A stretch of DNA of 64,000 nucleotides from Atriophallophorus winterbourni. Lineage: Eukaryota > Platyhelminthes > Trematoda > Plagiorchiida > Microphallidae. The notes beneath the pieces are model-generated. The model ran no database searches, was not told the origin of the DNA, and was given only the letters and a program-made list of their open reading frames with translations. Numbering within the stretch: the stretch's first letter is position 1; each line of letters starts with the position of its first letter. Below are positions 1-64,000 of the stretch, one piece after another. The translations under genes were made by a program, and so were the position numbers. The stretch covers positions 62,001-126,000 of the forward strand of contig JACCGJ010001637.1 of the NCBI GenBank assembly GCA_013407085.1, read 5' to 3'.

Positions 1-1380
1 TAAAAAGCATTGGGTGTTTATCGTCCGGGCCAGGTGCTGAGTGTACATCGAGTCGTTCTAGTAAATACTGCACCATCTCTGGCGAGATATCCAGCATATC
101 GGCGTTGCTCTCATGAATCAGAGGAAAGGGAAACGTATCCTCTGTGTAAACCGAATTATACTGAGCGGCGAGAAGAACTGCTTTACGTTCATCTTCATGT
201 TCAGTCGAAACTCCCATAGATCTCACGCAAGAAGCTTTCGTTCTACGTCTCATGTACGCAAACAAGCGTTTCGGCATCGAGTTGGCTTCGTCCACCAAGC
301 GAGTTTCATAGTTCTGCCTTTTTTCTCTTTTGAGGTAGGTGCACTTGTTGCGGATAACTTCGTAGGTTACATAGTCATCGGTGCATCCACTAGAACAAAA
401 CTTCCGCCATAACCGCTTTCTTACCTTCATGTATTTACGGATAGCGTTATCAAACCACGGCGGTCCCTTAGCGGGGGATCTTCCATTCATCCATGGGGCA
501 TGATTTTCAAGCGATCTTATTTTACCCAAAAAGTCCAACCAACAGATATCAACATTCGTTGATAGAGGGAGTGACCAGTCCATCGAGTTTGCAGACGTGA
601 TTAGACTCGTTGTGTCTAATTTCCAGTAGTTTCTCCGGGCATGCGTACGTATTCTCGGTTGAAGACCCCGATTCCAAACGAACCATAAAGAACAGTGATC
701 GCTGCAACCAATGGGGGTCTCAATAGACAGATTCGCAACATCAGAGAATCTAGGTGTGACCACCAAATCCAATATCAAAGGAACTTGGCCGACGCATATC
801 CTCGTAGGATGGTTTACATTCTGCACCAAATTCAGTTCCAAAATCGTATCTCGGAATTCTTGTTGAAACGGTTCATACCTCGAAACTAAATCCGCCCAGT
901 CTATATCAGAAGCATTCAGGTCTCCAAGAACGATACAGTCACCAGTGATACCATACCGTTCGATTTGATCACATAACACAGAAACGTGAGCGCCAGGTGA
1001 GCGGTAAATGACCCCAAGTGATGCAGTTCCAGTGCTAGACTTCACCTTACACCAGAGGCTTTCGGCATTTCCAGCATCATGTTGAAACCTTTCCAATACT
1101 TCCACAATCATGTGCTCTTCAAAGTAAACGGCAACGCCACCGGCAGATCTCGAAGCTACTCTGTCACTTCTGAAAAGCGTATAGTGTGGTAGCGCGCACT
1201 CCATATCAGATATATCCATTGTTAACCACGATTCCGTAACAGCAATGATATCTGGCTGTCGCCGACATGCAATTTCACTAACCTCTTTAAGTTTATTGCG
1301 TAGACTCCTCGCATTCAAAAGCAATACTCGAAATCTCTTCACAGAATGATTAACTAAGGTTGAATTGACAGCGGCTTTCA
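1..1380 (-). CDS. CR1-like LINE ORF2, endonuclease plus start of reverse transcriptase (partial)
   Basis: Read on the minus strand this is one stop-free frame that begins near 1380 and runs off the window at base 1. The N-terminal part is an APE-type endonuclease: LNARSLRNKL near the start, then TESWL, RSDR, GGVAVYF, GVIYRSPG, GDLNASDIDW and a closing SDHCSL. These are the usual blocks of the exonuclease-endonuclease-phosphatase fold in CR1/Jockey-class LINEs, which nick the target for reverse transcription. A linker follows, and the frame ends at LDVHSAPGPDDKHP, the block just before the reverse transcriptase fingers. The start codon is unclear, because the frame opens with TTG beside the stop of ORF1. 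The lack of stops makes this the best preserved LINE in the window. The rest of the reverse transcriptase lies outside it. Family assignment to CR1-like is by motif and could be another Jockey-superfamily clade. Confidence 0.85.
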
Positions 1381-2300
1381 ACGAAAGTGCGGCCTCCTCC
1401 TCACTACCCGAAAATCCACAATATGGAGATCTACCTCACAGGCTTCCCTGCGTGCTGGCAATTCTTGGGTGGCTGTTTTCATTTTGATTCTATCTTCTGG
1501 AGACAGGTCGCGTAGTATCTTGAATGGCTCACCCTTAAGACGATGAGCGCGTCTTAGTACCATCTGGACTTGCTCATCCGAAGCTAATACAATTTTCAGC
1601 GTCCGCGGTTTATCATCCTCCTTCTTCCGGCCAAGTCGGAATGCAGAAATGATGATGATTCCTTCCTCTCATTGATCAAAACTCTTTGAAAAAGTTGATT
1701 GCAGGAAAGTTCGCTCTTGCTGTAAACGTATTTCAGCCAGGTCCACGGTTTGCTCACGAGCATTCATCATAATAAGACATCGCTTCCGAGAATCCAGATG
1801 TGGCCTCCTTTAGAACGGAGATCTAAAAGCATTATCAAAAGTAGGTATGTCTTTCACTACATTTAGCTGAGCCTCTATTTCACTCAATCGCCGTGACAAG
1901 ATTTCATAGCCCGGATAACTGGGTAGAACCTTCGATGTCACATCTGCATAAGTCTTATTCCTTCCTGACTGTTGAGAAAACGGTGTTGAAGGCGAGCAAA
2001 CGTCCAGTTCCTGCACGTTCAATGGATCCTCGAAACTAATACCATTTTGTAAACGGCTTGTAGTCGAGGAAGCAAATGGCACGCAAGCTTGCTCCACAGA
2101 TAGGAGGTGTCTATCCTTAGCTGAGGTTGGGTTAATGTTTATGTCACCTCCATCGAGTACTTTCGCGGATTTAGTAGATGCAGCTACGACTGTATTCTGA
2201 CTACTTCCGTGCCTAACACTTGATGGTGGAAGGCATATCTTACATACCGTCCGAATAATATCGCATGATATAACCTGAAGCCAGCGCTACGTCTCTGGAT
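1378..2300 (-). pseudogene. CR1-like LINE ORF1 (broken)
   Basis: This is the companion of the ORF2 just downstream on the minus strand; its stop (1378-1380) abuts the ORF2 frame. From the N-terminus: a CxxC pair (TVCKIC, about 2235) that looks like the end of a PHD-type zinc finger, a Ser/Thr-rich linker (2097-1810), a coiled-coil-like stretch (LSRRLSEIEAQLNVV), and a C-terminal block SAFRLGRK, PRTLKIVL, RRAHRLKG, DLSPEDR, ending RRRPHFR at 1378. That order is usual for RNA-binding ORF1 proteins of trematode CR1-like LINEs. The frame is broken by a stop near 1810 and a stop/frameshift near 1670. The 5' end is lost at a short TTCAG microsatellite. ORF1 proteins package the element RNA; this one cannot be made intact. 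Confidence 0.75.
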
Positions 2301-2315
2301 TCATTCCTACGCACT

Positions 2316-2335
2316 TTCAGTTCAGTTCAGTTCAG
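2316..2335. repeat. (TTCAG)4 microsatellite
   Basis: Four tandem TTCAG units lie exactly where the recognisable LINE ORF1 stops, so they may mark the 5' boundary of that copy. Confidence 0.8.
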
Positions 2336-2339
2336 TAGG

Positions 2340-2760
2340 CACAGGACAGTAAGTTGCTGACAAGCCGATCGAGCGTCCAGAATTTCTTTCGGTGTAAAGC
2401 TGAGGAGAGGCACCCACCACTGCCAAAGGGTCAATCCTTTTTCTGATGGTCGTAGGACTAGGAGAATGTAGTTGGGGAGCACCGCGTTATAATCGATGCA
2501 CTGCCAAAAGGTAATATTCTTCTTTCTCCCTTTGCCATCTCTCATGATCGCGATGCCAGGCGATGTACCGGATAGTAGTAGAACAGCAACGCGCAATAAT
2601 CGATGCTGGAAAAAAGAAAAGACAGTTTTTCCTCACCAGCACCGTGAGAGGTAAGCTGATGGAGAATCAAGAATAAGAAGATGCTCTAAAATTGCTACAA
2701 TGAATAGCGAGCAAAATGGATGACAACCTAAGCATGGTAATCATGAGATGTAATCCGAGA
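2340..2760. other. Unassigned segment upstream of the LINE
   Basis: A minus-strand frame of 89 residues (2327-2596) is open here but resembles nothing I know. It is probably LINE 5' leader or unrelated repeat. Nothing else is visible. Confidence 0.4.
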
Positions 2761-2764
2761 ATAA

Positions 2765-2990
2765 CTAACCCCAGTCAAGGTCTAAACCCTGCTTGAAAGT
2801 TGAGACGGAACTACAGGAGATAATTTCTTTAGGGAGCTTGTTTCACCACCATGATTCTAATCACAAAGATGGTCCTTGCCACTTTTGAATAACGCTGCAA
2901 TCTGCGTAAGTCCTGGAAAGCGTACTCTTAAATAGTTGCCTTCTTAGAGGTGTTTCAGAGTCTACATATAATTTGCATGAAGATATACCA
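2765..2990 (-). pseudogene. LINE reverse transcriptase 3'-end scrap
   Basis: On the minus strand, with frameshifts, this reads as the C-terminal tail common to CR1-like ORF2 proteins: a basic run, a degraded WNSLP-like box (NKLPKEIIS) and STFKQGLD. It is 5'-truncated and carries several stops. No target duplication was found. Confidence 0.5.
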
Positions 2991-5340
2991 TGGTGGGAGC
3001 GAAAATCCTCTATCTAATATCGAAAACGTAATAATTCAACAGGTATTGTAACACTAAACGTTCTAGTAGATGTTACTGACGTACGTTCTAAAAACATATG
3101 AGCACGATCGCAAACAGTGGAAATATTTAGCCGAAAATATCGGTATTAAAATGCTATACTGCCATAACTCATAACTGAGCGTAATAATGTTCAATAAATC
3201 CCACCTACATATATATTTTGTCTATGATCGATATTGAATTTATTTGAGGGAACGTAAACTGTTCTAAGCATGTATTCTCCAACTATGCGCAAACATGATT
3301 GGCTGCAATTGAGGTTCATCACTGACGCAGTCTGTCTTTAACGGAGGTAGCTGGTCTGTTATGAAAGGGCGGCGGTTTTTGCATGTAAATTAGATTTCTC
3401 GCGTAATAAAATGTTAGATGCAATCGAATCTTGCTCGGATAATTCCCGCATTCTAATTCCTTGCAAAATTGTACTCATCGCATCTATTCTTCTAAAGCCA
3501 CTAATGTAAGTAACACTACATGTAGTAGAAGCTAAATTCGGGCTATTCGTTCACTTTCCTAATCCTAAGCAACCACCACTACATAAGAGATAAACCCTAA
3601 CGTTTCATAAGCAGATTTTGCTAGGGAATATTTGGCGTAGCAGATTTTATGTACTCTGCAGTTACACATTCCGAATCTCCATCCGTGCTGCATGACTACT
3701 AAATATGCTACGACGAAACGCACAATTTCTAACAAAATATGCTGATGTTTCATACATGGATCGGTGAAATATCTAAGAAACTCAACGTTATTTTATTCAA
3801 ATAGGTGTCATGTATGTACAGTATACTTATATCTTGAATTTTAAATCTTATATAGTTTTAGTGAATATGCACTGATGAAAAATATCGTTATGCATGCTAA
3901 TTCAATGCACTTTGATTTGTTTTTCAATACTCCTGTATGAACGAGTTATTCTGACTTATAAACATGGCAGTTAATTTCTCTTTCAAAGAAATTGAAATAC
4001 AAGATCAGGTAAATAATATCAAAAGCCGCATGGCCTATGATAGCATAGTTCAACTGTTTGCGTTGTTTAAAATGCGACTGTGGGAATAGGATTCCCTTTT
4101 TACAATATGCGGATAAATATCCCAGACACTTTCCAACATTGAACATATTGCTCTTCCATACAACCGTATAACGCACCTTATATAGAGTTTGCTAATTTGA
4201 ATATATTTCGAATTAAGTGTATTCTTTATGTCTCAACGATTTGTAAACACTAAGTTTAACTAGATCGAATCTGAAAATAACTACGTAACGGAACCACAAA
4301 ATCCAATGTAGGAGATCATGATATTTTGTCTGCTTCCAAATTTTAGGTGTTATTGTTGATTCGTTCAATCTATCGAGATAATTCATTCATAATATAATAA
4401 CCATGAAGAACGCAATCAGAATATTGCAATCTAACCGCAACCAAGTAAAGAGAAAATTATCCCTTAATTATAATTTTGACAATTTATCCACGTGATATTT
4501 TCATGCGATATGCTTATTTCACATCCCCACAAAGAAACCAGTTAAAGCTCTCTCTCAATTACACGTTTTTGAGATTGATTCCGAGTTTTAATAATAAATG
4601 TTTTTCGTATAATTGAATCGTATTTTAATCTGCAACACCTTTTCCAGTTCTTCATACTCGCAAATTGACCTCATTATCAGTAAAACGGCGCACAAGGTGT
4701 CGCTTGTGAAAAGTGAATGGTCTGCTTTAAACCTGCAACGCAAACGCTAGAATTGAGGATGTCAATTAGGTTGGTTAGAGTACAATATAATTGAGACAAA
4801 ACGATTGCATCAGCAGCCGTTCAGCAGCAAAATATCCTTGATTATTCTGTTACTTCTGCATCCAATGTTGCGCTTTGTCTTAGAAAAACAATCTCAACAT
4901 TAAGGGTAACTATGATCCAGATAGCAAATCTAAGTGAGTCTGCCTTTTACCAAGAATGAAACAATTCGAACACAACCTAAAACGTAATTAGGAAGTTCTC
5001 AGACTTCACGAACCTAACTCATCCTCTGCGTTTGTTGTTTCTGGCCTAAATGATTGGATTATTAGTTATCCGCTCGCAAGTAGAAATTTTCTTATTTTGA
5101 ATTAGTTCTCAATAGATTAGTCTTACTTATAAAGTAGGAAATCTCTTTGATATTTCTAAAAATTGAGTGGTGAATCGGTTAACTCTTATTTCCAAATTGA
5201 TTGAGCTCTTTATTGTGACTTTGTACACTTTCATTTACTTCCGAAAAATCAACGGGGATTTAGGCGGAATCACTTTTGCTTACTCACTTTACTAATAACA
5301 CTGAATGATTAGTCACAAGCGAAAAATCATGGGTGGACAA
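2991..5340. other. Non-coding AT-rich DNA
   Basis: Only short random open frames are present on either strand (for example 3565-3753 and 3946-4176). They lack recognisable motifs and have compositions typical of out-of-frame AT-rich DNA. No repeat structure was seen. Confidence 0.5.
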
Positions 5341-5343
5341 TTC

Positions 5344-6230
5344 ATTATTTCCGCTTTGATATCTCCAAAACATTTGATCAAGTTAGACACAGTCTGTTAC
5401 TGCAGGCGCTGGAAAATTTCGGTAGCACAGGAGAGCTTTTGAGCTTTTGGCTTACTGACTACATATCAAACCGCACTATCCAGGTACGTGTCGACAGTGC
5501 AGTATCAAAATTAATAACAGCAAATAGCATAGTTCCTTAAATTTCAGCCCTCTGTCAGATACTCATTCGGGAAAACAAATTATGGAAATTATGGAAAATG
5601 TTACGTCTGATATATTATTATTTGAAAACCACACAATGGCATATCGTTTTAATTGTAGCCCATAAGACGGTTTGCAATGAGAAAAACATACTTGATGTGC
5701 TTAATCTCCTCATTGATAAATAAACTGCGTTTTAACACCAGTAATGATAGGCTCATGACCGTGGGAAAGCAAGTAAATTTCATTTACAAGATGGGTTTAG
5801 CGTCTTTAAAAATTGCAGTTAAAAATTGGCAATATGTATCGATATGATGCAGCTTCAAAAATGGCGGCCATTCAAAAAAGCAACACGTATCTATAATCTA
5901 CTCCAACTGGTATTGGAGCAAGTTAAGCCCAATTTATTCACAAAGATCTTGAATACATTTTTCAGAACAGTCATAGGATACGGTGTGCAGGCATGGACTC
6001 AAGTGCTCGTGAAAGATGTACACGTTACAACGAATCTGTCACTCCACAACAACACTTGTTCGTAGCATCCTAAACCATCCTTGAGCAGAAAGTATACGTA
6101 ATATAAATTTGCTCTACTTTCCATATCAATGGATCAGGGAAGACCTTATCCTACTTTATGAATTAATTAATTTCGCTGATAATTTGTTTAAAAGGATTAG
6201 GCTTGTTCCTTCTTCAATTTCACGAATATT
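5344..6230 (+). pseudogene. CR1-like LINE reverse transcriptase remnant
   Basis: The plus strand begins in the palm with FDISKTFDQV (the DxSKAFD block, catalytic Asp retained). It continues through a finger-palm segment with LLSFWLTDYISNRTIQVRVD. After a gap with stops come the thumb-type blocks GYGVQAWTQVLVKD and REDLILLYELINFADNLF. The order is right for a Jockey/CR1 reverse transcriptase, but many stops and frameshifts separate the blocks, and GVPQGS and YxDD boxes cannot be read. It is a dead copy about 0.9 kb long. Confidence 0.7.
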
Positions 6231-6590
6231 TCTCATGCCAAACAGTCCTTCAAAATGAACACAGGGTTCGCTATATGCGGGACTATCGAATTCATAAATA
6301 AACGCTGGTGGTGCCCAATTTCTTCCATAAAAGTAAAAGGAATTTATAATCTGCGACTGTTTGTTTTATTTCACAGTTTACATTTTACAAAAGCTCGATC
6401 AACCAGCTTGCTTTTATATTTTAATATTTACCATGCAATATTTTTTGTTGAGCTGGATGCATTATATACCATTGAAAGTCTCGAATTACTTTAAATTACC
6501 TTAAAAACGTGTGTGGAGACTAGATTAATTAGCTAAAATTTACGACAGCTTGGAATTCAACATCAAAATCAGTGGGCAATTTTTATTGAA

Positions 6591-6887
6591 GTGAAATTCC
6601 GCTTCCCTAAAGAAACAAGAAACAAGAATCAAGATATTTTGGTAAAAATAGCAGACGCTTTACATGTACCATTGGATGACAGTTATAAAATATACAGAGG
6701 ATCTAATGAAAATGTAATAGTGGTGATGATTTGTGTGGGTTCTTATGGGGTAACATTCATGGCCAATAAAAGAGTGCTCTTTGATATAAGCATCCATTTT
6801 CATTTGAAATCACGGATGGTAGGCGCGTTCACAAAATCCCGTGGTAGCGAATTCCACAGAAAGAAAATACGCACCGAGAATAAATGA
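6591..6887 (+). CDS. Unassigned 98-residue reading frame
   Basis: The frame opens KFRFPKETRNKNQDIL and ends at TGA with a Lys/Arg-rich C-terminus (KSRGSEFHRKKIRTENK). It looks more protein-like than its neighbours: a mixed alpha/beta pattern, no run of Cys/Phe/Leu typical of out-of-frame reading, and balanced charge. It may be the C-terminal part of a LINE ORF1-type RNA-binding protein or a host exon. The first codon given is not an ATG, so the true start may lie in an upstream exon. No poly(A) signal follows closely. Function unknown. Confidence 0.35.
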   Translation: MKFRFPKETRNKNQDILVKIADALHVPLDDSYKIYRGSNENVIVVMICVGSYGVTFMANKRVLFDISIHFHLKSRMVGAFTKSRGSEFHRKKIRTENK

Positions 6888-7302
6888 CGTCTATAATCGA
6901 GTCTTTATTGCGGTATAACAAGACAACGTGAAAGGCTGTGTGTAATCTTAAGAGAGCTTGCTTCTATCACATTGCGGAGAGGGTGATTTTCCATTCAAAT
7001 TATTTTATATGTTGAGATCATTTCGCTCCTCACTCTCCTCTGTGTAATATTGGGCAATCTTTGCATGGCCATTCTCTCTTGTTATGGGATATGCTGAATC
7101 GAATAAACTAGCTTCGTTACTCGGTGGTAATTTTCATCTAGAAATTCAAAGTCTTTACGCAGCCACGGTGCTCAAACTATAATCATGTATTCTATCGTTA
7201 GATGGATGAAAGTATTTATAATGGGGGTAGCGTCTTGAGAGAGCTGCCCAAATATTTTCCTTAGCTCGCTGGACGCATAAATTTGTGCTTTTATTACTTT
7301 GG

Positions 7303-7327
7303 ATATATATATATATATATATATATA
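7303..7327. repeat. (AT)n microsatellite
   Basis: About twelve AT dinucleotides in an uninterrupted run, just upstream of the RTE copy. Confidence 0.95.
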
Positions 7328-7589
7328 ATAACACGGAAAGTAGCAAATACCGGTAAAATCTATGGCACGATTGGCGCAGAGCGCAGCGCCTGGGGCTGCT
7401 TCCGACGGTGGGCGAGACTTTTTGGTCTCATTGGACGGCTACCGCCCGATTCAAGCTAGGCAGCCCCCAATCGATAAGGTGCCGTCTGCTATCCTTACTG
7501 GGTACATGTGAATTAGGAATCAATTGAAAAGCAGACTGTATTTTTCCGCACCAAGGAAACGAATTACTAAACGACAAATTTCAGTTCTT

Positions 7590-8230
7590 AAACTGGAAAC
7601 CTGGAACGTCTGGTCCATGCTTCTTTATTTAATGACGAAGTCTGGAATATCAGAGGCGTATGAAATTCAGCTGTGATTAACAATGAGATGAATAGGTTCA
7701 ATGTCCAGGTGGCTGCCATTCGAAAGATGTGATTACAAGACACTTGTATGCTAACAGAAAAACATTACACAATCATGTGAAAAGGAAGGGGTTTTGATGA
7801 GCCTCGACTGCATTGAGTTGGGTTTGCCGTGCCGAACGAACTACTGAAGTAGCAGAACTGAGCAGCAGTTGGTGTGAACAAATTTGTAATTTAAAGCTGA
7901 AGTGCATTACTGTACCATTACGTTGGTCAACGTTCATGCACCGACGCGCTCTGCGTCGCCCGTTGGGAAATATGTTTTTTATCAAAAACTGTGTAGGGGT
8001 ATTGGGTAAATTCAATACTAGATTTGGTGCAGATTACGAGTCGTGGCAAAACTCGCTCTAAGCATTCGCATCAGCTTGATCTCATGTTTGTTTGGCGCAT
8101 TAATATAGAAAGAGTACTCCTTACCAGATCATATCAAAACGCGGAATGCGACACTGATTATTCACTGGTTTGTATAAAAACGGAAGCTTTCTCAGTCGAG
8201 ATTTCAATGCACCAAATTATCTGCTAAGCC
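7590..8230 (+). pseudogene. RTE endonuclease domain remnant
   Basis: The opening block LETWNVRSM is the hallmark start of the RTE APE-like endonuclease. Across three frames one then reads VAAIRKM, QDTCMLTEKHYTI, SWVCRAERTTEVAE, a VNVHAPT block (about 7930) and RSKHSHQLDLMF. Stops near 7730 and 7790 and frame changes near 7960 and 8025 inactivate it. In a live element this domain nicks the genomic target. Confidence 0.75.
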
Positions 8231-8473
8231 TGAGATAGGCGTCACTCACATGTGCAAACCTAATGTAGCTACGCGATTTGCGAAAGCCTTCACAGCCGCG
8301 TTCTACAAGACAACCTTACTGGAATCGGCTTCAGAAAACTTGGAATTGCCAAAAAGCTGCACATGCCGAGTCACACTTTCCACTTTTGTTCCGAAAAACG
8401 CTCGAACGAGCAACTGGTTCGAAGCAAAATCTTCTGAGTTGACTGCTGTGTTGGGAGAAAACGATAATTTTTC

Positions 8474-9780
8474 TTGAATTTCAAAAGTATGTCAAGTGAT
8501 GAAAACTTACGACAATTAAGAGCAGCTAAAAATAAAGTCCAACGGACTGCAAGACGATTTGCAAATGACTATTGGACACAAATTAGCCGTAGTATCCAAA
8601 AAGCTGCGAATACTGAAAATTTTCATGGTATGTATGCTAGGATCAAGAAAGACATTAGTCCAAACAAACTTAAAATCCCTCGTATTAGGTCTGTATTTGG
8701 TGATCTGATTGTGGACAAAACTCTGCAGATGGAAAGATGAACAGAGAACATCTCTTTCTACACTAAGGACAGTATGGTTTTACAACATGTATTTAAAAAT
8801 TTCGAGCGGTTGCCGACAATTGAATATCTAGATACTTCCCATAGTCTTGATGAGCTTAATAGGGAGATCGACTTTTTAGCGAATGGGAAGGCCCTAGGTG
8901 ACGACGGAATTCCACCTAAGCCGAACAAATGCTGTAGAGCAGCATTATTACAACCGCTTCACCATTCGCTTCTTCAGTGCTGGCAAAAGGATATGCGAGA
9001 CACAAAGATAATCATGCTATTTAGAAAATAAGGTTGATAGAGGCGACTGCAACGAATACAGAGGAATATCCCTTATGAATGTTATAGGAAATTTGGATGC
9101 TAAAGTCCCACAGATCCGGATGCAAGTTTTAGCTGATAGAATTTACTCCAAAGGCATTAACGAAGGCATTGGAAAACGTCAGCAGGGAGGGTATTTTCAA
9201 AATGCTTGATCAGATAAGCTGCCCCCTGAAGCTGCTCAATCACGTTATTTGGTTCAACTCAAGCATGAAGTGCTCAGTCCCTTTTAACGGTTTCCGTTTA
9301 GGAGCATTTTAAGATTTTCCGAGGCGTCAAGCAAGCGCGTTTTCGCTTTTAAGCTGTTCGACATTTTCTTTGCTCTGCTTCTAAAGCAGACAGGAGGCAG
9401 TTGCCTACGCACGTGTAGTGATGGTAAGCTTTTCAACGTTAACGTTTGAGAGCGCAAATCAAGGCACGAAATGTGCTATTTGGTGACCAGATATTTGACG
9501 ACGATTCGATCTTTATTGCTCACTACCAAGAGCACCTACAGTTGCTAACGGACTGTTGATCGTCGGCATGCAAATTCGTTGGGCAAAAATCAGCACGAGC
9601 AAGACCAAAGTCCTTGGTCAAGGGAATGTATCGCCGCCAATCATTACTGTTGTAAAATGTCAGCGTGAACCAGTACATCGTTTCACATATCTTGGTTCAA
9701 CCATTGCGGATGACCTCTCGCTAGACACAGAGATTGATAAGCGGATTTGCAGAGCAGTTGTCATTTTGTCCTGATTGAAC
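8474..9780 (+). pseudogene. RTE linker and reverse transcriptase remnant
   Basis: The linker reads RRFANDYWTQISRSIQKAA and GMYARIKKDISPNK, then the RT entry blocks SLDELNREIDFLANGKA, DDGIPP and DMRDTKIIMLF (to 9031), with EYRGIS readable in the next frame. The palm region 9190-9560 is badly shifted; a degraded catalytic box is left at about 9500 (FDDD where YADD is expected). The thumb is clearer: KTKVLGQGNV, HRFTYLGSTIADDLSLDTEI, DKRICRA (9556-9774). The order and wording are typical of the flatworm RTE clade. Confidence 0.8.
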
Positions 9781-9849
9781 TCTCGCGTTTGGGTTAACCG
9801 CTAGCTGACTGTAAAGACAAAGATGATGGTATACAGCGCGTGCGTACTA

Positions 9850-10330
9850 AATGCTTAACCTGGACCATCCACAAAGACGCGAACTGAAGCTGTATGCTTT
9901 CCATTTAAGAAACATCCGTCGTATCTTGAACATATGGTGGATGGACAGCTTGACTAATGCTAAAGTGCTTTCAAAGCTGGTCTGCAGAGCCTATTCAACT
10001 AATTACGACAGCGCCACCTGCGCTGGCTTGGTCATGTCTACAGAATGGAAAATCGTTGTATTCAGAAAGAGCTACTCCATGGGGAGTTGCAATTAGGAAG
10101 TCGAGCATTCGAGAGGCCACACGTACAAAGACGTTTGCAAAAGTGATATGAAAACACTGGACATTAAATTGGTGAGTCGGGAAGAACTTTCTCTTAACCG
10201 CTCACATTTGAGACATTATGTAAAGCGTCGTCTACAATCTGGTGAGGGACAGATACAGCTCTTAGTTGCTTTACGTAGATCACGCCGCCAGTGTTCAACT
10301 GACGCTATACAACCGAGTTCTGACTATTGT
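9850..10330 (+). pseudogene. RTE C-terminal domain remnant
   Basis: Blocks FHLRNIRRILNIWWMDSLTN, then in another frame LRWLGHVYRMENRCIQKELL, ending in a basic region that matches the better preserved minus-strand piece at 63795-64000. Frameshifts near 9990 and 10095. The LxWLGHVxRM box is the diagnostic C-terminal motif of RTE LINEs. Confidence 0.7.
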
Positions 10331-10475
10331 TACAAGCGCTGCGAGAGAGATTGTTCCTCCCCAATCGGACTATTCAGCCATTCAAAAAGCTGTAGAACAT
10401 GAATGTTCATGCGAAAGTGATGTACATCAATGTTTGACATCGACCGAAGGAGGCCAACAACAACAACGTTTGGAT

Positions 10476-10885
10476 TTATTTCCTCACTCATTTGTCTGAG
10501 CTGGACAGATCATATATCTTTGAACTCGTCTCAATTTGCTCCTTCGGATAATACATGTTTCAAATTCAAGCAAGATAAATCATCGAAAATTCAATTTTTC
10601 AAGTATTACCCAACATTTACCTACGCGTGTAATATCCCTGGCCATCGAGTATATCGACCCTGTTCGAATACTGCTGAGAAGTTCACATCATTTCGAATCG
10701 ACTGACAGTATTTTCAACTCTGTTAGATCGAAACTCCTTGAACAGCATCACGTTATTCAAACTCCTTCGCTTTTTACCGCTCTGTTCGCGTCACTCCAAT
10801 TCAACGCATTCACTCCACCGGTAGCTATTGATCGATAAACAACTGTATCGCCAAGTGTATTGCCTCATCACTCACTGGATAGTGT
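10476..10885. other. Probable LINE 5' leader
   Basis: No convincing coding frame. The segment directly precedes a LINE ORF1 start at 10888 and could be its 5' untranslated region; overlapping short frames (10430-10838) look incidental. Confidence 0.4.
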
Positions 10886-10887
10886 AA

Positions 10888-11215
10888 ATGACACGAAGGA
10901 TGACCTCAATGCCCCAGGCAAAGAAGACAGCACTTGATGTGTGTCAAATATGCGACAAAGAATATGTTCTAGATCTTACGTAGTAAAATGTGTTGGCTGC
11001 TTGCGTAAAATACATCCCAGCTGTGATAAAACCTTAACACAGGAAGTAGTATCATTTATTTGCAACGTTGATTTTCCCGGCGTTTGCTACGCATGTAGTG
11101 CATATCGAAGTAAAAAGACTAGCGAACACTCAAAAATCCTTCCAATTAAACAAAGCTGGATTCGCCATTTGAGATTTTGGAAATTGTTATCAAAAGTTAA
11201 GGAAAGATAAAAACC
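10888..11215 (+). pseudogene. LINE ORF1 N-terminus with PHD-type zinc finger
   Basis: The ATG at 10888 starts a basic peptide leading to VCQICDKEY, where the frame hits stops (about 10977). A neighbouring frame continues KCVGCLRKIHPSCDKT and VCYACSAYRSKK. Together the cysteines and histidine form C-x2-C, C-x2-C, H-x2-C, C-x2-C, the PHD-type finger found at the start of CR1-like ORF1 proteins. The protein stops at about 11207 after KLLSKVKER. One frameshift plus truncation make it a remnant. The matching ORF2 is not adjacent; an RT fragment in the same orientation resumes at 12913 beyond the EF-hand gene. Confidence 0.6.
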
Positions 11216-11219
11216 ACTT
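11194..11219 (+). repeat. 25/26-bp direct repeat, left copy
   Basis: This 26-bp stretch, containing GGAAAGATAAAAACCACTT, recurs at 12843-12867 with a single one-base gap. The pair brackets 1.6 kb that holds the EF-hand gene. Confidence 0.75.
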
Positions 11220-11566
11220 TTCATGAAATCCATGTTAATAAGAATGAAGTTGAGGATCGAGATGTTGAAATATGATGAACGTTCATCAAACAATATTTGA
11301 GTTGTAAATGTAAATACTCCAATCCGTGTCCATATTATCCTCATGAAACAAAGTGACTGTGCAATTATTGCACAAACCTTGTTTCGTTAAAACGGTTGAT
11401 TTTCAAAACATAACGCCGCTATCTTGAACAAGCATATAGTTTATTTGTGAGAAGCAAATATTAAGTTCAAATACACCATTGAAGCACACTAACGAAACCG
11501 ATCCAAAACGTTTTAGAATACAGCGCTCGGAAATAAGAAATCAAAAACCAACAAAGTAATGAAAAC

Positions 11567-11572
11567 TTTATT
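11567..11572 (-). terminator. Poly(A) signal of the EF-hand gene
   Basis: AATAAA on the minus strand, about 85 bases beyond the stop codon of the EF-hand frame; spacing is right for 3'-end cleavage. Confidence 0.65.
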
Positions 11573-11655
11573 TTAAATTTTACAAACAAATTATTGATGG
11601 AACAGAAAAGTAATTTGAAAAGAACTTGATAATATCGAGTCTGGCCATTTGCAGC

Positions 11656-11886
11656 CTATTTATCATTGGCTAAATCTTTAATTAATTTTCCAAAATCTTT
11701 GAACTCTTGCAAAGATATTTGTCCATCTCCATTTTCATCAACCATGGCGATTAACGCGTCTACCCATATTGAACTACTTTCGTCGCCACTTTGCTTGAGA
11801 AAATCTATAATTTCCCCTCGACTCAATTGCCTATTCCCATCTTTGTCCAGCGTTCGAAAGACTTCTTCCATTTCGGCTTCAGTCAT
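11656..11886 (-). CDS. Two-EF-hand calcium-binding protein, about 8-9 kDa
   Basis: A single-exon frame of 76 residues. It holds two EF-hand loops: DKDGNRQLSRGE (residues about 14-25) and DENGDGQISLQE (about 50-61). Both keep acidic residues at loop positions 1, 3 and 12, and the Gly6 position is Asn-Arg shifted in the first and Gly in the second. Helices flank each loop, with no extension at either end. This matches in size and layout the small (about 8 kDa) calcium-binding proteins of trematodes, known in schistosomes from the cercarial stage; that link is from family knowledge. The first ATG after a TATA-like box was taken as start, and an AATAAA lies 85 bases after the TAG stop. No signal peptide, so cytosolic. 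Absence of introns could be original or mean a retrocopy; the frame is intact, so it is probably functional. It could also be another small calmodulin-like sensor. Confidence 0.85.
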   Translation of the reverse strand: MTEAEMEEVFRTLDKDGNRQLSRGEIIDFLKQSGDESSSIWVDALIAMVDENGDGQISLQEFKDFGKLIKDLANDK

Positions 11887-11923
11887 ATTACAGCTAAACC
11901 TAGATTGACGAAGTCGTTATTCA

Positions 11924-11933
11924 AGTATATAAG
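11924..11933 (-). promoter_or_regulatory. TATA-like box of the EF-hand gene
   Basis: CTTATATACT on the minus strand about 40 bases before the ATG. The short spacing leaves only a very short leader, consistent with a compact gene. Confidence 0.5.
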
Positions 11934-11939
11934 TTTCCA

Positions 11940-12808
11940 AATGAACATTAGTAATTCATTTTGATGCGGTCAATTTTACAGACAAAAATTCACCATATAC
12001 TAGAACTAATTAGAATGCTAAAACATCAATACTTCTCTTTGTATTTGTCGAGCTATATTCGTTTTGTCTAAACGTAACGCCTTGCGCAAAAATAATTCCA
12101 AAATCTTATAGAATAATTGCATAATATTTTATAATATTTTATTTTATAATATTATATTATACTTGTGCGAATGCAATTAAGTCCAGTATTACAAATGATT
12201 ACATGTTGAATATACTAGGTACGTGAGCATGAATGTCGTATTACTTACTCCATTTTTGATTAGTAATGCGTCGATCTGAAATTGAAAGACATTTTGTGTT
12301 TATTAAAACTCGTGTGGTGATAACAATATTGCATTTATGCCTAAGTTCAACGAACTATCAAACTAACCGAAAACAATGTATGACTTTCTAAACATGATTC
12401 TGTTTCACTGCTAGGGTATTCATACTTTTTGTAACGCAGTTCTCGAGAAGATGTCACGTCACATGCCGTTTGAAAACAACACCTCATACATGATAAGCAT
12501 AGCGTGGTGATGAAATATTTTATTTCCTCGGTTACGTTTTTAATCTGTATGAATGTTTATTGATCGAAGCTTAGTGTGGTGCACCTCATTATAACGTCAT
12601 AGATCTGTGAATACACGTGTGAACGTCGTACGCACGCGTCTCTGTGTAATTTGATTCACGTATATAGTTCCGTTTTAGTTTCCAGAACAAACACGTCTTA
12701 GCATTGCATAAAGAAAACCTTTTATTTGTTCAATTATCGATGTGATTGAAAGCAGGATAGGTCTATAAGAATGAAATTAATAAATTCATTCAGTCTATTT
12801 ATATAAAA
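11940..12808. other. Non-coding AT-rich DNA
   Basis: No frame of note; an AT-rich run of TAATATTTTAT-like motifs lies at about 12110-12160. May hold upstream control DNA of the EF-hand gene. Confidence 0.4.
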
Positions 12809-12900
12809 TTATCTTGAACACGCATTCGAACACGATAGCCATAAGTTAGGAAAGATAAAAACCACTTATGGCTAGCGTGTCCGATGCGCGTTCAAGATAA
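12809..12900. repeat. Near-perfect foldback hairpin
   Basis: Arms 12809-12846 and 12864-12900 are inverted copies with only a few mismatches (outer end TTATCTTGAAC, inner end GCCATAAGT) and a 17-base loop. The inner arm plus loop contains the second copy (12843-12867) of the direct repeat at 11194. Confidence 0.85.
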
Positions 12901-12912
12901 TTTTCGAACAGA

Positions 12913-13470
12913 GCTTTGTGTGAAACAAATTGGAAAACTGTCCTGATTGGTCCGATCTGCAAGGGCGGGGAAAATAAATTACGTGAAACTATCGTCCGAT
13001 ACCTATATTACAAGGGCTATCTAAGTCATCTGAGTCCATCAACGATGATGACGTCAGGAATCACCTTGACATTAATAACTTTATCTACGAAGCACAGCAT
13101 AGATTCATGGAAAAACGATCTCGCATGACAATCTTGCTGTCAACAAAAGAAGCCTAATTTCAGATTTCAAATGCTGGAACTCCGTGGACGTAATTTATAT
13201 TCATTTGTCAGAAGCATTTGATCGTCTCAAAAACAAACAGCTATTGTCGAAACACCTTACCTATGGAACTGATATTTAACTCAAATGCATATTAGTATCA
13301 CGAGTTGGTCACTCACAGCATGAGCGTCCATAGCGGACGACGATGACTGGCAGGTTTGTGATCAGGAAGCAAATACTTTTGCATGATGAAGGTCAAGGTC
13401 CCATTCTACGCACTCACCCAGCCACAAATATCGAAGTGAAACTTTTCTCCAATGCATGAACGACTCATTT
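12913..13470 (+). pseudogene. CR1-like LINE reverse transcriptase remnant
   Basis: Opens in the fingers with NWKTVLIGPICKGGENKL (the WKxAxIxPIxKGG block). After stops and shifts comes YIHLSEAFDRLKNKQLLSK, the DxSxAFD palm block with the Asp replaced by His. Then the match fades by about 13470. Same orientation as the ORF1 scrap at 10888, so the two may belong to one disrupted copy. Confidence 0.65.
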
Positions 13471-13739
13471 TTGCTACGATCACGCCGATAAATTTATATT
13501 GTTCCTAGTTGATTTGTTCAAATTTGTATGTTGACTAGATAAAGTCAGGATTGATAGCACTAATGTTATACAGATTCAGTGTTAGCTGAGGAAGCCTTCT
13601 TACTGATTAATCGAAATTCGGGAACATTATGAAAAAATGAACAAATAAGTCGATTTCGCAACGACATTTAGGCATTTTGACAATGTCTCAAAATCATGAG
13701 TAGGCACCTAAATAAATGGAACTTAAATACCTGCATTTT

Positions 13740-15345
13740 ATAACTGAATCAATGACATTCTTCTTCAGTCATGGTGCCCAGGCTTGGATGGAATATTCCA
13801 TACCAGGACGTATATACGTGTTAATTACCCGGGGTAGGGTTTCGGGTGTAAAAATCCGGAATATTCTTTTGACAAGACTCAAGATACGGCAAGCTTCATT
13901 GTACACCATCCGGCAATGATGTCCAGGCTTAATGTTAAACGAAACCCATATACCAAGATCTTTTTCTGTGGTGGTCCAGACGACATCTTGCGTTCCAAGC
14001 TGATACGTCTGGTGCAGAGATTTTCCAAGCTGCAGCATTTTACGTTTCGCAGGGTTAAATGGTAACTCATTTAACGGGGATCAACGGAATAAGGTGCAAA
14101 TATCCCGTACAGTCAGCCATACAGTCATTAACAGACCTGACTTTCGACAACGCGCCGTGCGGTCGCATTATTTTGAGCTCCTGATTATCAGGATATACTG
14201 TTCTTAAACTTACACTTACGTGGATATATTATACGTTGTTAGACTCCTCTCGAAGTTAGCTTTCTGAATATACCACTCTCGTAGCGGTATTCGATAAAAC
14301 AAGCGAATTGGGATTCATCGTGTTTTTCCCATATTGGATCTACGCGTGCAACTGTGTTAATACTCTTCAAGTCGTCAAAGGGATTAACGTCATCGGAAAG
14401 ATTTTATTCTTCGCCGTCGACTGGTCATACTTTCAACATTGTGCAACCAACTACCGAAGAGTATCACCGGATTAAATTCTGATTTTGCTCTTTTTCGTGA
14501 ACACTGAATTTTTTTGTCGCGCACACTATATTCATCATCGATCGCTCGACATAGCCAATGCTTGTGCACAAACCACTGAACAATGCTGCTCATAACCCTG
14601 ACCGGATGACCCCGAAACGAAAACAAAGCGCACCGAGCTGCATGTGTGCGGTTTGCCGAAAGTCGGTAGATAATCCATCATACTCGAGCAGGCCAACATT
14701 TGCCCAGATAACCGCTCAGATGGTGACTAAAACGGGGAGGCGTTCGTTGGGATCAGTGACTCCTCGACTTAACGGAAACGAAAGAGGACCCAAAAAACCA
14801 CTGCTACTAAAATGACTGGCTCACATTACCACATTACCGCTCATACCACAGTCCGCAATTGTTTTTACCCGGGTCCAAAGTTTAATGTCATCAGAAAAAA
14901 GAATCACCTTGCATGCGAGCGTCTTTGGTAGGTCGTTGATGTAAGCCAAGAAAAGTACTGGCTCGAAGTCTGAACCTTGCGGTACGCCACCAGAGGCATC
15001 AATAGCTGTGATAGTACCCTGTTGGTTCGAACGATCGCCTTAAGACCACTAAGGTAACTTTTAAACCATATGATTAGCTGTCCGCTGATACCCATCTGCT
15101 TCAGCTTTTGTATTAGTCGAAAGTGATCAACTCGGTCAGAAGCTTCAGACATGTCCAGATAACAAGCGTGGATGCTAGCTCCTTCGTCAACCGCTTGGGT
15201 CCAGTCATTTTAAACTGTCAACAAGTTTGTCGAGCATGAGCGAGATTTACGAAAACCATGCTGCGCTACAGATAGCATATTTTGTGTTTCCACGTGATGA
15301 AATATATTTTCTGTCACTATACGCTCTAGAACTAAAGCCACTTCC
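13740..15345 (-). pseudogene. CR1-like LINE reverse transcriptase, split by an insertion
   Basis: Read on the minus strand: NMLSVAQHGFRKSRSCSTNL (about 15290-15230), the palm block LDMSEASDRVDHFRL with IIWFKSYLSG (15150-15060), GVPQGSDFEPVLFLAYINDL (about 15000, one frameshift away), and LFSDDIKLW (about 14900, for the FADD box). Coding then breaks at about 14830 and resumes at about 14075 with NPAKRKMLQLG, KDLGIWV, CRILSLVKRIF and a terminal EYSIQAWAP (13769). These are successive RT and thumb blocks, so some 0.75 kb was inserted. Frameshifts and the missing 3' end make it dead. The upstream end meets the gypsy element near 15345. Confidence 0.8.
14085..14830. other. Segment inserted in the LINE reverse transcriptase
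   Basis: It separates the FSDD block from the KRKMLQLG block of the flanking minus-strand LINE. On the plus strand it has an open frame (14606-14815) with ATG, a basic start and CMCAVCRKSV, a paired-Cys motif as in the N-terminus of LINE ORF1 proteins. It may be the 5' leader and ORF1 start of another LINE. No clear target duplication or terminal repeat was seen. Confidence 0.45.
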
Positions 15346-15414
15346 TCTGGCATCAAAGTTGTCACTCCAGAAACTTCGACATTTAGTTCTATACAGCATG
15401 AATCCCCATTCGTC

Positions 15415-15955
15415 ATGCAGCCCACACGACCGACAGACAAAGTGACCCACTCCGTGAAACACCACATTGTCACTTACGGACCACCGGTCTGTTTTAGACC
15501 TAGACAACTTTATCCGTCCAAACTCAAAAACGCAAGAGCCGAATTTGAGCACATGCTAGAGCTTGGGATCATCCACACTTCCTCTAGCTCTTGGTCGTCA
15601 CCACTACACATGGTTCCCGAGAAGACCTCACATGATTGGAGGCTATGTGGCGACTACCGCGCTCTTAACAAACGAATGGTGTCGGACATATACCAAGTAC
15701 CATATATCCAAGATTTTTCGTTGAATCTTTGTTCCACAACTATCCTTATTCAGCTTGATCTTGTTCCTGCATACTTTCGCATCCCGGTAGCCGAAGAAGA
15801 CATACCTAAAACGGCAGTTACAACTCCATTCGGCTTATGCGAATTCACTCGAATGACCTATGGTCTGAGAAATGCTGCACACACTTTCAAACGTTTCTTC
15901 AACGAAGTCCTGCTAGGCTTGCCATTCGCCTTCGCATACATCGACGACGTCCTAA
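15415..15955 (+). pseudogene. Gypsy reverse transcriptase, N-terminal part
   Basis: An uninterrupted frame. It starts with VKHHIVTYGPPV and continues with LGIIHTSSSSWSSPLHMVP, WRLCGDYRALN, IQLDLVPAYFRIPV, TAVTTPFGLCEFTRM, GLRNAAHTFKRF and YIDDVL. The YIDD catalytic box falls at about 15937-15948 and its two aspartates are intact. The frame runs on only by chance into the piggyBac end at 15956. The true continuation is at 17888, where the next codons give the expected residues of the same protein. Confidence 0.88.
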
Positions 15956-17887
15956 CCCTTAACGGTCGAGTGGGTCAAATTAGGTACCCAAAATTTAAAG
16001 GTATATGATAGGTTAAATTAGACAGATCACTTTCGTTTGCCGGGGGTATCGGAATTGACACACTTTCTGCACTCGTTTGGTACGCGTTTGAGATGGCTGA
16101 GCCATGCGGCGTACCAGTTGTCAACAAACTTCGGAAGTGAGGTGACGCTTGTGAAATTTCTCTCTGTGCTTCATGTCGCTGCGTGCAATGGCTGAAAAAC
16201 TTCTAAGTATATATATTGATAATATTTTGCTTTATTTATAGACATCTTCTGAACACATTCAACGTATACAGGAATGATGAAATATTTTTCTATGATAAAT
16301 ATGAGTGTCGGCATATATGTCTCAAATATGTGACATCTGGCATGTTAACCTATACAAGAGCGTGTCCCAAAAATCATACAACCGGCACTTATGTTCCCAA
16401 ATCTCATTCAAATATTAAAAAATAATGAAGATTTTATGTATTAATTCTTTTTCAGGTCTTATTCCAAGATTATTTTATGGCCATGAAAAACCTCGAAAAT
16501 CGACTGAATATTCAACCATTATTACCCTCGACAGTGAGCATGAACTCAAACAATACCTGCGAAATAAAACTAAAAAGTTTTGGCTACAAACTTTTCGTAC
16601 TCACTGACGATCGTGGGATGATGTGCGATTTCATCCCATATACTGGAAAAATATCCCTCGTCGATTATCCCAACGTCCCAAACATCGGTGCTAGTTCAAA
16701 TATTGTGCTACATCTTGCCAAGACCATTCCTTCTAATGAGAACCATCTTGTATTTTTTGATAAGTGGTTCACCTGTTTGACCCTTCTGCAATACTTGTCA
16801 GAAGTGGGAATATTTTGTTGCGGCACAGTTAGACTGCCACGATTGGTTGGCTTACCGGAAAAAACATGAAGGATGACAAGCGCCTGATAAAAAAAGGCAG
16901 GGGCTCCTTTCAGGAGGAAGAACTGGTGAAGGGACATTCAAGTGTCAACCTGGTTCGCTGGTACGACAACAAAGCAGTCAATTTGGTGTCTACATTTGCC
17001 AGGGCAAATCCTCTATTAACTGTCCGTAGATTTGATAAAACTACAAAGAGGTTCATTGAAGTACCTTGCCCTGATATTGTGAAACGATACAATAAGTCAA
17101 TGGGTTGTGCAGATTTGGCAGACCATCTTCTTTCTTTGTATAGAATAAGCATGAAATCAAAGAAAGTTTATCACCGTCTGATCTATCACTTCATTGACAT
17201 GGTTATAGTTAATTCATGGCTTTCTTATCGTAGAGACTGCGAGAGGCTCTTTCTTTCAAAAATGAAGTGCTCCAGCTTGCTCCCTTCAAACTTGAGGTAG
17301 CTTTCACCCTTATCAAAGCTGGAAAAATTCGCTTGCCTACTAAACGTGGACGTCCATATCTAAAAGGCGGAGACGCTAGCAGCAAAAGGTGTGGAGCCCC
17401 ATCCGACGATGTGAGATTGGACCAAGTGGCACATGTGCCTTCTGTCGAGAAAAAAAACCGATGCAGGTTCGAAAACTGTCCTGGAAAGAGGAAGATATTC
17501 TGCACTAAACGCAATGTCCACTTTTGCTTAGACATGCATATGAACTGTTTTGCGGCATTTCATGGGTTTTGATCGCGATGACTGCTTGAAGAAAATACAT
17601 CATTTTCTATTCAACCTATTTTTCTACCTTGTGTGTGTTTCACGTTAAAAAATTTAAATGAGAAATCTTTTTTACGTTTTATGTCTCATATGACTATAGC
17701 TGGAAATCAATGAAATAGGTGCCAGCACATGACGATTGTACCGAATTTGTCCCACTTATATATCTTCCGTAATATATAAGAAAAAATAAAAATACTTTCT
17801 GTACCCATATAGGGAGAGCTGTTTTATCACAAAAATGCAGGAGGAAAAAATTATTTCAATGTAAAATATAATTCAGGCAGTTAAGGG
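15956..17887 (+). mobile_element. piggyBac element 1, nested in gypsy
   Basis: Starts CCCTTAACGG and ends GGCAGTTAAGGG; the terminal inverted repeats share CCCTTAAC. It is flanked by CTAA (15952-15955) on the left and TTAA (17888-17891) on the right; the left copy has one T-to-C change from the TTAA that piggyBac duplicates. Either version of the 4 bases leaves the gypsy frame reading Val-Leu-Ile-Ala-Ser across the site, so the target was that position in the gypsy reverse transcriptase. Inside lies a broken transposase. The left 200 bases and right 20 bases are the source of the MITE at 61486. Confidence 0.9.
16440..17572 (+). pseudogene. piggyBac 1 transposase remnant
   Basis: Three overlapping frames together cover the C-terminal two thirds of a DDE_Tnp_1_7 transposase. 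HELKQYLRNK (about 16540) shifts into FGYKLFVLTDDRGMM, then NIGASSNIVLHLAKTIP, FFDKWFTCL (second catalytic Asp kept), GIFCCGTVR. After a shift at 16866: RWYDNKAVNLVST and MGCADLADH, the third Asp in a box usually MGGxD. After a shift at 17270: a C-terminal cysteine-rich zinc domain (CRFENCPGK, CTKRNVHFCLDMHMNCF). The N-terminal region and the first catalytic Asp (VDEQ box) are missing, so besides three frameshifts it has lost coding DNA. It cannot catalyse transposition. Confidence 0.85.
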
Positions 17888-18531
17888 TTAATTGCCAGCA
17901 ACTCTTCAGAGAAGCACGTCAAGCACATCCGTCTTGTTTTAGGGCGTTTCGTAAATTACGGGATCAAGATAAACCCTAGTAAATGCATTTGTAGCACATA
18001 TCAACTGGATTTCCTCGGTCATCGCCTCGCTCGATCTATTAGTAACCTCTTCCAGAAAAATGCCAGGCGATTTCCGACTTTCCTGTCCCAACAACGATAA
18101 CTCAGTTGCACCGCTTTATCGGAATGATCAACTTTTACCGTCGTTTCATCCCAAACTGTGCTAAAATCATTGCACCGCTGACTGATTTGCTCAACTCCAA
18201 AGCAATATCACTTCAGCCTTCGACAGAGGCACTTGAAGCTTTCGCCGCATCCAAAAAAGCTCTTTGCAGTGCCACCGAACTCCCTTTTATTGATCCAGAA
18301 CCGACCTTTCCTTTATCTTTGACGACTGATGCCTCCAATACGGCTGTGGGAGCTGTTTTACAACAACACCATAAGGACACAGTCCGTCCATTGGCATTTT
18401 TCTCGCAAAAGCTCAATCCGGCACAAAACCGCTACAGCACATTTGGCTGTGAATTACTTGCGATATATTTAGTAATACGGCATTTCCGTCATTTATTGGA
18501 AGATCGCGACTTCATTATTTTTACCGACTGA
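17888..18531 (+). pseudogene. Gypsy reverse transcriptase C-terminus and RNase H
   Basis: Continues the gypsy frame behind the piggyBac: VLGRFVNYGIKINPSKC, LDFLGHRLA, then one frameshift at about 18050, FPVPTTITQLHRFIGMINFY, FIPNCAKIIAPLTDLL (thumb/connection). RNase H starts with LSLTTDASNTAVGAVLQQ, LAFFSQKLNPAQNRYSTFG, ELLAIY and FRHLLEDRDFIIFTD. The catalytic Asp of TDAS and Glu of ELLA are visible. At 18531 the block expected after FTD (HKPL) is deleted and a stop follows. Confidence 0.85.
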
Positions 18532-18539
18532 CTGACTTT

Positions 18540-18806
18540 TACCTTCAGTCTAAACTCCTGCCGCGCGAGATTCGGCACTTTGATTACATCTCTCAATTAT
18601 CTACTTATATTCGTTACGTCGAAGGAGAGGAAAACTTGGTTGCCGAAGCTTTATCAAGACCCGACATTTTTGTTTTGTCTGCAGGCACCCTATTTGATCT
18701 CTCCCTCTTGGCTAACCATAAAGCTGAGATCGATAAAACCAAACTCGCAAAGTGTCGATCCCTGAATTTGCAGCAAATTGAGTCACTAAACGCCGATGCC
18801 GTATGA
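18540..18806 (+). pseudogene. Gypsy RNase H end and linker
   Basis: In a new frame: LPREIRHFDYISQLSTYIRY, VEGEENLVAEALSRPDIF (the usual end of RNase H, consensus VxGxxNxVADALSR), then the linker to the integrase, stopping at TGA about 18806. Confidence 0.75.
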
Positions 18807-18849
18807 TATCTCGACAGGGAAACCTAGATCTCTTGTTCCTTTTTCTCTG

Positions 18850-19410
18850 CGACGAGCCATTTTGGTCATTTTCATTGGATTTCTCATCCTGGAAAGCGTG
18901 CCACCGTGAGGCTAATCGCAGATCGTTTCGTTTGGCCGTCCACGAATGAGGACATACGAACATGCGTCCAGCATTGCATTCTTTGTCAAAAGAATAAAAT
19001 ATCTTTTCATATATTCGCATCTTAAGTCCCAGTTAGGCATTCAAACCGTCGATTCTCTCATGTGCATCTTGATCTCGTGGGTCGTGTGCAATCATTGAAC
19101 GGATATTCAATCATCCTAGGGGCGATTGATCTCTTTACGCGATGGCCGATTGTAGTTCCGATCAAAGACACATGTTCTAAGACTGACGCACGCACCTTCG
19201 TCGAACACTGAATTGCCAATTTCGGCAGACAATCCATCATCACACCCGACCTTGGCGCTCAGTTTCAATCGACATTGTTCCGTTATTTGACCCAACGGTT
19301 TGGCTATCAGCACATCTGAACCACCGCCTACCACCCTAACTCTAATAAATTGGTTGAACGCTTCCACAGGCAGCGCAAAGCCTCTTTAGCTTGTCCGCCT
19401 GATCCTAATA
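18850..19410 (+). pseudogene. Gypsy integrase, zinc region and catalytic core
   Basis: Zinc region: HFHWISHPGKRATVRLI, RFVWP, then CVQHCILCQKNK gives the HHCC pattern. Core: HVHLDLVGRVQSLNGYS (first Asp), IDLFTRWPIVVPIKD, FGRQSIITPDLGAQFQS (second Asp, in a degraded TDxGxQF box), TAYHPNSNKLVERFHRQ (catalytic Glu). The D, D, E spacing is right. Two TGA stops replace the expected Trp after FVEH and the residue after YQHI, so it is inactive. The enzyme would insert the element DNA into the genome. Confidence 0.82.
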
Positions 19411-19429
19411 AATGAACTGGGCTTTTGAC

Positions 19430-19992
19430 AATTGTTCTTCTTGGAATTCGTTCTACTATCATAGAAGACGTGCAATGCTCAGCCTCAGAGTTAGTTTTTG
19501 GTACCAACTTGTGTCTTCCCGGTAAACTTGTTGTGCCTCGCCAGTCATTACCTCCGGTATCAGATTCCATTTCTCGCTTGCGATCGTTCATGTCCAAGTA
19601 GTATTATACGACCCCTCGACAGCACAATATCCACTAACAGAAATCACCTCATCTTGATACGTGTGTTTTTGTTTTTGTGCGACGGGACTCTGTTTGTAAA
19701 CCTCTTCAGCCATCCTATCATAAACCACACAGAGTTATTGAGCGCAAACCCAATTACTACGTTTTGGACATGAATGGTCGACGTGATACGGTTTCATCGT
19801 CCTAAACCAGCTTTCGTTGAGCTCAAGACGCCAACTCCATCAAGTGTCATTAACCCTCAATCACAACCGCCTGATAATCCTCATGTGCCTACCTCCCCAA
19901 TATTCATCCCAATCCTTCGGTTTCTTCTATCCCTCTTTAAACTCGAACTGGTAGACATGTGCATTGGCCTAAACGTCTTGCTGACTATGTGA
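19430..19992 (+). pseudogene. Gypsy integrase C-terminal region
   Basis: Readable blocks: LLGIRSTIIEDVQCSASELV, FGTNLCLPGKLVVPRQ, HRVIERKPNYYVLDMNGRRD and, at the end, a GRHVHWPKRL-like close usual for this gypsy group. Frames change several times (about 19600, 19770). Confidence 0.65.
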
Positions 19993-20057
19993 CCTTATGA
20001 AGATTTCGAGCGTTTGTTATCCTCCGTTCAAGCTTAACTAACACTCTGGTGGGGGAG

Positions 20058-20500
20058 TATAGTAGCGAACAACTTTCACTTCGTATTTTGTACATAAACA
20101 TTTGGGCCTTGTATAGTTATTCGTTTTTTTTAGCCATGTATACTTTATTCGAATTAATGCTTGTACAATATACTTTTTGGCGGGAATATAATTTCGAACT
20201 CCGACTTTGTCTTCTTCTTTGGTTGCGTGCGATACTCTGTGCTTGAATTGTGATTAACGGTTTCTTCAACATTTTAGCGCTTTCTGCACCTTATATTCCA
20301 TATTTTGGATTTTCCTGTGTGGATTACCTCGCTTTCGTTGGACTTCACGGATCTTTGTTTGGGCATTTGCTCCCTTGGTCTTTTAGTGAGTTCTTTCCAT
20401 TTTGCCGTATTGCGTGTAGTGTAGACTTATTTTTCTTTGGTCCACTACACTTTCATTATTTTCAACATTATATGCACGAATGTGTCTTGATATGAGAGTA
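20058..20500 (+). repeat. Putative gypsy 3' LTR
   Basis: Begins after a TGGTGGGGGAG polypurine tract with a TATAGTAGCG start. The T-rich, mostly non-coding block runs about 440 bp to a possible CA end near 20505. With no 5' LTR in the window the boundaries cannot be fixed by comparison. Confidence 0.55.
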
Positions 20501-20584
20501 ATCATGCACCGATTTTGTATAAGTTTACACTATGAGTTTCAGTATCAAAAGGCGATAGTCGAGCAAGTCGAAACGAGTATGCAG

Positions 20585-20705
20585 ATTCTTTCGAATGATT
20601 GCCTGATGACACCCCCCACTCACGTAGACTGGGTTTAAAGCTCATGACCATGAATATAAAAGTGTGTGTGTGTGATGGAGATGCATGCAAATGAGCTTTT
20701 TTAAA
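20585..20705. repeat. Hammerhead-repeat fragment, inverted junction
   Basis: Left part (to about 20658) matches the family unit on the minus strand; the right part with a GT run and ATGCATGCAAATGAG matches on the plus strand. No ribozyme core is left. The head-to-head arrangement resembles the inverted junctions at 38.0 and 56.1 kb. Confidence 0.65.
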
Positions 20706-21060
20706 AGTACAAATGTTTATACATGTATAAATAAAATCAATGGGACACTATGATTTAGATAGTAAATTAATAGTTGGTGACAAAATTAGAATTACCCTTC
20801 ATGTTGAGGAAGAAGAAGAAGACGAGAAGAAGATAATGACTTTATTCGTGTACACGAATTTTCAGCAATACAATAATTTATCCACAAAATACAAATATGA
20901 TAAAATGTATAAAGTGCACCACAATAAAATGATACTTGAGCTAATAAAGTGTGAGTTTACCATAGGCTAGACAAATGTGAGGCGAATTAGAAAAATAAAA
21001 ATTGGAGAATAACTGGAACATTTCAGCGTTATTTAAAAAATTGTCAAGCGCTTCTTTAAC
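20706..21060. other. Unassigned segment
   Basis: One open frame (20740-20970, plus) codes for an acidic stretch EEEEEDEKK. I do not recognise it and it may be chance. Confidence 0.3.
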
Positions 21061-21640
21061 TCCATGACAGCCTTCGACTGATCAACCATGTATCGAGCCA
21101 TGTATGAAACAAAAGTTTCTAAATTTGTTAGTTCTCGAATAGGGAATGACATAGTAACTTCTGGTGGAGGATAAAGATTCACAAGAAGCAAGGCTTGTGT
21201 TCAGTGGATGTGAACAATCTGAGGAAATATTTGCGATTGACCTGTTGCATTCACGAAAGTGACGATCAACAATAGTGTCTCGAATGTCATCAGTGGGAAC
21301 ACAACTCAATCTTGAGATGAGCTTAATACTTCTTCGGATCATCATGAAATCCTTTTCCAAAAGGCCAGGAAGAATTACGGGAGAAGCGTAAAGGAGGTGT
21401 GGAATGATGCAAGAAAAAACAAGAAGTTCAATAACTTTTAGCTGTATGGAGAGAGAACGGAGGGGGAAGGCATAGAATGACATTTGGCGCATCTTTTTGA
21501 ATTGATTTGCTACATGTTAGGCCCAGCTTAGGTTGTCAGATATTGATATGCCAAGATAATTGAAGCTGTAACTTCTTTCGAACACAGAGCCGTTGTCATC
21601 CATTTCGATTTGAATGTAACTAAACTGCTTGAATTTACCA
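21060..21640 (-). pseudogene. LINE reverse transcriptase C-terminal fragment, family A
   Basis: Read on the minus strand: a FNYLGISISDN-like block (about 21555), then an open stretch (21492-21082) with MSFYAFPLRSLSIQLKVIEL, FSCIIPHLLYASPVILPGL, MIRRSIKLISRLSCV and a HPLN-containing tail. This is the thumb and C-terminus of a Jockey/CR1-class ORF2, unlike the CR1 copies at 13.8 or 49 kb in wording. 5'-truncated. Confidence 0.65.
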
Positions 21641-21644
21641 AATC

Positions 21645-22400
21645 AGCAGCTAGGGAATAACAAACAAAGCACATACGCGCCGAATAAAAATACCCGCGGC
21701 AGTTCTGTTTGGAGTGCGTAAGTTCAAACTTGCAGCCGTGACCTCGGACGTTGTTAGAATATTGAAGGTATAATAATTTATCCAGGGGTTGAAAACAGTA
21801 GTAAGGATATTGTATACAATGATAAGATCGTATCGGATTCTCCTTTGAGTAAGTGTCACCATATCCAGTTGTCTGAGTCGCTGTACGTTTGGCTTATTTT
21901 CATAACCGTTGGTAAGATTAGGTTCTCTGTAATATAAGCAGTCTAGAAGTTAAATATCTTTCTGGAGCCATGGTGTATATAATGTTCAAATATTCACCGT
22001 AGCATACCTACAGCCGAGACGCGCATTGTTAAACGGCTTCGCATTGTAGACCATTTTTAAAACTACCGTAAATCAAGACACACGTGATTTTTCCTCCCAC
22101 TGTGTACTCCAGGATTTTGTCACCGCGCTTGTATGGATAGATTAGGCCAGGATCGCTACCGATCTGCATGATCATGGACTTTTTCATAATTAAAGGCATG
22201 TTGTTTTCTGACGATCAGTTGTACAGCGCATTCAAGTGGTTTTGTAGCAAAATACAATCATCAACATTGTTGATTCGCCTCCATACTTTCATGTCATCTT
22301 CAAACAGAACCATTTTACTGTCGTTTCGTCTCAGTAAATCGTTCATGTAGAACATGTAGAATACATATGAACAGCGCTTATTTCTGTTTTTGGTGCTATG
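21645..22400 (-). pseudogene. CR1-like LINE reverse transcriptase fragment, family B
   Basis: Minus strand: FYMNDLLRRNDSKMVLFEDD, MKVWRRINNVDDC (YADD region with Ala-to-Glu change), MIMQIGSDPGLIYPYKR, a frame change, then a tail RLRQLDMVTLTQRRIRYDLI and NYYTFNI. Several stops lie in between. It abuts the 21060-21640 fragment in the same orientation; the boundary is not sharp. Confidence 0.6.
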
Positions 22401-22754
22401 GAGCGATACATATGTTTGGCAGTAGCAGATAAATACTCAAATGTTGATTCCACAATTTAACAACGGTGAAGTCGCATAACTGTTTATACCCTTATTTTAT
22501 GCTCAGTAGTATATCATCTGGCACATACCTCATGCTGTCCGCTATAATTAATTGTGATCAACCCGATCGAATCATTTGAACATGTTCAGTTATCAAACAT
22601 GGCTCTGGAATTTAGGTCAAATCATTTCTCACTGTTACGAGATAATGGAACAGCTGAGCTGATTAAGAAAAGTTTGTTGCGCTACAGAATGTATGCATTA
22701 TTCTTTAAAACGATGAACAGAATATTGTCACTATGTGCTCTAAAAACAGGGAAA

Positions 22755-22830
22755 CTACGACGAGTATCCGCATGAACTTGAAATAGTGAAAGAATGGTGA
22801 ATAAGTTGCGCACTTGCGGTGTTTGATGAA
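22755..22830 (-). repeat. Hammerhead-repeat fragment
   Basis: A short decayed piece equivalent to the part of the unit just upstream of the ribozyme (ATCCGCATG, CTTGAAATAGTG, AAGTTGCGC). No core present. Confidence 0.5.
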
Positions 22831-23091
22831 AATTCCCGCAAAGGAGCATTTTTATTTGCTCGTTTATAATCCAGGTAAACGAATAGCATATGTTTGTAAA
22901 CGTCCGTAGATTGACCCAAATGGTTAAAGTAGGCTTTTTCACTTATATACAGTGTAAACCGATTTTGATCCTTCAGGTGACGACAAGACATTCCATATTT
23001 TTTATACGAATGCTTGAATCTTATATCTTGTTTTTGAAATATTGTTGTGAAAACATTTTAGTTGAAAATTATATTTTCACATTGTAACACC

Positions 23092-23406
23092 TCAATGAGA
23101 TTTCTTGTATCTTGACATTTCGAGCAACGTCGGTCTTTTGCTTTCGATTTTTGTAACTGGTGGTTTATTCAAAGCTGTTTGTGAAGATTTTCGTTTGCAT
23201 GCCAGCGATTTTCGTTTAAAACAACTGGGTATTGAGCAACGCCTGACATAATTCGAGCGCTTTCGTTTGACTTGGCTTGTCGGCGATCTAATGACACGCG
23301 TTCTTCTGATTTGATCCGTAGACATCTTCGGCGATTGTGAAGTTGATGGATTTGGGGTCTGACTGAACTTTTGTTGCCAAGATTCCACCAAAAACCTCCA
23401 TGGTAT
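23092..23406 (-). CDS. Candidate terminal exon, basic Ser/Lys/Arg-rich protein
   Basis: On the minus strand TTCTCCCTGAACAG at 23407-23420 is a good splice acceptor. It is followed by a frame of about 104 codons to a stop at 23092, opening IPWRFLVESWQQKF. The protein is rich in Ser, Thr, Lys and Arg with clusters such as VKRKRSNYVRR and CKRKSSQ, which look like nuclear-localisation signals. A minus-strand AATAAA lies at 22851-22856, about 240 bases beyond the stop. I do not recognise a domain. The exon structure is inferred from splice-site sequence only; upstream exons were not found. Confidence 0.45.
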   Translation of the reverse strand: MPWRFLVESWQQKFSQTPNPSTSQSPKMSTDQIRRTRVIRSPTSQVKRKRSNYVRRCSIPSCFKRKSLACKRKSSQTALNKPPVTKIESKRPTLLEMSRYKKSH

Positions 23407-23539
23407 CTGTTCAGGGAGAAACGCGTGGCATTAATTATGCCCAACCTAATTTTCTGAACGTTAGCAAATATGTAAACAATTTGCGCTTGTAAGCCACAAT
23501 TTGGTAAGGTTTGAACAACCGACCTGTTTAATCGCATAC

Positions 23540-25470
23540 GCCAAAAGTCATGTAGATAAGGTTAAACCCATGATCATGAGCGAACATACGCATTCGTAAT
23601 GAAATGCATGCAATTTCTTCATTGATATTAGTAATATATAACAATAATTTTCTAGGCACATTTACCGATATTAAAAAATTGTTTCATTCACAGGGTAAAC
23701 ATTTTCCGTTGAAGATTAAAAACGAATGCTGAAAACATTTTTTCTATACAACAATCACAAGGTCATCTTTTTCGTCAACAATGCGTTACACGTGCAATTT
23801 TTATCGGTTTAAGGATCAATACGAAGCTTACAAAGCACAAATAATATTAAAAATGTTGCATCTGAAATTTATACCTTGGTTGGTAGTGCCAAAATTCCGA
23901 ATAAATCAAACTTATATGAATCAGTAATACAATAGAAGGTTGCGTATAGGTGTCCTGGCAATATTCATGCATATATTTTAATGATTCGAAATATTCTATC
24001 CTGTTGAAACGGATGACAATATTATCTTGTTATTTTTTATATTAATTAATGAGTTCCAGCTAACAGTATATTCTCAATCGATTAACATCAGGAATCTAAT
24101 TTTCAAAAAACCATAGAGTTAAATCTCCTGTACAAAATTCGTCCTTACTCTAATACTCCTTTCTGCAACTTAAATTGTTAGGAAAACATTGATAATATGG
24201 TGTAAACAAATGTATTTGACATGGACATTCCATAAAAAATCGAGATGTGTACGCGCCCGAATGACTCAAGTGCAACAATACAATTTTCAGGTGCTCAATA
24301 ACAATCAGCTCATTCTATGAACAACTTGTCCAAGTTTCAAACAAATCATGAAAAATTGCAAGTTATTCAATTTTGAACTTTTAGCTTTCAAGCAACAACT
24401 TGCTTCCAAATGAACTTGCATTTTCTAAATTCCGATAACAAGTGCTAACCTTAACATGACTACTTAATTATAAATATATCAGTGTATTTATAGAATAGTA
24501 TTATAACCTAAGGCAATCAACTTGATAAACTAAGCTATAATTCACTCCAAAAAAGCGCGGATTTAGTAGGAGACAATATAATTTAATCAATGCAGGGTAC
24601 TTCGTAGCTGTTTGAATATGAGATCAATCACGTAAATTCTAAAAATTGTGATAAACGTGAGCTTTAAATTTCAACTAAAACACGAAGAGATGTTTATATA
24701 TAATTGGGTTTCAGGTCATTATATCAAATATCATATATTCCATTTGTATTGAGATATCCTCCTCAAGCGAATCGTCTAGTTAAACAATAACTGGCAAATT
24801 TGATTCCTATTCCATGAATTTTTCATACATCTTATGCAATGACTTTGTTGTGATTTCAACATTCTTCTAGAGCCCAAATTTATAATATTTTCAAAAAGGT
24901 TTTTTTCTTGTTCTTCTTCTTCATCATCATCTTCCTGATTTTTCTTCTTTTTTACTAGTCAAGTCCGAGTTTTATAAAGTACACTTCAAACTATCCCGTT
25001 TGCCGTGAAATGGCTTTTTAGTTAAACATTAGAAAATTGAATGTACATTATTCACATTATCCATTATATTCAATGTGCGAAATTATCATATAATAATCGG
25101 GGAACAAAGCAATAATAGTCGGAAATCAATTATGGCCATAAAGTAACTATGTTATCTCATGGCCTTCGTTGGATTGCATTATCTAAAACGATGTTTAAAT
25201 GAAAACTGGTAAAAGCTCGGGATTGGCACCTGACAAAATGAACTCTAATACCTCGAGATTACACACTTCTCTTCGAAAAGCGGATGATAATAAAGCATGC
25301 AACCTAAAGCCAATGTTCTTGTTTACTAAGTATGAGAGAATAATCGGTTTATTTTACGGATGGAAATTTTGTTCAAATTTCTTCTTAGCTGCTGCTAATT
25401 AATTGATGGAAACGAAAAACTGAATTTACGGTGAGAACAACACGACACTTGCTGATATGTCTATTAAATA
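23540..25470. other. Non-coding AT-rich DNA
   Basis: No coding blocks or repeats stand out except a pyrimidine run of TTCTTCTTC/ATCATCATC type at about 24900-24945. If 23092-23406 is an exon this could be its intron. Confidence 0.4.
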
Positions 25471-25477
25471 AATTTGT

Positions 25478-25576
25478 GTGTGATGGGAATGCATGCAAAT
25501 TGGGATAATTGTTCAACACGGTTTCAATCCCATCTACATGTGTTTTGCCACGTGATTGAATACGTTGTTCAAACCA
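25478..25576 (+). repeat. Hammerhead-repeat fragment
   Basis: Plus-oriented part of the unit behind the ribozyme cleavage site: GTGTGATGG, AATGCATGCAAATTG, then CATCTACATGTG and a GTGATTGAAT block. The ribozyme itself is missing. Confidence 0.6.
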
Positions 25577-26990
25577 AACATATGTAACGGTGGCTTACAA
25601 GTTCTTTGATCTAATTTGCTTGTTTACCAAATTGAAAGTATCAATAAGGGGCAAAAGCTGTGAGCAATTGAACCTTGGTTACTATGAGAATATGTTTGAT
25701 GTACGAGATGATTATGAATTATATATGAATGCTATTTCCTTTTCGATACATTCAAACAACGAATCTATTTAAAAACCGAAATACCCCGCGATACTGCAAT
25801 GCAAATAATTGACGATAAATGTTTGAGGCATACCAGAACAAACAATATTAAAGATTCGTGAAAACGGATGCTATGGATGTCAAACAACACTGATTGTTTA
25901 GTTCTATAGGTCGACGATGTTGAACACATACACAATCGAAACAATTAATCTTTACAACTAAGGCAACGAGTAATCTACGTGCTAGTAAGATATGTTCATT
26001 TGAGCTTGGATTCATAAATGAGTAACCACAACAGAGACCGGGAACACATTCAGCTTAGACACCAGTCTAGAAGGCAGTCTGTGTTGACCTTACCATCAGG
26101 GTAACGATTCGTTGGGGCACGCAACTGTGTGTGTAACATATACCTGCATTCAAAACGAATTGCATGACGAATAAATGAAATGAAATGCACAACTAATATA
26201 GTCTTGCTAGGCCACAACAATTAAATAACTGTCCTCTAATATGTAAGCGATATTTGAACCCCATATGTTCTGATCAAAATCCTTCTCCGGCTCCAAGACC
26301 TCTAAGTATGATCACTCCAACTAAAAACAGTCAGCGAATCGCCGGTAAGATACACGAAACGGCTGAATATTCAGAAGCTTTATAAAGCTTCATCACGATC
26401 GATGTAGGCACTAAGTTGATCTACTAATGACATATCCCAATTTAAGCAATATTATTAATGGTTTCTTGAAGTTATTTAGTAAGATATCAATATTGTTGCT
26501 TCTCACATCCGCGCAAAAATTAATATTTCCCGTTTACCCGTGCATATCGAATTGGTGTAGCAAAATAATTTTTAGTTGCCTCTGTATGAGTTTTATGGTG
26601 GAAAACATGATGTATTTTTGTTACCACTGTTAGGTAGAGTCTTTCCAAAATAATCTTACGTTCAAATGTAGAATCATAACAGGATTGTAGTTTAAAAAGC
26701 CAATGATGTATCATTGACAAGTGCTGCTGGTTACATCCATGGCACTTACATACACGAATGGTTTCCTGGTGTATAACATCACGGAGACAAAAAATAGTTT
26801 CGATGAGCATTGAAACAACTAATATGTTTTAAATTTCACGAAAAGATGATTCAGCCTTTAATCGATAGAGCGTATTCAAGAGCTATCAATAGAACGACAT
26901 GAGGGTTGGTGACCAAATGTCCGAAGACTGCAGCGTGAAAATTCTGATTGGAAATGTTGTCTGCACTATCACTAAAATAAATATAAACTT
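25577..26990. other. Non-coding DNA
   Basis: Short frames on both strands (25590, 26427, 26520) lack motifs. Nothing recognised. Confidence 0.4.
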
Positions 26991-26993
26991 CGT

Positions 26994-27366
26994 ATTATCT
27001 CAATAACTCCGCCAAGGACGGTCCCAAGCCCGTCTGAGAAAGGAGGAGGGTTGGGCTTAGGGCTAGCAACCCTATCCCGTAAAACCTACATTGCTACGGA
27101 AACGATGACACCAGATCCGTGGTTCGGTCATGTCTGCAGGATGGATCCCAGTTCGCATACGAAGGTAGCCATGCACTGGCATCCGCAAGGTAAACGAAAA
27201 AGGGGACGGCCCAAGGAAACTTGGCGCAGAACGTTGGAACGCAAACTACATGCACAAGGATTCACGGTGCAGACGGCAACGGAAGCAGCGGCAGACCGGA
27301 ACCACTGGCGTGAAGTTGTCTTCGCCTCATGTGCCACCCGGCACGGAGAGGACTGAATTATCTCAA
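26994..27366 (+). mobile_element. Internally deleted mini-RTE with target-site duplications
   Basis: A 353-bp insertion (27004-27356) flanked by perfect 10-bp direct repeats ATTATCTCAA (26994-27003 and 27357-27366). The first 80 bases are a GC-rich leader; the rest, from about 27105, encodes the very C-terminus of an RTE ORF2: WFGHVCRMD, PQGKRKRGRPKETWRRTLE, DRNHWREVVFASC, RHGED, then TGA. The stop codon is the last codon before the duplication. Endonuclease and reverse transcriptase are absent, so it must have been mobilised in trans. Family differs from the RTE at 7.4-10.5 kb. Confidence 0.85.
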
Positions 27367-27673
27367 CACGAATGTTGGCATTCCTTCAGAAATTGAAATG
27401 AAAACTATCGTAGGCAAATAATCAAAATCAATTATTGATTGAAAATGATAATGTAAACATTGTACTTGAGTTAAATATCAAGCGTGATGTAATTTTGAAA
27501 TGTGACAATGGACTTATTTAATGAGTAAATTGTAACGTTTTTATACTGTTCCAGGAGGCAGCTGAGATCGATATTTTGAGATTTCAATAACTCTACCTCT
27601 AAAACTGCATTGCCTTTTGTTATGATTGGAGAGGATTATGGCGCCAATAGATACAAAAGTTCTCATCTAAATT

Positions 27674-27856
27674 TTAACATTTGCTAATGCTGTATATGGT
27701 CGTAGTATAATCAAACTTCTGTTCGAATTCTTCTATCTCAGTTGCACGAACCTTAATTGACAGAGGCACGCAATTCACTTTACCATTATTCTGAGATTCA
27801 TTAGGCACAATCTTGATTGCCTTCAAATGAAGACGGCAAACAACACGATATTGGTT
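27674..27856 (-). CDS. Candidate terminal exon, unassigned protein
   Basis: On the minus strand a strong acceptor (a T/C-rich tract ending CTTAAAATTCAG at 27857-27870) leads into a frame of 60 codons ending at a stop at 27674. It opens NQYRVVCRLHLKAIKIVPNE and closes with KVNCVPLSIKVRATE, FDYTTTIYSIS. The alternating hydrophobic pattern suggests beta strands, as in the extracellular end of a membrane protein or a beta-sandwich, but I cannot name the family. Upstream exons were not identified. Exon status is inferred from the acceptor and the protein-like composition. Confidence 0.4.
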   Translation of the reverse strand, partial: NQYRVVCRLHLKAIKIVPNESQNNGKVNCVPLSIKVRATEIEEFEQKFDYTTTIYSISKC

Positions 27857-27869
27857 CTGAATTTTAAGA

Positions 27870-28850
27870 GAAAAGGATATGGGCAAACAAACAGTTGGTC
27901 GATTGTAGGCGCCTGAAACGCTTGACTCGAAATTACTACGTGATTGTGTATTAAAACAACATGCTTCATTGTATAAAACTCAAGTAATATTGGAACATAG
28001 TGCAATTAAAGTACTTACCTGAAAGGACATCCTAGAGTACTTATCAGGAAACGAAACGTCCTCAGCTGACAAGCAATATCAAAATATTATCTTATTCCGG
28101 TCTCCAAATAGGACTTGTCTTATACGACATTTCAAGGTCATATTGCACATTAAATTAACTAAACTGTCACATAATCAATGATTATCAAGCATGTTTTGCA
28201 TTCATGTGTTAATTGTTCGGTCACCATGGTACAATAACGCTTGCGCAAGCGATCAGAAATAACTATCGTAATATACGCAGCTAACAAATTGGGCCTTATT
28301 TGTTATATATATTGATAAAATTATTTATATCCTCTAGAAATGTTGTATTGCAATCTGCTAAATTGAATATATTTAACGGATTTTCTCCAACTAATTATAA
28401 TTACCAATTATGAAGGCTCTTTTGAAATGTGCCCATTATTAATATCTAGGTAGATTTGATACGCAGATCGTGGCGTTCGTTTATTATTATTAAAATCGTT
28501 AATTTTACCAATTGACCACCTTTAATGAATTGTAGCAATACTAGGCTGGTGGTGTATGCGATTAAAACGCGTGCAACTACGAATGTTTTTTTCAAGCTTG
28601 AGAGTGTTATCGCGTATTCGTGTCATTATGTCAAAAGAGAACTTGGTTATACGAAGGAGGTCAGTACGAAGAGAGATATAATATAAATTCAATTCACTTG
28701 ACCAATCATAAGCTGATTAAGAACTGCAGAGACCATGCAGGGGCGCTGAGCTTGCTCAGATAGACAGGATAGATTCAGGCCAATTGAAGCAACACCCATT
28801 GCATGCTGTGTAATTACTTAATTATTTATTTAATTCATTATCCCAAAAGC
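27870..28850. other. Non-coding DNA with a shared repeat
   Basis: About 27895-27990 resembles 33575-33670 (both have TAGGCGCCT, CTTGACC/T and a CTATGTGA/CTACGTGA block). The remainder shows nothing. Confidence 0.4.
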
Positions 28851-28940
28851 TGCAAAACGTGAACATTCACGCGATTGTGACGTACATCCATGGTCTACAT
28901 CGACTGAAGGAGGCCAACACACAACACACACAATTACTTA
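28851..28940 (+). mobile_element. RTE 3' end, severely 5'-truncated
   Basis: About 85 bases match the tail of the RTE at 10385-10470: AAAAGCTG, GAACATT/GAATGTT, GTACATC, TCGAC and GAAGGAGGCCAAC, ending in a variant AAC/ACACAC repeat. Confidence 0.65.
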
Positions 28941-29800
28941 TTGTTTGGCCTTACGGAAGTGTGAATGAAATCCACTGACCGATTAGCGTGATTGCGTAAA
29001 GTGTGCACACGCTAGGGCTAGCGCACGTCAATATTTATCTATTGCAAAACCGGATGCCAGATTGGTGAGATTTCCGCTCTATCCACCTTGTTCACGACAT
29101 ACTTACCAACCTGTTATCTCAACCTATCAGCGTGAAGTCGTTCCTTGTATGGTTTTAGCACGCGTTTCTATGATGAACGCTATGACTGTTATCCAGAATA
29201 AGTTCAGCTAAGGCTGAATCCCGCATCGATGATTGATATTCACTGGAGTGGAGTGGTTGATACCCCATTTCATTTTGTGTTCGTTCATCCTAGTACTGAG
29301 TGGATGGGCGGAAATCTCCACAGTCTGCCGTCTAGATATATAGCCGATAAACAATACCGTGCGTCACCTCTAATGTATGCACGCTTACGCAAAAAGGCCT
29401 ATTGTTCAGAATATGTTGATCAACCCAGCACACAACAAAAACTAATAAGAAAGTATACAGCATACAGGTGATGCTTCAATGGACCTTATACTCTTCTGTG
29501 TATCTTGATGTTCACAGCGACCACCATGGCCGGTGTCATTCTTAGACAACTTAGGATTGCTCAAGTGAATACAATATAAAACCTGATTACAGTTCATACA
29601 CACGTGGTCTTTTACACATACTGTCTAACGAAACACACAACAAGAAATAGATTTGTAGCAGAAATTTTGTGATGATAGAATGAGACTTTTCAAAGTTTGT
29701 CTGAGTTGTTGTTGTTCTCCTCGGCACATGCTAACCATTATTATACATAGTTCCTTCCCTAAATGCGTTCACAATGATAGAACAGATCGATTCAGGAGAA
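28941..29800. other. Non-coding DNA
   Basis: One open frame (29229-29471, plus, 80 residues) with no recognised motif. Nothing else. Confidence 0.35.
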
Positions 29801-29809
29801 ACAATCTAA

Positions 29810-30250
29810 CCTGCAGCGCTCACAGCGATAGTTAAAACTTGATGGAATATATCAGTTGTACGCTGTAGGTGTGATCCACGATCAGCAGAGCAGAGCAGTA
29901 TCTTCGGCCCCGAATCGTGCAGATGATGATTTAAACAGTCATTCCTAAGCGAGAAATCGAAAGCTGGTTCTCTCGAACTAGTAGGTTCCAATACATGAGC
30001 TTTCAGTTATCTTTTTCTAACGACTCTGTACGGAAAACTGGTCTGGTCATAGAACGACTCCCTGATTTCAACATAAAGCAGGTCATTTGAAGCACGATCA
30101 TTTTGCATCTCATACATAAGACATAACCAGCGTAGGTGGCTTTGTGGACTAGCTTCAGAAACACTTTAGAATTCGTTATTTTGTCCATCTACGTTATGTG
30201 CAAGATGCGGCGCTTGCACGCTAACAGAAAGCAGCATATTAACGACTGAA
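29810..30250 (-). pseudogene. RTE C-terminal domain remnant
   Basis: Minus strand: DKITNSKVFLKLVHKA, LRWLCLMYEMQND (degraded LRWLGHVxRM), then a frame change and a tail ending FHQVLTIAVSAAG, which parallels YNRVLTIVTSAAR of the 10.3-kb copy. Same family as 7365-10475. Confidence 0.6.
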
Positions 30251-30394
30251 ACTGTTTTTGGGATGGAAGGAAAATGGTAGCATCTTTAGTAAATAGCAGG
30301 TCGCGGATGGCGGATTGCGTTTATGCTCCAAAGCTTTTCAGGCTAAAAGCTTGTCATGAAATCGCGTGCGTAAATATATTCCTTCTGATTTCAA

Positions 30395-30560
30395 GAAACT
30401 CATTTGCATGCTTTTCCGACCACACACACAACGACCGGTTTCGTGTTGTTTGCACTCATCAAGTAGGGACAGTATAATCAGGATCCGCATGCTCCTCTGT
30501 TCTGGTTCCAAAAGCAGATCAAACAATATACTGAACTGCGTGCCAGCATGAACGCACTCT
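30395..30560 (-). repeat. Hammerhead repeat, monomer, decayed ribozyme
   Basis: Unit on the minus strand with ribozyme-derived core at 30427-30468. CTGATGA is changed to TTGATGA, stem II to GTGC/ACAC (one mismatch); GAAA, ACCGGT and GTC persist. It sits between two parts of an RTE element. Confidence 0.75.
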
Positions 30561-30825
30561 TGTTAGACGCCATTGCGAATTTCAAATGCTGCTGAACTGC
30601 AACCATTAAAATGGACTGAACACTGCATGCCAAAGTGAAGAGACATAACGTGTTTGAGCAGTGTTGGTGGGCAGCCTATGAGACCAAGCATTTCGAAAAT
30701 AATCTACTCGCTAACGTGTTCAAATGCTTCAGTTAAATCCCCTGCGTAAGACACATTATGATTCCGAGAAAATTCTATCAGCTGCTTGGTGTAGCTGCAA
30801 CTTTCTAAAGTTAAACAATCACTAA
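30560..30825 (-). pseudogene. RTE reverse transcriptase palm remnant
   Basis: Minus strand: DLTEAFEHVS (block DLTKAFDTVS with Asp changed to Glu at one site), FEMLGLIGCPPTLLKHVMSL, HFGMQCSVHFNG and FEIRNGV. One stop after EHVSE. In the same orientation as the C-terminal remnant at 29810-30250, so both belong to one copy. Confidence 0.7.
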
Positions 30826-32744
30826 CAAATAAAATGTATGTTTTCTCATAGTAAATAGAATTATGTCGAAAAGATTTTCAGGTGACCCACATGGAAATGC
30901 TGGATTGCCTTCAGCTTGCACGTCTGAAATCTTCAAATATCGACAACTAGAAAGTCACTTGTCACGTTAAAGTTATAATAGCTGTTAATAATTTTTCATC
31001 ATTAATCTGTTTGTTATTCAAAGGTAGCAGATAAATAGCATAAATGAGATTTTTAATGGGTTTTTATTTGAAGGAGAAACTGTGTACCATTTCTGATGAA
31101 GCAGATAATACCGAGTGATTAGACTTCCATTTCTACGTCCGTTCCGTGTTGCAATTCTCATGCAGTATGCTCCCTCATACACGTCTCTAGCTTGCTCTTC
31201 TATGTATACACAAAATCAATCAACATGATTGTGTAAACAAAATACATAAAACATGTGAAAAAGTAATTTTATGAATTTAATGTTGAGACAAACCGACTAA
31301 TTTGAACCCTGCGATATGTCCGTGAGATTTAATTTTCTATGAAATAATGCCTCAATAATTCTGAACGTAATTTTTTATTCTTGAATATTTTCCATCATAA
31401 TGTCGTGTGCAATTTTGTTTGAGACAATAGAACAAACACATATGAACTGTCAAATTTATAGAATAATTGTCTTGATTCTCTTCTTATTTTTCGTTAAGCA
31501 CATTGGTCTGATTTACACCGGACTAGCAATACGATAGAAAATTATTAATTACAAGTCTTACTTGCACAAAGCATTCTATGGTATAAGAAGGCTAGTTTCT
31601 CATTACAAAATAGACGCGAAATTCACCACGTCTATCGAACGATTATAAATCTGGAATAATACAATTAGTAGATTGTTACCACTTCAGCTTACCCCCAAAT
31701 AACGTTGGGTTCTGTAATCTACTTCACGCTTCGTCGACGTAGGTTTTATGCATGGAAGGTTGCAAAATTTTATAATTCGTTGCTGTTCGATACTTCAAAT
31801 TTTCCAATTGGGGTATTGCTAATCTCATTAAAAATAACTACTATATGTCTTAGACTGGCTTCTAGATCATCACTTTTTATTATTATTTGCCTTCAAAGCT
31901 AACCAAAGTTAAAAAAGTAAACCGAACCTATCGATTTACGCACCTCTTTGAAATGAGACGAAATGTACGGCAGCGTGAGACTTGTTAAGAGACGCTTACT
32001 TCAGATTATCGCTTTAATTTTTTCTATTGTCGTCCTCGCTAATTTGGCTAGACGTGTAATCTTACCTGTGCCAGATTTCGAATTTATTTTTTAATTAATC
32101 CATTTGCTTAGCCCGTTTATTTAATTGAAGGTCGTATTCACTCCGTCACGTTTAAACACGGTAAATCAGCCAATACTTGAAAACGAGGAAGAATTGGGTT
32201 TCAGAATTTTAATTATAAATGATTCTGTTTTCTTATTACCAATTTTGCTAGAAATTTGTGAAATCATATTTCATGTTTTCCAGTTAACTTTAACGGGCAC
32301 TATAAGCGAACAATTAATTATTCAAGTAATGTGCAGCTCACATCCCCGCACTTAATCACCACACTTAATTATTCACTTTTTTCTCAATCTGGCGCCATTT
32401 TGTTTAACAATGAGCACAACAATGGTAATTATTTATCATTAGCTTTGCAATTCATGAACGGTTCAATGAACGTTGAAATATTGCATTGTTTGAAGAAATG
32501 TGTTTCAAACTGTGATTAATCATATAAACAGGAATCATGCTCCGTTTGATATCGAATCTATTAAAATCGGATAGCGTTCAAATATTCTTTTCAACCTAGA
32601 GTTGATAATCTTTTCAGAAATTGCAAGAACTAAAATAATTTAAGTCAACCAAATTATTAGATAGTTCGTTTCCAATGTATAGGCGAAATTTTCCATAAAC
32701 ATAGCAGGTAAACACTTTTATTTTCTGAAACTTTATAAACATTA
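30826..32744. other. Non-coding AT-rich DNA
   Basis: No coding motifs; frames at 31705 and 32125 are AT-biased with no conserved blocks. Confidence 0.4.
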
Positions 32745-33092
32745 ATCATTGAAGCGGATGTGATCCTGACCCTACTAATGAGTGCAAACAGCAGGAAACC
32801 GTCCGAGGGGTGTATGTGATGGAAGTACATGCAAATGACCATTTTGGTTCATGGTTATCGGTTTTCGACCATCTACATGGAATCGGGCATATGCGATTGA
32901 ACGGGTTTGTCACACAAACGATAACAACAGTTGAGTACCCTCGCAAATTATTTACCATTCTTTCACTGTTTCAAGCGCATGCGGATCCTGATCCTGCTGT
33001 TTACACTTGATGAGTACAAATAGCATGAAACCGGTCGTGGTGTGTGTGTATGTGTTATGAAACAGCATGCAAATGAACGTTTTTGATTATTC
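32745..33092 (+). repeat. Hammerhead repeat, direct dimer on the plus strand
   Basis: Two decayed hammerhead-derived cores in direct orientation, cleavage positions equivalent after 32804 and 33036, i.e. a 232-bp unit between them. First core (32770-32810): CTAATGA and a damaged stem III. Second (about 33000-33042): TTGATGA, stem II GTAC/GCAT, GAAA, ACCGGT and GTC retained. Older than the 37.8 and 55.8 kb copies. Confidence 0.75.
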
Positions 33093-36000
33093 ATTTGAGT
33101 TAGTAAAAAGTCTTACGTCAAACGTGAATAATTTTAATGAATAAGTGATTGTAATGCGATTAACGATATTTCGGGATGGTGAAAAATACTAAATATTATT
33201 AAACTTACTAAAATTGAAATGATAACTAAATTACTCTTCTCATTATTAATTAATTGCAATTTTCTAAAATTTCCGCTACTCACAACACTTGAATTCATAT
33301 TTGGTACCGGCTTCCACCGAAGATATTACAGCGTTCCAGTTGTCTGTTTATGTACCAATGAATGATAAATTGTGTAGAATATTCTGAACCCCACTCTCCG
33401 GTAAAACATAAGCGCAGAAGCGCCATGACAACCAACGAAAAAATCGCGAACACTAAATAATTTGTGTTTCAGATGGGTTGCATGAACTTGGTTTGAGTGA
33501 CAGCAGCCATGAAAACAAGAGGATATACAAAGTAATGTGTTGCTCATATTCTCCGCACTTATCACATTACTCCGGTCATTCATAGGCGCCTTGAGTGCTT
33601 GACCAGGAATCACTATGTGAGCCTGTGTTTGAACATCGTGGTTCAGAGTACGAACCTTATGTAACAGTAGCATACAAGTATAAAAGAATATACAATTCGT
33701 CAAGTCAATCGAAAAAATCCCGACGTGATGAAGGCTTGATTTCAACCGGTAGGTACGAACTAGATTGAAATATCCCATCAAACGCGCAACCTGTACCAAC
33801 ATGTTAAGACACGTGTGTAGTAAACGTTTTCTTCTATATAAGATAGATGTATGCTGCTTGTTCACGGTCATTTGGGAACTAAACACGTTGAAACGTTTAC
33901 TCTGGGGATGAATAGGAATGCAATCCAAAAGCGTGTAGAAGAACGCGGTTTCATCCGGTTGAAATTGCATCGTGTGTCCTCCAAACCTGTGAAAACATCG
34001 TAATTGATTTTATTACAAGAAACGCAATTGGCCTCCATTGACATAATGTAACACTTCTACTCACACTTGATTTCAACGTGAATTATTAAATTATATAACG
34101 CGAAATATGTGTACTCTCTGAAGTGGTTATAAATTTGATGGAGTCAGTATCCACGGGTCAATGCGTGGCAGATGTGCGATTAGATTAAATAAAACAAAAT
34201 ACTTGTTCGCCGTGTTAGTTGATCAGGCTAATGTGGCTTATTTCTGTGAGTCTACACCCGAAGTCATTTAAAACCATCATTCTCGGTAGGACCGGCTGGA
34301 AACAATAAAATTTAATGATACGCTACATTACATACTACAGTACGCGCATAAAAAGTGGAACATGTGTAGCGGATAGTGAGAAATGGATCGTTAAACTATG
34401 TGGTTGCCATTTATATCCACATACAAGTTTGACTCCGAGACAACCACAGAATAACGAGAACATCTCGTGAACAACGAGTATATTATTAGTATTATTGTGT
34501 GCGTTGACTATGTACAAATGATATTTGACAGATAAATACGTTTAACCGAATTAACTCGCAGAAACTGATTGAACTGTGAGTAATAACGATAAAACTAACT
34601 CGATTGATCAATATGGCGCTATCGGTAGTGGAAATGAAACGGTAATATCTAAATTGACAAATTAAGATGATACAAAACAAGACAGTACAAATCACTACAC
34701 ATGAACAGCGGATGTGAAGTATATCAAGCATTAAATGGAAATTAATATCCCATGATATTAATTAAAATAGTCTGATCGATGATGACCAATGTATTAAGAG
34801 GTCACAAACAACAGTTTCAGAACGCATAAGTTAGGTTTCAATATTTTGACAGCTATTGCTTGAGCCATTCTGAGAAAAACACCTAAGTCTTTGTGAAAAG
34901 TTGTGGGAAACTTTGAGAACCGTAAAGAACGCATCCTTGGATTTAAATCGGTCGTCCTTGGGCTATGATCGTACTATTCACCATCCTTGAACGATACTTG
35001 TGATACCAACTCGGGTGGTGCTCAAACATTCGTTTTATCGTATAAACAGTAACAAAGAAGCCAGTATATCCTAATCTCCAATTGACGAACAAATTTCCGA
35101 GCAACTCTCTCACCTTGAAGCTATAACAAATAGATAAATGATTTTACCACTAGAAATGTGCGAATATCTTTCAACAACAAATCAATAGTCAAACTCTAGC
35201 CTAATGACTAGCTTCTTCGTCAGGCAAACTCAATACGGATATACCAAATTACCTGCTCCTGTATTGAAAGTGTACGACGCAGAAACTTGAAAAGCGAATG
35301 TCTAAACATGACCCAGGCTGGTTGCACAAGAATGATTCCAGGAAAGCGAATCGTTCGATACTAGCCCAACTGGTCGACACGGTACACCGAATGAAACCCG
35401 AGGATGCGTTCTCTGTGGTTCATAGCCAATAAAGCAGTTTAATCCAACCTATGCGTTCTGAAACATTAACTCTTGATCTCTTATTACCATACCCAACTTC
35501 GACCAGACCAGCTTAATCAATATCATGCGACATTGATTTCTGTTTAATGATTGATATTATTCGCATTCATTGTTCATATTTCACATTTATGCTCGTGTTG
35601 GAGAGCTGGATGTGAAATAATGAAAAGTTATTCTTCGTTCTGTCTTTGAATTTACAGAAATGGGAATTTTCTAACACACAGTAAAATTTACCTAATGACA
35701 CATATTCCGACATTTATTACACCTTATTCTCACGTCAACACTACAATTAAAAAATCCATCTCGTTATTCGATGAAGAAGAAGAAGAATAGATGAAGGCAA
35801 ACGATTTATTCGAAAAATATACAAAATTCCAGCTCTACCTGGATGTTTGATACCAGAAAGACACGCAAAGGATGAGAAAATATCAACCGGATAAAGGTTT
35901 CCTCAATTCTCTCATGGCTATATTCATTTGATAGAAATATTTTGAATCAAATGGGGTGAAGGAACGCTGCAATAGTGATAATCGAGGTATCAATATGTTA

Positions 36001-37746
36001 TATATTTTGATGGAGTTGTATAAACAAAATGGAAGTTTAGATTTTGTAGATCGAGCAAGCATTTACGTAACTGGCGCACATTATCTTGGCCGCAACGTTT
36101 TCTAATTGCCCAGACTAAGTGGCTAATGTTTTTCCAACCAGTAAACTGTTTACGCGAAGCGTATTGCGTTGATTTATTTAGGATTTTATATCCTAACTCA
36201 TTAATTTGGAAAGCACTCAGTTTCTGCTGAAGCAAGTTTGTTCTTTCTTCTTGTGCAAACTAATCAGTGTAGTTGAGGAGAACCTTTCTGGTTGGGTGCA
36301 GATTGTTTAAACTGGACAGCAGATATCATAACTTAACTTCGGGTAATTTGAGATGACATCAAATTCTTATATGACTTTGCTATCAAAAAGACAGGCTTGT
36401 TGGTTGCTGATATATTTTCTGCACAGATTCGATAATGCTTCTATAGCATCACCTACGAAAGTCATTACTTGCTCGAAAACGACATATATGGTATTATTAT
36501 TATCTTATCTATTACTTTTAGATAGATTTTTGGCATCAGTGAAATATGGTGACACTTGTGCAGTCGTAGGACAAACGCAGAAATTGTCACAAAGAAATAT
36601 TCCAGTTGAGACATATCTCTAGTTGCGAAACTTACCATATACGCTAATGAGCTATTCTGCCGCGAGTAAGTGTCTACCATAATTAAGACAGCATCAACAA
36701 ATATAAAAGAAGAATGAAACAGTGAAGGATTACTCCAAACAAATTTGAAAACGTTACACTTTGACCAATGTAAATATGTGGGAGTGATCTAATTGATAGA
36801 TAAAGAGGAGCTTTAGATGCAATAAAAATAGCTTGCTAGCTAAACAATTTCGATGATTGTACGAGGCCACAATGTCGACTAAACCAGTTGTTAGATCAGT
36901 TTGCAAACGGATTAATTTAAAAACAGCTTCGTACTCTATATGACCCAGACAAACATACATCGTTTCACTGTAAGGATGTCTATTCAGAAGAGGTCAATTA
37001 CCGGCTGCAAGCTCGAGAGCGACGGTAGCAACATCAACGAAGAAGAAGAAAAATGGAGCTATATTTAAAAAAAATCAAAATTTCAGCGAATAAACACACA
37101 AAACGAATACTGTACAAGATACACATAAAACAAAAAATATTTGCAAACATTGTACACATCATATCAACGAGATAAATTCGACCGTAGTTGTTTAATAAGC
37201 AGTTGCCATTGGCCGAAGTATCATGAAGCAAACGAAATAAATGTCCTCTAATATAAAGACGTTCTAGAAGGCAGTAGATGTGAGTTTTGAACGAGCCTTT
37301 GAACCCGATAGATGAATAAATTCAATATACGGAAATTTGAGAATTCCACAATTGCAATTCTCTGAACTACCGTGGTGGCATTCGGAGCCTTCAGTCCACA
37401 AGACTCAGATCAACCGGAACCAAATGTCACTTTTATTCTTTCTAATTCTCTCCAGTTCGCCGTCAATCAATCGAGGTAGCTACATTTTATAGTTCATCAT
37501 TAATTTATGCGCCCCATCAATGAATAGTAATATATTTATGAAAATTCGTTTTAAAAATGCCATTATAAAATTCAAGTATATATTGGATGTGTTAATTACT
37601 GTAATCTTTATTCACAATACTGATTTTAGTTCAACTAGTGATTTAGAGAATGTTCAAACTCATCACCATTGTGATATATCGATAAATGAAACGATTGTGC
37701 TTTTCGCTATGACTGCTTGAATGATATGGTCTAAAAGATTCCAAGA
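33093..37746. other. Long non-coding stretch
   Basis: The longest open frame (33326-33970, minus) has a Cys/His/Phe-rich composition typical of a shadow frame and no motif. About 33790-33965 resembles 54340-54540 (shared GTTGAAAAG/GTTGAAACG, GGGATGAAT, ATCTTATATAGA). About 33575-33670 resembles 27895-27990. No gene recognised. Confidence 0.4.
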
Positions 37747-38120
37747 TAACGCCATAAAACAAGATATTCATTTGCATGCTTTTCCGTCACAAAACACCCT
37801 ACGACCGGTTTCGTGCTGTTTGCACTCATCAGGTAGGGACAGTAAGATCAGGACCCGCAGGCGCTTGAAACCGTGGAGGAATGGTAAACAAGGAGCGCTT
37901 TTATGCCACTGTTGGATAAGGCTGGTACGACCAACCTGTTCAATCACATGTGTCCAAACACATGTTTAATGGGATTAAACCTATAACCATGAAACAAGAT
38001 ATTCATTTGCATGCTTTTACGGGTTTAACCCCATTAAACGTGTTTGGACACGTAATTGAACAGGTTGGTCTTACCAGCCTTATCCAACAGTGGCATACAA
38101 ACGCTTCTTGTTAACGCCAT
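37747..38120. mobile_element. Hammerhead-repeat insertion with 9-bp target duplications
   Basis: Flanked by TAACGCCAT at 37747-37755 and 38112-38120. Inside (37756-38111): one complete unit on the minus strand including an intact ribozyme, the start of a second direct unit (ATTCATTTGCATGC at about 38004), then a partial unit in inverted orientation ending CTTGTT. The outer ends match those of the insertion at 55764-56230. It has no coding capacity. Confidence 0.85.
37797..37838 (-). ncRNA. Hammerhead ribozyme, type I, intact core
   Basis: Minus strand 5' to 3': stem I CCCTAC, core CTGATGA, stem II GTGC-AAACA-GCAC, GAAA, stem III ACC/GGT with no loop, cleavage triplet GTC, stem I return GTAGGG (six Watson-Crick pairs). 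Every invariant core base is present. A loopless stem III means efficient cleavage probably needs a dimer, as known for the hammerheads of Penelope-like elements, retrozymes and newt satellite RNA. Confidence 0.88.
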
Positions 38121-38567
38121 GAATGCTTTTACATTATTTGTGCAAATATGTGAATTATTTTCGTGAATTATTTTAAATAGGAATGTTGTCAGCATCAATT
38201 TGTTCAACACAATGCCTCAAACTACCGTGGATTTGAGCAAGTTAACCCGTTCAAAATGTGGAATACATAAATATCGGTAATATTTTTGGGAATAAAGGTT
38301 ATTTTCGAAAATTATCATGGTATTTCGAGAATAAAATTTCCATCAACATAGACGATAATTAGTTGTCAACAATAAACGAATTGTGCTGTGAAAATTTCTG
38401 CTTTTTGAAACTGTATCTCTAATTATCATTGGGAAGTCTTTGTGAGTTTTCATATTATTACATTTTTCATCACCTGCAACGGTTTGCTTGATGAAATTAT
38501 GCAATTCTGATAAGAGATCATGAATTAATAAATTTAAAAGTAATTTTCATGGTTGTTTTGGCTGGCT
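38121..38567. other. Non-coding AT-rich DNA
   Basis: Between two repeat elements; nothing recognised. Confidence 0.4.
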
Positions 38568-39012
38568 TCGGTTGAATAAAAATACACACCTGTCCAAGAG
38601 GACAACTGATTGACACTTCCTTAGCACTTTCTAGCTAGTTTATGTCTCGATTAGATAGGACAATGATTTGAATTCGTGTTAAGTTCATTCCTAAACTGTC
38701 ACTCACTCCAGAGACTGATGAAACTAGCTGATTTCCGGTTTAAAATATTAAGATACTTCAAAGTCGATAAGAATGAAAATTTAAACATCGGTAATCAGTA
38801 CCCAGGGACATATTGGATATATATATATATATATTTATTATATATATCAAATATATATTTAATAATGTATACTTAAGTTAATGAAACGAATCAAATATTC
38901 CCATGAATTCGACACATTATTCTATTTAATCTAGACATAAACGACCTAGAAAGTGCTAAGGAAGTGTCAATCCGTTGTCCTATTGGATGGGTATTTATTT
39001 TTATTCAACCGA
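38568..39012. repeat. Foldback element with about 110-bp inverted arms
   Basis: Left arm 38568-38680 and right arm 38903-39012 are inverted copies: CGGTTGAATAAAAATA outside, AGAAAGTGCTAAGGAAGTG/complement in the middle, GAATTCG inside. The 220-bp spacer holds an AT microsatellite. MITE-like, but no target duplication was found; the right end runs into a second AT run. Confidence 0.8.
38817..38840. repeat. (AT)n microsatellite
   Basis: A run of AT in the spacer of the foldback; further AT runs at 39013-39045 and about 55602-55620. Confidence 0.9.
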
Positions 39013-39045
39013 TATATATATATATATAATATATATATATATATT

Positions 39046-39795
39046 GCGCACAATGTTCGATTGCATGTGTGCATAAAAGGCCTCTCGTTGCCGAAGCATG
39101 ATAAGTTTTATAAACACAAGATTTACATTAAGCGTCAGCGCGTTTTCGCACACAATTTATTACATGACAACAGCATAGTTTAGACCATACTGTACTAACG
39201 AATTACTTAAGTAATATCCCGTGCCAACCTTTGCCAAGCGAAAAGAATAACTACATCCATGTGAGCAGAAAAGGTGGGGGGGGGGCAGAAATGATCGTCC
39301 TTTCGGACAAAAGTTTCACAGCCAGCTGAATTTCGTCTTTTAATTTTGATGGTTTATTTACACAACTTGATCATCAGAGAACTCAAACTATTTTCAGAGT
39401 GGAGGAAGCTTATCAGGAATTTGAGGCGTGAGCAACAAGGTGCGGAAATAAAGTTGATTGAAATTTAAATAATTTTCTAAATAGATAAACATCTCGCAAT
39501 GGGTTCCACTCAAAAAAATATTCCAAAACTTCAGCTACTGGCTAATTTCAAAATGGCTAATAACAATCTGTGCTATTGGACAGGAGGATAAATATAGATA
39601 AATTTGACGGTGTAAGTTCATTTATATGAAGATATCTGGGTGCCAGTGTAATACAAGACAGGATATAGATTAGTTTTATGAAGAAATCTAATATATTTCT
39701 ATAAATAATTGATGATGATTGACATCCGAACTGACCTGATTTAGATTTTAAAGTATACGACAATGGCTGTATCAGCAGCATCTTAGGAGTTACAT
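39046..39795. other. Non-coding DNA
   Basis: Contains a run of nine G at about 39276-39285. No coding motifs. Confidence 0.4.
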
Positions 39796-39799
39796 ATTA

Positions 39800-40040
39800 C
39801 TGTTGTATACGCAACAATGCTTTCCGGTAGTATTGCTGATATAGAGAAGCAGATCAACCTGCACAAGTTACGCTTGTGGATTCACGTTTTACGGATCGTG
39901 GACCACGGACTTCCGAAACTTATTCGTTTTATCTGGTGGCCAAATCGTTGCATAGCATAGGTAGATAAAAACCTTTACTGGTAACCTTTCCAAAGTCGGT
40001 GCATCCTGTCTCCTCGACTAGGGTCTCCGCAATAAAAAAT
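39800..40040 (+). pseudogene. LINE C-terminal scrap
   Basis: Plus-strand DIEKQINLHKLRLWIHVLRI, VDHGLPKLIRF corresponds to the LRWxGHVLRMxxHRLP box of RTE-like LINEs; a degraded GGQ, then frames with stops. Of a different family from 7.4-10.5 kb. Confidence 0.45.
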
Positions 40041-40633
40041 AAGTATTAAAAATGTGATCAACGGCGGTCTTGCACTAAACGTATTCTTGAATTGTTTACA
40101 AATTGTTGTATGTTGGCAAGTGGAGGGAAGTGAAAAGCTGTCATGCTGATATGACTCTAATTGGTCACGAAAATGGATCAAATGCTGTTCGATTCAATGA
40201 GTACAAAACTTCTCCCAGTTTGTTTGTGCATACTCTTGTACAGATTCTGTAGCCGTTAAAGTCCAGTACGTACACATATCTTAAAAATTAATTTTTATAG
40301 GAGTATGGCATTTGAGCATTCGTCGTATTCTAGCGGTGTAATAATGTTTGTGATGACGATGATACCAATATGATATTTTATTTTTTAATATGCTGAAACC
40401 AAATTCTACGTCGTAATTTTGCTCATATATAAGCCGACAGTTTATTGCCCAATCTCCCGGGAGATGAGACCGGCATTTCAATTATCGATTCTGTATATTG
40501 TGACTACGAACTCAAGAAATAATGTTTATAGTTTTCATTACTTTTAGATTTTAAAATGTTGATGTAGATGAAGGCCTATATGTTATGAATACTGTGCATT
40601 CTTTCCATTTAAGGTGTTTTCATTTTAAAACAG
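40041..40633. other. Non-coding DNA
   Basis: Nothing recognised. Confidence 0.35.
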
Positions 40634-40729
40634 GAACCTTGGTAATTTTATTATGGAGCTTTTAGCAAATTCGTATATCGACAACGCATGCGTTAAGAAT
40701 AAAATTATAGAAGAACACAAAAGTAAGCC

Positions 40730-41095
40730 ATGAAACTGGTGGATGCCCAGACACAAACCGGATTAACTACCGCACAATATTTTCCAGACTTGTATGAGGG
40801 ACACATGCAAAACACACTTCATACGAATTTATATGATTTTTTATCAAACAGAGCAGCTTTGCATAATCCGAATCTACAATTTGAAAGAAATAGCAACGAA
40901 TTATTGATTTTTCCATTTCGATCTATTTTTAGAAATAAAAACTCAATTAAAAAATTGGCTAGAAAAGAAATGCAGCTCAATAGAGTCAACATTCTTATTT
41001 ATTTATGCCGTTTTTCAGCAATCATTGATTACTCTAGACGTTTGAGTGTACTACGATTTACCATTATGCATTTTAACCGGGTGTATTTCTTATAA
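40730..41095 (+). CDS. Unassigned 121-residue reading frame
   Basis: ATG at 40730; the first 60 residues (DAQTQTGLTTAQYFPDLYEG, LYDFLSNRAALHNPNLQFER) look protein-like, the rest is AT-driven. Just upstream, about 40634-40720, a stretch after an ATTTTAAAACAG acceptor-like site and before a GTAAGC donor-like site reads MELLANSYIDNACVKNKIIE. Two small exons of an unknown host gene are possible; chance is the alternative. No domain recognised. Confidence 0.25.
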   Translation: MKLVDAQTQTGLTTAQYFPDLYEGHMQNTLHTNLYDFLSNRAALHNPNLQFERNSNELLIFPFRSIFRNKNSIKKLARKEMQLNRVNILIYLCRFSAIIDYSRRLSVLRFTIMHFNRVYFL

Positions 41096-42641
41096 AATTG
41101 AGCACGTAACTTACCTACGGTTTTAAACTGTGGCTCACAATTATGCAACACAGGTCATTAAAATGTTAATGTGCATGCCTGAGTCTACTCAGTGTGATCG
41201 ATGTTATCCTTCATCGGTGTTACACTAACTCCGCTTAATTAGTCGAGGCATAAAAAGCCTCGTCAAATTTCAATTATTTCAAAATTATCTCATAGCTACG
41301 AAGATAGACTGTCTACATGATTGCTCCGGTGTACCTTAAAATTAGTAATACCTTTATCTGTATTATTCAAACGTTTTTGTGTGGTTATTGCCAGTCTTTT
41401 TTATAGGTAAACATATTATCCTCCATTGATTAAAGTGACAGACCAAGACGTCGCAATCTGTCAGTTGACGGGGCATTGCGATGATCCATCATTTAATTTG
41501 TCGCTATAAGAAATTTTATCGGAAAGTGCAATATCATTTCGCGGTCTGGGCTCCTTTTCTTCAAAAAGATTGTCTTTTTTGATAGAATGTATTATAGAGC
41601 GACAAAGAAATTAATTTTTTGTTCTCAAAGTTTCTTACACTGAAGCATTGTGACGTCTAGGTTCATGTGAGTTTACCCAAAGCGGAATATCGTGCGATAT
41701 TATTCTCACTCGTATAAATGTGTCTACCGAATGATATCCAATAAGACATTTGTTTCAAGATTGTGGTTATAAAGTGACACGCAGACATTCCTTATACCTT
41801 TACATCCGTAATTCCCATATTGATCGTCAGAGCTATATTTCTGAAATTCTATACCACAACATGTGATCGTATCGATATTGAAAGTGATATTGGAATTTCA
41901 TACGCGAACACGCATTATTCTTGATATATGCATTTGATATACTCAACTGGTTATATAATATGATTTTGAACATTTTCATTCATACTTGAATCCAAAAGAA
42001 AAAAATTGGAACTTCAAATTTGGCAACAAATTTAAATGACGTTTAATTTTCGGTCAAATATTTGTGATTTACCCAGTGAATCTCAATCAGCTATGGACGA
42101 TTATTTTACGAACGAGTAGGATTTTATCAACCGTTTAAGTTGATAAATTTTCACGCTCAATCAAGACTGATAAACTACGTCGATTTAGCTGACAGCTGCT
42201 TATTCCAATCATGACATCATGTCAATAAATGTGTCTAAATTTGTGTACACAATAGCCAGAACTCGACGGGGGACAGGTGTTACAAAATATCATCCCACGA
42301 ATATAAAGTAATAATATTGGACTACCAGAAATGAATTTCAAATCGAGAATACTAATATTAAAAATGCTTAACAACATTTTAAAAATATGGTCGTATATAC
42401 GAATAAATTAATGTGAAAAGATATTTCATTGAACTGCGTTTATTTCAAGAGTTGACTCTGGGTGTTTCAAGGCTTACTGAAACTGAACTCGTTAGTCGAT
42501 AGATACTTGCAAACAACTCTGGAAACGGTAGTGGAATGTACTTGCTGGTGACACAAGCAAAACTACATTTGTCAGTTTATATCGGATCTGGTCATTCACG
42601 TTTTAGCAAGCAACTCAGCTTAGAGTAAAAAAGCCTAATTT
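41096..42641. other. Non-coding AT-rich DNA
   Basis: No frames, repeats or motifs of note. Confidence 0.4.
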
Positions 42642-42990
42642 GTATGCATTTCAATCACGCACACTCAGCGACTGTGTTCGTGCTGTTTGCAATCAACAGA
42701 TAAGAACAATATATTTATAATCCGCGGGTCTTGAAAGAGTGGGGAATGGTAAACGAGTTTTGCTTGTGAGCCACTGTTGGGTGAGCATAGTACGAGCAAC
42801 CAGTCAAAAACCATGTGCCAAAACACATGTCGATGTTGTTAAAACTATGAGCAAACTAATCATTCGCATGCAGTACCATCATACATACACCACATGACCG
42901 GTTTCTTACATTCATTGAACCAGTGTAGGAACGGTTGACAAGGTTCGAAGTTGTGAGTGACTGTTAGATACGTTTGGTATTATTAAACTG
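42642..42990 (-). repeat. Hammerhead repeat, direct dimer, decayed
   Basis: Two units on the minus strand, GACC/GACT positions about 226 bp apart. First core (42664-42706) keeps stem II GTGC-like pairing and GCAC but has TTGATTG and GAAC. The second has lost stem II and CTGATGA but keeps ACCGGT and GTC at about 42896. Oldest copy of the family here. Confidence 0.65.
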
Positions 42991-43261
42991 TTTATTCAGA
43001 CCTGGAAGCGAACGTGTTGTTTTTCGTTTCAATCCTATGGGTTCAATTCCATTCACGAGTGTTTTGGTACATTTTTTGTCGTAGCAACATTAGCTAAATG
43101 TAGATTACAAGTTGAAATCCAGCTTAACCCTTTAGCGACCACTTTTTTTGCTGATTAAGAAAAAATATTTTTGTAAATTTTTTACACTGAAATTATAACT
43201 ATAGGGCATAATTATACATATAAATACTTAAAAGTTTAATTCCGAAGGAAAATTTATAAGA

Positions 43262-43320
43262 GGGCCGTACGGTCCACTTGGACCTGAGACAGCTTAAACA
43301 AAAGAAGACCATACGGTCCT
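43262..43320. promoter_or_regulatory. Left subterminal palindromes of piggyBac 2
   Basis: Two copies of a palindrome of the form GRCCRTACGGTCC: 43262-43275 and 43307-43320, about 120-180 bases inside the left end. Likely transposase contact sites by position and symmetry (inference). Confidence 0.6.
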
Positions 43321-43490
43321 ATTGGACTTGAGGGAAAATGTCATGCAAATTAGTGATAAATATTTCCTTTCTTTGTGTATTATTTTTTAAAATAAAACAT
43401 GATTGTACAATATAAAAATCAAATTTACAACTAGAACCAAATTTACAACTACACAGTCCTTTAACAGGTCAGTTTCAGTTTCAAAACAGT

Positions 43491-44872
43491 TTAGTTCTGA
43501 TGAAAAGCTTCAAAGCAGTTCCTGTTTCGCTCACAACACAGATGTACAACGCATTTCTTGCAAAACATGTGTATTTTGCCTTTGCAACCTGGAATTTTAC
43601 ACATTCCTCTGTTCTCATGAAAAGTTGGTAAGTGATTTACACCATCATTCCTGATACTTTCATCCGGAATGGGTACTGTTGCTTTTCCTGTTTTCCTTTC
43701 CTTTGAATACTTTTGCTGCACACTCTCATCTGATTGTCTCCCTCTCCTCTTAAGAGTGTGCTTTCCACTTTTGATCAAGGAATTTGCCAGCTGCAGTTTG
43801 AAGTCACATAAGGATGTCTTATTATAGTATGCAACTCCCTTAGATTTTTCAGCTCTTCGCAATAGTAAGTAGCTGTTCACCACTGCCATGTCAAACAAGT
43901 GAAATATTAGTCTGAAATAATATTTCTTAGTGCGGAAATTCATGCGGTAGTATGCCATGTACTGGTCATGCAGATCAGTACCCCCCATATTATTGTTGTA
44001 GCATGACACAATATTAGGAACTACTACCTGTATCCTCTCCTTTGCTTTGCGGTCAAATTTCTCTCGCTGATGTAATGGAGCAGACATCAGGAAACTAGAA
44101 GCAAGGCAAACAGACCTGTTATCATGCCATTTCACAGCAGTGATTGAAACGCCATCAATTTCAGTCATATGTTCATCAAATGAACCTCTGCCCCGCTCAC
44201 GTAACTGTTTATCAGACTTAAATTTCAGCACTCTAAGTCTTCTTGGTTGAACGGTTCCACATACCCATATTTGCCTTGATGCCAAATGAGAAATTAGTTT
44301 CAGTGATGTGAACCTGTTGTCTAAATAGATCTTGTGGTTTTTCCCATCTGGAATGGTTTCGGCCAAGTTCAGAACAGCATTGGAGCTTGGACCCAGATCA
44401 GGGACACTGACATTTGCATGCATATTCCCAACCACTGTTCGAATTCCAAATTAGTTAGATTAAGGGGTTTTGATGGATCGTTTTGCAGAGCATACAAATT
44501 AGTTTGTTCACAAATTTGTTCTATTAGGTCATCAGATACCAGACTCTTGAAGTAAAGCATTGGAGACTCAATGTTGTCATTCTCGATAAGATGGCTGTCA
44601 AATACGTGAACATCCTCTTCCGTATGTGAAGTTCTCATAGAATGCCAATAAATACGATCAGATTTATTCCTTATGCTTGTAACTGCAGTGTCAACACAAC
44701 GTTGTTCAGTAAGTATGTTCTCTTGATCCTTCACATTGTGTTCATCTTCACTTAAATTTTGCATGAGGGCTTCAAAATCAGGATACAGAACAACATCATC
44801 AGAAAAATCTGACTCTATATCACTTGTACAATCTAGTGTGGCTACTTTACTGGCGATGCTGCTGGGCTTCAT
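43491..44872 (-). pseudogene. piggyBac 2 transposase with internal deletion
   Basis: From the ATG at about 44872: an acidic N-terminus (SDIESDFSDDVVLYPDFEAL), then the start of DDE_Tnp_1_7 (PMLYFKSLVSDDLIEQIC, LEFEQWLGICMQMSV, about 44415). There the frame shifts and continues at SVPDLGPSSNAVLNLAETIP, YLDNRFTSLKLISHL (second catalytic Asp), WHDNRSVCLASS, NNMGGTDLHDQYMAYYR (third Asp), and a C-terminal cysteine-rich zinc domain (CKIPGCKGKIHMFCKKC, CCERNRNCFEAFHQN). Family members have about 140 more residues between QMSV and PDLGPSSN, including the VDEQ box with the first Asp. That block is gone and the join is out of frame. Total remaining is about 460 codons. Confidence 0.9.
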
Positions 44873-45365
44873 CCTCGTACCTAAAAACAAGAAACTTGTA
44901 CGTATATTTTTTTCTCAATTAAAAAATCACTTGTTACGTCACATCGCCTTACTACAGCACAATTATAAAAGAATAAATTGCTGATAATAATTGACAAATG
45001 ATTATGAACAAAAGATGGAATACATTTGGGAAATATTTAAATCCCAAAATATGTCGTGTATTCTGTGACAAAATATATATCAAGATTATAAATTAAACTA
45101 TAACATTCGAATCATTTCTTTTGTAGCTATATGATCTTTATTTATTTGAGGTTTTATATTCAAAAGATCATGTCATACTACTTGGCTATGCAACAATCAA
45201 AGGCTCTAAATAATGTGTTTGAAATACAAATAATTCCATTGTTATGTTGTTTTGAAATGATGAATGTCATTGGAAATATTAATATCTGCCGAAATATCTA
45301 GTTAGACAATTAATTTGGTGATAATAAATAGTAATATTCGGAAAACGAATCATCAAGACCAACTA

Positions 45366-45771
45366 GACCATACAGTCCTCTTTTACTTGTGCCTTTCCCA
45401 AGACCAAGAGGACCGTATGGTCCTCTTTACAAAATATAATGTAAATATCTTGATAAAAACAAAAACGTCATTCCAAAGACTTTAAGTTTCAACTCAAATA
45501 CTCATCTTTCACCAATGAATTATTTAGAGTCAAATCTCACCTGGTGTATGTGCCATTTTAGTTACAAAAATGAACTTTTAAGGAGAACAGAACAGTACGT
45601 CTATAGCTCGCAAAGACCTTCTGCATAGTGATGGAATGACGCACACTGAGAGCCAGACAGTCTAAGAACGATGCTTCGACATGTGTGGACTCGTTCAAAC
45701 CTCGCAGCAACCGAATATTGTTCACTGTTTAATTATTAGAACAGTTATCCAAGAGAGGACCGTATGGTCCT
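45366..45771. promoter_or_regulatory. Right subterminal palindromes of piggyBac 2
   Basis: Three copies: 45366-45378 (one change), 45409-45424 and 45756-45771; the last two read AGGACCGTATGGTCCT in full. The outermost lies three bases from the inverted repeat. Confidence 0.65.
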
Positions 45772-45791
45772 TTTGGTCGCTAAAGGGTTAA

Positions 45792-47485
45792 AGGATGTTT
45801 TTACTTGATTTATACACAGAGCATATTGTATCGTTTTACTTCAAGATTTGGATTCATCCTCTATGCATCTTTGGAAACTATCTCGTCCAATACAATTAAT
45901 CCTAACTTTTGTAAATTTCAATCCCATTGTGAATCATTATCTTAGTTTCAATGAGATAAGTTTATTGCATTGTTAAATAATCCATATTTTCATATTCGTC
46001 TATCCATCTATTCGAATGTTATGAGAATTTGATTTTGTGGTGTGATTCCCTCCCTAAGATTGCAAACAACATTTACAATAATTATTTGTAGTAAGATCGA
46101 CTGATTTAAGTTCTCTTTCCATTGGGCTTGTTGCCCGTGGAAAACTGAACTAAAGAACGTAGCGGTAAATAAGTAAATATAATTATAAGCAATGACAATA
46201 TATTAAATATGATGGTCAAGTGTGTCTTGCAAACGGGACGTCGCTGGTTCCAAAGCGTCGTTTTTATACATTTGAGGAAGCGTGCTACCTAAATTTGAAC
46301 GAAGATTGGCATTGAACTTGACCACAAAATTACTTCATTAACAGGTGAGCCTCAATCACATATACAAACCGGAAAACATTTTGGGTAAAAATAAAGATTA
46401 AATCTGGGGTATTACAAAATGACGTTAGAATTTGTAGCAAAATTCCGTAAATGACAATTTTTGGAATCATCTGTTTACGCGAACAATATCACGTAGGACA
46501 ATCGATTTGAAAGAGTTTGTCACCTGAACAGGCGTTTATATAAATTTCACTAAAAAGTATGAATTTTTAATCTTTATCCAACTAAACTGGGCCAGTGAAG
46601 TTCAAAAAGTATGCGTGTATGAATTTTTCATCAATGATACGATCAATTTCATAAGTATTTTGTTTTATTAACATCAATTGATCAGTCTGCAGAAACATTT
46701 ATCCTAGATTTTATTAAAAAAACTTTATCACGATTATGCAAACCCTTGTTCAAGGGCACTTGAATAAAAACGCAGTTGTGAATAGTTATTTCATTGAGCA
46801 CATCCGGAGTGGAAGTAGTTCTATGCGCGTTTGAGCATACATTGAGCAATCACAAATGTTGTGTTAAATCCATTTGAATAGGTTCAAAATGACTGCGATT
46901 TTCATAATACCGTTTTTCAAATCAAAGAATAAAGCAAAAAGCTAATATCAATCAACTTTTGTTCAGCAAACTAATTAAATTAAAAGCAGTTGCGTGCACC
47001 AATTCAGTTTAGCTTAAATGTTTCAAAATAAATTATAATTCCATAATGCTAACTATGCCTGTGAATAATTGCGTGATACGGTCAATCATACACTCAAAAA
47101 CTGTATTCGTGTTAGCAACGGATTCAGAGTAAATTGTTTTATTTTATCTATTGGAAATTGAGCAGAATAACAAAACTTTGTGAAACGTGGACAAAATAAA
47201 TTTTAAAGTGATCTTGTTCACAAGATTTGTACAACTGGGTAGGATCACGTTGTGTAACAACTAGATTTGTAAGCTTTCATTGCGCGTCATAGTGATTTTT
47301 AACCAGGGTATTTCTGAAAACGATTATTTTAACATTTTAATGTAGTCACAATATTTGAGGTATTACACCATACTCAACGTCACACATTGATGCAATTTCT
47401 GTTAAGATGCGCACAAGCCCGACCGATTGCACCACCAACATGATACATTCAAATTCTACCTATATCCCGAAACATAAGAGCGAAG
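45792..47485. other. Non-coding AT-rich DNA
   Basis: No recognised frames or repeats. Confidence 0.4.
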
Positions 47486-47489
47486 AACT

Positions 47490-49330
47490 CCATGTCAGAA
47501 TTTGCAGGCGCACTAGAAAATGGTTGAGAAAGCGTAATTTGAAATGAGCTATCCACAAGATCGCCAGAAAAGTATCGATCTGGGCAAACTGTCGCAAATT
47601 GCGAGATCAAGTCACAAATCTCATCCAGGAGGATAAACAATATCACGAGCTTGAGCTGGAAGTAAGAATGCAACGGAATTACAAACTGCTTTATCAAAAT
47701 AATAACAACATTACGATGCTGAAACCCGGTGTTTTTCACATCATGAAAGATAACGAACTAAGTAATTCTGTCCTAGAAACCACTAACGCTCTAGCCAGTT
47801 TTATTCACCAGTGTTCAGGCCAAAGAATGCAATACTGTCGTCGGAATTGTCAGCATCAATTGTGCCGGAGTCTATAAGCGATGTATGTATCAATCCTAAA
47901 ATAGTGCAGTACCACCTACGCAGGTTGAATATCAACAAGTCCCCGGTAGCTGACGGAATCACACCTGCAATCGTACGGTTATGCTGCATTCAATTGTGTT
48001 AACCACTTTGCGATTTATTTAATCACTTTTTGAGGGATGGTGTTGTACCGATTGCCTGGGAGAAAAAAATCATAACACCCATTTACAAAAATGAAACTCG
48101 TTTTGATCCAGCAAATTGCCGTCCGTTACACTCCTTCCTAGGATCTCAAAATTTATGCAGCGAATTGTCTGCGGACGAATTGTGAGTCATCTGGAAACCC
48201 AAAACTTGCTGTTTAGAGAGCAGCTGGATTTCGGAAGTCTCGTTCAAGCTTCCCTGACCTACTGCAGACAATGAACGACTGGACACAGGCAGCGGATTAG
48301 GGTGGTTGTGTACATGTATGTTACTTGGGCATATCAAAGGCGTTTGATCTCACGGACATTTCTATACTCCTGAGAAAGCTGCAGGATGTTGGTATAAATG
48401 GGTGCCTTCTTATCTGGCTGCGGAGCTACCATTTTGATCGCAAGGTAAATGTATGCATCACAGGTATCACACCTCTAGGGACATCGAAGCCACTTACGAT
48501 ATTCCACAAGGTTCGACACTTGGTCCGGTATTTTTTCATCTGCATCAAAGATCTTCCGAAGTTTGTCATAGCCAAAATGGCTTTCTATGCGGGTAATGCT
48601 AAACTTTGGATACAAATCACGCCAAGCGTGGATTGTTTACGCTTGTAATGCAATTTGGATGAACTGAACGGTTGGTCAAAGCAGAACAAGCTTATATTCA
48701 ACTACAGAAATTGCACAATGTTGCAAATAGGTTAAGATATCCTTTTATCCTACCACCTTGGACAACAACAAAAAACGACCTTGGCGTATGTATTAGTGGA
48801 AGTCTTAAGAATAGTATGTAATGCGAAGCAGTACACAACCAAGCTAGCCGCATGCTGGGTATGCTTCGGAGTATTTTCGGACGTGAAACATTCCCCATGC
48901 TCCTGAAAACGTACATTGATGGATTTCTCAGTGCAAGATTGGGCACAGAGCAACGAAATTGGTTGGCTGTCTCCGCAACCTACAATATGAGGATCGGCAC
49001 GTACATCTTAATTTGGATACAGTGCCTCGTAGACGGGTTCAATTGCAGGTAATCCTCACTTATAAAATAATGAACTCAAAGATGCATCCTCTAAGGCATC
49101 TATTTCGCCTTCGGTCAAGACATGTCAAACGTACTCACGCACTGGCATTTGATATTCCACATTCCCACCAGTACTGCCGTCGTTCCTTCTACTCGGTGCG
49201 CGTTTGTTTCTTATGAAACTCCTTACCGTCAGATGTTGTACAATCAGCTAGTGAAAGGATATTCATGAAAAAACTGGATATATTTATTCGTAGTTGTTTC
49301 ACCCTACATACCGTTTATATAACTTAGTAG
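47490..49330 (+). pseudogene. CR1-like LINE ORF2, linker to C-terminus
   Basis: Plus strand: linker with RKLRDQVTNLIQEDKQYHEL, RLNINKSPVADGITPAIV (entry to RT), FNHFLRDGVVPIAWEKKIIT, PIYKNETRFDPANCRP, LGISKAFDLTDISILLRKLQ (palm Asp replaced), LLIWLRSYHFDRKVNV, IPQGSTLGPVFF, FYAGNAKLW (degraded FADD), NDLGVCISGSL, RMLGMLRSIFGRETFPMLLK, ILTYKIMNSKM and a tail NSLPSDVVQSASERIFMKKL. This is the most complete RT of the CR1 type in the window though frames change at least six times. The 3' end is near 49320. Endonuclease is absent. Confidence 0.8.
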
Positions 49331-50550
49331 AGTAACTTCACACGACATTTATCCTAACGAATATTTTTCCATCATTCCGAGACAATACATGACATTATTT
49401 CTAACTTCAAAACCGTCAAACTTCGTAGTGCCTCAATTTTTTGTATATATTTATTCTATACGAATGCCCTACGGTGTTGAACAGCTACAGGCAATTTATG
49501 TCACATGTTTTTAAATCTACTTTACTTTTTAAATTACTAGCACACATGATTTAACCAGTTTCAATGGAGAAAGTCAATTTTTATAAAGTTATTAACCTTT
49601 TTTTACTGAAAAACACTCCAAATATAATGCTAAACGAACAAATAAGCAATGTTTAATTAAAATAAACAAAACACACACTTTTAACGTATTTCAAGTTTTG
49701 ACTGCCTTTGGCGTTTTTCCCCAATAGTGTGCCTCAACTATGCATGGAGCTGAAACCATTTATTTGCCTTGCAGTAACGTGCAAGGCCGTAACTTGAGCG
49801 CTCACATATATTATCTTTACAATAATTCAACGTTTATACCATAAGCATTTCGGCACTCTCGTTCATTTGGTTATCTCTAACGGATTCATATGCATTTTAA
49901 CTTGTCCACACCTTTTCGACTGCTGGCCTTTAACCAATATTATTATAGACAGCACAGCGGTAACCCTTTTCGGAAATATTTCTACAAATGTGGATCGGTA
50001 ATTTTGGTCTCCCATCCACTATTATTATGGATTGCTGATCCAAGTTCCATTCTAAACTTTTCGCGAATTCAACAAAAATTTAGGTCTGAAACACATCTTA
50101 AAAATGTTTATTACCCTTTCGCCGGAGAACTAGTTAAACAGTCTCATTGACAGCTCAAAGCTGCTCTAATGTCACATTTACTCAAGAAATACTTTGTCGA
50201 AAAACTGCCATCAATCTTTCTTGGCATTAATGCCCTAGTATACGGACACGCTTTGGACGCTCTTGTGAATTCCTAACATCGTTTGCTGTTTCAGCAAACC
50301 TTATTTGTTAATAGTTTTGTGATCTTTCATACTTCAATTACGTGCAACTCCCACTCGCCCATACACCGATCACATTTAGGTTCCCAGTGATTAAAAATTA
50401 GTGTTTTTTTGTTTTCGATCGAAATGATCACACACGCAAACGCATACAAGAGTCAGAATCAAAAATTTCGAACAAATTTGCCGTTCTGAAAAACATTTTG
50501 TCATCGGACAAAACCATGCTTCAGTGATGCTCAGTATAGATTGCTAAAAG
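49331..50550. other. Non-coding AT-rich DNA
   Basis: Nothing recognised; a frame at 49890-50150 has no motif. Confidence 0.4.
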
Positions 50551-50814
50551 GCAGCTTTCTTCGGACCAGTTTGCAACGTGAAAGCGCCCTTCCAACTTCA
50601 CACTAGAAGCGATAATCTTGAAGTTGACAATTTTACTTCAACCTTATCCAGCCTTATTGACCCCAGTAAGCCACATCGACGCAATCAGACCAACTGTGAA
50701 TCTTCTCTCTCCCCGAATTTCTGGCTCACGACACCAGATCGAAAATCTCGAACAAACCATATAATCAGATGTCCTGCCAACCTTGTACTTTACTCAAATA
50801 ATTTTTTTAATTGA
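50551..50814 (+). CDS. Candidate exon, unassigned
   Basis: After an acceptor-like AAAAG at 50550 an open frame reads AAFFGPVCNVKAPFQLHTRS, then a Ser/Asn/Thr-rich stretch (DNFTSTLSSLIDPSKPH) to a stop at 50814. Polar and intrinsically disordered in look; no domain. Could be the last exon of a host gene or chance. Confidence 0.25.
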   Translation, partial: AAFFGPVCNVKAPFQLHTRSDNLEVDNFTSTLSSLIDPSKPHRRNQTNCESSLSPNFWLTTPDRKSRTNHIIRCPANLVLYSNNFFN

Positions 50815-53800
50815 ACCAATTGAATTACTTCTAACGTTCAATGAAAGAGAATTGTATTGTGTTCATCGGTATTTATTTCATTCGATTTATTAAATATAGT
50901 TCCTAATTGTTTTATTTTTAGGCATACATATAAATGTGTAATGATTTGAATGTATACTCCACACCATGTTCGTCTTTAGGACACTTGTGTCATGCGTGTT
51001 TACTTGGATTTGTATATCGAGTTGGGGAGCGTAGTGTGTCAAGATAAGAATAGCACACGTCTTTAGTGATGCTATCTCCATTGGATCAACCCATAAACTC
51101 TTTTTTCCACCGATTATTGTAATGAAACAATGTTGATTCTGGCTTCATTACTGAAATTACTTTGAGCCAAAACAATCTATCGCATGCAAATCGTTGAAAA
51201 TCTCCTAAATAATAATACGAAATCGTTCGCCAGACACAACTGGTTATGTTTTATTAATTTTAATCATCCTCGAGCAATTGGCAGATGTTTGAATGTAATT
51301 CCAGAAGCGTAACTTAAATGTCAAATATATAAATTTCTCTTATTGTCCGAAATCGGTAACTGTGAACAGAAGTCCATAATACAGTATTGTGATGCTCACA
51401 TCCCCCGCACATCATACTGTTTGTACCGTTAGACTCCCGATACAGCAATATGCAATCGGATTACGCGAGCAAGCAGACAAACACACTGATCCTACCTATG
51501 CAAGACCAAACGTTTGCGAAATTCACACTACGTGCGGACGAGTGTGTAAATGGATCATGATCTTTCTTAGCAAGCTAAACGTCTATTTCGAATTGAGCAA
51601 TGTAGGATTTGTGATGTAAATTTAATTTGTAAGATTTTATCTTGCTTTGCATAAAGGGATGAACATGAGGCTTAAATTTACTAAAGTCTGCATGAAATAA
51701 TTTGATGTGATCTTGTTATCAAGGAAACGGTTTTAAGGGAACGTGCTATGAGGGCAAAATTTTTACAGAAAATGAGATATTAATAATGAAACCAAAAAAT
51801 TAAGTATTACGTTTGTCTGAAGCAAATGTAACCATGCAAATTTTCACATCGCGCATAAAGAATATGCGTTACTTATAAAAAGATATTTTCAATATTTCTT
51901 AACAAATAATACTTGAAAACTAACAACTTTAAGAATAGTATGACACAAAGGTTACATAAATCAATTTACATTAAAGTTGTCTTAAGTGATAATATTTGTC
52001 TGCATCACACGGAAATTGTGCACCTGTGGTTCGTCAAAATATAAAAAGGTCGTATCTCAGATGGATTTCAGAACAAATGTATTGGCTAAATTGTTGAAAA
52101 TAAAACATTAGTAAGATGAAATTGAATGTAATCTAGCTTGATAAACGGTACTTGATCGAACATAGCAAGCAAACGAGTGTTGCTAGCGGATAACTGTTTG
52201 TTTAGGAAATTAGCTTCGTATTAGAGGCACACCTACTTTTCATATAATAAAGACACAAAAATATGATAAACACCTGCTTTCATCAAATGCATGCACCTCT
52301 CAAATATACTTTTGCTGGAACATGTGGTCTTCAAACTCCAACTCTGCTCTCCTTAGTCCATTTGGATGAAACGTTAGGTAACCGAAAATGTGATCCGTTT
52401 ATAATATGCAAAAGGAATATTATAGCGGTAAGCCACACAAAGTTCGTTTGACCAACATTGATGAATTACATATCGTCGGATACCAGCTGACGTTATCCAT
52501 CTTCTCATACTTCTGAAGATGTTGTCGCTCGAAACGTTCTAATGCAGTCCTCCCGAAACAGGAAATTTTACGAGTTCGCAATTGTCGTCCTCGGTAGTTT
52601 CAGCTCTTTTGTTGTGCCGGAAGATGATCTTCTGCAAATCATTCGAAAGCTAGCCATTAGTGCTCATCACCAATTCACTTTGCATCTCCACAGTATGGCC
52701 AGACGAACTCCAATGCTTGTAAAACATTGAACATTTTCATTCATCAAATGAATATCCGCTTCATCACAAATTTGAAATAACTTTTTGCATCAAAATTAGC
52801 AATTTTTTACAGAATAAAAGATTTCTTTCAAATATCAGCTTAAAATCAAATATAATATCAACACTCTTAAATTTATTCTCAATTTAACGATAGTGTGATT
52901 AAAATATAACGATAATATATAAGACATTGCGCTATCGAGCACATTGTGGTGCTTTCTCCGACTATTTGTTAGGTAAATTCACGGCCATGTCTAGAATAAT
53001 TTGAAATTTTTGACCAAAATACGAGTAATTCACACATTAAATCAATTATATGGGATATACTTTAATAAATGAATTAACGATTAGATGAAATTTTGTAACT
53101 TTAGCTAATATGCTGTGAGAAGCATATAAGATTTTAATAGTAACCTTCACACGCGAAGGCTATTATTAGAAATAGAATATTCGTCTTATTAAAATGGAAT
53201 CTAGTACCAATAAGAAAATTGCTTATCATAAGAACAGCATTTATAATTACAAAGTTGTCATCGGATAGACTGGCCGCCAACATACTCGAACAATTTTTGA
53301 CAATATTTAACGTTGAATCACAATAATCACAATTAATCTATTAGCTTCAAATATAGTGTTTCTGAAAATCTGAAAATACCATCAGCAAACTAATCATATT
53401 TAATATGGAAAAAGTCCTCATTCCTTTGTATTTCCATCGCACACACAATATCTGTTTCGTACCGTTTGAACTTACCAATTTGGATCAGAACTATCAGCAT
53501 TTGTTTGCTTTGATTTATTTGCCCCGAGTTAACATTATAAATATTGTCGATGTCTTTTGCATATGATCTATTATTCATGGCACAACAAAACGTGATACAC
53601 AGAATAATGTTCTGATTGTGAATTTCGTGTGCAAACAAATATATGTTTTCAGCTTTTAGAAGTCCGTGAACAAACTTGTATTTTGAGTCATTGACTTACA
53701 AAGAACTACGGTTTTCAATTACATATTAAAAATGACTCCCGATCATCCACCCGAATGCTTATTTACGACCAATGTTTCCAGCGGCAAACAATCCTAGCAT

Positions 53801-53867
53801 TTACAAAGCATTTACAAGATTAAGTTCAGTGAAATTGAAGCAGTAGCATATCTGAAAAGGCAAAACC
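50815..53867. other. Non-coding DNA
   Basis: About 52512-52540 has CTGAAGATG and CTCGAAACGTT, a signature shared with the repeat at 54771. No genes seen. Confidence 0.4.
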
Positions 53868-54116
53868 TTGTCTAACTTGGTCCTTAAGAATAGCTATACC
53901 ATTTCAATAGAAAAGTCAGTTTGGCTTACGGTCAATTGCCTAACAGGCTTAGATACAAATATTGAGAAGGTGGAAAGTGAATTAGCCATGAGTACTAATC
54001 AAAAGGTTTCGAAGGACAACGCTCCTCCCTCATCCTCCTACATTCTCCAACCCTCCTGCACAAAACAATCGCATGATGCGCCGAATCGTCAGACGATGTC
54101 AATTACGAAACCGTAA
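53868..54116 (+). CDS. Candidate frame, unassigned
   Basis: 82 codons ending TAA: NIEKVESELAMSTNQKVSKD then APPSSSYILQPS, a polar Ser/Pro-rich tail. First codon is not ATG. Local base composition is less AT-rich than the surroundings. No motif; may be an exon or chance. Confidence 0.2.
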   Translation: MSNLVLKNSYTISIEKSVWLTVNCLTGLDTNIEKVESELAMSTNQKVSKDNAPPSSSYILQPSCTKQSHDAPNRQTMSITKP

Positions 54117-54770
54117 TAATTCAGGTTTCCAAATTATTGCACAACAACTGTTTAAGCGAAAAATATGACAAGATGGACAACATCGGCAGCAATCGAACGA
54201 TATGCAATTCGTCAATATCGGTCAAACGAGCCTTGTGTGGCGAGGGTAGGAAGTATACCGGTTGGCATGAAATCGATTGGCAAATCAGCTCGAACTGACA
54301 ACAGGGATAGACATGATTCATGATCATTGTTGTGGTTGTTGATTTGTCTATATAAGATAAACGTGTGTTTTATTATTGGTCTTTGGTGTAGTGAATACCT
54401 TTGACCAATCGGCTGATGTTGTGGCACTCGTGGGTGAATACGATTTGCGTTGAAAAGTTTGACCCCAGGGATGAATGAAGACAATCGATGCGCGTGCGTG
54501 CAACACGAGGAGAGTATAGTGGTTGATAATGGACCGATTACCCGAATGCTGCAATAGGTGTCCAGATGTTCACCAGCTGTCATTTCCACCTTCTATCCCC
54601 TACCGCTGCAATATTTCGTTTATTAGCTTATTGAGCGCTTATTCAGGAATCGCATTGTGATTCGACATTTGAGCAACTTTGTTCTTTAATGTATTGGAAA
54701 AGTTTGATGACCGATTGTGTAATCATATTCATTAAATAGAACGTTTGTAATGCATCGGTTAGAGCAGTCT

Positions 54771-54983
54771 ATTGGTAACGTTTCGCATCAGACACAGAAG
54801 CTTCGTCGGACCAAGTGAGTCAGTAGCAAGGTGTGCGTGCATTTTAATCTCACCGGTCTATTTTAACGAGCTCAGCGCCAACAAGAATTTCATTGAGAGC
54901 TCAGAATTTTTCATCTAAATACTATTTAAGCTGACACTATTGATCTAATGATGCTTCTTCGTCAAATGTGAAACGTTACCAAT
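54771..54983. repeat. Foldback with ATTGGTAACGTTTC arms
   Basis: Left arm 54771-54807 and right arm 54948-54983 are imperfect inverted copies, the outer 14 bases perfect (ATTGGTAACGTTTC). Part recurs at 63140-63295. Confidence 0.6.
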
Positions 54984-55750
54984 TAACTTGGTTGTTTGTT
55001 TTAGCCCCATTGAATGGTGATTTCAAATGATGATTACTTTTATCACCTGAATATCTTATAACACCTGATTATGTTTTCTGCATAGAATGACGGCAAACTG
55101 CCGGAAATCGGCTGTGGTATGCAACTGCCGGTTGTAATCAACGTGCTTTATTTATTCTAGTGTTGTTATTATCACAGAAGTTCACTTTCGGGGATTTTAG
55201 CTAAGTAGACATTATCTTCATTAATACATACCGTATATAATCAGAATTGATTGTGATTCTTCTTTAGGGATGTATGTAGAACCAGAGTTATCTCGCGTAA
55301 AATAATCATTATTTAATGATTGAATTTTCAAGTAACGTTCATTTGACGTGAACATAGAATATCTTGCATAGACATTTGCCTCAATCTACACGTTTGCATC
55401 TTTATTCATTATGTTATCGACATAAATGTTCAAATAGCGCCTCGTATATTAAGCGTAACGTTGTGTATTTCATTTTCGCTGCTGACATTGTTGCAATGAT
55501 GAGTTTGCCAGATCATCCCCGCATTGCATCGTGTTCAGTTAAAGACTCGGGAGAAACAGTTATAGCTATAGTATATTTAGATAAAAGATATTGATTGGAG
55601 TATATATATATATATATATTCTTATATTCAACGGTGATTAAAACCTTTCGATATACCTATATTTATTCGGTAATCGTGTACATTAATTTTCGAAAATAAA
55701 ATAATTTCTGTCGCAGAATAGAAAAGTTATTGGTGTGCACCTTTTTAAAT
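54984..55750. other. Non-coding AT-rich DNA
   Basis: A frame at 55364-55594 has no motif; an AT run lies at about 55602-55620. Confidence 0.4.
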
Positions 55751-55802
55751 AACCCTTTTAACTATAAAACACATTTGCATGCATCTCCTTCACACAAAAA
55801 CA

Positions 55803-55844
55803 CCCCACGACCGGTTTCGTGCTGTTTGCACTCATCAGGTAGGG
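55803..55844 (-). ncRNA. Hammerhead ribozyme, type I, intact core
   Basis: Minus strand: stem I CCCTAC, CTGATGA, stem II GTGC-AAACA-GCAC, GAAA, stem III ACC/GGT without loop, GTC, stem I return GTGGGG (five Watson-Crick pairs and one G-U). Self-cleavage expected after the C at plus position 55809. Compared with 37797-37838 the one stem I change keeps pairing. Confidence 0.9.
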
Positions 55845-56039
55845 ACAGTAGGATCAGGATCCGCATGCGCTTGAAACAGTGGAAGAATGGTAAACAAGTT
55901 GCGCTTGTATGCCACTGTTGGGTAAGGTTGGTACGACCAACCTGTTCAATCGCATGAGGCCCCACTCATGTAGACTGGGTTTAAAACCCCTGACCATAAA
56001 TATAAAACACATTTGCATGCATCTTCTTCACACAAAACA

Positions 56040-56081
56040 CCACACGACCGGTTTTGTGCTGTTTGCACTCATCAGGTAGGG
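56040..56081 (-). ncRNA. Hammerhead ribozyme, second of the dimer, core mutated
   Basis: Same layout as the copy at 55803. GAAA reads AAAA (invariant G12 lost) and stem I has one mismatch. CTGATGA, stem II and GTC are kept. Expected to be inactive or very slow on its own. Confidence 0.8.
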
Positions 56082-56243
56082 GCAGTAGAATCAGGATCCG
56101 AATGCGCAAATGTGTTTTATATTTATGGTCATGGGTTTTAAACTCAGTCTACATGAGTGGGGGCTCATGTGATTGAACAGGTTGGTCGTACCAACCTTAC
56201 CCAACAGTGGCATACAAGCGCAACTTGTTTAACCCATTTAACT

Positions 56244-57600
56244 CTATTTTCTGTGGATTGCCAACATTTTAATATTCATTCATTATGAGTGATATTTAAC
56301 GCTGAATATTTATTTAAAATGTTTAGTAGCGTCCTACGAAAGTTGGATTCCATAATTCTGTGAAGCATCCAGATGATAAGATTTTGGCTTGAATTTTGGA
56401 TGAGTTACTAAATACCCAGTTCGCCAAACCCATGCAATCGCGTATTAAAAGATATATTATTTTTCAAGCCTAAATTTATAGTTTATGATTTGTAGAATAC
56501 AAATACAAATTGTTTACTCAATTTTTTATCCTAAAAGATCAATTATCCGCAAATAGGTCTCAGAAAATACATTAATCGTCTATCATGAGTTCGTTGCTAA
56601 ATATCTCTCATTTGTGAATGTGGTTCTATAACTTAATTAATAGTTAACAGAATACGACGTTGATTTAATTGAACAACAACTAATTGGGACAGTCGAAACG
56701 CAGCAAAAACCACCGTAAAATAACAACCGGCTATGTATTTACGAATAAATTTTGCTTTTGACAATGCATACCAAACTAATCAAGCGAAATATGCCGCATA
56801 ATCTAATCAGATTCACACCGTTCATCATCGCAAAGCGGATTGTTTCACTCCCGATAATTACTGGAGATAATGAGTGAAAAATGACACTCGTTATCAAATT
56901 ATTCAGGATAACTAGAACAATGCGATTTTGAATAATGTACACTTTCGGCTCAGATGATAAATAATCCTTAAAATCCCGATGAAAATTGTACTAATAGATA
57001 TTAAAAGCTGTGGATCTTTGAAAACTTGCAGTTCAATATTTTAACCCGATTCTGTAAATGATCAAAATTTAGTAATTAAATATTTTACTTGTGTGGAGCG
57101 GTACAATATATGTGATTATTAAATCACTAGTGAAATTAATTTCGTATTTCTCGCACTTGATTCCCGAGAGGATGATCAAAAGTTGTATCACATTTTTATT
57201 TCGAATGTAGTGATAGAACACCAGTAAAAAACTAGTGCATTGTGTAGCTCACAGTTTGGAAATGTTCAAAAATGTTGGTTTTTCCTGTCATCGAAACGAC
57301 AACTTTTGTGATGTTTCAGAGGATATGGATTAGATAATTGCATGAGAACATATGCCTATAAAAGTGTCGTTTATGGATGAGAATTGGGTATATATTCATT
57401 TTTGCATATAACTCTGAATTCAAATCTCGAAGATGGAGCAACCTATTTTTAATAGAGGTTACTGAAGTCAGATTTCATTATGTGATTTTGTCTATATAAT
57501 AGATTCAAACGAAACTTCATTTATCAAGAATCGACTAAACATTATAATTATTCTACTGTTGGAACTTTTGCGAGCCAGTGTAGGAAAATTAGATTGCTCG
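56244..57600. other. Non-coding AT-rich DNA
   Basis: Downstream of the GPCR gene; nothing recognised. Confidence 0.4.
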
Positions 57601-57608
57601 GAATGAAT

Positions 57609-57614
57609 TTTATT
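57609..57614 (-). terminator. Poly(A) signal of the GPCR gene
   Basis: AATAAA on the minus strand, 64 bases beyond the stop codon. Confidence 0.65.
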
Positions 57615-57677
57615 TGTACATTTTAAACATCGTTACGGATCAGCTACCACAAAATTTAAATTCTTCGGTGTTGAGGT

Positions 57678-58253
57678 TCAACAATTTGTTCCTACATGGT
57701 TTGGTCCCAACCATATCCCACCATCACTTTCTGCGACTGCCAGGCGTTCATTCTCGTCTGATCTCTTGGAATTCGGTGTGGTGCTTGGAACAAATGTAAC
57801 TGTCCTTCTGGGAACATTCGTTTCTTGAGGTGGACTATGTGTTCGACAACATTGAAGACATTGTAAGAAGGTTTTAAATTCTTGACGGAAATTGTTATTT
57901 AGCCAGGCATAGAAGAATGGATTGTAAACAGCGGAGCTCATAGCAAGGATATGACACCAAATGAATGCTTTCGATAACGTGTCCGACTCATCGACACCTT
58001 TTTGAGAAGTGTCGACGATCATCCAGAATGTATGCAACGGTATCCAACAAATCACAAATATCACCACCATGGCGATTAGCATTTTCGTCATTCGCTTTTT
58101 GCGTTTGAACTCGGCCAGTTCTTTTTCCCGATTCTTCAATCCGATACGTAGCTCACACCTTACACGAAGCGCGCGACACACTCGATAATAACAAACCGAG
58201 ATGATCAAACACGGCACGACAAATTGAAGGACGAAAGTGACGATGGTAAACAC
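57678..58253 (-). CDS. Neuropeptide GPCR, terminal coding exon (TM5-TM7, C-tail)
   Basis: A minus-strand frame of 191 codons entered through a splice acceptor (CATCGAACAG, AG at 58254-58255), phase 0. Residues 1-25 form TM5 (IVTFVLQFVVPCLIISVCYY). A basic third inner loop follows (LKNREKELAEFKRKKRMTKM). TM6 carries the class A signature CWIP in MVVIFVICWIPLHTFWMIVD. After a short outer loop TM7 reads CHILAMSSAVYNPFFYAWLN with NPxxY in the form NPFFY, then helix 8 NNFRQEFKTFLQC with a CLQCC palmitoylation-type cluster. The Ser/Thr-rich tail has likely phosphorylation sites. RMTKMLIAMVV, LAMSSxxYNPF and AWLNxNFRxEFK are typical of NPY/NPF-like and related neuropeptide receptors. It is a plasma-membrane receptor coupling to G proteins; the ligand is inferred only. 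Exons for TM1-TM4 lie further up on the minus strand and were not located. Confidence 0.88.
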   Translation of the reverse strand: MFTIVTFVLQFVVPCLIISVCYYRVCRALRVRCELRIGLKNREKELAEFKRKKRMTKMLIAMVVIFVICWIPLHTFWMIVDTSQKGVDESDTLSKAFIWCHILAMSSAVYNPFFYAWLNNNFRQEFKTFLQCLQCCRTHSPPQETNVPRRTVTFVPSTTPNSKRSDENERLAVAESDGGIWLGPNHVGTNC

Positions 58254-58255
58254 CT

Positions 58256-59967
58256 GTTCGATGAAAAATGTACAGAATTGATGTTTTATTGATTACATTA
58301 AAAGTGACATATGGCTAGGTTCATTCAAACACAATTCAACTAGCCGCGGGCGATTTTGAACAAAATGCGAAGTATATGCACAAAAATATAACTCCAGTAT
58401 TACCTCGTAAATATTAAATGGAAAAGGCATTCGATTATATGACTGGATTTCTATGATTAATTTTAGTTGGAAATAGGATAAGTCTCTAAGGTAGTCATGA
58501 TTCAAATTCTAGCAATAAAACTTTATATAAGGATGTTCGAATTAGATGTTATACAGGATGAAAAAGAGCATCTACCGCGACAGTGGATGTCTTTTGTATT
58601 CACAACGGAATAAAATCTCAACGAAAACTTAAAGGCATTGAGGAGTTAATCGCTTCCCGCAACATTTTACTTTGGTCATAAATAAGCGCCTTGAACTTCT
58701 AGCAGCACCAGAGGTCATGGCTGCATGTTGAAAATATTACACCCCAAATGGTACTGTCGCAGGTATTTTCATTCATTGCGTTTTTTAATCCCTACCAGCC
58801 AATTTTTTAAACTCAAAGAGTTTATTTATATTCGAATCAAAACTGGATGATTTTATGAGAGCTAACCCTGATTCACCCAAAATATTTATAATCTATCCCA
58901 GTCATGTGCTCCCATTTATTATATATAAATTTATACTACGAATCTGCGGTTAAACTAAAGTTAATTGCTTTTTTAACCATAAATCTTGAATCTTGAGTGC
59001 TTCATGAGGAATCATTTTGTGATTCTGTGTGTGATCCTTGTGGTTCGTTGCACCAACCTCAATCAACCGTGGCTTCAACGACTCACTTTGTTCAAAACCA
59101 TAATGTTTTCATCCCATTTGTCATATGCGAGTAATTTTACCTTTCGTTATGGATTGGCTTATGTCAAGGAAGCTGTTTGTTTACGTTAACGCGACTATGG
59201 AGGTAATGTCAAAATAAATCCTTCAATATGGACATTTATGCTTATTTAACACCAATTGACACAAAAGCGAATAATGTTTAGCCAACGCTAATACTTTAAT
59301 ATTAATAATGTGAATAAGTTTCTAAATCAATTGTATCTTGTTAAAACTTATCATGCCTTTACTGCTGTCTTCAAAACAATTATACATTTTACATCAACTC
59401 ATTATAAACAAACCAGCTTATTGCCTGAGCAACCTCGTAATCGACATATTGATCGAAATGATTGTTCGTAAAGACAATGAAAATACAACTTTTCCTATAA
59501 TCTGAAAAGTGGTTTATAATGTTGCATTGTTTCGCATGACTGATAATCTAAATTTAATTGAATATAGATTTGTAGATTAAAAAGTTATGAGACTATCCGA
59601 GACAATCGGGTGGGATAGGTTAACTGCAAATTCGAAATGTTTATGTGAAACAAAAATAGCAAAACACATTTTGTTTTGCCTAAATTTTCTCAAAGTACGT
59701 GGGAGTTAATTAAAATCTGTTCAAATGATAGATACAAATACCTTATGAGCAATTTGATGATTGTTTATTTTCAACATCGAGATTAATCTACACTAACTAA
59801 ACTAAACTAATCGAACGTGCCAACTATATTCAGAAATAAGAAATATACGTGCAAATATGTAAGTGAAGTTCTGCGAAACAATCTTTAACATCGTGAGTTT
59901 AGGTTAAAACTTTTAGAACATCAAAAAACAAAAAAACTTAATGAAACTGAATTAAATGGCAAACAAA
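58256..59967. other. Probable intron of the GPCR gene
   Basis: No coding block recognised on either strand; AT-rich. Confidence 0.45.
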
Positions 59968-60160
59968 TTTAGCGCTTGTTTGTTAATGTTGGTTAAGGTT
60001 GCCACGACCAACCTGCTCAATCACATGTGCCCAAACAAATGAGGTTAGGATTGAACACATGTTGCTTCAACCAAAATTCATGTGCAGCATTTCCATCAAA
60101 CGCACCCCACGAACGGATTTTTGCTGTTTGCACTGTTCAAGTAGAGAGTTGCGGTCCCTA
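59968..60160 (-). repeat. Hammerhead repeat, monomer, decayed
   Basis: Minus-strand unit with GTTTGGGCACATGTGATTGA, AGGTTGGTCGTGGCAACC and a wrecked core at about 60104-60147 (CTTGAACA, stem II loop AAACA and GC stem partly kept, CCCCAC stem I arm). Confidence 0.65.
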
Positions 60161-60766
60161 AGCAGGAAGCAATATGATTTCAACCAGAGTGCTAATCCTT
60201 CGCAGGTATTCATGGAACCATTTTTGGTATATAAATATCGCATTACATACTTCGCTTTGTCAGTTGATAATAGTTTATCTGATTGATTTGTATATAAATC
60301 CCATGAAGATGGATAAAATGTGCTGGTGGTATTATTGTTATTTGCCACTTCACTTTGATCAATTCAATGTAACTTGTTTCAGGGCAAACTTGTTCAAATA
60401 TTTTTGAGTAATCATTGCTTTATTCTTCGTCATAAACGTTTTGAAAATTTGGATATTCTTAACCATGAAAATTAAATACTTTACTGCTGATGACATAAAA
60501 TATTTTTGAGTATTGTACTGCTTCAGTTAAACCAACGCTCAGTAATGGACAATCACTTGATTAATTCACAGAGCAATTTACGTGGGAATACTTTCAAACC
60601 GCATTTTTAATATACCGATATTCGGCAAGTACAATTGCGTCATTGATTCTAAGTTACTGTTTGAGTGCCGCTTTCGGCATTTTGATTAAGGAAAGCACCA
60701 ACATGCGTAATAAATTTACGCTATTTGAGATTGAATGGCGTGGATTATTTAAATCTAAATATTTAG
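60161..60766. other. Non-coding DNA
   Basis: Nothing recognised. Confidence 0.35.
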
Positions 60767-60788
60767 TGTATGTATGTATGTATGTATG
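60767..60788. repeat. (GTAT)n microsatellite
   Basis: Five tandem GTAT units. Confidence 0.9.
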
Positions 60789-61481
60789 AAAGCACAAGCC
60801 TGATCCAGGCAAAGTGCCGCATAGTCAGAGAATGCACGTGGGCTAAGATACTGTCAGGTTGCCCAGACCTAGACAGATATGACGGGGGACTAGAAATGGT
60901 AGTAAGACTCCAGCGTGTTTCAGCACGCAGCTCACTACCGCTGGCCAATCAATTTAGCATGATGTTAGATGTACAGCACAGAAATGCTGCACGATCGCAC
61001 ATACGTGCAAAATTATTCAGTAGGCATTGGAATTATCGACCACATCTCATGTTTCCGTTTGTCGTGTCGCTTTAGCTACACTGCGAGGCTTATTTCTTGT
61101 GTAACCAAAAACATCAACATTGGAATTTTAACACCACAAAACGAGTTGACCATTGGCGCCAATATGTTATGACAGTGACAGTGAAATATAAAGAAAAAAA
61201 ACTGACAGCCAAAATAGAATTCGTTCACAAGTTTCGACGTTTAGAGATAAATATTTGGAAATAGTGGCATGAGAATTAAATGTTTCCAGTCACAAAACGT
61301 TTTAGCATGGAAGACTTATGAGATTGTTAGAACGCACAGAATACGATTAGATATGCAGACAGTATATTGTGTCACAATCATCGATTGCCCTTCCATGACG
61401 CTAACTTTCGGTTTTATTTGCCACAACGCATTTAATTTATTCTCTAATGAACCCGAAGGATTTATTCTACGCCGGGAGCCT
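60789..61481. other. Unassigned GC-richer segment
   Basis: About 60790-60935 is richer in GC than its surroundings and may be the 3' end of an unknown LINE. An open frame 61269-61634 is partly inside the MITE and so not a gene. Confidence 0.3.
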
Positions 61482-61709
61482 TTAACCCTTAACTGCCTGA
61501 ATTATTTTACAAGCGTCACCTCACTTCCGAAGTTTGTTGACAACTGGCGCGCCGCATGGCTCAGCCGTCTAAAACACGTATCAAACGAGAGCAGAACGTG
61601 TGCCGAATCCGATACTCCCGGCATACGGAAGTGATCTGTCTAATTTATCCTATCATAAACCTTTAAATTTTGTGTACCGAATTTGACCCATTCAACCGTT
61701 AAGGGTTAA
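61482..61709 (-). mobile_element. piggyBac-derived MITE, 220 bp
   Basis: TTAA (61482-61485 and 61706-61709) flank a 220-bp element with ends CCCTTAACTG and CGGTTAAGGG. On the minus strand its first about 195 bases match the left end of piggyBac 1 (15956 onward, including a GCTGAGCCATGCGGCG block and AACAAACTTCGGAAGTGAGG). The last about 20 match that element's right end (ATTCAGGCAGTTAAGGG). It is a deletion derivative lacking the transposase. Confidence 0.93.
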
Positions 61710-63139
61710 CTAGGAAGATAGCTGTCTTTACGTTTCTTATTTACAAACAACTGAATTTCATGGCCACCTCAAGGTAATTTCATGTCTCGCTTATAATTGA
61801 TAATGAATTTACATTCATGTTTAATTGGGAAACCAGTTTTATCCATCGTGTCCATGATCTCAATAACCAGCTCCAAAATACCACATCTCAATCATTTCGA
61901 TGCCAATAACAGTCCAAAATTTTTATTCTATTTGATGCGATTTCCACAATTTTTAATCAATATTGAATAAAAGAATATAAATTGACTGATCTGAATTTAG
62001 TCGCTTTTGCAACATGATTGTTTAAGTTGAAAAGATGATTTCATTGCTTCTCAAACGAAAAATGTTTTGGTTGCTATTAATGATTTTTGAATTAAGACAT
62101 ATTGATTTTCAGAAATACGGTCGAAAAGCAGGGGTAACTGTAGAACGGAAATGATTCGTTTCGCTCACAACATGAGATTAACCATTGAATTCAAATCTGA
62201 TTAAGTGTGAACTTTTAGGTGATTATGCTTGGCTTGCCCGGAGGGAAATTGAGATGGCGAGCTAGATTTAATTAGTGGCTCCCTCGGTTCAGCAGGAATT
62301 TGTCTGGAGGAATAACAAAGGGAAAATTACTGTCAGATCATGTTGAGTAATTTCCATCGAGATATAACAGCACGCATTAAAGGGAACAGTTATCCGATAA
62401 CACTAGCTATTGAAAATCTGGACGATCAGAATCCACGAAAGTCACGGATATTACATATCGTTTATGAAATGCAGAGTTAAAAATCTGCTTTAGAATCAAG
62501 GTTCTTCAAAAATGGTGTCTTACTTGCCATGGTTTTAAAACTAACAATAACGTGTTTTTATATACGGCAGTTATTACTCTTTACATATTATATTATCTTT
62601 AAATAAAAGCGGTTTTTGAGATATGTTTATGATTGTTTAAATTTTCTAAATTCGCCTACAAATAACTTATCAGCTACAACATAGTGTAGTTCAGTATAGT
62701 ACAAATAGCGAATAATGTGAAAATCGTGTGTATTTCTGTGTTTTAAAGCAAATCATCGGTTAAACATCCGTGTCAATTTTTTTAATATACATTTAACGGT
62801 AATGAATGCATATAGTAATAACAACTAATCTGTCTCGGTAAAGAGAAGTGATACCGCATTATTGGTTTCTCTCCTACATCTTTTCGTTACACATAGTTAC
62901 AAAACTCATATTCTCTGCTGTACATGTACTACATTGTGCAAAACGTTTGCGCGTAATGTCTATAAGGGCTTTCCCGACGTACCATTTGTCTCCCAACTTT
63001 GTTCTATGTCGATAACCGATAAACCACTCTATCAGGTGATATAATATATTATACACAACATTTTACATTTGATTTCAAATCAGCAATTGATTTGAATATG
63101 TTTGACTGATCGCGTATTCATAATGCAAATGGATTTGAG
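61710..63139. other. Non-coding AT-rich DNA
   Basis: Frames at 62862-63056 on both strands overlap each other and have no motif. Nothing else. Confidence 0.4.
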
Positions 63140-63295
63140 TGCAATCGGTTAGATCAGGTATTCGGCAACGTTTATCTTCTGGTACAGAGAGGTCGTCAGA
63201 CCAAGGGTGATAGTCAGCGCAGGTAACATGACTAAGTAGCAGTCAACCCAGTTATGCATGATTCATGACACTTGGTCTCACGAAGCTTCTGTGTC
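63140..63295. repeat. Repeat related to the 54.77-kb foldback
   Basis: ATCGGTTAGA, GGCAACGTTTATC and CGTCAGACCAAG parallel 54754-54812; the end (GAAGCTTCTGTGTC) is the reverse complement of 54790-54804, so the copy is itself inverted. Confidence 0.5.
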
Positions 63296-63794
63296 AAAAG
63301 CTGATTTATTACTTCGTTTGTATATTTTATGTAGCTTTTATGAGAAATTGGTTCGTCCGGCTCTTGGGAATTTCAAACGTACAAATTAAGGTGTTTTAAG
63401 TCCTTTTTGAATGATGATATGTAGAAATGCTCCGAATTCCCAGACATTGGAAAGTATCTAACTTCTGTTCATAAGGTACATGTGTCGTCCATGTTGCTTG
63501 CAAATATCAACAGTAGGCACCTAAAAGGTCATCTATAGAAATATGATGAATCCTGTGAAATCATTTTAGTCGTTCAGCAAGATTATTTCAGTATATGCGA
63601 AGATTTTGAAAAAAACGGAAAAGACGAATTTTACTTTTGGCACAGAAACATAACTGTTTAACCCCACAATATTGAGATATTGGATCTGCGCACATTTAAC
63701 TCAACAACTAATGATTTTAAACTACTTCGAACTTATATTCAAGTAGTAAAAGCATTGCCTGGCTATGAAAGTCGTAGTTTATGTTGGATAAGTC

Positions 63795-64000
63795 GATATG
63801 TCGATAAGTCGGCGGCGTGATCTGCGTTCAGCAGCCAAGAGCTGTATCTGCTCCTCCCCAGCTTGCAGACGACGTTTTATACAGTGCCTCTAATGTGAGC
63901 TGTCAAGAGCAAGTTCTTCCCAACTCGCCGGGTCAATGACAAGAGCTTTCATATTTCTTTTGCAAACGTTTTGTACCGCAAGTGCGGTCTGCCCAATGGT
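63795..64000 (-). pseudogene. RTE C-terminal coding fragment at window edge
   Basis: Minus strand: GRPHLRYKTFAKEI, then a stop and, in the neighbouring frames, a block parallel to WEELxxxRxxWRxxVKRRLQ and GEEQIQLLAAERRSRRR. These are the last residues of the RTE ORF2 also seen at 10110-10300. It begins outside the window. Confidence 0.7.

Follow-up and report, generated by a model that had tools for sequence, protein, structure and literature searches.

A dispersed 237-bp hammerhead repeat of Atriophallophorus winterbourni and its resemblance to a Penelope-like element of the same genome

Hammerhead-bearing copies in the window

The window analysed is a stretch of 64,000 nucleotides from the genome of the trematode Atriophallophorus winterbourni, in which copies of a hammerhead-bearing repeat with a consensus unit of 237 bp (from 160 monomers), here classed as a retrozyme, were mapped. 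A young head-to-head insertion of this repeat occupies 55764-56229 (-) and includes the region first noted, 55803-56081. Its direct arm (minus) extends from 55764 to about 56106 and comprises 1.4 units, and its inverted arm (plus) covers about 56106-56229. The insertion lies between the copies of a 14-bp target-site duplication, at 55750-55763 beside the direct-arm (3') end and at 56230-56243 beside the inverted-arm (5') end, which agree at 13 of 14 positions (p=0.015). A type I hammerhead with intact core and loopless ACCGGU stem III was found at 55803-55844 (-), its predicted cut falling after GTC with the C at 55809. The second hammerhead of the insertion, at 56040-56081 (-), is probably inactive because its GAAA became AAAA. 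An older head-to-head insertion at 37756-38111 (-), with a minus-strand direct arm and a plus-strand inverted arm from about 38021, is flanked by 9-bp duplications (37747-37755 and 38112-38120, p=0.035) and holds a type I hammerhead with six Watson-Crick stem I pairs at 37797-37838 (-).

The sequence-only reading had proposed complete type I hammerheads at 37797-37838 and 55803-55844 of the minus strand, and both were confirmed at these coordinates and on this strand. The minus strand reads CCCTAC, CTGATGA, GTGC AAACA GCAC, GAA, ACCGGT, C, GTAGGG at 37.8 kb, and CCCUAC CUGAUGA GUGC AAACA GCAC GAA ACCGGU C GUGGGG from 55844 to 55803 at 55.8 kb, which bears out the loopless, self-complementary ACCGGU stem III that had been described. 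The form is minimal, with six pairs in stem I and four in stem II, and it lacks both loop 1 and a loop on stem III. Its loops are presumably unlike those of the Sm-alpha hammerhead. Canonical loop 1 - loop 2 contacts, looked for as a retrozyme feature, were absent from the hammerhead of the 237-bp unit.

The covariance-model search suggested along with that reading was run, and Rfam Hammerhead_1 gave 33.7 bits (E 1.3e-4) at 37.8 kb and 32.9 bits (E 2.5e-4) at 55.8 kb. Both scores lie just under the Hammerhead_1 gathering score of 34 bits, therefore a default Rfam scan misses both hammerheads; nothing was listed when the window was scanned at the gathering threshold. The curated cut-off on its own would have discarded a real family. 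The copy at 56040-56081 scored 23.1 bits. With R1, a covariance model built here from 20 family hammerheads, the scores were 72.2 bits for 37797-37838, 72.1 bits for 55803-55844 and 58.4 bits for 56040-56081, and the R1 search of the window gave nine hammerheads at E<0.01, the best two of which are training rows of R1. The bare pattern CTGATGA-N(5-25)-GAAA occurred twice in the window against 1.28 expected and was not significant, as 38 of 100 shuffles reach two. The evidence for the hammerheads is the full fold and the copy number rather than the bare pattern.

All nine places at which the unit had been reported were matched by one monomer in an nhmmer search of the window, which gave additional unit pieces at 23.5, 33.0 and 38.0 kb. 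An older tandem copy at 32754-33079 (+) bears hammerheads at 32770-32809 and 33001-33042, and a short copy of about 100 bp at 30394-30496 (-) bears one at 30427-30468 (R1 51.9 bits). Decayed hammerheads were seen in an old tandem copy at 42630-43002 (-), at 42663-42705, and in an old copy at 59954-60146 (-), at 60105-60146. Old partial copies were found as monomer matches at 22734-22816 (-), 23461-23621 (-) and 25475-25602 (+), and a short head-to-head copy at 20613-20699 (+) consists of an inverted piece (20613-20661) and a direct 3' end (20669-20699). A decayed hammerhead at 55080-55117 (+) resembles that of a sister family with helix II CGGC/GCCA (R1 20.1 bits, E 5.5e-4).

In a Pfam scan of nine long frames of the window, made in search of a partner of the retrozyme, only 15301-16008 matched RVT_1; the frames 21082-21516, 21528-21893 and 48301-48648 gave no match. 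Gypsy-type reverse transcriptase (RT) and RNase H remnants extend over 15301-18806 (+), and a piggyBac-type transposase remnant (DDE_Tnp_1_7) lies at 43491-44914 (-). A rhodopsin-type receptor exon is present at 57678-58292 (-) with its best named relatives in flukes and a tapeworm; its 15 matches are mostly fluke or tapeworm proteins, the best being from Paragonimus at 50% identity. A type-P1 twister match at 27000-27054 (+) (51.3 bits, E 1.6e-8, below the gathering score of 67.2) opens a LINE-like C-terminal frame at 26976-27356, recognised by eye and without a Pfam match. Truncated twisters are mentioned at the 5' ends of RTE elements (PMC7761336).

Ribozyme fold, copy number and insertion anatomy

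The genome-wide copy count that had been called for was made on 537 Mb in 15,840 contigs. The exact core CTGATGA-N13-GAAACCGGTC was counted 6,215 times (2,998 and 3,217 by strand) and never in the reversed-genome control. The dispersed repeat family is real and very abundant, with thousands of copies; the core-to-core spacing on another contig is mostly 233-234 bp. The repeat has the retrozyme characters of a tandem unit of 150-450 bp with a type I hammerhead, a GC content below 50% (46.8%) and no long open reading frame, the longest open stretch of the tripled unit being 73 codons.

Covariation was analysed in 20 hammerheads picked for diversity from 68 distinct intact-core sequences; as only intact cores were taken, the conservation of the core in this set is by selection, that of the helices is not. 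Paired helix cells amounted to 88.5% against a shuffled mean of 80.8%, and helix cells with two-sided changes to 10 against 3.3, neither value being reached in 500 shuffles, which related rows may beat. The pairs with two-sided changes (58 of 500 shuffles) and the further pair types (44 of 500) were not exceptional. The covariation of the helices speaks for a functional fold of the source copies. The dimeric form expected from the loopless stem III was also obtained in modelling, where two strands are predicted to co-fold as a double hammerhead sharing the six-pair ACCGGU stem III, with a predicted energy of -32.3 kcal/mol, compared with -14.1 for each of the two strands by itself. Shuffled controls made it less likely that the unit as a whole forms an unusually stable rod, since the real sequence folds only slightly better than they do (z -1.5 to -1.8).

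Insertion anatomy was examined in the window, in L009-L028 (around the best hits) and in L030-L049 (around core hits). The former are the best matches to the window dimer and are biased toward young, long inserts; the latter are 20 regions chosen from 100 listed core places, of the 6,215 counted. Target duplications of 10-17 bp were found at p<=0.02, relative to random flanks, in 16 of the 61 clusters away from locus ends, where about 1.2 would be expected, and 45 of the 61 had none at this threshold; these duplications exceed 4 bp as in retrozymes. The outward ends fell mainly into two regions, 43 of 81 at unit 70-89, which is 34-53 nt past the ribozyme cut, and 13 at unit 190-199, with the remaining 25 elsewhere (6 at 40-49). 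The opposite ends (n=47) were scattered over 17 ten-base bins, the largest holding 11 at 0-9 and 7 at 120-129. The outward-facing ends would mark the places where copying must have begun.

Two arms in head-to-head orientation were present in 16 of 67 clusters, 9 of these having one end near each site and 2 having both ends at 70-89, and a tail-to-tail arrangement was found in one of the 67, a composite with a sister-family copy. The layout is that of PLEs (Penelope-like elements), with a head-to-head inverted arm and tandem units between duplications. The insert of L044, for instance, measures 1,396 bp with a perfect 14-bp duplication, its two arms comprising about four and 1.75 units. Five single-arm inserts with duplications, of 103-116 bp, start at unit 198-208, adjoining the 3' side of a predicted stem.

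The flanks of 17 sites (the 16 duplication-bearing clusters and the 37.8-kb insert) read AAC, duplication, GTT, with a median duplication of 13 bp. The base counts were A 12 at -3, A 13 at -2, C 9 at -1, G 7 at +1, T 14 at +2 and T 15 at +3. This symmetry is what a single nuclease would be expected to leave by cutting at N^GTT on each strand, with about 13 bp between the cuts. Poly(A) was absent at the retrozyme junctions displayed. As judged from the sequences, the repeat is a retroposed non-autonomous element (retrozyme) and not a plain satellite.

Long arrays of 40, 28 and 34 segments are present in L021, L024 and L028. Neighbouring units in long arrays differ by 7-12%, and in the array of L024 units six apart share more variants than neighbours do (26% vs 5%), giving a higher-order period of about 1.4 kb; from these differences and this period, arrays probably also change at the DNA level. 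The right ends of the L024, L026 and L027 arrays all fall at unit 75 and are followed by a common flank; the three contigs probably represent a single array, or alleles of it, that the assembly has broken up. The sister retrozyme family has helix II CGGC/GCCA (outermost C/A unpaired) and stem I CTCCAC/GTGGAG, with copies at L012 3406 (-), 3932 (+) and 4942 (+), L016 6391 (-) and L045 455 (+); at least two of them retain, by eye, the block CAACAGTGGCAT..CAAG..CTTGTTTACC..CCACTGTTTCAAG around the second start site. A further hammerhead core, CTGATGAAGACAAACAGCCAGAAACCGGTC, at about 3127-3158 (-) of L029 has surroundings without homology to the 237-bp unit and recurs 12.7 kb away on the same contig.

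The two copies of a duplication differ at 7 of 223 positions (3.1%, 17 sites). In duplication-bearing inserts the units of the same arm differ at 141 of 3,250 positions (4.3%) and those of opposite arms at 104 of 2,880 (3.6%), a comparison drawn from the 11 of 17 sites with overlapping units (duplications there 6/146), with L044 giving about half of the positions and with young inserts favoured by the need for a recognisable duplication. When all dispersed clusters are taken, the difference is 1,145/14,848 (7.7%) within inserts and 16,776/228,091 (7.4%) between them, L014 supplying over half of the within-insert differences and single clusters ranging from about 2 to 12%. Shared variants numbered 54 against 1,145 differing ones within dispersed clusters and 172 against 16,776 between them. 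Since the difference within inserts equals that between inserts overall, only the young inserts carry the sign of a single template. Their units look near-identical at insertion, as repeated copying of one circle would give, and a circular template is favoured.

The Penelope-like element of the same genome

An abundant PLE is present in the genome. Part of its gene, an end that looks GIY-YIG-like by eye, lies at L012:7045-7425, and 150 scored matches to this end were taken out of 11,337 first-look candidates in the genome. The PLE end found first is degraded; it had no match in a protein search, and its PDB matches look like chance. PLE pieces of the proposed partner in L050-L055 matched RVT_1 (E 6.3e-9) and GIY-YIG (E 0.036, below the Pfam cut-off). 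Some PLE copies follow one another head to tail about every 2.75 kb, and open frames reach 878 aa. Among the 120 homologues listed of 981, most carry PF00078 and PF26215 and a few PF01541; the best named matches of the reverse transcriptase include fluke proteins, beside bacterial-labelled and cnidarian ones. The window itself contains a PLE terminal-repeat fragment from the hammerhead region to RT-start site 2 at 54688-54815 (-) (76% identity, query 356-483), head-to-head terminal-repeat fragments at 63080-63301 (-) (63080-63209 minus, 63268-63301 plus) and a remnant of the endonuclease-coding end at 29043-29259 (-), recognised by tblastn pieces and a nucleotide match. Beside a retrozyme insert in L031, a 34-bp PLE hammerhead fragment at 1028-1061 (+) lies between 10-bp direct repeats (p=0.003) and is perhaps a very short insertion.

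A hammerhead is also present in the terminal repeat of the PLE; its helix II is AGCUUCU/AGAAGC and its stem III ACGU. Among 20 flanks, the 3' ends lay 43-51 nt past the predicted cut in 7 and 85-94 nt past it in 9; of the other four, one runs on, one ends early, one alignment stops at +80 and one is without a match. The 85-94 nt end is in accordance with the 85-92 nt that follows from the anole PLE, in which the cut lies 26 bp after the start codon and the RT start at 111-118 (PMC11167929).

The triplet GTT was present 8-16 bp beyond the PLE arm ends in 11 of 20 flanks of >88% identity (background 18%, p=2.4e-4; control windows 4, 1, 3, 2) and in 13 of all 27 flanks (p=3.7e-4; controls 8, 1, 4, 3), the offset range having been chosen from the retrozyme duplications and a few PLE flanks coming from one insert. 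At the retrozyme ends GTT was found in 19 of 34 at >=85% identity (controls 9, 5, 4, 7) and in 20 of all 46 (controls 13, 8, 8, 9). Of four younger PLE inserts with both ends, two carry duplications of 13-14 bp; both are two-armed, with an inverted arm from site 2 and a direct arm from site 1, and one precedes GTT, the other sitting in a TGAATT-rich stretch. Among 14 PLE fragments, many of them old, two have a duplication at p<=0.01, and one of these, L051, is also among the four younger inserts. The link to PLEs, drawn at first from the form of the hammerhead, was strengthened, as the junctions, the target sites and the RT-start distance resemble those of the PLE of the same genome.

The retrozyme and the PLE share some sequence at their ends. 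When GATGCATGCAAATGTGTTTTATATTTAT from the end of the retrozyme is aligned with GATTCATTGCAAACTCTATTTTCATGATTAT from that of the PLE, the two are almost in register, and the segments of the whole unit that match the PLE end best start at unit 52-59. The end-likeness score was reached by 13 of 5,000 shuffles and, in another test, by 42 of 10,000, 14 of them in register; it was also reached by 526 of 30,000 natural 50-mers of the genome in a control with copies masked. Other retrozyme subfamilies share only the CAT-GCAAA core with the PLE end. The likeness is modest and suggestive. The unit may have originated as the terminal repeat of an older, since ORF-less PLE instead of as an unrelated element that took to using the PLE; such an origin is compatible with a spread by the present PLE. 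The common order of hammerhead, about 45 nt and RT start speaks for such a descent, as do the 3' end likeness and a second common stretch, TGAACA..GTACCAAC (72 of 2,000 shuffles under stringent scoring). Against it, helix II and stem III of the retrozyme differ from those of the PLE hammerhead of this genome, the best retrozyme-PLE alignment is unexceptional under looser scoring (780 of 2,000 shuffles), and no longer alignment was found.

Proposed cycle, rival explanations and known systems

The repeat is probably a non-autonomous, non-coding retrozyme with a minimal PLE-type hammerhead that is spread by a PLE-driven cycle. The hammerhead fold with its covariation, the preferred ends, the head-to-head arms, the duplications, the target motif and the matching PLE are read from sequence, and from these we infer cleavage, circles, rolling copying and the identity of the PLE as the enzyme. 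The best reading is that PLE enzymes copy the retrozyme RNA in trans, perhaps as a circle. Tandem retrozyme copies would first be transcribed. Neighbouring hammerheads would then pair through ACCGGU and cut after GTC, and a host ligase would close the 237-nt monomers into circles. The endonuclease of the co-resident PLE would cut the two strands of the target at N^GTT, the cuts being about 13 bp apart, and both freed 3' ends would prime reverse transcription on the retrozyme RNA at the preferred internal sites, 34-53 nt past the ribozyme cut (unit 70-89) and at unit 190-199. Repeated passages of the enzyme round the circle are possible, and finally both cDNAs would be joined head to head and filled in, giving the 10-17-bp duplications. 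To the PLE enzyme the retrozyme would present a PLE-like hammerhead with a start region, copied in trans most simply as a circle. The anole PLE protein cuts and extends both strands, uses two internal RNA starts and needs no target match (PMC11167929), and rotifer PLEs can move in trans sequences framed by their terminal repeats (PMC3846280).

We tentatively propose a more specific form, dual-primed rolling-circle retrotransposition, in which the two ends of a single staggered PLE-type cut would simultaneously prime reverse transcription of a ribozyme-made circle, each from its own preferred start and for several rounds. If true, it would write head-to-head tandem arrays directly and offer a route to new satellite arrays. 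Several observations stand against the copying of the retrozyme by the PLE: the start at unit 190-199 has no recognised PLE counterpart, 25 of 81 ends lie at neither site, the 3' end likeness is modest, helix II and stem III of the two hammerheads are unlike, few PLE fragments have duplications, 45 of 61 retrozyme clusters have none at p<=0.02, the unit folds little better than its shuffles, and the sign of a single template comes from young inserts.

A serious if doubtful rival is that the PLE machinery copies an uncut multimer, the hammerhead being a passenger or acting later and the circle being unnecessary. Ribozyme mutants of the anole PLE insert normally in vitro and unprocessed RNA is called the dominant substrate (PMC11167929), which counts against PLE copying of a ribozyme-made circle and for the multimer. 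The sequence of the inserts continues across the cut site, where the template must thus have been uncut, and in the dispersed clusters taken together two units of one insert resemble each other no more than two units from separate inserts. Against the multimer, the units and arms of duplication-bearing inserts are about as alike as the duplications themselves, whereas array neighbours differ by 7-12%; this argument is weak, young inserts being over-represented among those with duplications.

A LINE with an APE-type endonuclease could also move the repeat, with inverted arms arising from twin priming. LINEs are known for 5' inversions, and LINE-like frames were recognised by eye in the window and the loci, with weak or absent Pfam support. 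This explanation is unlikely, since the junctions displayed have no poly(A), there are two preferred priming sites, the motif flanks the duplication left and right and the genome contains a PLE with comparable features. A plain tandem satellite spread by unequal exchange or extrachromosomal circles, with the hammerhead as a relic, is very improbable, as it is contradicted for the dispersed copies with duplications by those duplications, the preferred outer ends, the head-to-head arms and the helix covariation, though the long arrays, one with its six-unit period, point to DNA-level amplification inside arrays and such processes may enlarge them after insertion. The copying of retrozyme RNA by PLE enzymes remains the best reading.

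Animal retrozymes, PLE hammerheads and PLEs as suspected partner are already known. Cervera and de la Pena (2020) regarded PLEs, on account of their co-occurrence with retrozymes and the shared hammerheads, as a strong candidate for the partner (PMC7229834), and a review considers PLEs likely candidates and states that retrozymes have no conserved motif that helps to deduce the partner (PMC7761336). As far as the available text of these two sources goes, the enzyme spreading animal retrozymes was so far a suggestion without junction evidence, and neither describes fixed RT-start sites, head-to-head arms or a common target motif (PMC7229834, PMC7761336). Among the titles and abstract openings surveyed on retrozymes and Penelope-like elements, none reports such junction evidence. 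What this genome adds is junction-level evidence (start sites, target motif, duplication length and arm layout) pointing to a PLE. The question becomes testable with a protein class already assayed in vitro, and it concerns a route from RNA circles to satellite DNA.

The repeat agrees with the metazoan non-LTR retrozymes, as described in the sections available, in being a non-coding tandem repeat of 150-450 bp with a type I hammerhead and GC <50%, in having thousands of copies and duplications >4 bp, and in sharing its genome with PLEs (PMC7229834, PMC7761336). Those retrozymes have mostly canonical hammerheads with loop-loop contacts, whereas the 237-bp unit has a minimal one with palindromic stem III (PMC7229834, PMC7761336); it was therefore classed as a variant of the metazoan non-LTR retrozyme, with a minimal PLE-like hammerhead lacking loop 1 - loop 2 contacts. 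The satellite retrozymes of newt and axolotl also have a weak stem III, and they cleave best as dimers, the form predicted for the 237-bp unit, but their units are 330-350 bp, with a one- or two-pair stem III plus tetraloop and loop 1 - loop 2 contacts (PMC7229834). Sm-alpha and the W-elements of Schistosoma mansoni are likewise flatworm tandem repeats with some dispersed copies, and four W-element families hold hammerhead-like sequences; their units of 335 and 403 bp differ from 237 bp, and they are likened here by description only (PMC8490949).

No ORF with RT or GIY-YIG endonuclease was found in the 237-bp unit, which has no long frame and is therefore not a PLE, only PLE-like in behaviour. 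It differs from PLEs in this and in the place of its second start site. Rotifer PLEs have tandem units, an inverted extra terminal repeat, partial tandems and 8-10-bp duplications (PMC3846280). The anole PLE has terminal repeats with a minimal hammerhead and an internal RT start downstream of the hammerhead, as in the 237-bp unit (PMC11167929).
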